Of a DNA stretch of 36,308 nucleotides, positions 1-36,308 are shown in pieces (the first letter of the stretch is position 1; each line of letters begins with the position of its first letter). The position numbers were made by a program, and so were the translations under genes. The stretch comes from Desulfotignum sp. (GTDB taxonomy: Bacteria > Desulfobacterota > Desulfobacteria > Desulfobacterales > Desulfobacteraceae), in NCBI GenBank assembly GCA_011389575.1, contig JAABUB010000032.1, positions 1 through 36,308 on the forward strand. The letters are read 5' to 3'. The notes below the pieces were generated by a model, which saw only the letters and a list, made by a program, of their open reading frames with translations, had not been told where the DNA came from and searched no databases.

Positions 1-1064
1 CCTTCCTCGTTCATGATTTTCGATGCGCTGACACTCACCGGAACCACTGTTCCCTCGACAAATTCGCACGCCATCTCTTTTTCAACAATGGTTTCCCCGC
101 GGTCCAAAGATGCCTTTAATGCCCAGAAATCATATGGCAGCACTGCATCCGGTGCCTCCCCTCGGGCCCGGGACAGATCAAGTCCGGTGATGCGCTCGGC
201 AGCAGTGTTGAAAAATGCGATTTTCCCATTTTTGTCCGTGGCGATTAACCCCACAGGAAGACTGGCCACCACCTGGTTGGCCACCGCACTGGTATCTTGA
301 AGAGAGCGCCTGGCAGACCGATAGTTCTGCAGCCAGAACAAGGAGATGAATCCGGCCATTCCCAGAATGACCAGGACCCCGGATATGATCACCGTGTTGC
401 GGACATCCTCCAGACGCGCGTCCTCAAACGGGCGGGGATCCAGGCCAACCATCATGACCGTATTTTTGCCGGCAGTTGTCCCGGTAAAGTTCCAGTTATT
501 ATCCACTCCCATGCCATGCTCTGGCATCATCCGGCCCATGCGGCGGCGCATCCGGTCGGTTTGGTCGGTCCGGTCGGTTATGGGCCGGAAATACCGGGAC
601 ACTTCGAATACCTCCTGCCGGTTGTCAATGCGTTTCAATCGCCAGTTGACCGCCTCTGGTGAATCCGGTTGGATTTTTGGCAAACCTGGATCCATCCGGG
701 TGCCGATCAGGTCATGTTTGCTGCTGGCCAGAATCAGCCCCTCCTGATCTGCCACGGTGATATAAAGGATATCGGAAAGCTGGGCGGTTTCATCGATCAG
801 GGTCTGGACCTGCTGGCCGCCCCACATCATCCCCATCATCCCGGTCCGGGCACCGGCTTCCACCGCCTGGATAACAGCGGCCCCCTTTTCACTCAGGATC
901 CGGGACATGTATTTTTTTTCCCGGCTGTAGTTCTGATAGGCCAGCACCACTGCGACAACCAACAAGATTCCCACCGATCCAATGATCACCCAGGGAGATG
1001 TATTCAGGCCGATCCGGTTTTGATAAGATCTTTCAGGGCGCATGATGTTTTCTTTTTTTTGCAT
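1..1064 (-). CDS. ZraS-like membrane sensor histidine kinase, N-terminal part (cut by window edge)
   Basis: I translated the minus strand from the ATG at 1064 and the frame stays open for about 354 residues to the window edge. It shows a membrane segment at about residues 25-43, an extracytoplasmic sensor region at about 45-225, a second membrane segment at about 226-245 and the start of a PAS domain at about 255-350. The HisKA and ATPase domains must lie beyond base 1. The region after the second membrane segment (FISLFW, then RRSLQDT and ASLPVGLI) closely parallels the kinase at 12141-13901, so the two are paralogues. The sensor loop is rich in methionine (MMGMM at 76-80, and five Met with one His at 172-185), which would suit Cu(I)/Ag(I), but the ligand is inference. 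An ATG at 1043 is an alternative start; neither has a good ribosome site. The kinase diverges from the ZraP-like gene at 1329, the arrangement seen for zraSR and zraP. Confidence 0.85.
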   Translation of the reverse strand, partial: MQKKENIMRPERSYQNRIGLNTSPWVIIGSVGILLVVAVVLAYQNYSREKKYMSRILSEKGAAVIQAVEAGARTGMMGMMWGGQQVQTLIDETAQLSDILYITVADQEGLILASSKHDLIGTRMDPGLPKIQPDSPEAVNWRLKRIDNRQEVFEVSRYFRPITDRTDQTDRMRRRMGRMMPEHGMGVDNNWNFTGTTAGKNTVMMVGLDPRPFEDARLEDVRNTVIISGVLVILGMAGFISLFWLQNYRSARRSLQDTSAVANQVVASLPVGLIATDKNGKIAFFNTAAERITGLDLSRARGEAPDAVLPYDFWALKASLDRGETIVEKEMACEFVEGTVVPVSVSASKIMNEE

Positions 1065-1240
1065 GAAGATCTATTACCACATAATTGGGTATTTTGGCAA
1101 CAGGTCGTTGTGTCTGAACAAAAAAATCGGGTAATATGGCCCCACTCTACCCGGACCTTTCTTTCAAAAAACCTGGGATGTTTAATCTTTAATAAAAATA
1201 TTCTATTTAATTTCAGATAGATATGTTTTTTATTGATCCA

Positions 1241-1256
1241 GTGGCACACAATTTGG
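1241..1256 (+). promoter_or_regulatory. Imperfect sigma-54 (-24/-12) promoter of the ZraP-like gene
   Basis: GTGGCACACAATTTGG matches the TGGCAC -24 box and the TTG of the -12 box, but the -12 GC is GG. The distance from the -12 box to the ATG (about 73 bp) resembles the good sigma-54 promoters at 14059 (about 70 bp) and 8776 (about 84 bp), and all three share GTGGCA. A second GG-N10-GC match begins at 1274. Confidence 0.45.
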
Positions 1257-1272
1257 TTATACATATAACCAA
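1253..1272. promoter_or_regulatory. 20-bp inverted repeat, candidate operator
   Basis: TTGGTTATA and TATAACCAA form perfect 9-bp arms around a 2-bp centre (CA). The site overlaps the -12 end of the candidate sigma-54 promoter and lies between the divergent sensor-kinase and ZraP-like genes. A regulator could bind here; which one cannot be told. Confidence 0.55.
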
Positions 1273-1273
1273 C

Positions 1274-1288
1274 GGCACACATGGTGCC
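1274..1288. promoter_or_regulatory. GGCAC-N5-GTGCC inverted repeat / alternative sigma-54 site
   Basis: Perfect 5-bp arms lie one base after the 20-bp palindrome. The same bases give GG at 1274-1275 and GC at 1286-1287 with the 10-bp spacing of sigma-54 promoters. It is therefore either a half-operator or the true promoter; the sequence alone does not decide. Confidence 0.35.
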
Positions 1289-1328
1289 ATAACGCATAAA
1301 GCAAAAACACACAACGGAGGGAAACACC

Positions 1329-1709
1329 ATGAAAAAGACTATGTTGACACTTGCGGCAATATCACTGATCATGCTGATCGGAACCCAGGCGTTTGCCCGT
1401 TACTGGGATGGCTATTGGGGCGGTCCCATGGGCGGGCCGATGGCCGGAAGTTACGACGGCCAGTATCAGGGGTTTTACGACAACACTGCACAGCTCAGGC
1501 AGGACCTTGCCGCCAGGCAGGGCGAGTACAACGCACTGCTGGCAACGTCCAATCCTGATCCCAAGCGGACCGCTGAGCTGGGTCGTGAAATTGCAGCCCT
1601 GCACGACCAGTTGCGGGCCCAGGCACGCTCTTATGATCTTCCTGCCCAAAACTATGCCGGTCATCACAGCCGTATGGGCATGGGCGGAACCGGACGTGGT
1701 TGTTGGTAG
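1329..1709 (+). CDS. ZraP/Spy-like periplasmic metal-stress protein
   Basis: This 126-residue protein has a signal peptide with likely cleavage after AFA (about residue 23). A Gly/Met/Trp/Tyr-rich stretch follows (about 25-50), then a charged helical region with regularly spaced LRQDL, AELGREIAALHDQLRAQA (about 55-100), and a His/Met/Gly/Cys tail (HHSRMGMGG, final CW). That build is typical of ZraP, a zinc-binding periplasmic chaperone of the CpxP/Spy group whose helices pair as coiled coils. A strong ribosome site (GGAGGG at 1317) precedes the ATG. It diverges from a ZraS-like kinase, as zraP does from zraSR in enterobacteria, so it probably buffers metal or feeds back on the kinase. Metal identity is not shown. 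Confidence 0.8.
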   Translation: MKKTMLTLAAISLIMLIGTQAFARYWDGYWGGPMGGPMAGSYDGQYQGFYDNTAQLRQDLAARQGEYNALLATSNPDPKRTAELGREIAALHDQLRAQARSYDLPAQNYAGHHSRMGMGGTGRGCW

Positions 1710-1728
1710 CCACACTACTTCCACAGGA

Positions 1729-1761
1729 ATGAGACGGCCGGATTTAAACCGGCTGTCTCAT
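1729..1761 (+). promoter_or_regulatory. Intercistronic RNA hairpin
   Basis: A 13-bp stem with one G-U pair and a 7-nt ATTTAAA loop lies between the ZraP-like and SHOCT genes. No run of T follows, so it is more likely a 3'-end stabiliser or partial attenuator that favours the first gene than a standard terminator. Confidence 0.6.
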
Positions 1762-1790
1762 CCTGAACCTAAAAAAAAGGAGGATTGATC

Positions 1791-2057
1791 ATGTGGGGCT
1801 GTGATTATGGACCTATGTCAGGCAGCTGGTGGGGCAGTTTTTTCCCGGGAAGTTTATTTTCCTTGCTTTTATGGGGTTTGGTAATATTATTAATAGTGTT
1901 TCTCGCGATCCGGATCTTCAAGACCCAGACGCGTGAGCCGCGGTGGCCGGCACAGGACCGTTTCGACTCAGAGGAGATCTTGAAGGCACGATTTGCAAAG
2001 GGGGAGATTTCACAGGAAGAATTTTTCAAAATGAGACAAACGCTCTCCCGTCCATAA
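1791..2057 (+). CDS. Small membrane protein with C-terminal SHOCT domain
   Basis: This 88-residue protein begins MWGC, followed by a Gly/Ser/Trp-rich stretch, one long hydrophobic segment (about residues 20-44) and a C-terminal SHOCT motif (LKARFAKGEISQEEFFKMR, about 63-81). SHOCT domains are short two-helix modules found at the ends of small membrane proteins; their role is poorly known. The start is set by AGGAGG seven bases before the ATG; a TTG at 1785 lies inside that spacing and is unlikely. A paralogue at 14144-14410 shares MWGC, the single membrane segment and the motif, and opens the Cus operon. That both copies sit beside ZraSR-type genes suggests a part in metal or envelope stress, which is inference. 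Confidence 0.85.
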   Translation: MWGCDYGPMSGSWWGSFFPGSLFSLLLWGLVILLIVFLAIRIFKTQTREPRWPAQDRFDSEEILKARFAKGEISQEEFFKMRQTLSRP

Positions 2058-2086
2058 ACGATCTAAAATCGAAAGGAAGTATCGGC

Positions 2087-2407
2087 ATGAAGTCAAAAGA
2101 AAAAAATTCAGCTGACGAATCTCAGAGATCGACGGATGAGAAGATGGCCGAGGACGGGCAAGATGCCCTGACAAAATATTTCGATGGCATGGGAACCGCC
2201 ACCGCCAGGATCATCATCCACCGGAACATGGATGATGACCAATGGGAAAAATACGGCCTGAGGGATTTGAAAAACACAGGGCGTTATTATCTTGCCAAAA
2301 TTGTTGAAAAAGATGGCAGGGTTATCGATGAAATTCTGGTCGACAAGCAATCCGGAACAATCCAGTCACTGCGGGGGCAAATCGATTCCGGAGAGTTGAA
2401 ACGATAA
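2087..2407 (+). CDS. Hypothetical protein, 106 aa
   Basis: I do not recognise this family. The ATG at 2087 has GGAAG about eight bases upstream, and the frame ends in a TAA whose last A is the first base of the kinase ATG, so the two are translationally coupled. It is soluble, with no signal peptide or membrane segment. The first 30 residues are charged (Lys/Glu/Ser/Asp) and probably disordered. The rest (about 35-106) alternates basic and hydrophobic residues (RIIIHRNM, YYLAKIVEKDGRVIDEILVDKQSGTIQSL) like a small alpha/beta fold. The last 20 residues (DEILVDKQSGTIQSLRGQ) resemble a PepSY-like strand-turn-strand, but that is weak. Coupling to the kinase suggests a partner or substrate. Confidence 0.7.
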   Translation: MKSKEKNSADESQRSTDEKMAEDGQDALTKYFDGMGTATARIIIHRNMDDDQWEKYGLRDLKNTGRYYLAKIVEKDGRVIDEILVDKQSGTIQSLRGQIDSGELKR

Positions 2408-4434
2408 TGGTTTGGGAAGCTCATGATATGACAAAAACATGCAAGACCACACTTAAGGTTGGAGATGTGCTCAACAATAAATGGGTCATCCTCGGCTTTA
2501 TTGACAAGGGTGGGATGGGTGAGGTCTATCGTGCGCACCAAAGCAACCTGAATCGTGATGTCGCGATCAAGGTCGTTTCACAGGAGTGGCTCGAATCCAT
2601 TGACGAGGATGACGAAGAGATCGAAACACTGGTCCAGCGATTCAGGCGGGAAGTCCAGGCCATGGCCCAGATTCGCCACCCCAATATCCTGCAGGTTTTC
2701 GACCATGATTCCATCATTGTAAAAAAATGTGACCAGGATACATCCATTGAGTACATCGCTATGGAATACATCCCGGGCGGGTCTCTTAGAGACACCATGT
2801 CTGAAGAAGGATTCTATCCGGAAGAGGATCTTATCAAAACGTGGGTGAAACGCTATTTTTTCCCTGTGCTGGCGGGGGTGATGGCACTGCACGATAACGG
2901 CATCGTGCACCGTGACCTCAAGCCGGAAAATATCCTCATGGACCAGGACACGCCCAAAATAGCTGATTTCGGCCTGGCACGTTCGAGCAGGCTGAAACCG
3001 GTCACCCAGTCCATGGATGTGAAAGGTTCGCCTCATTATATGTCTCCGGAACATTTTTTCGATTTCAAAAGGGCTGATCAGCGCGCCGATGTTTATTCCC
3101 TGGGCAAAATGCTTTTTGAAGCGGTTGCAGGCAAGATCACCTCCGGGAAGACGCCCTTTAAACGCGCAAAGCTTGCCAAAGCCGAATCCCCTTTTTTTCA
3201 AGAGCTGGACCGAATCATTCAAATGGCCACGGCCGAGAGCAGAGAGGAACGAACAAAATCGGTTCGAGACCTGCTAGGGCAACTTGAACGCGTCATCCAT
3301 GGGCCAGAATTTCAAAAAAAGACAGAAAAACCATCCGGACCATATTTCGCCTCTTCCCTTTTTTTAAAACCGAAATGGATATGGACAGGCATCATTGTTT
3401 CGGTGTTATCGGTCTTGTCGATGACCATCTGGCATCTGATGGGTGAACCCGGTTTGCGACTGCAAAAAAATGCCACATCGATATCCCCGGGCCAACAGAA
3501 AATGATATCAGGGCCGGGGAACGGGACTAAAAAGGCGGTTACAAAAGAAGTCTCCTTCGCGGCTGAACACGTTGGCAAACAGCACCTCATTCAAGGAGGA
3601 GCATTAACAATTCCCAATTACGTGGATGGGAACAGTGAACGATCGGTTCAGGTCGATCCTTTTTATATGGACGAGTTCTTCGTTACAAATCAGCAGTTTG
3701 TCGATTTTTTGAATAACAACCTTTCAGAAATCAGCATAGATAGCGACGTGGTGAAAGGCAGTGGGACAAACTGGTTTTTGTTGGGAGAGGTGCGTTCGGG
3801 GTACGAACCGATCGTTTACCGCAACAAGGAATTCCATATAAGCGATCCAGCCTGGGCATCCAGCCCCGTCCTTCGCATTACCGGTTATGGGGCTTCGGCT
3901 TTTGCACAATATTTTGGCAGACGCTTACCGACACAAGTGGAAATGCTCTTTGCCATGGTCAAGGGGAAGGACAACTCGAAGGTGGACGCGGACCCGGCAA
4001 CAGATGTGAGTGTGCCGCAAGTGGAAGGCATGATGGGTATGATGCAGATGATGGGAGATTCGCAAAACGAAATGGAAAATTTGTCGGAACAAGAACGGGA
4101 CAGCACATCTCCTGAAAGATATCAGAGCGCAAAAGACAGCGTGGAACCGATGGGCTCCGATTTTTTACTGTCCGCCGCGTCTTTTTCACCGAACCTGTTA
4201 GGTATAAAGGGGCTGAACCATGAAATCGGTGAATGGGTTTCCAAAGAGGAGCAAAGCCGGCCATCCGGGGATGAATCAAAAACAGGTCGCTATGCGGTTA
4301 TCGGAGGGGTAGAGGGGGCGCCAAAGGATAACGATTCTTTGCCATCTGTGGTTGAGCGGTTCCCCTGGGAGGGATTTGAGGAAATTAGTTTTAGAACAGT
4401 TGAAAGCGCCGCTGTTGGCGATTCAGCAAAATGA
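2407..4434 (+). CDS. Transmembrane Ser/Thr protein kinase with extracytoplasmic FGE-sulfatase-like domain
   Basis: The 675-residue protein starts with a Hanks-type kinase domain (about 24-298): glycine loop DKGGMGEV (33-40), ATP lysine K55, catalytic HRDLKPEN (168-175) and DFG (187-189). All key residues are present, so it should be active. One membrane segment at about 323-345 (WIWTGIIVSVLSVLSM) would place residues 346-675 outside the cytoplasm. That part looks like an FGE-sulfatase/SUMF1 domain (VDPFYMDEFFVTNQQFVDFL at 416-435, AFAQYFGRRLPTQVEMLFA at about 498-516, EIGEWVSKEE, SFRTV), but it is degenerate, has no cysteine at the usual site, and carries a Met-rich insert (MMGMMQMMG, 542-550). 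It therefore probably binds or senses rather than oxidises a cysteine. It overlaps the upstream gene by one base. ATG 2428 is an alternative start. Confidence 0.88.
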   Translation: MVWEAHDMTKTCKTTLKVGDVLNNKWVILGFIDKGGMGEVYRAHQSNLNRDVAIKVVSQEWLESIDEDDEEIETLVQRFRREVQAMAQIRHPNILQVFDHDSIIVKKCDQDTSIEYIAMEYIPGGSLRDTMSEEGFYPEEDLIKTWVKRYFFPVLAGVMALHDNGIVHRDLKPENILMDQDTPKIADFGLARSSRLKPVTQSMDVKGSPHYMSPEHFFDFKRADQRADVYSLGKMLFEAVAGKITSGKTPFKRAKLAKAESPFFQELDRIIQMATAESREERTKSVRDLLGQLERVIHGPEFQKKTEKPSGPYFASSLFLKPKWIWTGIIVSVLSVLSMTIWHLMGEPGLRLQKNATSISPGQQKMISGPGNGTKKAVTKEVSFAAEHVGKQHLIQGGALTIPNYVDGNSERSVQVDPFYMDEFFVTNQQFVDFLNNNLSEISIDSDVVKGSGTNWFLLGEVRSGYEPIVYRNKEFHISDPAWASSPVLRITGYGASAFAQYFGRRLPTQVEMLFAMVKGKDNSKVDADPATDVSVPQVEGMMGMMQMMGDSQNEMENLSEQERDSTSPERYQSAKDSVEPMGSDFLLSAASFSPNLLGIKGLNHEIGEWVSKEEQSRPSGDESKTGRYAVIGGVEGAPKDNDSLPSVVERFPWEGFEEISFRTVESAAVGDSAK

Positions 4435-4447
4435 GGGGTGTTGGATT

Positions 4448-5305
4448 ATGAAATTAGCGGTTCTGTCCGATATCCACGGCAACCTGGAAGCGTTTGTCCA
4501 GTCACTGGATGACATGAAAGATCAAAAAATTGATGGCATTGTAAACCTTGGTGATGCCGTCGGGTATGGTCCGCAACCCGAAGAAGTCCTTAACTTGCTG
4601 GAAAAAAAGGGCATACCAAATATCCTCGGCAATCATGAACTGGCCGTGCTGGATAAGAAAAACAGTGATAATTTTTCACCCCCTGCGTTACGCGCTCTGG
4701 AACAGACCTTGAAATATGTAACCGCTGCATCCATGCGTTATCTGAAAAATCTTCCGACATACCGAAAGATCGAAGGCGCCCTCATGGTGCATGGCTGTCC
4801 GCCTGATTCACCGACAGATTACCTGAACCACATGAGCCGTTCGGAAATCAGGGAGATCTTTATAGAAACCGATTTCAACATTGCATTTGTCGGGCACACC
4901 CACCGCATGATGCTCGCAGGGTATGATGGAAAGGATCTCCGGTTCGATCCAATGCAGGAGGATACCGTTCAACTCAAGTCAAAATACCGGTATATCGTCA
5001 ATGTCGGCGCAGTCGGCCAGCCCCGAGATGGTGATCCGCGTGCCAAATATGTGATATGGGACAGCGATCGGAAAATACTCCAAATCAGACGCGTTGGTTA
5101 CAACGTAGACCGGGTGATCGCTTTGATAAAGGAACGGGGCTTTCTCCGACGGGATGCGGAACGGCTCTTACCGGGGATATACCCGATAGGCGGAAAATTT
5201 ATAAATTGGCAGCTCCGGACTGATAATCAAATAAAAATGTTGAAGAAAGGAGAAAAATATTGGCTAAAACTCTCTTGGCATATGCCTCCCTGCTGTTTGG
5301 AATGA
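4448..5305 (+). CDS. Calcineurin-like metallophosphoesterase (YfcE/MJ0936 type)
   Basis: This 285-residue protein shows the full dimetal phosphoesterase motif series: DIH (residues 8-10), GDAVGYGP (about 37-44), GNHE (about 62-65) and, later, GHTH with an upstream MVHGCP. Such enzymes hydrolyse phosphomono- or diesters with Mn/Fe/Ni; the substrate cannot be read from sequence. The start is the ATG at 4448, 13 bases after the kinase stop; upstream codons in frame lie inside the kinase gene. Its last 46 bases overlap the following permease gene, implying coupled translation. Sitting directly behind a Ser/Thr kinase, it could be the opposing phosphatase, but this fold more often acts on nucleotides or small esters, so that idea is tentative. 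Confidence 0.88.
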   Translation: MKLAVLSDIHGNLEAFVQSLDDMKDQKIDGIVNLGDAVGYGPQPEEVLNLLEKKGIPNILGNHELAVLDKKNSDNFSPPALRALEQTLKYVTAASMRYLKNLPTYRKIEGALMVHGCPPDSPTDYLNHMSRSEIREIFIETDFNIAFVGHTHRMMLAGYDGKDLRFDPMQEDTVQLKSKYRYIVNVGAVGQPRDGDPRAKYVIWDSDRKILQIRRVGYNVDRVIALIKERGFLRRDAERLLPGIYPIGGKFINWQLRTDNQIKMLKKGEKYWLKLSWHMPPCCLE

Positions 5306-6213
5306 TCTTTTTCGGAACCGGAACACCGACGGCTAAAATCGTTACCTCCGGCTTCCCCCTTTTTCTCGCGCCATTTTTGCGTTTACTGGCTGCAGCGGTC
5401 TTAACCACCCCGATTTTGGTGCTGTATTGGCGTGACCTGCGGCAAATCGATAGACGCAGTTGGCTGTATATAATCGGTATCGGCGCGGTTGGGCTGGTCG
5501 CTTTCAGCCTCTTTTTGCTTACAGGCATGAAGATGGTAAACGGGGTAATGGGGGCAATGGTCATGAGCTTGAGTCCGGCAGCCGTTGCAATAGGTGCTGC
5601 CGTGTTTTTCGATGACGACCTGGGTTGGCGCAAAATTATGGCAGTCATTTTTTCAGTGATTGGGGTTCTTATCATCAACACGTCGGGCAAATCCATACAG
5701 GCCTCGGGCCTTTTTGACCTAATCGTGGGCAGTTTGCTGGTTTTCGGGGCAGTTTGCAGTGCTACAGTCTATTCACTGTTTGCAAAGAAAGTGTCGGGTG
5801 ATGTCAGACCAGTCGTTCTTGTGCCTTTGGCGGGGTGGGTTGCGGTTCTGTTATTTGCAGTTCCGGGAATCTACCAGGCCGGCAGTTTTGACTTTTCAAC
5901 CCCGACGACGCAACAGTGGATAGCACTGTTTTGGTGGGGTATCGGTCCCTTTGGAATCGGAACGATGCTCTGGTTCCTCGGTCTAAAAGTGGTTAGGGCC
6001 AGCACTGCATCAGGCTTCATGGGAGCCATGCCGGCCAGCGGTCTGCTTGTATCATACTTTTGGCTTGGCGATCAATTTTACTGGATACATCTCGTAGGGT
6101 TTGCGTTGATTCTTGGGGGCATCGGTATGGTAACCTGGGCGCACTGGCTTAATGAGAAAGAAGCCAAACGCAAGCAGCAAGAATATACGCCATACCATGC
6201 CTGCCCTTGTTGA
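5260..6213 (+). CDS. EamA/DMT-superfamily permease
   Basis: The 317-residue protein is almost wholly hydrophobic with about ten membrane segments in two homologous halves (about 5-145 and 155-295). It has the typical DMT start (LLFGMIFFGTGTPTAKIV) and repeat endings (AVIFSVIGVLIINTSG; LVGFALILGGIGMVTWAHW), which marks the EamA family of inner-membrane metabolite exporters. The substrate is unknown. The start is a TTG at 5260, supported by AAAGGAG seven bases before it; no ATG is better placed. It overlaps the phosphoesterase gene by 46 bases, and its stop TGA shares a base with the ATG of the next small ORF. The tail is hydrophilic (Lys/Gln-rich) and ends in CPC. Confidence 0.9.
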   Translation: MAKTLLAYASLLFGMIFFGTGTPTAKIVTSGFPLFLAPFLRLLAAAVLTTPILVLYWRDLRQIDRRSWLYIIGIGAVGLVAFSLFLLTGMKMVNGVMGAMVMSLSPAAVAIGAAVFFDDDLGWRKIMAVIFSVIGVLIINTSGKSIQASGLFDLIVGSLLVFGAVCSATVYSLFAKKVSGDVRPVVLVPLAGWVAVLLFAVPGIYQAGSFDFSTPTTQQWIALFWWGIGPFGIGTMLWFLGLKVVRASTASGFMGAMPASGLLVSYFWLGDQFYWIHLVGFALILGGIGMVTWAHWLNEKEAKRKQQEYTPYHACPC

Positions 6214-6350
6214 TGATACACATGGGGCTGGTGGAAATATTTATTCTCGGATGGCTGACTGGTGCTACCATTGCAAGTATTTACAATTTTGGGCTTGATA
6301 GACAAAAGAGGAAGGCAGAATCCTCCGAAATTCAGCAAGGGTCTTGTTAG
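6213..6350 (+). CDS. Small single-span membrane protein, 45 aa
   Basis: The ORF begins at an ATG that overlaps the permease stop (ATGA) and encodes a hydrophobic stretch (about residues 6-25, VEIFILGWLTGATIASIYNF) followed by a basic tail (DRQKRKAESSE). The overlap arrangement and the positive-inside tail support a real coupled gene; it may be an accessory subunit of the permease. I know no family for it. Confidence 0.5.
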   Translation: MIHMGLVEIFILGWLTGATIASIYNFGLDRQKRKAESSEIQQGSC

Positions 6351-6407
6351 AGGGCTTTGTTCCGAACTCTGATGTGAGGGAAAACAGCTTAAATAAGGGG
6401 AAGATTT

Positions 6408-6746
6408 ATGGCAAAAAATCCGGTTTGCGGTATGGAGATAGGCGACAAACAGGCTCGGCAAAAAAGCCTCTACAGGGGGGAAACGTATTCTTTCTGTAGC
6501 AAGGACTGCAAGGTGAAATTTGAGAGCAATCCTGAAAAATATTCGAATGTGCCGGAAGATGATGTCTCGGAAACACGGCTGGACCTTTACAGTCTGATTG
6601 AAACTGCCAAGGCCAACGGCCTTGAACCCTATTGGTATCTGAAATATCTTTTTGAAAACTTACCTGAGGCTATGACAGCCGATGAGTTTACGGTTCTGAT
6701 GCCGCAAAAAGTTGACAAGAACATGCTTGCAGGACCCGCCGCTTAA
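6408..6746 (+). CDS. YHS-domain protein fused to an IS66 transposase C-terminus
   Basis: Residues 1-48 form a YHS (TRASH-like) domain: NPVCGM (Cys7), a GETYSFCSKDCKVKF core (Cys30, Cys34) and FESNPEKYS. Such domains bind soft metals and are found in copper proteins. From about residue 57 the protein reads DLYSLIETAKANGLEPYWYL, LFENLPEA and a degraded LLPW region; this is the well-known C-terminus of IS66-family transposases and has nothing to do with YHS domains. An IS66-type terminal repeat follows the stop. The most likely history is that an IS66 element inserted into or beside a YHS gene and then lost most of itself, leaving its tail in frame. A ribosome site (GGGGAAG) precedes the ATG. 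Whether the fused tail folds is unknown. Confidence 0.85.
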   Translation: MAKNPVCGMEIGDKQARQKSLYRGETYSFCSKDCKVKFESNPEKYSNVPEDDVSETRLDLYSLIETAKANGLEPYWYLKYLFENLPEAMTADEFTVLMPQKVDKNMLAGPAA

Positions 6747-6798
6747 ATTTTATCTGATTCTTATACGCTTTGATAGGTGCGGTTAATTAACCGCTTAC
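6576..6798 (+). mobile_element. IS66-family remnant (right end)
   Basis: The last 56 codons of the YHS gene encode the IS66 transposase C-terminus. Thirty bases after its stop comes GGTGCGGTTAATTAACCGC followed by TTAC. Read on the minus strand this starts GTAAGCGG, the usual terminal sequence of IS66 elements. GCGGTTAATTAACCGC (6779-6794) is itself a perfect 16-bp palindrome. No left end or other IS66 gene (tnpA, tnpB) lies in the window, so this is a decayed relic. Confidence 0.75.
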
Positions 6799-6844
6799 CT
6801 CTTCACGTGGGGAGTTACTGCTGCAGATGTCTACGCTTCGGGTT

Positions 6845-8197
6845 TCAGTGGTGGTGTGCATGTGATTCCTCCTGATCAGATTGTCTGGCCCCTGCCGACC
6901 TTTTCAGGAAGATCTGCCCGCCGATTGCAATGACGATCATCGTGACAACGGCAACACCAATTACAAAGGGGTCGGAATTCAGCTTGACCCAGACAAAACC
7001 TCCGAGGGCGAGCAAATCGAGAAAAATGGCCGTGGACGGCACCCATGCCCTGGCCTCAACCTCCTCGCGGAGATAGCGAATGACGCCCCAATGAATGGCA
7101 ATGTCCATGATCAGGTAAAACACGATACCCAGCGCCGCAATCCGGGAGAGGTCAAAGAATGCGGTCAGGATCAGGCCGAGAACCACGGTATAGACCAGGG
7201 TATGCTTTTGGATGCTTCCGGGCATACCAAAATGGCTGTGGGGCACCAGTTTCATTTCGGTCAGCATGGCAAGCATTCTGGACACGGCAAAAATGCTGGC
7301 CAGAATGCCGCCGGCGGTGGCCATTATGGCAATGGCCACCGTGAACCAAACGCCGTAGTCGCCCAATGCCGGCCGGGCGGCGGCAGCAAGGGAGTAGTTC
7401 CGTGTCTCGATGATTTCGGCAAGCGAAAGATTACTCGCAACGGCAAAGCCGACCAGGGTGTAGATCACAACGCAGGCTGCGATGGACATCATGATGGCAC
7501 GACCAACATTGCGATGCGGGTCTTTCACCTCCGAGCCACTGTTGGTAATCGTTGTAAAGCCCTTGAACGCCAGTATTCCGAGGGCGGTCGCACCAAGGAA
7601 ACTGCCAACGTCACCGGCCTCTCCAGCGCGGGAGAAGTCGATGGGAATGCTGTCGGCAATCCAGACACCCACCAGCCCAAAAATCAGAATGCCCCCGATT
7701 TTCAAAATACCGATGAACGAGGCGACCTTTTCGATACGGCGGTTGCCCATCAGATTAATTACAAAAGCCGCCAGGATGAGTGCCACCCCGAGAATGGGCA
7801 CCATACGACCACTCTCATCTCCCCCGAAAAGCTGCATGGTATAGGCGCCGAACGTGCGGGCAAGAAAGCTTTGGGCGATCACCATCGAAAAATACATCAG
7901 TAACGCATTAAAGGCCGTCGGCAACCGGTTTCCGTAGGCCTTGTGCAGATACATGCCGATGCCACCGGCGGACGGATAGGCATTTGAAATCTTGATGTAG
8001 GAATAGGCGCTAAAGGAAACGATCACGGCAGCGGCCAGAAACGCCAGCGGGAAGAGAACACCGGTCATCTGCGCCATCTGCCCGGTCAGCGCAAAGATGC
8101 CGGCGCCTATCATGACCCCGGTTCCCAGCATGACCGTCCCAGCTAACGTCAAGCTACCTTCTTGGTACTGCGTCGTTCTGTCTTCTTCCTTAGGCAT
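6845..8197 (-). CDS. APC-superfamily amino-acid permease
   Basis: The 450-residue protein has about 12 membrane segments. Near its start it carries the APC signature (LTLAGTVMLGTGVMIGAGIFAL, in two parts, with the unwound GIGAGIF-type first helix) and later a conserved FKGFTTITNSGSEVKDPHRNVGRAI loop typical of the family (long segments given by position: about residues 220-244). It should import or exchange amino acids by a secondary mechanism; substrate unknown. A good ribosome site (GGAGG) lies just before the ATG at 8197. The C-terminus is cytosolic and His-rich (ESHAHHH), perhaps metal-binding. It is transcribed towards the YHS/IS66 gene and appears monocistronic. Confidence 0.9.
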   Translation of the reverse strand: MPKEEDRTTQYQEGSLTLAGTVMLGTGVMIGAGIFALTGQMAQMTGVLFPLAFLAAAVIVSFSAYSYIKISNAYPSAGGIGMYLHKAYGNRLPTAFNALLMYFSMVIAQSFLARTFGAYTMQLFGGDESGRMVPILGVALILAAFVINLMGNRRIEKVASFIGILKIGGILIFGLVGVWIADSIPIDFSRAGEAGDVGSFLGATALGILAFKGFTTITNSGSEVKDPHRNVGRAIMMSIAACVVIYTLVGFAVASNLSLAEIIETRNYSLAAAARPALGDYGVWFTVAIAIMATAGGILASIFAVSRMLAMLTEMKLVPHSHFGMPGSIQKHTLVYTVVLGLILTAFFDLSRIAALGIVFYLIMDIAIHWGVIRYLREEVEARAWVPSTAIFLDLLALGGFVWVKLNSDPFVIGVAVVTMIVIAIGGQIFLKRSAGARQSDQEESHAHHH

Positions 8198-8354
8198 GAA
8201 ACCTCCGGCTGTTTATAAGTTCAATATACAGCAAACATGATGCCAACACCCTGACGGTCCGACTGAAAATTAGTGTATACTATTGTAATATTAAGACTTT
8301 TACATATCAATGTGTACGATGAAAGAGATTACGTCAAGGTATGCGGGTGGGGAT

Positions 8355-8462
8355 GTGGTCAAATAATACCAAAGGGGTCAAATAATACCTCATTTGTCCG
8401 ACCAGTATGATATGGTGGGGTGAAATTGGTCAACATCCGTGGGTTGGGACAAATAAGACCTC
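8355..8462 (+). repeat. Three degenerate direct repeats
   Basis: GTGGTCAAATAATACC (8355-8370), GGGGTCAAATAATACCTC (8374-8391) and TGGGACAAATAAGACCTC (8445-8462) are copies of one motif; the last two agree at 15 of 18 bases. They may be the eroded ends of a transposable element or a repeated binding site. Confidence 0.6.
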
Positions 8463-8615
8463 CCGAATTATGTTTCCATATTGTATGATATTTTTTGCCC
8501 CTGACCTCCATTGATGAAGCATGTATCTGCATCAGATCATAGATGAATCCGTGTTAAGCTCAGAAAAGAATCTTTACAGCTCTTTTTTTGTCAACTGCCC
8601 AATATTTAGACAATG

Positions 8616-8652
8616 CCATCCAATCTGTATAAAATTTATACAGATTGGATGG
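8616..8652. repeat. 37-bp near-perfect palindrome
   Basis: Two perfect 18-bp arms (CCATCCAATCTGTATAAA and its complement) flank a single central A. It lies about 125 bp before the sigma-54 promoter at 8776 and about 420 bp before the permease start on the other strand. No T-run follows on either strand, so it is not a standard terminator. It could be a protein-binding site or a mobile-element footprint. Confidence 0.8.
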
Positions 8653-8775
8653 GTGTGCCATATCAGATTTTTTCTTTTGTTTATGTTTTTTTAGTATGCA
8701 GTTATAAAGCTAACCTTCTGTTTTAATGATTATTTCTTCTTGAAACCTCAAATTTTTTATCATGGAAAACAGCTG

Positions 8776-8791
8776 TGGCATACCCGTTGCA
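8776..8791 (+). promoter_or_regulatory. Sigma-54 promoter of the His-rich protein/porin operon
   Basis: TGGCATACCCGTTGCA agrees with TGGCAC-N5-TTGCA except for one base, with GG and GC exactly ten bases apart. The transcript would start near 8803, about 70 bp before the ATG at 8875. An AtoC-type activator would be needed; one is encoded at 10753-12144. Confidence 0.8.
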
Positions 8792-8874
8792 ATTCATAAA
8801 AACAACAGTAATGCAGTGATCATTAAACAATCGTCCTCTATACCGGTAAACCATACATGAAAAAGGAGAAAAAA

Positions 8875-9222
8875 ATGAAGATAAAAATAGTGTTCATCAT
8901 CTTGGGAGTGCTTGCAATCGGGTTTTCCATGAACGCGTATGCAATGATGGGAGGCGGCCGGACCCAGTCCGGTCAGACGCAGCATATGCATGACAACAGC
9001 CAGAGATATCATACGGATCAGGAATATCACAATAACGGCAGGGAACAGTATCGCCCTGACCATGGCAATCATATGGATGGTGAAAGCAGGTATGGCCAGG
9101 AGCATTTTATGGACGATGATTCCTTTTACCATAATGACAGCCACCCGATCGATCATGGGGACAATGGATATGACGGTCACAATACAGAAGACATGCATGA
9201 CAATGGCCCACAAGGCCATTAG
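8875..9222 (+). CDS. Secreted His/Asp-rich protein, probable metal binder
   Basis: The 115-residue protein has a signal peptide with cleavage after AYA (about residue 23). The mature part is very hydrophilic, with about 13 His, many Asp and several Met, mostly in HD, HN and YH pairs (TQHMHDNSQRYH, DHGNHMDGE, DDDSFYHNDSHPIDHGD). Such composition suits periplasmic binding of Zn, Cu, Ni or Ag. I recognise no named domain. The start is the ATG at 8875 because AAGGAG lies eight bases before it; an in-frame ATG at 8857 would place that ribosome site inside the gene. It is first in a sigma-54-driven operon with an OprP-type porin and a lipoprotein. Confidence 0.8.
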   Translation: MKIKIVFIILGVLAIGFSMNAYAMMGGGRTQSGQTQHMHDNSQRYHTDQEYHNNGREQYRPDHGNHMDGESRYGQEHFMDDDSFYHNDSHPIDHGDNGYDGHNTEDMHDNGPQGH

Positions 9223-9281
9223 GTCAAAAACCGGGCCCCAGGGCCTAAAATGATTTTAAAGGCAAATCTAAGGAGGGGAAA

Positions 9282-10493
9282 ATGGTTGTTTTCAGAAAAG
9301 ACGCTGCAATTATGAATAACACATTGAAGGTTGTGATGATTGCCTTAATGGCGGTGATCTGGGCAGCTGGCATGGCCCAGGCAGGGTACAAATTTAAAAT
9401 TAATGAAGCAGTAAAGGCAGAGATTGGTTTCTGGACCCAGGCCTGGTATCAATATGCGGAAGACGCCAGTGACAGCGATGGAGACGGGGTACTTGATACA
9501 GATGTAAATGATTTTATGATACGAAGGGCCTATTTCAGCATCAGCGGTGAGGCCACACCATATCTGGGATTTTTTACACACATTGCTGCCGACCGCATCG
9601 GTCAGGATAATCTGGATGATTCATCACTGGGCCTTGGAAGCGGTGTCGCATTCAGAGATATTTGGGTCACACTGAAACCATCTGATATGCTGAAGATACA
9701 AGTGGGGCGGATGTATATTCCGTTTACGCGAAATTATGGCACCACCTCGACCAAAGCCCTGTTGACAACAGATCTTGACTGGACCCAGGGCGGCGTCAGA
9801 GGCAATATCTTTTACCCCAGCAAGGTTGGCCGCGATGATGGTGTCACATTTTGGGGCAATCTGATGGAGGGGAAGTTCCAATACCGGTTCATGATTGCCG
9901 AAGGGGTGGAGAACACCACCCAGAATCCGGATGATAACCTGAGATTTGCCGGAAGGGTCAGTTTCAACCTGTTTGATCCTGAGACAGGCTGGTTCAATCA
10001 GGGCACCTATCTGGGAAAGAAACAGGTTCTTGCATTCGGCCTGGGCGCAGACACCCAAGAGCTTGAATTTGGTGCCCGAACAGATGATTATTTTGCCTGG
10101 ACAGCGGATATCCATTATGACCAGCCGTTGAGCAACGGGGGAGCCCTGACTGCCGAAGCTGCCTACATCAACATTGATAAAGGGGTAAACAGTATAAAAT
10201 ACACCCAGTTTGCACCAGGGGATGACGGGTCAATTGTTTCTGTGAAAGCAGGGTATCTTTTCCCCGGCCGAATCGGGATAGGACAGGTACAGCCTTTTGC
10301 CCACTATGAACTTATCAATGTGGATGAAACAAACAAAGACGATACACAGGTATATGGTCTGGGATTGAATTACTTTTTCAAGGGACATGCAAATAAATTG
10401 AGCATTGATCTTTCATCAGTTGATCAGGAAACAGCAACAACATCTGCACAGGATCATTTGGTTTTCACAATCCAGCTGGCAGCCGGGTTCTAA
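9282..10493 (+). CDS. Phosphate-selective porin O/P (OprP)-family outer-membrane porin
   Basis: This 403-residue protein has a signal peptide (MAQA cleavage near residue 34) and alternating beta-strand sequence ending in aromatic FTIQLAAGF, as outer-membrane barrels do. The pattern NDFMIRRAYFSISGEATPYL (about 71-90) and later KIQVGRMYIPFTRNYG is characteristic of the porin_O_P family, trimeric anion or oxyanion channels. An acidic DSDGDGVLDTDVND loop (about 59-72) resembles a calcium-binding repeat. The start ATG at 9282 follows AAGGAGGGG closely; an ATG at 9312 would give a more usual signal peptide length. It is the second gene of the sigma-54 operon starting at 8776. Why an oxyanion porin is co-expressed with a His-rich protein is open; chromate, arsenate or phosphate are possible solutes. 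Confidence 0.85.
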   Translation: MVVFRKDAAIMNNTLKVVMIALMAVIWAAGMAQAGYKFKINEAVKAEIGFWTQAWYQYAEDASDSDGDGVLDTDVNDFMIRRAYFSISGEATPYLGFFTHIAADRIGQDNLDDSSLGLGSGVAFRDIWVTLKPSDMLKIQVGRMYIPFTRNYGTTSTKALLTTDLDWTQGGVRGNIFYPSKVGRDDGVTFWGNLMEGKFQYRFMIAEGVENTTQNPDDNLRFAGRVSFNLFDPETGWFNQGTYLGKKQVLAFGLGADTQELEFGARTDDYFAWTADIHYDQPLSNGGALTAEAAYINIDKGVNSIKYTQFAPGDDGSIVSVKAGYLFPGRIGIGQVQPFAHYELINVDETNKDDTQVYGLGLNYFFKGHANKLSIDLSSVDQETATTSAQDHLVFTIQLAAGF

Positions 10494-10600
10494 AGTCCAT
10501 TTTAACAGCCACCCACGTAAGCGGGCGGCCTGATATCTGTTTTATCTGCAAAATTGATTTTAATAATGAGGGTACAACCCCAACAATAAGGAAAAATACC

Positions 10601-10762
10601 ATGTCACAAACCACAAAAGACAATATCGGAAAAAAAATCTTCAGGTCTGCTGCCGTTGTAGTGGTTCTGGTCACAGTGGCTGTTCTGGTGACATCCTGTG
10701 CCGGGCCGCGGTATGGAAGGGGCCATCATCACTATATGGATGATAATATTGTTCAACCATGA
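10601..10762 (+). CDS. Small His-containing lipoprotein, 53 aa
   Basis: The ORF starts at an ATG with AAGGA at a good distance. It has a basic N-terminus, a hydrophobic core (about residues 17-31) and a lipobox LVTSC, so Cys33 would be lipidated. The mature peptide is only about 21 residues and contains RGHHHYMDDN. The last bases overlap the 3' end of the convergent response-regulator gene by 10 bp. An imperfect G+C-rich hairpin (about 10517-10533) separates it from the porin gene. Confidence 0.65.
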   Translation: MSQTTKDNIGKKIFRSAAVVVVLVTVAVLVTSCAGPRYGRGHHHYMDDNIVQP

Positions 10763-12144
10763 CGGTCTGATAAAATTTGGGCAAGATCCAGATGGTATTT
10801 TTTGATCTTGTTGTTTAATGTCGTTCGGGTGATGTGCAGTAATTTTGCCGCCTTGGTCTTGTTCCCCCCGGTCTGCTTCAGGGTCTCTGTCAGGGCCATG
10901 GTTTCAATGTCATCAAGGGATCTGCCGCAGAGCTCAGGCAGGGGATTTGGGGGATCGTCATTCGGTCTGTAGTTTTCCATCACAGTCGCCGGCAGGTCTT
11001 TTTCCGAGATATATTGCCCCATGGACAGGATAACCGCCCTTTCAACGGCATTTTCAAGTTCTCTGACATTGCCGGGCCATGGATGTTTTATCATGGCATC
11101 CATGGCCACGGGCGTGAATCCTTTGAACTGTTTTCTGTTTTTTTGTGCGTACAGAGATAAAAAATTCTGGGCAAGCAGGGGGATATCCTCTTTTCTGTCT
11201 TTTAATGAAGGGATTTTGATATTGATAACGTTCAGGCGGTAAAACAGATCTTCTCTGAACCGACCGTGCTTCACTTCCTGTTTCAGGTTTTTGTTTGTGG
11301 CGACAATAATTCTGACATCGATCCGGATCGCTTTGTCATTTCCTATCCTTTGAATCTCTCTTTCCTGAATGGTGCGCAGCAGCTTGACCTGCATGGACAA
11401 AGGGATTTCTCCTATCTCATCTAAAAAAATGGTACCTTTGTCTGCATGGAGAAACAGGCCGTCCCGTCTTTTGTCCGCCCCGGTGAAAGCCCCTTTTTCA
11501 TGTCCGAACAGTTCTGATTCCAGAAGCGTTTCATTCAACGCAGCACAATTAATGGAGATCAGCTTGTTTTTATTTCTGGCGCTGTGATCATGAATGGCTT
11601 TGGCAAACAGTTCTTTTCCGGTTCCGCTTTCGCCGGTAATCAGGATGGTGGCATCTGTGGGCGCCGCAATTTTTGCCGTTTCCATCACTTTTTTCAAGGC
11701 AGGACTGGAACCTGTAATGCGGGAAAAACCGGTATTTAATGATATTTTTTTTTTCAGGTCGGCATTTTCACGGGTCAGCTGCAGATGACTCATTGCCCTG
11801 TCAATGGTGATTTTAAGGTCATCAAAATTCAAGGGTTTGGTAAGATAATCATAGGCACCAAGCTTCATCGCCTCCACTGCTTTATTCACTGAAGAATACG
11901 CTGTCATGATGATAATGGGTATGGCAGGATTGAACTCTTTTATTTTCTGCAACGCTTCCATCCCCCCGATATTTGCCATTCTCACATCCATGAGCACCAG
12001 ATCATAGGGCGTTTTTTTTACCACGCTGATGGCATCTTTGCCGTCGGTTACACTGTGTATTGAATGACCTATGCTTTTTAATACGGTTTCAAGCATGGAC
12101 AGATGCGCTGTGTCATCATCAACGATCAAAATTTTACCTGTCAT
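10753..12144 (-). CDS. ZraR/AtoC-type sigma-54-dependent response regulator
   Basis: The 463-residue protein has a receiver domain (1-120; DDD at 9-11, phosphorylation site Asp53 in LVLMDVRM, Lys103), an AAA+ domain (about 140-375) with Walker A GESGTGKE (171-178) and the sigma-54 contact loop GAFTGA (218-223), and a FIS-type helix-turn-helix at the end (GGNKTKAAKLLHITRTTLNNKI). It should drive open-complex formation at sigma-54 promoters when phosphorylated. Its gene overlaps the kinase gene at 12141-13901 by four bases, so the two form a pair. The divergent promoter at 14059 and that at 8776 are its obvious targets. All catalytic motifs are intact. Confidence 0.95.
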   Translation of the reverse strand: MTGKILIVDDDTAHLSMLETVLKSIGHSIHSVTDGKDAISVVKKTPYDLVLMDVRMANIGGMEALQKIKEFNPAIPIIIMTAYSSVNKAVEAMKLGAYDYLTKPLNFDDLKITIDRAMSHLQLTRENADLKKKISLNTGFSRITGSSPALKKVMETAKIAAPTDATILITGESGTGKELFAKAIHDHSARNKNKLISINCAALNETLLESELFGHEKGAFTGADKRRDGLFLHADKGTIFLDEIGEIPLSMQVKLLRTIQEREIQRIGNDKAIRIDVRIIVATNKNLKQEVKHGRFREDLFYRLNVINIKIPSLKDRKEDIPLLAQNFLSLYAQKNRKQFKGFTPVAMDAMIKHPWPGNVRELENAVERAVILSMGQYISEKDLPATVMENYRPNDDPPNPLPELCGRSLDDIETMALTETLKQTGGNKTKAAKLLHITRTTLNNKIKKYHLDLAQILSDRHG

Positions 12145-13901
12145 GGTAATATCCTCTGTTGTTTTTTAAGCGGTATTGAAACGAAAAATGTGGTTCCCTT
12201 CCCCTGGATACTTTCAAACCAGATGGTGCCGTTATGACCTTCGATTATTTTGTGGACAATGGCCAGTCCCAGTCCGGTCCCCTTTTTTTTGGTTGTAAAA
12301 TAGGGATTGAATACAGCGGCCTGGTCATCGGGTAAAATCCCTTCCCCGGTATCTGAGACAGCAAAAAGAACGGCATTCTCTTTCACCCGGACACCCACTG
12401 TCAGGTCTCCGCCATGTTTCATGGCCTGGATGGCATTAATATAAAGATTCAGCAGAACCTGGCTGAACCGATCCGGATCGAGATTGAGTTTGAGAAGCGG
12501 GGCATCGATTTTTTCCTTTACCCGGATGCCGGCGCTTTCGGCCTCATGCCGGATAATGCGCAATGAGTTTTTGATAAATTGATCCAATTGTGTGGGGTAT
12601 AATTTTACGTCAGCCGGCCGTGCAAATTCAAGCAGTTCAGATATTACCCGGTCTACTCTGTCAATCTCTTGAACCATTAACCGGGCCGCTTTTTTATTTT
12701 CACTGGTATCTTCAAACAGGCTGCCGAAAAAACCGGCATACCCCTTGATGGAACTTAAGGGGTTTCTGACTTCATGGGCAATGCCCGAGGCCAGTGTTCC
12801 CAGCGCGGCAAGCCTTTCTTTTCTTCTGATTTTCAGCTCCAGTGCCCGGATCTGGCTCAAATCTTTTAGAATAAAGAGAAATCCTATGAAATCACCGGCC
12901 TGGTCGAAAATATTTGTAACCATCACGGAAATGGGGGTTGGACCTGATTTTTCCGAGTTGACAACGATCTCTTTTTCCATGCCTTTTTTGTTGGCATCGG
13001 CAATCGTATGCAGATGCCAGATCTCTTCGGGAAGAACGTCACCGGCTGTTTTGTCAGTTACCCCGGAAATATTGATTTCCAGAAGAGAACAGGCGGTATC
13101 ATTCATATACCGGATGTGCCGGCCCTTATCCACAATGATGACTCCCATGGGAAGGCTGGCAATGGTTTCAGCGGCAAAAGCTCTTGTGTCCTGGAGCAGT
13201 CTGCGGGAACGGATGACTTTGCGAGACCAGAACAACGAAATAATTCCGGCCAGCCCCACGAGAAAAACAATGGAGATCATCACAATGTTGTGGTGCAGGT
13301 CTTCGGTAACAGCCTGGTCAAAAGGGTATACGTCCATCCCGATGAATATCATGGATCTAATTTCATCATCGATGCCCGGGGACAGGGGCATCATCTGCCT
13401 CTCAGTCTGGAATCTTTGTTTTTTGACAATTTCCGAAGATATGGGAAGAAAAGATTTATACACTTCAAAGTATCGTGTGTTATTTTCTTTTTCAACAATC
13501 CGCCATCCCTGTTCGGTTGATGCTGTTATCTGATTTTTAAATGCCGTGTCGTCGATCTGTGAGCCGATCTTTTTCCGATCATTGTGGGCCAGGATTTTTC
13601 CGGATGCGTCAACCAGAAACATATAATAAATATCCGAATGGGATGCAGTTTCTTCCAGCATCTTCTGCAAAAAAGGAAGATTGCGCGGCACCTCGCCGGT
13701 TCCGACATCTGCCTCAAAAGACGCTATCCATACCTCTCCTTTTTCCATTAAATGGCTGCCAATATGCTGTTTTTCCCTGTTGTACATAATAACGGTCTGA
13801 AAAAGGATAATCACCATAAGTACCGAACTGATCCCAATGGTGATCCATGGGGAGGCAGCAACCATAAATTGGTTTGTTTTGTTGAAATTCATTCTTTGCA
13901 A
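12141..13901 (-). CDS. ZraS-like membrane sensor histidine kinase
   Basis: The 586-residue protein has membrane segments at about 18-39 and 205-225 with an extracytoplasmic sensor domain between them, a PAS domain at about 240-345, a HisKA domain (His376 in AHEVRNPLSS) and an HATPase domain (Asn489, DTGEG 517-521, GTGLGLAIVHK 541-551). It autophosphorylates and passes phosphate to the regulator encoded immediately downstream with a 4-bp overlap. The layout matches ZraS, which senses periplasmic zinc. It is a clear paralogue of the truncated kinase at 1-1064 but lacks that protein's Met-rich loop, so the two probably sense different signals. ATG 13901 is used; the in-frame ATG four codons (12 bases) later is an alternative. 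Confidence 0.93.
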   Translation of the reverse strand: MQRMNFNKTNQFMVAASPWITIGISSVLMVIILFQTVIMYNREKQHIGSHLMEKGEVWIASFEADVGTGEVPRNLPFLQKMLEETASHSDIYYMFLVDASGKILAHNDRKKIGSQIDDTAFKNQITASTEQGWRIVEKENNTRYFEVYKSFLPISSEIVKKQRFQTERQMMPLSPGIDDEIRSMIFIGMDVYPFDQAVTEDLHHNIVMISIVFLVGLAGIISLFWSRKVIRSRRLLQDTRAFAAETIASLPMGVIIVDKGRHIRYMNDTACSLLEINISGVTDKTAGDVLPEEIWHLHTIADANKKGMEKEIVVNSEKSGPTPISVMVTNIFDQAGDFIGFLFILKDLSQIRALELKIRRKERLAALGTLASGIAHEVRNPLSSIKGYAGFFGSLFEDTSENKKAARLMVQEIDRVDRVISELLEFARPADVKLYPTQLDQFIKNSLRIIRHEAESAGIRVKEKIDAPLLKLNLDPDRFSQVLLNLYINAIQAMKHGGDLTVGVRVKENAVLFAVSDTGEGILPDDQAAVFNPYFTTKKKGTGLGLAIVHKIIEGHNGTIWFESIQGKGTTFFVSIPLKKQQRILP

Positions 13902-13957
13902 TTTCCTGGAAGTGATTAAAAAATAACCAATGTCATCCGCTCAATTGTCCAGATATT

Positions 13958-13974
13958 AATCATTTCATATGATT
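13958..13974. promoter_or_regulatory. AATCAT-N5-ATGATT inverted repeat
   Basis: Perfect 6-bp arms lie 85-100 bp before the -24 box of the promoter at 14059, the distance at which enhancer-binding proteins often bind. It is a candidate upstream activator site for the Cus operon, not proven. Confidence 0.4.
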
Positions 13975-14027
13975 GTGCAACCGGCTTGTGCGGGTCAGGA
14001 TAAGAAATAATTCAATCGTTTCATTCA

Positions 14028-14043
14028 TTATAACATGTTATAA
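14028..14043. promoter_or_regulatory. 16-bp perfect palindrome TTATAACATGTTATAA
   Basis: The palindrome ends 15 bp before the -24 box of the Cus-operon promoter. That is close for a classical enhancer and could be a repressor or architectural site. It resembles in base content (TTATAAC/GTTATAA) the arms of the palindrome at 1253-1272. Confidence 0.6.
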
Positions 14044-14058
14044 AAAAAGATAACCATG

Positions 14059-14074
14059 TGGCACGGTCATTGCA
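14059..14074 (+). promoter_or_regulatory. Sigma-54 promoter of the Cus-type efflux operon
   Basis: TGGCACGGTCATTGCA is a full match to the sigma-54 consensus (TGGCACG-N4-TTGCA). It lies 70 bp before the SHOCT gene and diverges from the kinase/regulator genes, so the pair at 10753-13901 probably controls it directly. Confidence 0.92.
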
Positions 14075-14143
14075 AAATAGTATTTTTGTTAAGAATAAAT
14101 GAAACCGTTTGAAATAACCGGATAAATATTTCAGGAGAAAAAA

Positions 14144-14410
14144 ATGTGGGGATGTAATTTCATTGGGTCAGGCATTGGGCATTGGGGATTTGGTGGTGGA
14201 ATCATCGGATTCGGTTTCACACTGTTACTCGTCGTCCTGGTTGGCCTTGTTTTGCTCCAATTGTATAAATCCGGCAGAAAACACGCACAGCGTTCCGATA
14301 CAATGGATTCTTTGAAAATTCTGAAATTACGATATGCCAAAGGGGAAATCTCGGAACCGGAATACCTGAAAATGCGGGAAATTCTGTGCAATAATGATAC
14401 ATCCAGGTGA
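14144..14410 (+). CDS. Small membrane protein with C-terminal SHOCT domain (second copy)
   Basis: This 88-residue protein starts MWGCNF, continues with a Gly-rich stretch, has one membrane segment (about residues 20-44) and ends with a SHOCT motif (LKLRYAKGEISEPEYLKMR, about 63-81). It is a paralogue of the protein at 1791-2057 with the same length. AGGAG precedes the ATG at a normal distance. It is the first gene after the sigma-54 promoter and leads the efflux operon; 120 bp without a gene separate it from the first outer-membrane factor. Function unknown. It may help membrane assembly or sensing for the pump. Confidence 0.88.
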   Translation: MWGCNFIGSGIGHWGFGGGIIGFGFTLLLVVLVGLVLLQLYKSGRKHAQRSDTMDSLKILKLRYAKGEISEPEYLKMREILCNNDTSR

Positions 14411-14531
14411 CGGCATTTTGTTATGGAAATCAAAAAAATAAAAAAATACAGAATACTGCAAAGTTGAAAGGTGTGGAAGGGTCAAAAACACTTCGTGCAA
14501 TCGAAACCATTTATACGTCAGGGAAATGACA

Positions 14532-15878
14532 ATGAAACAGTTCTTTATCCGATCGATTTTTCTGTGTTTTGGTATCCTGGTGTTTTGTCAGAACAACGCC
14601 CGGGCAGAAGAACAAAAAGATCTGACAAAACTGGCATCCAGTCTGTCAGCAACCATAAGATTGTCAGATCTGCTTACCTATGCCTATTTGTCCAGTCCGG
14701 CCATCACTGCGTCCAAAAAATCCTGGCAGACGTTTATTGAAAATTACAGGATCGGCAAAAGCTATCCAGATCCCCAGCTGGCCGCCACCTATTTCCCCCG
14801 GCCCATTGAAACCCGGCTTGGCCCCCAGGACTGGAGTCTGACCCTGTCCCAGGTGATTCCTTTTCCGGGCACCTTGTCCCAAAAGGCCAGGGTGCTGGAG
14901 GCAGACGTCACAATCTCCAGGCTCAAGGTGGATAAAACCGTTAAAGCCATTGTCACGGAGGTGTCTTCTTCATTTTACGAACTGGTGTATATCCAGAAAG
15001 CCATTGATGTGGCCCGGGCCAACCTGGATCTGAATCAAAAAATGCTGCAGATCAGCCAAAATGCCTATGCAGACGATAAAGCCCTGTTTTACGATGTATC
15101 CAAGTCCCGGGCCCAGACCGCCCAGATACAATATGACATCCTGTTGCTTCAGGAGCTGGAAAAAACAGAAAAAACAAAGCTCAATACTCTGCTGAATCGG
15201 CCCCCGGATGCCGCACTGGGACATGCGGCAGGCACCCTGCCCCAAAAGGTGGTGTATTCTTTGGACGAGGTGTATGACCTTGCCATGCTGCACCAGGAAG
15301 ATATCCTCATGGCAGAGGAAAACGTGCACAAATCGGAACAGGCCATGCAGCTGACCCGATTGGAAACCCTGCCGTCGTTCAGAGTGGGCCTGTTTTATGC
15401 CGCAATCGGTGACCCGGATGTGGCAAATCCGCCGCCGGATGCCGGTGATGATGCTGTGGGGGTGCAGTTCGGCATCAACCTTCCCTTGTGGTTTGGTAAA
15501 AATCAAAGCCGGACAGCACAGGCCCTGGCAGAAAAAGAAAAAGCACAGGCAGAGAAAACCAACACTGCCAACAAAGTCAAAGCCGGGATCAGCCGCCTGT
15601 GGTTCAAGCTGGAAAATGCCGAACGGCTGATAATCCTGTATGAAAAAAATCTGCTTCCCCAGGCGGTCTCTGCTGTACAGACGGCAGAGACCTGGTTCAA
15701 GCAGGGCCAGGGCAGTTTTGCCGATTTTCTGGAAATCCAGGCAACTGCCTACAATTTTCAATTGTCTCTTGAACGGGCCAAAGCTGATTACGCCAAAACC
15801 CTGGTACTGCTGGAGCAGGCAGCCGGTGCTATCCTGGATGCGAAAATCACGCCAGACACAGGAGAAAAAAAGCCATGA
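14532..15878 (+). CDS. TolC/CusC-family outer-membrane efflux factor (first copy)
   Basis: The 448-residue protein has a signal peptide (cleavage near ARA-EE) and two OEP repeats rich in helical heptads (about 50-230 and 240-440). VIPFPGTLSQKARVLEADV in the first half and INLPLWFGKNQS in the second are typical of the outer-membrane factors that form the trimeric exit duct of Cus/Czc pumps. The ATG at 14532 has AGGG at a normal distance; an ATG at 14526 would sit too close to it. The 3' end overlaps the next gene by four bases (ATGA). It would carry substrate from the CusA/CusB pump across the outer membrane. Confidence 0.88.
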   Translation: MKQFFIRSIFLCFGILVFCQNNARAEEQKDLTKLASSLSATIRLSDLLTYAYLSSPAITASKKSWQTFIENYRIGKSYPDPQLAATYFPRPIETRLGPQDWSLTLSQVIPFPGTLSQKARVLEADVTISRLKVDKTVKAIVTEVSSSFYELVYIQKAIDVARANLDLNQKMLQISQNAYADDKALFYDVSKSRAQTAQIQYDILLLQELEKTEKTKLNTLLNRPPDAALGHAAGTLPQKVVYSLDEVYDLAMLHQEDILMAEENVHKSEQAMQLTRLETLPSFRVGLFYAAIGDPDVANPPPDAGDDAVGVQFGINLPLWFGKNQSRTAQALAEKEKAQAEKTNTANKVKAGISRLWFKLENAERLIILYEKNLLPQAVSAVQTAETWFKQGQGSFADFLEIQATAYNFQLSLERAKADYAKTLVLLEQAAGAILDAKITPDTGEKKP

Positions 15879-17413
15879 AAATACAAATTTCAATCCTGAC
15901 AATACTGGTGCTTTTTTTTGTTTCTGTTTGCTTTGCAGATTACGGCACCATGAAAAAGGAACTGGAAGACTACCGGCCCCGGGACAGCTTTGCCATTCGG
16001 CCATCATCCGATATTCTGGAGCAGAAAAGCGATTCCCGTGAGGCAATGTTGTCTGTTGACGAATCACAGATACAAATCCTCAAACAAGAATATGAAAAAA
16101 ATCTGTATGGACCCGTTGACGATGCCGTGACAATGGGGGTGGATGAAAAAATCCTCGCCCGGTTGTCTCCAACAGGTGATGACCCTGAGGCCGCAGCAGA
16201 GCTCATCAGGCAGAAGATCAATCTGAAAGAGATCAAAGCCATTGCAGCCCTGCGAAATACGGATATCAAGGCTGCCAGAAAAAAGGTCCTGGCAGAGATC
16301 CAGTCCTTTGACCAGGTCACGCACTTAGATGACAGCCTGCAACAGTATGCTGCATTCACCGCTGCCCTCAACAACAGGGTCGGGCCTCTGAAAACAAAGG
16401 ATTCCATCAAGGCAGAACATCCGTTTCCCGGCCTTGTTGCCCTCAAGGGCCGCATCGTCCAAAGCCAGGTGGACATGCTGGTGGAGCAGATGAAAATTGC
16501 CGGCAAACAGGTGCTCCAGGATGTTGACAATGCCTATTGGGAGCTTGCATATACCACCCGGTCCATCCGGATCATCCATGAGACCATGGCTGCATTCGAC
16601 CGGCTTCTGGATGTGGCTGCATCCCTGTATAAAAGTGGCAGAACCAGTTACCAGGATGTGATCAAGGTAACCATAAAAATAGAAGAACTTAACGAAGATC
16701 TGGTCACCCTGGAAAATAAAGCAGATAATGGTAAAATCCGGCTGCTTGAACTGATGGACCTTCCGGCAGATACACGTATGGGGCCGGTGAAAACAGCGTC
16801 TCTGCCCGAAACAATTCCCGTGCCAGAAAAATTGTTACCCATTGCCAGGGACCATCGCCAGGAACTGGCCGCCATCCGGTTTCAGATCAGCAAACTGCAG
16901 TCCATGGTGGAGATGGCTGAATTAATGAAGCAGTCATCGTTTACCCTGGGATTGTCCTATTTTGAAGCCGACCATGTCAATACAGCCGGCACTGATGCCC
17001 CGCAGCAGGCATTTGCCGAAAAAACCATGGCATCCATGAAAAACAACCAGCCGGTGAAACCCTGGTATGGCTTGGACAGCCCCTGGTTACAGCAGACAAG
17101 GCAGACACTGGCAGGTCTTGAACATACCCTGGTTGCCAGAGAAAATGCCACAGACCGCATGGTGTACAATGCCTGGTTCAAAACAGACAAAAACCTGCGG
17201 GAGCTGGATTTGTATCAAAACCGGATACTGCCTCTGACAAAGTCTGCACTGGATGTGTCCACCAGGGAATATGAGACCGGGTCAATTCCCTTTTCCCAGG
17301 CAATCGGGTCCTATACAGACTGGCTGAACGTGAAACTGACCATTGCGCAAAAGACAAAAGACTTAGGTGTCTCTTTTGCCGCCCTTGAAACGGTTGTAGG
17401 TACAAACTTATAA
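15875..17413 (+). CDS. TolC-family outer-membrane protein (second copy, divergent)
   Basis: This 512-residue protein starts at an ATG overlapping the previous stop. It has a signal peptide (cleavage near CFA-DY), an unusual N-terminal extension of about 120 residues before the OEP-like helices (ELAYTTRSIRIIHETMAAFDR; LYKSGRTSYQDVIKVTIKIEEL) and a second OEP-like half ending in STREYETGSIPFSQAIGSYTDWL. It is the same broad family as its neighbour but clearly not a recent duplicate. It may be a second exit duct with other partners, or it may form a mixed complex with the first. Two outer-membrane factors for one RND pump are unusual. Confidence 0.8.
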   Translation: MKIQISILTILVLFFVSVCFADYGTMKKELEDYRPRDSFAIRPSSDILEQKSDSREAMLSVDESQIQILKQEYEKNLYGPVDDAVTMGVDEKILARLSPTGDDPEAAAELIRQKINLKEIKAIAALRNTDIKAARKKVLAEIQSFDQVTHLDDSLQQYAAFTAALNNRVGPLKTKDSIKAEHPFPGLVALKGRIVQSQVDMLVEQMKIAGKQVLQDVDNAYWELAYTTRSIRIIHETMAAFDRLLDVAASLYKSGRTSYQDVIKVTIKIEELNEDLVTLENKADNGKIRLLELMDLPADTRMGPVKTASLPETIPVPEKLLPIARDHRQELAAIRFQISKLQSMVEMAELMKQSSFTLGLSYFEADHVNTAGTDAPQQAFAEKTMASMKNNQPVKPWYGLDSPWLQQTRQTLAGLEHTLVARENATDRMVYNAWFKTDKNLRELDLYQNRILPLTKSALDVSTREYETGSIPFSQAIGSYTDWLNVKLTIAQKTKDLGVSFAALETVVGTNL

Positions 17414-17457
17414 ACACACAACACTACAAGCCCGGCTGAGCAAGGTGCCGGCCCGGC

Positions 17458-17496
17458 GGACAACGCAAGCATATAGCTGGACAACGCAAGCGTATA
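17458..17496 (+). repeat. Short tandem repeat between outer-membrane factor and adaptor genes
   Basis: GGACAACGCAAGCATATA and GGACAACGCAAGCGTATA lie 21 bp apart with one difference, in a 123-bp gap of the efflux operon. The preceding 40 bases are unusually G+C-rich (CCCGGC, GCCGGCCCGGC). It may be an RNA element or an insertion scar. Confidence 0.6.
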
Positions 17497-17536
17497 AAAG
17501 TTGTTTAATGGAAAATTCAGGGAGAAACGATTTATC

Positions 17537-19084
17537 ATGAATATCAAATCAACCCTGCTGGTTATTATTTTGACGGCACTGATAACAGGCACAGCGGTAT
17601 TTTTTATAATGACCACCATTGGACCGACATCCTCTGAGAGCAGTAATGCCTTGTCTGAACAAAATGGCGATGCTGTGTCAAAAGAGCGGGAAATCATCTA
17701 CTGGAAAGCCCCCATGGACCCCACGGAGATCTATGACGAGCCGGGCAAAAGCAAGATGGGCATGGACCTTGTGCCGGTGTATGCTGATGAGGTTTCCGAA
17801 GATGAAGACACAACAGAAAGGAAAATCGTATACTGGAAAGCGCCCATGGATCCCACAGAGATCTATGATGAACCCGGAAAAAGCAAGATGGGCATGGATC
17901 TTGTGCCGGTGTATGAAGATGAGGTAAAGGGCGGGGTGGATATTAAAATAAATCCGGTGGTGGAACAGAACATGGGCCTTAAAATCAAACCCGTTGAACA
18001 GGGCCCTTTGAATCATGTCATCAAAACCTATGGTCATGTGACCTTTGATGAAACCAGGACCGGTATTGTCAGTCCCAAAACCGCAGGGTGGGTTGAAACC
18101 CTTTATGCCGACTATACCGGGTTTGTTATTGAAAAGGGCGATCCCCTTTTTGCCATGTATTCTCCGTCCCTGCTGGCATCCCAGGAGGAATATCTGTCAG
18201 CCTATAAAAATTTTCAGGCACGCAAAACCCCCTTGAACAAGGATCTGCTGGAATCAGCCAAAAAAAGACTGGCATACTATGACATTGCAGACCAGGACAT
18301 CGCTTTTCTGGAACAGACCGGGCAGGTCCGCAAAACCCTGGCCATCCGGTCCCGATTTAAAGGGGTGGTGACCCATAAAAACGTGATTGAAGGGGCATAT
18401 GTCAAAGCCGGGGAGAGCCTGTTCACCATAGCGGATCTGTCCACGGTGTGGGTGGAAGCCCATATCTTTGAATATGAGCAGAACCTGGTGTATGAAGGGC
18501 AGACCGTTGAAATGACCCTGTCCTACAATCCGGAAAAGGTGTACACGGGAAAAATTGCCTATATTTTTCCCTATCTGCAGCCCAAAACCCGGGATGTGGT
18601 CATCAGGGTCATCTTTGACAATACAGCGGGTGACCTGAAACCGGACATGTTTGCAAATATAAAAATCAATACCAGCGGGGATGCAGCCGGGCTGATTATT
18701 CCCTCCCAGGCGGTGATCCACTCCGGAGAAAAACAGCTGGTGTTTGTGGCCCAAGGCAATGGCCGGTTCACCCCCCGAAAGATCACCACCGGTGTCCATC
18801 TGGAGGAGGGAAGGGTCCAGGTGCTGACCGGCCTGGCGCAAGGAGAGGATGTCGTGGTATCCGGTCAGTTCCTGCTGGATTCTGAATCCCGGCTCAAAGA
18901 GGCGATCCAGAAGATGATCTCATCCAAATCCGGCACTGCAAAAGAAAAAAAGGAACCATCCCAAAATGATGGGGACAGTTTTTTTGAAGAGATGGAAGAT
19001 GGCACAGAATCCGGGGATGATTTTTTCCAGGACATGGAAGATGACACAGAGTCCGGAGATGACTTTTTCCAGGATATGGAATAA
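17537..19084 (+). CDS. cusB: CusB-type periplasmic adaptor with duplicated heavy-metal-binding domain
   Basis: The 515-residue protein has an N-terminal membrane anchor (about 5-27). Two almost identical heavy-metal-binding domains follow (about 55-82 and 99-126), each reading YWKAPMDPTEIYDEPGKSK then MGMDLVPVY; one copy is usual. Next come the lipoyl/barrel-sandwich and beta-barrel regions of a membrane-fusion protein (GYVTFDE-like start near 160, IRSRFKGVVTHKNV, VWVEAHIFEYE, GLAQGEDVVVSGQFLLDSES). The tail carries an acidic repeat (DDFFQDMED-type, three copies, about 478-515). It links the inner-membrane pump to the outer-membrane factor and may hand metal to the pump. The start at 17537 has AGGGAG upstream; an earlier in-frame ATG at 17501 would precede it. 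Confidence 0.92.
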   Translation: MNIKSTLLVIILTALITGTAVFFIMTTIGPTSSESSNALSEQNGDAVSKEREIIYWKAPMDPTEIYDEPGKSKMGMDLVPVYADEVSEDEDTTERKIVYWKAPMDPTEIYDEPGKSKMGMDLVPVYEDEVKGGVDIKINPVVEQNMGLKIKPVEQGPLNHVIKTYGHVTFDETRTGIVSPKTAGWVETLYADYTGFVIEKGDPLFAMYSPSLLASQEEYLSAYKNFQARKTPLNKDLLESAKKRLAYYDIADQDIAFLEQTGQVRKTLAIRSRFKGVVTHKNVIEGAYVKAGESLFTIADLSTVWVEAHIFEYEQNLVYEGQTVEMTLSYNPEKVYTGKIAYIFPYLQPKTRDVVIRVIFDNTAGDLKPDMFANIKINTSGDAAGLIIPSQAVIHSGEKQLVFVAQGNGRFTPRKITTGVHLEEGRVQVLTGLAQGEDVVVSGQFLLDSESRLKEAIQKMISSKSGTAKEKKEPSQNDGDSFFEEMEDGTESGDDFFQDMEDDTESGDDFFQDME

Positions 19085-19102
19085 CAGACAGGGGATGCTG
19101 CG

Positions 19103-22100
19103 ATGATAGACAAGATAATTGAATGGTCTGTACACAACAAATTCATGGTGGTTCTGGCAACTTTTTTTGTCATTGCCGGGGGTATCCTGGCCATGGTCAA
19201 CACGCCTCTGGATGCCATCCCTGATCTGTCCGACGTGCAGGTTATTATCTATACGGAATATCCGGGCCAGGCTCCCCAGGTGGTGGAGGACCAGGTCACC
19301 TATCCCTTGACAACCGCCATGCTCAGCGTGCCGTTTGCCAAAGTTGTCAGGGGGTATTCCTTTTTCGGTTATTCTTTTGTCTACCTGATATTTGAAGACG
19401 GCACCGATATCTACTGGGCCAGGTCCCGGGTGATGGAGTACTTAAATTTTGTGTCCGGCCGCCTGCCTGCAGGGGTGACCCCCAGTCTCGGGCCGGATGC
19501 CACAGGGGTGGGGTGGGTATATGAATATGTTCTCCAGGACACCACAGGAAACACAGATCTTGCAGAACTCAGATCGCTCCAGGACTGGTTTGTGCGCTAT
19601 GAGCTCACCGCGGTTCCCGGTGTTTCAGAGGTGGCCAGCATCGGCGGATTTGTCAAACAGTACCAGGTGGAGGTGGATCCCAACAAACTGGCATCCTATG
19701 GTATCTCCATCCGGAAAATCAAAAACGCCATCCAGCAGTCCAATGCAGATGTGGGAGGCAAGCTCATTGAAATGGGAGAAACCGAATTCATGGTCCGGGG
19801 CCTGGGATACATCTCTTCTCTGGAAGACATCAGACAGATTGTTGTGTCCTTTGATGGCAAAGGCACCCCGATTCTGCTGGGGGATATTGCCAATATCCAG
19901 ATTGGTCCGGAGCTGCGGCGGGGCATTCTGGAATGGAACGGGGAAGGGGAGACCGTGGGCGGCATCGTGGTCATGCGGTACGGGGAAAACGCCCTGGAGG
20001 TGATCAAACGGGTCAAGGAAAAACTTGCAGACCTGGAAAAGGGGCTGCCCGAGGGGGTGGAGATCCTCACAGGGTATGACCGGTCCGCCTTGATCCAGCG
20101 GGCCGTGGATACCCTTAAAACCAAACTCACCGAGGAGATGATCGTGGTGGCCCTGGTGTGCATCATTTTTCTGTTGCATTTCAGGTCGGCATTTGTGGCC
20201 ATCTTTACCCTGCCTGTGGGCATCTTGATGTCATTTCTGATCATGTATCCGTTCAATGTCAATGCCAACATCATGAGCCTGGGGGGCATTGCCATTGCCA
20301 TCGGCGTGATGGTGGATGCCTCCATCGTGATGGTGGAAAACGCCCACAAACATTTAGGGCGGGACCGGGGTAAAAAAAGCCATACCCAGATCATTTTAGA
20401 TGCCTCAAAAGAGGTGGGACCGGCCCTGTTTTTCAGTCTGCTGATCATCACGGTCTCTTTTTTACCGGTATTCTCCCTCATGGAGCAGTCCGGCCGGCTT
20501 TTCAAACCCCTGGCCTACACCAAGACCACGGCCATGGCAGCCTCTTCTGTTCTGGCCATCACCATTATCCCGGTGCTCATGATATTTTTTGTCAGGGAAC
20601 ACCCCATTGATCCGGCCCTGCCAAAAAAAGCAAAGGCAAAAATCTGGGTTCCGGCCCTGGCAGGACCGCCCCTGGCGGTTGTGTGTGCCGGCCTTGCAGG
20701 CGTGCCCCTGCCGGATATCAGCCTGGTACTGGCCCTGGGACTTTCCGTGTTTTTTGGCATCTGCCTGTTTCCCCAGAAAATCATTGCTGAAAAAAACAAT
20801 CCTTTGAACCGGTTTCTGATCTGGGTCTATCTGCCTGCGATCAAATGGGTGCTGCAATGGCGCAAAATAACCATATTGGTTGCAGTGGCCGCCATTGCAG
20901 TTACCTGGTACCCCATGACCCGGGTGGGCAGCGAATTCATGCCGCCTTTGAATGAAGGGGATCTTTTGTACATGCCCACCACGCTGCCCGGTATTTCCAT
21001 CACCAAGGCCAAAGAGCTTCTCCAGCAGACAGACAAGATCATTCAGCGGTTTCCGGAAGTCAAAACCACCCTGGGAAAGATCGGCCGGGCGGAAACATCC
21101 ACGGACCCGGCCCCGTTGTCCATGATCGAGACTGTGATCACGCTTCGGCCCCAGGTGGAATATGACATCATTGAAATCCCCCGGTTTTTTTCCAGCTGGC
21201 CGGGATGGCTGAAACAACCGTTCACCTGGATCTGGCCGGAGCGAAAGAACGGCAAGGTGCTGCATGAATGGCGCAAAAAGCAGATCGACAGGTTCTATGC
21301 CGGATGGCCGGGCTGGCTTGCTGCCCCGTTTGAATGGATACTGCCTGAAGAGCGCTATATCACCATGCAGGAACTGATCGATGATCTGGATGAAGCGGTG
21401 AAGTTCCCGGGGGTGACCAATGCCTGGACCATGCCCATCAAGACCCGTATCGACATGCTGTCCACCGGCATCAAAACACCGGTGGGAATCAAGGTCCTGG
21501 GACCGGATCTTTCGACCCTGGCCGATCTGGGGAAACAGATCGAAAGCCTGCTCAGGGATAAAAAAGGGACCTTGTCCGTTTTTTCCGAACGGGTCACCGG
21601 CGGCAACTACCTGGATTTTACCATTAACAGAAAAGAGATCGCCCGGTACGGGTTAACGGTGCAGGATGTCCAGGACATTATCAAGACCGCCATCGGCGGG
21701 ATGAATGTCACCTATACTGTGGAGGGCCTGGAACGGTATCCTGTCAATCTGCGGTACAACCGGGAGTTCCGGGACAATCTCCACATGATACGCCGGGTGT
21801 TTGTGCCCACCCCGAGCGGTGCCCAGGTGCCTCTGACCCAGCTGGCCGATATTGCCGTAAAAAAAGGCCCGGCCGGCATAAAGAGTGAAAATTCCAAAAG
21901 AAGTGCCTGGGTGTTTGTGGATATCAAAGGAATGGATCTGGGCACCTATGTAAAGCAGGCCCGGCAGCTGGTGGATGAAAACATCGATCTGCCGTCAGGG
22001 TATTCCCTTGTCTGGTCCGGTCAGTATGAATATATGGAAAAGGCGAAAAAAACCCTGCGCCTTATTATTCCAGCCACCCTGCTGGTGATATTCATCCTGC

Positions 22101-22585
22101 TGTATATACATTTTGGCAACCTTACAGAGGTGGTCATTGTGATGGCCAGCCTGCCGTTTTCTTTGATCGGGGGGTTCTGGCTGATCTATCTTTTGGGATA
22201 CAACATGTCTGTGGCCGTGGGGGTGGGGTTTATCGCTCTGGCCGGACTGGCTACGGAAACCGGGATTGTGATGCTGGTGTATCTGGACGAGGTGTTCCGA
22301 CGTCGGACTGCCGCCGGGCAGATGACCACAGTGTCCGACCTGCATCCCGCCATTGTGGAAGGGGCGGTGGAGCGGGTCCGGCCCTTGATCATGACCGTAG
22401 CTACCACCCTGATAGGTCTTTTGCCCATCATGTACGGCAGCGGGGCCGGCTCCCAGATAATGAAGCGCATTGCAGCACCCATGGTGGGGGGACTTGTGTC
22501 TTCCGCCGTCATGACGTTGATCATCATCCCGGTGATTTACTTTTTGTGGAAAACCCGGGAAATTAATAAAAACAACAATATGTAA
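19103..22585 (+). CDS. cusA: CusA-type heavy-metal RND efflux pump with two insertions
   Basis: This 1160-residue protein has the HME-RND layout: TM1 at about 13-31, GGIAIAIGVMVDASIVMVEN with Asp405 of the proton relay, and the two large periplasmic loops. Met624, Met674 and Met785 sit in LLYMPTTLPG, LSMIETV and RIDMLSTGIK, the contexts of the E. coli CusA copper-binding methionines (573, 623, 672 as I recall), so Cu(I)/Ag(I) is the likely cargo. It is about 110 residues longer than usual. One insert (about 505-560) adds two hydrophobic stretches after TM6; another (about 690-752) carries SSWPGWLKQPF and AGWPGWLAAPF, an internal repeat. It starts 18 bp after the adaptor gene. Confidence 0.95.
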   Translation: MIDKIIEWSVHNKFMVVLATFFVIAGGILAMVNTPLDAIPDLSDVQVIIYTEYPGQAPQVVEDQVTYPLTTAMLSVPFAKVVRGYSFFGYSFVYLIFEDGTDIYWARSRVMEYLNFVSGRLPAGVTPSLGPDATGVGWVYEYVLQDTTGNTDLAELRSLQDWFVRYELTAVPGVSEVASIGGFVKQYQVEVDPNKLASYGISIRKIKNAIQQSNADVGGKLIEMGETEFMVRGLGYISSLEDIRQIVVSFDGKGTPILLGDIANIQIGPELRRGILEWNGEGETVGGIVVMRYGENALEVIKRVKEKLADLEKGLPEGVEILTGYDRSALIQRAVDTLKTKLTEEMIVVALVCIIFLLHFRSAFVAIFTLPVGILMSFLIMYPFNVNANIMSLGGIAIAIGVMVDASIVMVENAHKHLGRDRGKKSHTQIILDASKEVGPALFFSLLIITVSFLPVFSLMEQSGRLFKPLAYTKTTAMAASSVLAITIIPVLMIFFVREHPIDPALPKKAKAKIWVPALAGPPLAVVCAGLAGVPLPDISLVLALGLSVFFGICLFPQKIIAEKNNPLNRFLIWVYLPAIKWVLQWRKITILVAVAAIAVTWYPMTRVGSEFMPPLNEGDLLYMPTTLPGISITKAKELLQQTDKIIQRFPEVKTTLGKIGRAETSTDPAPLSMIETVITLRPQVEYDIIEIPRFFSSWPGWLKQPFTWIWPERKNGKVLHEWRKKQIDRFYAGWPGWLAAPFEWILPEERYITMQELIDDLDEAVKFPGVTNAWTMPIKTRIDMLSTGIKTPVGIKVLGPDLSTLADLGKQIESLLRDKKGTLSVFSERVTGGNYLDFTINRKEIARYGLTVQDVQDIIKTAIGGMNVTYTVEGLERYPVNLRYNREFRDNLHMIRRVFVPTPSGAQVPLTQLADIAVKKGPAGIKSENSKRSAWVFVDIKGMDLGTYVKQARQLVDENIDLPSGYSLVWSGQYEYMEKAKKTLRLIIPATLLVIFILLYIHFGNLTEVVIVMASLPFSLIGGFWLIYLLGYNMSVAVGVGFIALAGLATETGIVMLVYLDEVFRRRTAAGQMTTVSDLHPAIVEGAVERVRPLIMTVATTLIGLLPIMYGSGAGSQIMKRIAAPMVGGLVSSAVMTLIIIPVIYFLWKTREINKNNNM

Positions 22586-22600
22586 GAAAGGATCTATCCC

Positions 22601-23098
22601 ATGAAAAAAATATCATTAACAATTATTTGTCTTGTTACCCTGGCAGCTGTCCTGGTTTTCTTTTCAAGCACTGCTTCTGCAATGGAGGACAGCCATGATA
22701 TGGATTCATCAGACAGAATCGGAGAGCTTTTCCATGAATCCATGCAAAACGGGTATATGCTGTCCTATTATCTGATGGACCTGCGGGACCAGGGCGATGA
22801 CAAGGCTGCTGACCATTCCTCAGGGGGCCATGCTTCCCATGGACAAAAACAGATGGATAAACCCCATCACATCATGGTGTATATCATGGACCAAAACCAT
22901 GAACCTGTGACGGAAGCCAAAGTGGGGTTTCTGATTAAAAACGATGCCAATGAAACCCAGAAAATCATGGCCATGTACATGAGCAAAGGGTTTGGCATCA
23001 CTGCTGACATGAAGGCAAAAGGGATGTATGAGATCGCGGTCAAGGCGGTGGTTGACGACGTTACCCTGATGGACCGGTTTAGCCATGAGATGCAGTAG
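22601..23098 (+). CDS. Secreted Met/His-rich protein of the efflux operon
   Basis: The 165-residue protein has a signal peptide (cleavage after ASA, about residue 27). The mature protein begins with a Met/His/Asp-rich part (MEDSHDMDSSD, HESMQNGYM) and a His-rich linker (HSSGGHASHG). A beta-rich domain follows (about 88-160, HHIMVYIMDQNHEPVTEAKV, IMAMYMSKGFGITADMK) that resembles YtkA/FixH-like domains in its strand pattern; that match is tentative. It begins 15 bp after the cusA stop with GAAAGGA before the ATG, so it belongs to the operon. A CusF-like metal carrier role in the periplasm is plausible but not shown. Confidence 0.75.
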   Translation: MKKISLTIICLVTLAAVLVFFSSTASAMEDSHDMDSSDRIGELFHESMQNGYMLSYYLMDLRDQGDDKAADHSSGGHASHGQKQMDKPHHIMVYIMDQNHEPVTEAKVGFLIKNDANETQKIMAMYMSKGFGITADMKAKGMYEIAVKAVVDDVTLMDRFSHEMQ

Positions 23099-23131
23099 CC
23101 GGGTACCGGTGTGATGGAAATCCCATTTTCA

Positions 23132-23160
23132 TTGACATATTTCTATGAACACAGCATTTT
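23132..23160 (+). promoter_or_regulatory. Weak sigma-70-type promoter before the hydrolase
   Basis: TTGACA (23132-23137) and CATTTT (23155-23160) are 17 bp apart. The -35 box is perfect and the -10 poor. The gap after the efflux operon and the weak ribosome site of the next gene suggest a separate transcription unit. Confidence 0.35.
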
Positions 23161-23180
23161 GTTGATATGGTTATGATTGT

Positions 23181-24035
23181 ATGGAATCATCCTGGCTGGA
23201 ATGGAACAACAGAGATAAAAGAAAAGGTGACATGCTTTATTATCGGAAAATGGGATCAGGGCCGCCGGTGATTCTGGTCCACGGCCTGCTGGGGTCCTGT
23301 GCCACCATGGGAACGCTGGCAAAGGGGCTGGCCCGAAAGTTTGAAGTGCTGGCCGTCGATTTGAGAAATCATGGCAGCTCTTTTCATGCCGCCACCATGA
23401 CGTACAAGGAGATGGCCCGGGACCTGGCAGGGTTCATGGATGAAAAAAAACTGGTGTCTGCCTGTGTGGCCGGACATTCCATGGGGGGGAAATGCGCCAT
23501 GCAGCTGGCCATGGATTTTCCTGACAGGGTGGACCGTCTGGCAGTACTGGACATGGCCCCAAAGGCATATGAACCTTTGTGGAAACCCTATATCCGGGCC
23601 ATGCTGGATCTGGATTTGTCACAGATAACCAGGCGGGACAAGGCTGACCAGCAGCTGGCATCGGCCATTCCAGACAGGGATTTGAGAACATTTTTTCTCC
23701 AGAATTTGAGAACTTCCGGCGATAACACCTTTTTTTGGCGGTCCAATCTTGCAGAAATCCTGGCATCCCAGGATGATATCAGTGCCAGGATATCCGGCAG
23801 ACCATATCCCAAAGAAACCCTGTTCATCAGAGGAGAAAAATCCGATTTTATCCAGGATACAGACTGGGATGAGATCAAAAGTCTGTTCCCAGAGGCCATG
23901 ATCAAGACCATTGCCGGGGCGGGTCATCTGGTGCATATGGAACATAAGGACCTGGTCACCGAACTGCTGGCTGCATTTTTTCAGGAAAAATCCCGGTCTT
24001 TCAATAACGGCCATGCCCTGTCGGATACAACATAA
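23181..24035 (+). CDS. Alpha/beta-hydrolase (YbfF-type esterase)
   Basis: The 284-residue protein has the alpha/beta-hydrolase pattern: oxyanion-hole VILVHGLLGS (about 30-39), nucleophile Ser100 in GHSMGG, an acid residue in the VLDMAP or later FIRGEKSDF region, and the catalytic His in GAGHLVHME near residue 250. DLRNHGSS and GHSMGGKCAMQLA are typical of YbfF-like acyl-ester hydrolases. Substrate unknown; cytoplasmic, no signal peptide. The ATG at 23181 has no strong ribosome site, and the ATG at 23232 (MLYYRKMGSG) is a possible start just before the domain. Confidence 0.88.
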   Translation: MESSWLEWNNRDKRKGDMLYYRKMGSGPPVILVHGLLGSCATMGTLAKGLARKFEVLAVDLRNHGSSFHAATMTYKEMARDLAGFMDEKKLVSACVAGHSMGGKCAMQLAMDFPDRVDRLAVLDMAPKAYEPLWKPYIRAMLDLDLSQITRRDKADQQLASAIPDRDLRTFFLQNLRTSGDNTFFWRSNLAEILASQDDISARISGRPYPKETLFIRGEKSDFIQDTDWDEIKSLFPEAMIKTIAGAGHLVHMEHKDLVTELLAAFFQEKSRSFNNGHALSDTT

Positions 24036-24102
24036 TCATGAAAGAATTCGGTGGGTTCTCCAGTTCTTTCATATAAAAAATATGGTAAAAGGAAAGTGCA
24101 AT

Positions 24103-24525
24103 ATGGTGCTGCAGATCACCCCTGATATTCAGATTCCTGACAATGAAATTGTGTTGGAAGCCATCCGTGCCCAGGGGGCAGGAGGGCAGCATGTCAACAA
24201 GGTTGCAAGTGCTATCCACCTGCGGTTTGATATCGCAGCCTCCAGCCTGCCCGAGGAGGTAAAAACAAGGCTTTTTGCATTCCGGGACCAGCGGATTTCC
24301 AAGGAGGGCACCATTGTCATCAAAGCCCAGCAGTTCCGCAGCCAGGAGAAAAACAAGGAAGATGCACTGAAACGGCTTAAAAAACTGGTTCTCCAGGCCA
24401 TGTCCCGGCCCAAAAAACGCAAACCCACCCGTGTGTCAAAAAGAGCCCAGAAAAAGCGCCTGGACAAAAAAACCAAAAGGGGCTATGTGAAGCGGCTGCG
24501 CAAACCTGTATCACCGGAAGACTGA
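24103..24525 (+). CDS. arfB: Alternative ribosome-rescue factor ArfB (YaeJ)
   Basis: The 140-residue product has the release-factor GGQ motif (AQGAGGQHVNKVAS) in an RF-domain 3 fold. The tail is very basic (PKKRKPTRVSKRAQKKRLDKK, by position about 100-120), as in ArfB, which inserts it into the empty mRNA channel to free stalled ribosomes by hydrolysing peptidyl-tRNA. E. coli ArfB is also 140 residues. It lacks the stop-codon-reading domain of full release factors. The start at 24103 follows AAAGGAAAG; an in-frame ATG at 24082 would put that site inside the gene. Confidence 0.93.
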   Translation: MVLQITPDIQIPDNEIVLEAIRAQGAGGQHVNKVASAIHLRFDIAASSLPEEVKTRLFAFRDQRISKEGTIVIKAQQFRSQEKNKEDALKRLKKLVLQAMSRPKKRKPTRVSKRAQKKRLDKKTKRGYVKRLRKPVSPED

Positions 24526-24611
24526 GAAATGATTGACCTGATTTTTTTGGAGCCGGGGCGCACCGCATCCTTATGTGGAAGCAATCTCCACAAAACAGGC
24601 TGGCCAGATCT

Positions 24612-26789
24612 CTATACCGCATCCAGCACCTGTCTGACCCTTGCGGCCAGTCCGTTGACGCTGAAGGGCTTCTGGATGAACTGGACATCTTGTTCCAGAA
24701 TGCCGTGATGGGCAATGACATTGGATGTGTATCCTGACATGTACAACACCTTTATGCCGGGATGGGTTTTGCTGACTTTCAGGTAAAGATCTTTTCCGTT
24801 CATGCCCGGCATGACAACATCGGTGAGCATCATGTGAATTTTTCCCTCATGACCGGAGACTGTTTCCAAAGCCTTTTCGCCATTGGCTGCAACAAGCACC
24901 TTATAGCCTTTGTTTTTCAAAACAGTATGGGCCAGCTCCCGCACCTGTTCATTGTCTTCCACCAGCAGAATTGTTTCAGTGCCGGCAAGATTGTTTTCTT
25001 TGTCTCCTGTGGCAACCGGTTTCATTTCCCTATCCTGTGCAAGGGGCAGGTAAATTTTAAAGGTTGTTCCTTTTTCAGGCTCGGAATACACCCAGACGTT
25101 TCCGCCGTGCTGTTTAACAATGCCGTATACCGTGGCAAGCCCCAGTCCCGTGCCCTGGTCTCCTTTGGTGGAAAAAAAGGGTTCAAATATGTTTTTGCAG
25201 GTCTGCTCATCCATGCCGGATCCGGTATCACTGACAGCCAGCAGGGCATAATTACCCGGCACAACCCCCTGGCGGGATTGTGCATAGGATGCATCCAGCT
25301 CCATCCGGCTGCTTTCTATGGTAAGATATCCCCCATCAGGCATGGCATCTGCGGCATTCACCACCAGGTTCATTACCACCTGTTCCAGCTGGCCGATATC
25401 TGCCATCACAATCTGGGGTTCGGCAGACAATGCCAGGGTGATGTGAATGTTTTCCCGGATGGTGCGCTGCAGCAGGGGCTGGAAATTTTTCACTGCCTGG
25501 TTGATATCCACGGGCTTGACCGCAAGGGTTTGTTTCCGGCTGAAAGCCAGCAGCTGGCGCACCAGATCCCGGGCACGCAGCCCTGCCTGTAAAACCGAAT
25601 TTACCGATTTCTGCTGATTTTCTGTTATCCCGGGATCTGTAAGCAGCAACTCACTGTAACCTAAGATGGGGGACAGCAGATTGTTCAAATCATGGGCAAC
25701 ACCCCCGGCCAGGCGGCCGATGGACTCCATTTTCTGAATCTGCCGGTATTGCTCCTCCATCCGGTCTTTTTCTTTTTGCATCTGTTTGTAGTCGGACAGG
25801 TCCAGATCAATAGAGAACAACTCTTTTTCCCCGGCATGGCTGGTTATCATGACATGGCTGGAAAAAACCGGAACCGGTTTTCCTGAACGGTTCTGCAGAA
25901 CCATTTCCCCGGCCGGTATGGGGATTCCTTTTTCATGCCAGGCCTGTAAGGCTTTAACCGTCTGGGTGCGCATGTCATCAGGGATGATCAAATCTTCAAG
26001 CCGTTGGCCAAAGGCCTGTTCGCGGGAATATCCATACACGTGTTCACTGGCATGGTTCCAGAATATCACTTTGCGCGCTTTGTCATATCCCTGGATGGGT
26101 ATGCTCTGTACCGCATCAAACACTGCATGGAGCCGCGCTTCGCTTTGCTGCAGATTTTTCCGGGCAGCCTGTTCTTTTTCAAAGGTTTTTTTCAAGCTGT
26201 GCAGCATTAAAGCGGTTGTCGTGGAAATCAAGGCATTGATGAACAAAAAATTGCCAGTCATCACCAGCCATTGTTCAAGGGGGTTTTCCGATAAGATATT
26301 CCAGTGCAGCATACCGTTTCCAATAAAAACAGCAATCACACCAAAAGTCAGTGCATTGCATGCCAGGCTGATAAAAGCAGCTTTGAGATCATAAATGGTG
26401 CTCACAATGATGGATGCCCCCAGCAGCCACACATACCCGGCACCAACAGGCCCGAGAATAACCATTAATCCCGTACCCAGAGAAAACAGAACAATAAAAA
26501 TCATGCTGGCGCGGATTTTCAAAGACAAGTTTTTTGAAAACAATACCGCAACAGTTCCGAGGTAGGCAGCCAGATCCAACATGGCGACATTTCCCAGCCC
26601 TTCAGCCATGGAAAGAAAAATGGAAGGCACCAGCACAAAAGGACCCAAAAAACTGGCAGTAAAGCAGATGATGAACAAAATGCGCTCCTGCCAGAAAGTG
26701 AAAGGATCAGTTTCCCAGACATAGGCAGGCAGCAGTTTTTTCTCCAGGGCATGCCATACCAGCTTTATTTTATCGTACAAATTGCTCAT
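24612..26789 (-). CDS. Hybrid sensor histidine kinase with membrane domain and C-terminal receiver
   Basis: The 725-residue protein has about six membrane segments in residues 35-195, a PAS domain at about 215-335 (VFDAVQSIPIQGYD, PVPVFSSHVMITS), a HisKA domain with His366 in GGVAHDLNNLLSPILGYSE, an HATPase domain (NLVVNAADAM, SDTGSGMD, GDQGTGLGLATVYGIVKQHGG) and a receiver (about 600-725) with Asp657 in MLTDVVMPG and Lys near FIQKPF. This class passes phosphate within the protein or to separate regulators. The N-terminal domain resembles no sensor I can name. It is convergent with arfB and no partner regulator is adjacent. Confidence 0.92.
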   Translation of the reverse strand: MSNLYDKIKLVWHALEKKLLPAYVWETDPFTFWQERILFIICFTASFLGPFVLVPSIFLSMAEGLGNVAMLDLAAYLGTVAVLFSKNLSLKIRASMIFIVLFSLGTGLMVILGPVGAGYVWLLGASIIVSTIYDLKAAFISLACNALTFGVIAVFIGNGMLHWNILSENPLEQWLVMTGNFLFINALISTTTALMLHSLKKTFEKEQAARKNLQQSEARLHAVFDAVQSIPIQGYDKARKVIFWNHASEHVYGYSREQAFGQRLEDLIIPDDMRTQTVKALQAWHEKGIPIPAGEMVLQNRSGKPVPVFSSHVMITSHAGEKELFSIDLDLSDYKQMQKEKDRMEEQYRQIQKMESIGRLAGGVAHDLNNLLSPILGYSELLLTDPGITENQQKSVNSVLQAGLRARDLVRQLLAFSRKQTLAVKPVDINQAVKNFQPLLQRTIRENIHITLALSAEPQIVMADIGQLEQVVMNLVVNAADAMPDGGYLTIESSRMELDASYAQSRQGVVPGNYALLAVSDTGSGMDEQTCKNIFEPFFSTKGDQGTGLGLATVYGIVKQHGGNVWVYSEPEKGTTFKIYLPLAQDREMKPVATGDKENNLAGTETILLVEDNEQVRELAHTVLKNKGYKVLVAANGEKALETVSGHEGKIHMMLTDVVMPGMNGKDLYLKVSKTHPGIKVLYMSGYTSNVIAHHGILEQDVQFIQKPFSVNGLAARVRQVLDAV

Positions 26790-26902
26790 GCATTAATTCC
26801 TGTGCGGTTCTATGTTTCATCCAAAGAGTTCTTTTCTTATACGCAAAGATCCGCTCCCGGTCAACCAGAAGGTGAAAAGTTCGGATTATGACGGAATGGT
26901 GC

Positions 26903-26931
26903 TTGACACTGCAAAAAAGAAATGATATTAA
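26903..26931 (+). promoter_or_regulatory. Sigma-70 promoter of tRNA-Pro
   Basis: TTGACA (26903-26908) and TATTAA (26926-26931) are separated by 17 bp. Transcription would begin near 26938, about 11 bases before the tRNA 5' end. Confidence 0.8.
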
Positions 26932-26948
26932 CCCAGTCTGTTTTGATT

Positions 26949-27025
26949 CGGGGCGTAGCGCAGTCTGGTAGCGCACTTGTCTGGGGGACAAGTGGTCGCA
27001 AGTTCAAATCTTGCCGTCCCGACCA
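26949..27025 (+). tRNA. tRNA-Pro (anticodon GGG)
   Basis: A 77-nt cloverleaf can be drawn. Acceptor stem CGGGGCG pairs with CGTCCCG (one G-U), the D arm is GCGCAGTCTGGTAGCGC, the anticodon stem CTTGT/ACAAG encloses CTGGGGG with anticodon GGG, and the T loop is TTCAAAT. The CCA end is encoded. It reads CCC and CCU proline codons. Confidence 0.97.
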
Positions 27026-27033
27026 TTGATTAT

Positions 27034-27068
27034 AAAGGCTTCCGGCGGTTCCGTCAGAAGCCTTTTTT
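27034..27068 (+). terminator. Rho-independent terminator of tRNA-Pro
   Basis: AAAGGCTTC and GAAGCCTTT pair into a 9-bp stem around a G+C-rich loop, and the 3' arm runs directly into a T-run (TTTTTT). Confidence 0.85.
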
Positions 27069-27241
27069 GTTGAATATTATTTATCCATGGTGGCAGCATT
27101 TGATGAATATGCCTTGTTCAACCATAAGATTTTGTACTGAATTTCCTCTGACAAGCAAAACAACCTGTTGTTTTTGTCCAAAATTATGTGTAATATGTTT
27201 ATAAAATATTATTTCGGTTATCATATAAACAGAGATTACAT

Positions 27242-27595
27242 ATGACTGACAAGATGCAAGATAACCAGCATCATGCAATTCGATCAGAAGTGCGCAGCAC
27301 AGCTTCAGAATTTGCAAGCATTTCATTCAAACCTTCAGGGGCTGCACTGGAATACCAATTCAGATTGCGTGATTTTTCCGCTTCCGGTCTGGGCCTTCTG
27401 GTAAAACAAGATTCCAAGCTTTTGAAACATATAAATACCGGTGATATTGTTTTTGCAAAATATTACAAGGAAGATGCCGCAACCCCGCCTGAACACCTTA
27501 AAGTACAGATCCAGCACATTTCTCCGCCTTTTAGCGGAAAGCCTGAAAACCATGTGATCGTGGGTCTGTGTTTCCTCGAAAAAACACAAAAATAA
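27242..27595 (+). CDS. Single-domain PilZ protein (c-di-GMP receptor)
   Basis: The 117-residue protein shows both PilZ motifs: RxxxR (RSEVR, about residues 15-19) and DxSxxG (DFSASG, about 44-49) followed by LGLLV. PilZ domains bind cyclic di-GMP through these residues and relay the signal to motility, exopolysaccharide or transcription systems. It has no other domain, so its output is through a partner. Its ribosome site is weak and the flanks are AT-rich, suggesting its own promoter; it stands alone between the tRNA and the antiporter operon. Confidence 0.82.
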   Translation: MTDKMQDNQHHAIRSEVRSTASEFASISFKPSGAALEYQFRLRDFSASGLGLLVKQDSKLLKHINTGDIVFAKYYKEDAATPPEHLKVQIQHISPPFSGKPENHVIVGLCFLEKTQK

Positions 27596-27726
27596 TGCAA
27601 ACTGCATTGCAGACAAGACGCTTTTGCCTGCAGCCTTTTTCTGAAAAAAAGGCATAGAAACCTGCCGTATCTGTCTGGTAAATTAACCTTGACATTCTGT
27701 GCTTTATTTATTAGGTCAATTGAGCT

Positions 27727-27742
27727 TGGCAGGCTGATTGCC
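27727..27742 (+). promoter_or_regulatory. Probable sigma-54 promoter of antiporter/kinase operon
   Basis: TGGCAGGCTGATTGCC matches TGGCA, G and TTGC of the sigma-54 consensus with GG and GC ten bases apart. It lies 34 bp before the antiporter ATG. A sigma-70-like TTGACA at 27689 lacks a good -10. Confidence 0.65.
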
Positions 27743-27775
27743 TGTATTTATCAGTAAACCAGGAGAAATGAAATC

Positions 27776-29317
27776 ATGAAGTTGAATGAACTTGTACTTG
27801 TCATGATGCTGGTTGGTTTTTTTGTTTTTACAGCAAATGTTTTTGCAGGGGATAATGATCCGGAACATGGGAATGCAGCCGGTCAGACGACAATGGCACA
27901 GCAGGCATATGCATCAGAACCTGGATCCGGAGGCGGACACGGCAATGAAGGCGGTCATGCCGGGGGTCACGGCCATCCGGACCTGGGCAGGGTGCTGCCC
28001 CTGTATGCCTGCATCCCCTTTGCCTGCATGCTGCTGTCCATTGCCCTTCTGCCCCTTGTTGCCGGCACCTTCTGGCACCACCATTTCGGCAAGATTTCCG
28101 CTTTCTGGGCCGCCTGCCTGGCCATTCCCTTTGTGGCGGTGTACAAAGGGGATGCGGTTTACGAAATTCTGCACATTATTCTGGCGGATTATGTGCCGTT
28201 CATCATTTTATTGTGGGCCCTGTTTACGGTATCGGGCGGGATTCTTTTGCGGGGTACCCTGCGGGGCACCCCTGCGGTGAACACCGGTATTATTCTTTTG
28301 GGCACCATTCTGGCCTCCTGGATGGGAACAACAGGTGCGGCCATGCTGCTGATCCGGCCGTTTCTGCGGGCCAATAATTTTCGAAAAAACCGGACATTCA
28401 TGGTGGTATTTTTTATATTTCTGGTGGCCAATGTGGGCGGATCTTTGACCCCTCTGGGAGACCCGCCCCTGTTTTTGGGCTTTCTCCATGGGGTAAGTTT
28501 TTTCTGGACACTGAAGATTCTGCCCCACATGCTGGTGGTCAGCGGGATCCTGCTGGTGATCTATTTTTTCCTTGACACCTGGAATTTCAAAAAAGAAGGG
28601 GCGGTTGTGCCGGATGACGGGGAGAAAAAGCCCCTGCGCCTGGTGGGAACCTACAACTTCCTCTTTTTAGGGGGCATTGTAGTGGCCGTACTCATGAGCG
28701 GCATCCTGGACCTGGGACAAATAAGCACGTTTGGGGTTCATCGGGCCATCCAGGACTGGCTTCGGGATATCGGTCTCATTGTGCTGGGAATTTTTTCTTT
28801 GTGGGCCACACCCTGGACCCTGCGGGAGGAAAATGAATTTTCCTGGTTTCCCATTATCGAGGTGGCTTATCTGTTCATCGGGATTTTCATCACCATGATA
28901 CCCTGCCTGCTGCTGCTCAAGGCAGGACCTGACGGGGCCTTTGCCTTTCTGATTGCAGCGGTGGAAGAACCGTTTCATTATTTCTGGGTCACCGGTATAC
29001 TGTCTGCGTTTCTGGACAATGCCCCCACCTATCTGACCTTTTTCAACACGGCGCTGGGCAGTTTTTATGCAGGTATGGCAGAATCAGCTTCCGTGCCTTT
29101 GCTGATGACCGATAAAATGGTGTATCTCCAGGCCATTTCCACAGGCTCTGTGTTTTTCGGGGCGGTCAGTTATATCGGCAATGCCCCCAATTTCATGGTC
29201 AGATCCATTGCTGCTGAGTCCGGCACGGCGATGCCCAGTTTTTTCGGATATATTCTCAAATATTCCCTGGTGTTTCTGATTCCCACCTTTGTGGTTGTCA
29301 CCTTTATTTTCTTTTAA
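27776..29317 (+). CDS. CitMHS_2/NhaD-type sodium:proton antiporter with His-rich N-terminus
   Basis: The 513-residue protein has about 12-13 membrane segments. It begins with a signal-like segment (about 5-25), then an extracytoplasmic His/Gly-rich stretch (GGGHGNEGGHAGGHGHPD, about 53-70), then the transporter body with motifs typical of the ion-transporter fold (NVGGSLTPLGDPPLFLGFL, and SAFLDNAPTYLTFFNTALG) as seen in NhaD, ArsB-like and citrate carriers. It should exchange Na+ and H+; related proteins move arsenite or dicarboxylates, so the solute is not certain. AGGAG lies before the ATG. It is followed by a sensor kinase 42 bp downstream. Confidence 0.85.
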   Translation: MKLNELVLVMMLVGFFVFTANVFAGDNDPEHGNAAGQTTMAQQAYASEPGSGGGHGNEGGHAGGHGHPDLGRVLPLYACIPFACMLLSIALLPLVAGTFWHHHFGKISAFWAACLAIPFVAVYKGDAVYEILHIILADYVPFIILLWALFTVSGGILLRGTLRGTPAVNTGIILLGTILASWMGTTGAAMLLIRPFLRANNFRKNRTFMVVFFIFLVANVGGSLTPLGDPPLFLGFLHGVSFFWTLKILPHMLVVSGILLVIYFFLDTWNFKKEGAVVPDDGEKKPLRLVGTYNFLFLGGIVVAVLMSGILDLGQISTFGVHRAIQDWLRDIGLIVLGIFSLWATPWTLREENEFSWFPIIEVAYLFIGIFITMIPCLLLLKAGPDGAFAFLIAAVEEPFHYFWVTGILSAFLDNAPTYLTFFNTALGSFYAGMAESASVPLLMTDKMVYLQAISTGSVFFGAVSYIGNAPNFMVRSIAAESGTAMPSFFGYILKYSLVFLIPTFVVVTFIFF

Positions 29318-29359
29318 TATACTGTCAGTGACAGGGGATTGCCGGAAAAAGGAGCTGCC

Positions 29360-31423
29360 ATGTATTTTGATTTAAAGGGATTGAAGCTTGCCCTCATAGG
29401 CGGCGGTGACCCCTGCAAAGAAATTCTGGATCACCTCACCGGACCCGGATTGAAAGAGATGGGCGTACAGGTGCTCATGGTGGCTGATACCATAGATATT
29501 TCCCGGGGCATTGTCCGGGCAAAAGAACGCAACATTCCCACTGCAAATAATTATAATGCGGTTTGTGAACTTTCAGATCTGGATGTGATTTTGAAACTGA
29601 AAAATGATGAACTGCTCTCAAGCATCCTGGAAAAGGTGAATTCCGAAGGGGTAAACGTCATTGATCTGGACAAATACGGTGCCATGTCCTTTATCAATTT
29701 TTTAAAGACGGAAGCCGAAAAAATCCGGATCAGAAAACGCATCCAGAGCCGGAATCTGAGCAAAGAAGAGACCGTTGAACTGTTTGAACGCTTTTCCACC
29801 CGGATCAGTGAAATTGCGGAAAGCCGCATTGCCTATCTGGAAGAGGAACGCCGGGACCTGCAGAAAGTGGAAAAAGAACTGAACCAGATCATCCAGGGCA
29901 GCATGATCCCCATCTTTATCATCAACAATGAACACATCATCACCCACTGGAATACGGCATGTGAAGAACTCACCGGGTACCCGGCTTATGAACTGGTGGG
30001 AACCGACCGGCAGTGGGCCCCTTTCCGGGCTGCCAAGCGTCCCATCCTGGCGGATGTGGTGGTGGCACAGATGGATGAAAAAGAGGTGCAGAAATATTAC
30101 GGCAATGCCTGGCGCAAATGCAAGATAATCAATGAAGCCTATGAGGCGGAAGATTTTTTTCCACACCTGGGAGAAAACGGAAAATGGATATTTTTTACCG
30201 CCGCCCCCATCAAATCACCGGATGGAAAAATCATCGGTGCCATACAGACCCTGCGGGACAGAACCGAAGACAAAAAAGCCCAGGAGGAAATTGAACTCCA
30301 GGACCAGGAATTGTCCAGACTCCATGAAAAATACAAAAAATCAGAAGAAAAATACCGGTCCCTTTTCAATGAAAACCCCAATCCTATTTTTATCATTGAC
30401 AGCCAGACCTTTGAAATCCTGGATGTGAACCACAGGGTTCAGGAAAATTACGGGTATTCCAAATCCGAACTCCTGGGCACATCTTTTCTAAAGATCGGTG
30501 AAAAATCTGACCAGGCCATCAAACAGGGCATGCAGGGATTGACCCAGGGCGGTTCCATGCTGTTCACCAAAAAACGCCACCGGCGGAAAACCGGCCAGGC
30601 CTTTTTTGTGAACATCAAGGTAGTCAAGGTGGTTTTCAGCCACCGGGATGTGCTCATTGCCTCCACCACAGACATCACCGAAAGCGTGGAAAAAGAAACC
30701 CAGCTGATCCAGGCCGGCAAACTGGCCACCCTGGGCACCATGGCTGCGGGCATGGCCCATGAAATCAACCAGCCGTTGAATGTGATCCAGATCTGTGCGG
30801 ATCTGATCCAGAAAATGGTGAAAAAGAAGGTGCCCATTCCTGATGATGAACTGGTGAGTATGGCAAAAGATATTATTGAAAACGTGGCACAGGCTTCCGG
30901 GGTGATCAGGCATGTAAGGGATTTTGCCAGACAGTCTGAGCGGGATGTGGAAAAACTCAACATCAACGATCCCATCACAGATGTATTCAAGGTAATGGGC
31001 CATCAGCTTTCGGTCCATTCCATTGAAAAAACCCTGGAGCTGGATGGAAATCTGCCCCGGATACAGGCTGAACACAACCGTCTGGAGCAGGTGTTCATCA
31101 ATCTGGTGACCAATGCCATTGATGCCATGGATGAAAAGGCTTCGAAAACACAGGGGGCTGTCAAAAAAATGCTGACCATCAAAACCTTTGCAAAAAACGG
31201 TTATGTAATGGCCACAGTGTCCGATACCGGGGTGGGGATGAATGAAGCGGTGAAAAACAGGATTTTTGAACCTTTTTTTACCACCAAGGGCACAGGCAAA
31301 GGCACTGGTCTGGGAACCAGCATTTGCTTCGGGATTATCAAGGATTACAGCGGCACCATTGATGTGGAAAGCGTGGAAGGCGAGGGATCCTGTTTTACCA
31401 TTCAATTTCCGGCCATAAATTAA
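29360..31423 (+). CDS. Soluble sensor histidine kinase: NAD-binding-like domain, two PAS, HisKA, HATPase
   Basis: The 687-residue protein has no membrane segment. Residues 1-115 look like a Rossmann-type nucleotide domain (KLALIGGGDPCKEIL, VQVLMVADTIDISRG, SDLDVILKL), like the N-terminal region of XdhC/TrkA-type regulators. PAS domains follow at about 175-305 and 332-440, a coiled coil between them, then a HisKA domain with His467 in GMAHEINQPLNVI and an HATPase domain (NLVTNAIDAMD, SDTGVGM, GTGLGTSICFGIIKDY). It should respond to a cytosolic signal, perhaps redox or nucleotide state. The ATG at 29360 follows AAGGAG; a TTG at 29339 is less likely. No cognate regulator lies next to it. Confidence 0.9.
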   Translation: MYFDLKGLKLALIGGGDPCKEILDHLTGPGLKEMGVQVLMVADTIDISRGIVRAKERNIPTANNYNAVCELSDLDVILKLKNDELLSSILEKVNSEGVNVIDLDKYGAMSFINFLKTEAEKIRIRKRIQSRNLSKEETVELFERFSTRISEIAESRIAYLEEERRDLQKVEKELNQIIQGSMIPIFIINNEHIITHWNTACEELTGYPAYELVGTDRQWAPFRAAKRPILADVVVAQMDEKEVQKYYGNAWRKCKIINEAYEAEDFFPHLGENGKWIFFTAAPIKSPDGKIIGAIQTLRDRTEDKKAQEEIELQDQELSRLHEKYKKSEEKYRSLFNENPNPIFIIDSQTFEILDVNHRVQENYGYSKSELLGTSFLKIGEKSDQAIKQGMQGLTQGGSMLFTKKRHRRKTGQAFFVNIKVVKVVFSHRDVLIASTTDITESVEKETQLIQAGKLATLGTMAAGMAHEINQPLNVIQICADLIQKMVKKKVPIPDDELVSMAKDIIENVAQASGVIRHVRDFARQSERDVEKLNINDPITDVFKVMGHQLSVHSIEKTLELDGNLPRIQAEHNRLEQVFINLVTNAIDAMDEKASKTQGAVKKMLTIKTFAKNGYVMATVSDTGVGMNEAVKNRIFEPFFTTKGTGKGTGLGTSICFGIIKDYSGTIDVESVEGEGSCFTIQFPAIN

Positions 31424-31505
31424 AAAAAAATCAGATGCCTGGTTGGGAGATCACTTTTTATCACATATGTTCAGAAAAGGTGAAAACACAGGTACAGGAG
31501 GTTTC

Positions 31506-32402
31506 ATGAAAATCAGAAAATTATTATTTGTGACCAAGTTTGAAAGCCTTTGCTATGATGCATTGCATTCTCTTCTTGATCTGAGAAAATCCGGTCTGGA
31601 ACATGTGGTTTTTTTAAATGTTATTGAACGTGAAAAAGTGGCCATGCGGCGGGGCAAGGGGTATGTAAAAGATGAAGAAGTCCGGCTCAAGAAAAATGCC
31701 AATATACGGTTCACCGACTGGGCGGAAAATCTTTTTGAAATGGGCCTGGAAGTAAATTCCTATATTGAAGTCTCTTCTCTGATTCCAAAAATTGTCGAGG
31801 TGGTGGAAAAAGAAAAACCTGACCTTATTGTCATCGGCCGTTCCCGGAAAGGAAAGATTGAACAGCTGTATTCCAGATCTGATATTACCGAACTGACCCG
31901 CAGATCTAAAGTGCCCATTCTGGTATTCAAGCACATGACCGAAAACAAGCTGGTGCCGGCAAAAATTTTTGAAAGGCCCTTGTTTGCCACCTCCTGGTCC
32001 AACAGCAGCGAAAAAGCAGTGGCTTACCTCAAGGAACAGGCACAGGTGATTGGGGAAATGCATATCATGCATGTGGCGGATGAAAAGGATCTGAAAACCG
32101 ACGATGCCCATATGGTACAGCAGGTGCGTAAAAAAGAAAAAAAACGGCTGGATGATCTGTGTGCGGAATTTGAAGAAAAGGGCATAACTGCCAGACCCCA
32201 TGTATATGTGGGTGATCCTGAAACAGAAATTTTACAGGCAGCCCGGGAATACCAGGCCTCCATGATCATTCTGGGCTTCAGTGACCGCACCGCCCTGATG
32301 GAGCGCTGGATGGGCTCCATTACCAGAAATATTGCCGATAAATCCCCCTATCCCTGTTTATTGTTTCCAGTGAAATACAAGGACCGGCCGGCTTCGCCTT
32401 GA
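31506..32402 (+). CDS. Tandem universal stress protein (two UspA domains)
   Basis: The 298-residue protein contains two UspA folds (about 1-145 and 155-295). Each ends in a nucleotide-binding signature: IVIGRSRKGKIEQLYSRSDI in the first and MIILGFSDRTALMERWMGSITRN in the second (G-x2-G-x9-G-S/T pattern). Such proteins bind ATP or act as stress chaperones or regulators. The start at 31506 is fixed by AGGAGG six bases upstream. It probably ends the antiporter-kinase operon, though 82 bp separate it from the kinase. Its stop lies only two bases from the convergent DUF2905 gene. Confidence 0.9.
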   Translation: MKIRKLLFVTKFESLCYDALHSLLDLRKSGLEHVVFLNVIEREKVAMRRGKGYVKDEEVRLKKNANIRFTDWAENLFEMGLEVNSYIEVSSLIPKIVEVVEKEKPDLIVIGRSRKGKIEQLYSRSDITELTRRSKVPILVFKHMTENKLVPAKIFERPLFATSWSNSSEKAVAYLKEQAQVIGEMHIMHVADEKDLKTDDAHMVQQVRKKEKKRLDDLCAEFEEKGITARPHVYVGDPETEILQAAREYQASMIILGFSDRTALMERWMGSITRNIADKSPYPCLLFPVKYKDRPASP

Positions 32403-32404
32403 TC

Positions 32405-32626
32405 TCAAAAAAACCTGCGTATGAGCCAGAAGACAAAAGAAAGAAAACCGCTGAGCAGGAGCATGCTGGTGATGGGAAAAAAGAGCTGAAAGTTCCCCCG
32501 TTTGATGTGGATGTCACCCGGCAGGTTGCCGAACCAGCCCAGGAAATTGCCAAACAGCAGGATTATCCCGCCGGTGATGACAAGCAGGAGTCCAAGGATA
32601 AGTATGATTTTGCCGATATCGTGCAT
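32405..32626 (-). CDS. DUF2905 small membrane protein
   Basis: The 73-residue protein has two membrane segments (about 7-27 and 48-70) around a short loop containing GWFGNLPGDIHIKRGN, the recognisable DUF2905 signature (GxLPGDI). Its function is unknown in all bacteria I know of. GGAG lies eight bases before the ATG. It is convergent with the universal stress gene with almost no space between, so they may share terminators in both directions. Confidence 0.88.
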   Translation of the reverse strand: MHDIGKIILILGLLLVITGGIILLFGNFLGWFGNLPGDIHIKRGNFQLFFPITSMLLLSGFLSFVFWLIRRFF

Positions 32627-32687
32627 AATGATCTCCGTCTTTTACAGTTGCATATCTGCGCTTGACAAATCCAAATCGTGAAAGTAC

Positions 32688-32699
32688 ACGTTTAAACGT
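32688..32699. promoter_or_regulatory. 12-bp palindrome ACGTTTAAACGT, candidate antitoxin operator
   Basis: The palindrome lies 20 bp before the broken Phd-type antitoxin and just after a TTGACA (32662-32667). Autoregulating antitoxins bind such sites, so it may be a surviving operator. Confidence 0.45.
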
Positions 32700-32719
32700 A
32701 CACGCTTTGGGAGGTAACC

Positions 32720-32909
32720 ATACTTGAAATCAATGTTAAAGAGGCCGGGAGCGACCTGAGTTCCATTCTTGACAGGGTTGAAAAAGGAGAAGAAACTATT
32801 AATAACACGCAGAGGAAAACGTATTGCCCGGATATCTAATTTAGATGACAAAGCCTCCCCCTTCCGGATCGTATTTTATGATGGCCTTATAGCCGTCAAT
32901 ATTCATTGA
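32720..32909 (+). pseudogene. Phd/YefM-type antitoxin pseudogene
   Basis: Translation from 32723 gives LEINVKEAGSDLSSILDRVE, KGEETI, the N-terminus of a Phd/YefM antitoxin. After codon ACTATT one extra A breaks the frame; in the next frame it continues ITRRGKRIARISNLDDK and ends at the TGA at 32907, exactly as the family should. The expected ATG is ATA (32720-32722), four bases after a good ribosome site (GGGAGGT). So it has both a lost start codon and a frameshift. No RelE/Doc-type toxin gene follows it; the next genes are on the other strand. Confidence 0.8.
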
Positions 32910-33327
32910 TATCTTTGTAGTTTTCATTCCAGATGTCAAACTCCTCACCCAACTTCACGTGTTCAACATCAGGTCGGACATCGAGCCATGCTGTAATCCT
33001 GTTTAATCTGGCATCCGGGTCATCAGATCGTCGACCAAGCTCCACTATGACATCCAGTTTATCCTCCTTACCGCCACCTTCACAGTAGCATCCATTAGCT
33101 TCAATGGCATCTTCTATGAAGGCATCAAGAAATTCATCGAATCCATCTTTTGCAGGAGGAGGCACGAATGAATCAATGAAATCCTTAAATAGTTCCCTTG
33201 TCGATTTGTCGTAAATTGTACCAGCCATTAATTCATTATCCCTGTGCCAACCTCCAAAATGTTCGGTATTATCCGCAGCATTTTTTTTTGAGAAACAAAA
33301 AAAGTTTAACGAAATTTTAATCTTCAT
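32896..33327 (-). CDS. YggL (DUF469)-like protein
   Basis: The 143-residue protein resembles the YggL family in its second half: FLDAFIEDAIEANGCYCEGG, LDVIVELGRR, a variable loop, then RITAWLDVRPDVEHVKLGEEFDIWNE. E. coli YggL has a matching series (helix ending IEPN, then EIG, then W-LEERKLDEVRTSELFDVW). YggL associates with the large ribosomal subunit. The N-terminus differs, so the call is moderate. The ATG at 33327 overlaps the end of the small ORF 33317-33439; the ATG at 33228 would give a 110-residue protein closer to the usual length. It lies downstream of higA on the same strand. Confidence 0.6.
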   Translation of the reverse strand: MKIKISLNFFCFSKKNAADNTEHFGGWHRDNELMAGTIYDKSTRELFKDFIDSFVPPPAKDGFDEFLDAFIEDAIEANGCYCEGGGKEDKLDVIVELGRRSDDPDARLNRITAWLDVRPDVEHVKLGEEFDIWNENYKDINEY

Positions 33328-33439
33328 TATTGTTTGGCTCTGTATTTACGACAGATTCTGACAGTGCTTTAACGCGTGGTTTGAAAGTTTTTTTCATTCT
33401 GATCATATTTTCCAGCATCCATTCAAACAAAGAAGACAT
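33317..33439 (-). CDS. Small ORF downstream of higA, 40 aa
   Basis: The ORF begins one base after the higA stop (TAA, A, ATG) and ends overlapping the start of the YggL-like gene, so it could link their translation. The peptide is amphipathic (MSSLFEWMLENMIRMKKTFK) with an Asn/Glu-rich end. It matches no family I know. Confidence 0.35.
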   Translation of the reverse strand: MSSLFEWMLENMIRMKKTFKPRVKALSESVVNTEPNNNED

Positions 33440-33440
33440 T

Positions 33441-33746
33441 TTAGCATGTCTGAGCATGAAGAGCATGAACCTCGTCGTCAAGTCTGCCGGCTAAAAAATC
33501 CTCTGTCATCTCAAGATCGTATCGAGTTTGGAGGTTCAACCAAAACTGGGGGGACATATCAAAAAAACGTCCAAGCCGAAGAGCAGTGTCTGCGGTAATT
33601 GATCTTTTTCCGTGCACAATTTCATTTATGCGCCTTGGAGGCACACTAATATCTTTTGCCAAACGATACTGACTGATTCCCATGGGCTCTAAAAATTCCT
33701 CCATAAGAATTTCGCCTGGATGGATAGGTGGAAGCTGTTTGTTCAT
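33441..33746 (-). CDS. higA: HigA antitoxin (XRE-family)
   Basis: The 101-residue protein begins PPIHPGEILMEEFLEPMGIS, the signature start of HigA, has a helix-turn-helix at about 24-58 (QYRLAKDISVPPRRINEIVHG) and ends with MSPQFWLNLQTRYDLE. It binds and neutralises HigB and represses the operon. It lies 8 bp after the toxin gene, the toxin-first order typical of higBA. Full length, no lesions. Confidence 0.96.
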   Translation of the reverse strand: MNKQLPPIHPGEILMEEFLEPMGISQYRLAKDISVPPRRINEIVHGKRSITADTALRLGRFFDMSPQFWLNLQTRYDLEMTEDFLAGRLDDEVHALHAQTC

Positions 33747-33754
33747 AAAATCTC

Positions 33755-34036
33755 CTAATGATAATCTGTTATTTCAGCATCATGAGCATCACCATCTTTC
33801 CACTTAAAACAAATCCGCCATTGGTCGTTAATGCGTATGCTGTGCTCACCTTTTCGGTCTCTTTCTAATGCCTCCAATCGATTGCCAGGTGGCTTTCTCA
33901 AATCATTCAATTGCAACGCAGCATCAAGAATTACCAGTTTTTTCCGTGCTATACGCTGAATGTTCTGTGACAACTTTCTTGAAGTCTGCCTGCCGAATAT
34001 TTTTTCTGTCTCTTTATCTCGAAAGGATTTTATCAT
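33755..34036 (-). CDS. higB: HigB toxin (RelE-family mRNA interferase)
   Basis: The product starts MIKSFRDKETEKIFGRQ, a usual HigB start, and ends SIRINDQWRICFKWKDGDAH with AEITDYH, which contains the conserved catalytic-side residues (N-Q-WRI-F-W, and DYH). It is a ribosome-dependent endoribonuclease that cleaves mRNA. 93 residues is normal length. The ATG at 34036 is preferred over an upstream start at 34072 because it matches the family start. It has no ribosome site and the promoter lies directly upstream, so the message may be leaderless. Confidence 0.94.
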   Translation of the reverse strand: MIKSFRDKETEKIFGRQTSRKLSQNIQRIARKKLVILDAALQLNDLRKPPGNRLEALERDRKGEHSIRINDQWRICFKWKDGDAHDAEITDYH

Positions 34037-34043
34037 GGCCAGA

Positions 34044-34072
34044 ATAATAACGCAACCCGATAATAACGTCAA
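34044..34072 (-). promoter_or_regulatory. Sigma-70 promoter of higBA
   Basis: On the minus strand TTGACG (34072-34067) and TATTAT (34049-34044) are 17 bp apart. Transcription should begin about seven bases after the -10, near 34037, directly before the higB ATG. Confidence 0.8.
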
Positions 34073-34079
34073 GCGTTAT
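34063..34079. promoter_or_regulatory. HigA operator candidate, ATAACG-N5-CGTTAT
   Basis: Perfect 6-bp inverted arms cover the -35 box of the higBA promoter. A direct copy of CGTTATTAT lies in the same promoter (over the -10). HigA-type antitoxins repress by binding such sites. Confidence 0.65.
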
Positions 34080-34123
34080 ACTGGAAATAGGTTCGATTTT
34101 ACTAATCATGATAACTGGAAAAT

Positions 34124-34141
34124 CACCGGTGAAATCCGGTG
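34124..34141. terminator. Hairpin terminator after the aldose dehydrogenase
   Basis: CACCGG and CCGGTG pair around a 6-nt loop. On the plus strand it runs into CATTTTTG, and on the minus strand into ATTTTCC. It lies 31 bp after the dehydrogenase stop, so it probably ends that transcript. Confidence 0.5.
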
Positions 34142-34172
34142 CATTTTTGATGTTGAAATCAGACTGTGATTT

Positions 34173-35312
34173 TTATTCGGGCGTCAGCCGGAGCAGGCGG
34201 CCGTTATGTTTGTCCTCCAAGATCCAGATGGCACCTTCCGGACCCTGTTCAACTTCCCGGATGCGTTTGCCCATGGCAAACCGTTCCGCTTCATGGGCCC
34301 GGGACCCGTTAATTTCAATGCGGACCAGGGATCTGGACCGGAGACCGCCAAGGAATGCATTTCCCTGCCATTGCGGAAACATGGCTCCGTCATAAATGAT
34401 CAGGCCTGAAGGGGCAACCGTGGGAATCCAGTAAATTTCAGGTGCATTAAATTCCGGGCGTGTGTCATGGTCGGGAATGGGAATTCCCGAGTACTGGTCG
34501 CCCCAGGAGACAATGGGCCAGCCGTAATTGTCCCCCCTGACGGTCAAGTTAAACTCGTCCCCGTGCCGTGGCCCCATTTCATGGGTCCAAAGCCGCCCCC
34601 GGCGGTCAAAAGCAATCCCCAGAAGGTTCCGGTGCCCCAGGGACCAGAAGGTTTTGGCAAGGTCTCCCCTGTCCTGGAATGGATTGTCAGCCGGGACGGA
34701 TCCATCCTCGTTTAAACGGATAACCTTGCCCAGACTCTGGGTCCAATCCTGGGCCGGGGTCTGCTTCTGGCGATCACCAGAGGTGATGAACAGTTTTCCG
34801 TCCGGGCAGAATGCCAGCCGGTGTGAGTAGTGGCCGCTGCCGGTTACCTTAGGGATCTGTTTCCAGATAATCTGATGCCCTTCAAGTGCGGGCCCGGCAT
34901 CGTTGGAACGAAGCGCTGCCCGGATCACAACCGCACCTTTCTTACCTGATGTGTCCTGCTCGGCATAGGAGAGATATATCCAGTGGTTGTCCTCAAATTG
35001 CGGGTGAACAATAACATCCCCCAATCCCCCCTGGCCGCCGTAGGCCACATTGGGCACCCCCTGGACCGCTTTCCGGGTGCGGTCATCCAAATCGAACAGG
35101 ACCAGATTGCCTTTTTTCTTTGTGACAAGCAGGTTTTTCTTCGGCAGAAAACACATGGCCCAGGGTTCATCAAACGCCCCAAAATGTTCAACATAAAGCG
35201 TGGACCCGGCATTGCCCGTCACGGAGTTGTCGGCAGCTCCGGCCGGGGAAGACAATAACGCCAGGAGAAGTAAAGGAACCAGGTGTTTTATCGAATAATA
35301 TAATGGTTTCAT
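34173..35312 (-). CDS. PQQ-dependent soluble aldose dehydrogenase (Asd/YliI-like)
   Basis: The 379-residue protein has a signal peptide (cleavage near AGA-AD) and the repeated beta-propeller motifs of the glucose/sorbosone dehydrogenase family: [33 protein letters not shown] with the catalytic His, [35 protein letters not shown] and a final [20 protein letters not shown]. Such enzymes oxidise aldoses in the periplasm with PQQ and calcium. Whether the host makes PQQ cannot be seen here; the family also includes enzymes not using it. GGAGG lies nine bases before the ATG. It stands alone on the minus strand. Confidence 0.9.
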
Positions 35313-35536
35313 GGATGATATCCTCCAAATCTTATGGGTATACTTTTTATGGCCGGCCCACTTGGGCTATGGCGGCTGCGAAATATTTTCTTCTTTGAAT
35401 ACGCAGGTCGGAAATAAAAAATTGCCCGGGTGTAAAAAACCGAAAACCAATGATGACTTCTTCGTATTCATGCATTATTGTTTGGATATGGCACAAAGAA
35501 CAGCCACCCAAAAAAGCAACAGAGGAGAGCTCATAT

Positions 35537-36308
35537 ATGAAAAAGACTACTGCAGTGTCAACCCTTAAAGCCGTGTTTGAAAACAGTTTCGCAGCTCTTC
35601 CGGAAAAATTTTATGAAACAATTATGCCTGAACCCGTACAGAATCCTGTACTGCAAAAATACAACCGGCAACTGGACCGGGAACTGGGGTTAAATTTTAC
35701 GAACGAAACAGAAGAACTGATAGATTGTCTGGCGGGCAACCTTGTTTTTGCAGATTCCACACCCATTGCCATGGCCTATGCCGGGCATCAATTCGGAAAC
35801 TTTGTTCCCCAACTTGGCGATGGCCGGGCCATTCTGCTCGGAGAAAAGATGACCCCGGACGGCAAACGTTTGGATGTTCAACTCAAAGGGTCCGGCAGAA
35901 CCAGGTTTTCACGGGGCGGAGACGGTAAATCGCCTCTTGGGCCTGTGATCCGTGAGTACATTGTCAGTGAGGCCATGCATAGGTTAGGCGTACCCACCAC
36001 CAGGGCCCTGGCAATCATCTCCACAGATGAACGAATCCTGCGCCCGGACGGGGTCCATCCCGGAGGCATCATGACCCGCGTCGCATCGGGGTTTGTCCGG
36101 GTTGGCAGTTTCGAATATTTTGCCGCCCGGGGCGATGAAACGGCAATACGCGAGCTCGCCGACTACGTCATTGGCCGCCATTATCCTGAACTTCTGGAAA
36201 AAAAAGACCGTTACCGGCAATTTTTTTCATCGGTGGCCAAAAAGCAGGCCCGGCTTGTGGCCAAATGGATGCAGCTTGGATTTATTCACGGGGTCATGAA
36301 TACGGATA
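35537..36308 (+). CDS. selO: SelO (YdiU) protein adenylyltransferase, 5' part
   Basis: The frame opens at the ATG at 35537 (GAGGAG upstream) and stays open to the window edge, giving about 257 residues. It carries the family's start-region motifs: AYAGHQFGNFVPQLGDGRAILLGE (about 80-103), LKGSGRTRFSRGGDGKSPLG and IREYIVSEAMHRLGVPTTRALA (about 116-158), then the RVASGFVRVGSFEYF stretch. SelO is a pseudokinase that transfers AMP to Ser/Thr/Tyr of redox proteins. The full gene should run about 480-500 codons. The selenocysteine or cysteine end seen in some family members lies outside the window. Confidence 0.93.
   Translation, partial: MKKTTAVSTLKAVFENSFAALPEKFYETIMPEPVQNPVLQKYNRQLDRELGLNFTNETEELIDCLAGNLVFADSTPIAMAYAGHQFGNFVPQLGDGRAILLGEKMTPDGKRLDVQLKGSGRTRFSRGGDGKSPLGPVIREYIVSEAMHRLGVPTTRALAIISTDERILRPDGVHPGGIMTRVASGFVRVGSFEYFAARGDETAIRELADYVIGRHYPELLEKKDRYRQFFSSVAKKQARLVAKWMQLGFIHGVMNTD

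Follow-up and report, generated by a model that had tools for sequence, protein, structure and literature searches.

A transmembrane Ser/Thr kinase with a degenerate FGE-like outer domain in Desulfotignum sp.: a probable sensor of copper and silver stress

The window considered here, that is, the whole stretch of DNA analysed, is one complete contig (C93) of 36,308 bases from an assembly of 3.56 Mb that is 83% complete. Near its beginning, a cassette of small genes, a kinase gene and a phosphoesterase gene is located, and a membrane histidine kinase gene is read in the divergent direction (Table 1). The ATG of the Ser/Thr kinase gene overlaps the stop of the preceding gene, and the phosphoesterase gene follows. 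In an earlier sequence-only reading, the kinase was placed at an operon edge shared with a ZraP-like and a SHOCT protein. The shared cassette was indeed found, with the kinase inside it and not at its edge; the SHOCT label passed the Pfam cut-off narrowly, and the matches behind the ZraP-like label stayed below the NCBIfam and Pfam cut-offs. The truncated histidine kinase, a part of the cassette missing from that reading, carries a Met-rich extracytoplasmic segment with the motif GMMGMMWGG (nt 816-842) and the stretch RMRRRMGRMMPEHGMG (nt 507-554). The contig ends within its gene, and its regulator is not seen. Fold matches of the 106-aa protein were not significant, and its possible PepSY-like nature is a guess.

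Table 1. Positions of the genes, sites and protein parts of the cassette in the window
Feature	Position (nt)	Residues	Strand	Basis or remark
Membrane histidine kinase, N-terminal 354 aa, cut by contig end	3..1064		-	PAS; sCache_3_2 just below Pfam cut-off
Sigma54-like -24/-12 site TGGCACACAATTTGGT	1242..1257		+	87 bp before zraP-like gene; -12 element departs from consensus
ZraP-like periplasmic protein, 126 aa	1329..1709		+	NCBIfam PRK11546 E 2.6e-11, 44 bits vs cut-off 200; Pfam Metal_resist below cut-off
Small membrane protein with SHOCT C-terminus, 90 aa	1785..2057		+	Pfam SHOCT E 8.9e-7, just above cut-off
Conserved 106-aa protein	2087..2407		+	No Pfam match
Transmembrane Ser/Thr kinase with degenerate FGE-like extracytoplasmic domain	2407..4434		+	675 aa
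Hanks-type kinase domain	2500..3276	32-290	+	Pfam PF00069 Pkinase E 8e-43, above cut-off
Single membrane helix	3370..3438	about 322-344	+	Hydrophobic stretch read from sequence
Degenerate FGE-sulfatase-like domain	3583..4413	393-669	+	Profile and predicted fold
Disordered, hypervariable insert of FGE-like domain	3967..4176	521-590	+	Alignment and model
Met-rich motif MMGMMQMMG	4030..4056	542-550	+	Inside insert
Calcineurin-like metallophosphoesterase, 285 aa from ATG 4448	4448..5305		+	Pfam Metallophos_2; proposed partner phosphatase

A loose sigma54 pattern, TGGCAC[GA]N4TTG, occurs three times in the whole window, both strands counted. A site similar to that before the zraP-like gene was found 97-126 bp before zraP in the related loci L005 (12/12 positions), L007 and L008, and related sites precede SHOCT in L006 and L013. 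This conserved form came from the looser search, and a strict scan revealed the site before zraP in L005 only. One more sigma54-like site, matching at 12/12 positions, is present at window position 14059. The region 10753-22585 of the window holds another sigma54 two-component pair (10753-13901, minus strand), set opposite two outer-membrane efflux-like genes, a CusB gene with heavy-metal-binding domains and a CusA gene. At 6408-6746, a YHS-domain ORF runs into a C-terminal piece of an IS66 transposase, which suggests remodelling of the island by an insertion sequence. The ORF at 8857-9222 encodes a small protein that looks secreted, abounds in His, Met and Asp and has no Pfam match.

All Hanks-type catalytic motifs (Lys, HRDLKPEN and DFG) are present in the window kinase. 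Thirteen checked positions (K55, E82, H168, R169, D170, K172, N175, DFG, E215, D228 and R282) show no variation across all 55 aligned sequences, and the earlier description of the kinase half as intact agrees with these data and with the Pkinase match. The protein does not belong to the PASTA kinases (PknB/Stk1), as the model NF033483 reaches 213 bits against a cut-off of 450 and covers residues 19-305 only; no PASTA repeats were matched by Pfam in it. Within the membrane helix, W326 and W342 are the same in 16 of 16 aligned sequences. Since the kinase is inside the cell and the single helix lies between the two halves, we infer that the FGE-like half faces the periplasm.

The outer half is matched by the Pfam FGE-sulfatase profile PF03781 at residues 405-573 with E 1.2e-13, above the cut-off. 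An AlphaFold2 model of residues 369-675, built from 16 sequences, showed a mean pLDDT of 69 and a pTM of 0.67. Values of ten-residue blocks were 85-96 in the first part of the FGE-like core (about residues 419-518) and 48-91 in its last part; across the insert (residues 523-592) pLDDT was below 50, and this part is predicted to be unstructured. The 50 PDB matches listed by Foldseek were all FGEs, the FGE paralogue, EgtB or PvdO, with E from 1e-8 to 1e-5 and an FGE on top (E 1e-8); TM scores were only 0.39-0.51 and rmsd about 9-13 Å over the whole model, the disordered insert included. Thus, both the profile and the predicted fold bear out the degenerate FGE fold proposed from the sequence. The FGE cysteine pair, which we take to lie between the GEW and GFR motifs, is absent, and the protein is not an active FGE by this mark: the window domain has no cysteines at all, one to four cysteines occur within the domain in 24 of 55 relatives, and two between GEW and GFR were read from the sequence contexts of none of the 55. 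The usual catalytic cysteine is therefore missing, as was claimed. As a special mark of the family this loss was rejected: loss of catalysis alone is not unusual, because three other FGE-like proteins of the same genome, read by eye, are also without the pair. A core cysteine at a fixed place was found in 21 of 73 members, in 20 of those 21 as H-x-x-C.

The Met-rich motif noticed earlier in the outer half does lie there, in the variable insert. Similar but different clusters, including GGMMRMMGDW, NMMHMMQMD, MHGQMHSQ, GHMHMMDM and others, were seen in the aligned inserts of relatives. Two cut-offs, strict (four Met/His in nine residues) and lax (three in nine), were set after viewing the inserts of the class set. 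At the strict cut-off, clusters in the insert amount to 11.4 per 1000 aa and occur in 31 of 73 members, the densities in the linker and in two core parts of the same 73 members being 0.3, 0.0 and 0.2 per 1000 aa, and that in the tails of control kinases 0.15 (1 of 24 proteins). The contrast is smaller at the lax cut-off, with 16.6 per 1000 aa in the insert vs 0.3 in the linker, 1.3 and 1.0 in the core parts and 1.9 in the controls; a lax cluster is also present in the N-terminal core part of 12 of 73 members. Among the class members, 36 of 55 inserts have a lax cluster, 5.2 being expected from composition, and no linker of the 55 has one. Outside the class, a Met/His cluster is present in 5 of 18 members. 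In two close relatives of the window kinase (L009 and L010), the insert is shortened and the Met cluster is absent.

The cluster is changeable. On a quick kinase-domain tree with good support for 25 of its 70 inner branches, this trait changes at least 15 times. Across the 73 members, 39 have only the cluster, 19 only the core cysteine, 13 neither and 2 both. These counts look exclusive, yet complementarity of cluster and cysteine stays a suggestion because independent pairs on the tree lend it no support. The expectation that the cluster tracks copper genes was rejected, since no correlation was found between its presence and copper genes nearby (Fisher p 0.6-0.9). Homologues without the loop and in unrelated contexts had been named as evidence that would speak against a metal receptor. 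The first part of this was found, as no cluster is present in 32 of 73 members even at the lax cut-off; against the second part stands the position of family members beside copper, zraP or SHOCT genes, which is far more frequent than for other kinases.

The family matches 79 of 389 genomes of the class at E 1e-5, and regions were fetched from 40 of the 79, mostly better-scoring ones. The 56 family loci comprise the window, 15 of 21 loci of the first relative set (L005-L019) and those of the 40 fetched class genomes; L020-L025, partial or matching the FGE part only, were left out. From 60 profile matches, the fragment L010_12 was removed and four ORFs shorter than 560 aa were left out, giving the 55 aligned sequences. 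Forty loci of other Ser/Thr kinases, hand-picked in 27 of 30 genomes listed, all of which carry the family, served as controls; 24 of them, with tails of at least 60 aa, formed the tail control for cluster density, and L105 was kept although one of its genes weakly matches the C-terminal profile (E 5e-5). Outside the class, loci were afterwards fetched from 19 of 29 newly matching genomes of the same phylum, the ten weakest being left out; L151 has a stop inside the match and no kinase ORF, so the 19 loci gave 18 kinases. Seeds for test loci excluded the locus itself, and cluster representatives were named by Pfam.

With P-type ATPase, multicopper oxidase, CusA/B and YHS counted as copper genes, at least one stands within 7 kb in 30 of 56 family loci and in 0 of 40 control loci (Fisher 1e-9). 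When zraP and SHOCT are added, which was the neighbourhood proposed for a search, the counts are 38 of 56 and 0 of 40 (Fisher 2.6e-13), and outside the class copper genes were found in 9 of 19 loci, in none through YHS. These p-values overstate the linkage because the loci, being related, do not count as independent cases. YHS is not strictly a copper gene; a recount without it gives 28 of 56, and YHS alone brings in L069 and the window, where about 10 kb separate the kinase from the first of the Cus genes. By gene type, again within 7 kb and in the order family (n = 56) vs control (n = 40), the counts are 17 vs 0 for P-type ATPase and for zraP-like genes, 16 vs 0 for SHOCT, 15 vs 0 for the small protein, 13 vs 0 for multicopper oxidase, 5 vs 0 for CusB and for YHS, 4 vs 0 for CusA, 22 vs 6 for histidine kinase, 20 vs 3 for NtrC, 8 vs 1 for metallophosphoesterase and 21 vs 12 for PP2C. 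No metal gene stands within 7 kb in 18 of 56 loci, partly due to short contigs and gaps in ORF calling. The neighbour counts are probably low because clustering missed genes that tblastn or Pfam finds, namely zraP and SHOCT of L005 and of the window. CPCALG together with a YN motif, presumably a mark of Cu+ pumps, was found in 11 of 18 neighbouring ATPase genes, and the HCHxxxH site in 10 of 13 neighbouring multicopper oxidase genes.

Named relatives include Desulfosarcina and Desulfoprunum, which we take to be Desulfobacterota. The common order in related loci is a divergent histidine kinase and NtrC-type regulator, followed by zraP-like, SHOCT, small protein, kinase and metallophosphoesterase genes. 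The divergent pair is found in L005, L006, L007, L008, L012 and L013. Nothing is missing from this order in L007 and L008, and the one departure in L005 is the small gene, split over two frames. L006 is without a zraP-like gene at the usual place, and L012 and L013 are without both this gene there and the phosphoesterase; in these three loci, a zraP-like gene stands beyond the regulator and none between the pair and SHOCT. At L008:7238-12296, two family kinases are arranged in tandem, each preceded by a match to the small gene. The window copy itself was probably acquired by transfer, because the domain is absent from all 11 same-genus genomes listed and the nearest copies found (L005-L008, 76-77% identity) belong to organisms of other genera; misbinning of the contig is the alternative.

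Within three genes of 59 kinases, PP2C was found in 23 cases, metallophosphoesterase in 8 (L005, L006, L007 and L008 among them), both in none and neither in 28. Pairing with PP2C as a special mark was rejected, since PP2C also stands near 12 of 40 control kinases, and because of this only the exchange of phosphatase type in the clade of the window is suggestive. The gene at L063:4368-6308, near a family kinase, encodes a SpoIIE-type phosphatase that combines a HAMP domain with a Met-rich segment and may be a further Met-rich sensor. Clustering groups it with genes of L064, L086, L089 and L094.

In our opinion, held with fair but far from full confidence, the window protein may be considered a receptor Ser/Thr kinase that responds to Cu(I)/Ag(I) in the periplasm and belongs to a copper-resistance cassette. 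This reading of the sequence data is favoured because the kinase domain is intact, the outer fold is predicted to be FGE-like, a Met/His cluster is concentrated in the variable disordered insert of many members, and linkage to copper export and oxidation genes is strong. The earlier proposal of a receptor kinase for periplasmic metal, perhaps Cu or Ag, gains from the predicted core and from the copper, zraP and SHOCT context, and loses from a loop that is not universal and does not correlate with copper genes.

A rather unlikely but serious explanation is an envelope-stress receptor kinase, in which the FGE-like domain would sense damaged periplasmic proteins or contact the ZraP or SHOCT proteins, copper being no more than the most frequent cause of such stress. 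The zraP-like gene, divergent sensor histidine kinase and sigma54 regulator of L005, L007 and L008 resemble ZraP-ZraSR, whose ZraP is a chaperone, and many members without the Met cluster keep the copper neighbourhood. Against this speak the concentration of strict clusters in the insert over a near-zero background and the copper-type pumps and oxidases among the neighbours. It is improbable that the FGE-like domain has a ligand-binding or structural role unrelated to metals, with the Met-rich stretch as incidental low complexity. FGE-like and C-type lectin folds do serve elsewhere as generic binding domains, the insert is hypervariable and disordered, and 10 of 24 control kinases have a lax cluster as well, but the strict density in the insert far exceeds that in the rest of the domain and in control kinases, and copper linkage is strong. 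Least probable is a sensor for another metal, e.g., zinc, which the cluster would bind, since, despite the name of the PRK11546 model (zinc resistance sensor/chaperone), the zinc-protein nature of E. coli ZraP and the ATPases of L006, L007 and L080 with CPCALV and without a YN motif, thioether-rich sites favour Cu(I)/Ag(I), and the family is adjoined by multicopper oxidases and Cus-type pumps, which are copper/silver genes.

If the kinase is a Cu(I)/Ag(I) sensor, excess periplasmic Cu(I) or Ag(I) would bind to the Met/His cluster of the FGE-like part; in many members lacking the cluster, an H-x-x-C pair in the fold might be the metal ligand instead. Metal binding would change the FGE-like domain or its dimerisation and so switch the cytoplasmic kinase, which would phosphorylate targets in the cytoplasm; candidates are the sigma54 response regulator and the small protein of the adjacent gene. 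The adjacent metallophosphoesterase, or PP2C in other members, would reverse the phosphorylation. In parallel, the divergent histidine kinase, itself Met-rich, would respond to this ion too and activate the cassette through a sigma54 promoter.

A wider statement can be made only tentatively and is, to our mind, possible rather than probable. The family may be widespread, mainly in sulfate-reducing bacteria and their relatives, and may represent the fold of a copper enzyme that lost catalysis and was turned into a Cu(I)/Ag(I) sensor with interchangeable ligands (the Met/His cluster of the insert or the H-x-x-C of the core), which controls one copper regulon together with a Met-rich histidine kinase that works in parallel. 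To our knowledge, periplasmic copper sensing in bacteria is known mainly via histidine kinases, and it is rarely known what bacterial receptor Ser/Thr kinases respond to. If the proposal is true, it adds a new type of input to Hanks kinases and a layer of copper control to sulfate reducers and their relatives, and provides an example of a sensor made from an enzyme fold; insert and gene context together point to a ligand that lends itself to direct testing. The kinase is probably a so far undescribed kind of copper/silver-stress sensor. In a literature search of open-licence PMC papers, none of the listed titles or openings of abstracts described an FGE-like receptor Ser/Thr kinase family.

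Of the known systems, ZraP-ZraSR shares with the cassette the zraP-like gene, the divergent sensor histidine kinase with its sigma54 regulator and the sigma54-like site, whereas the cassette adds SHOCT, the small protein, the FGE-like kinase and the phosphatase, and its sensor is Met-rich. PknB-type receptor kinases are similar in having a Hanks kinase, one membrane helix and an extracytoplasmic sensor, and PP2C stands near some members of the family; they differ from it in that the family has no PASTA match, an FGE-like sensor and a copper-gene neighbourhood. With FGE (SUMF1), the fold is shared according to profile and predicted structure, but the window domain lacks the catalytic cysteine pair, contains a large disordered insert and is fused to a membrane kinase. 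According to PMC12123546, FGE works with Cu(I), which a bis-thiolate site holds between two active-site cysteines.

In E. coli CusS, a methionine triad (M133-M135) and a histidine-rich stretch were described in a flexible periplasmic loop, whose Met/His residues are not conserved in all homologues (PMC10100754). CusS/CopS and the window family have in common a membrane kinase tied to genes of copper export; in both, a flexible loop of the periplasmic part bears Met/His residues, and these are not conserved throughout the homologues. The family differs in being a Ser/Thr and not a histidine kinase, in its FGE-like sensor and in its phosphatase, which is a separate gene. By this analogy, we propose CusS as the nearest functional parallel, the window kinase following what may be the same logic with a Ser/Thr kinase output.
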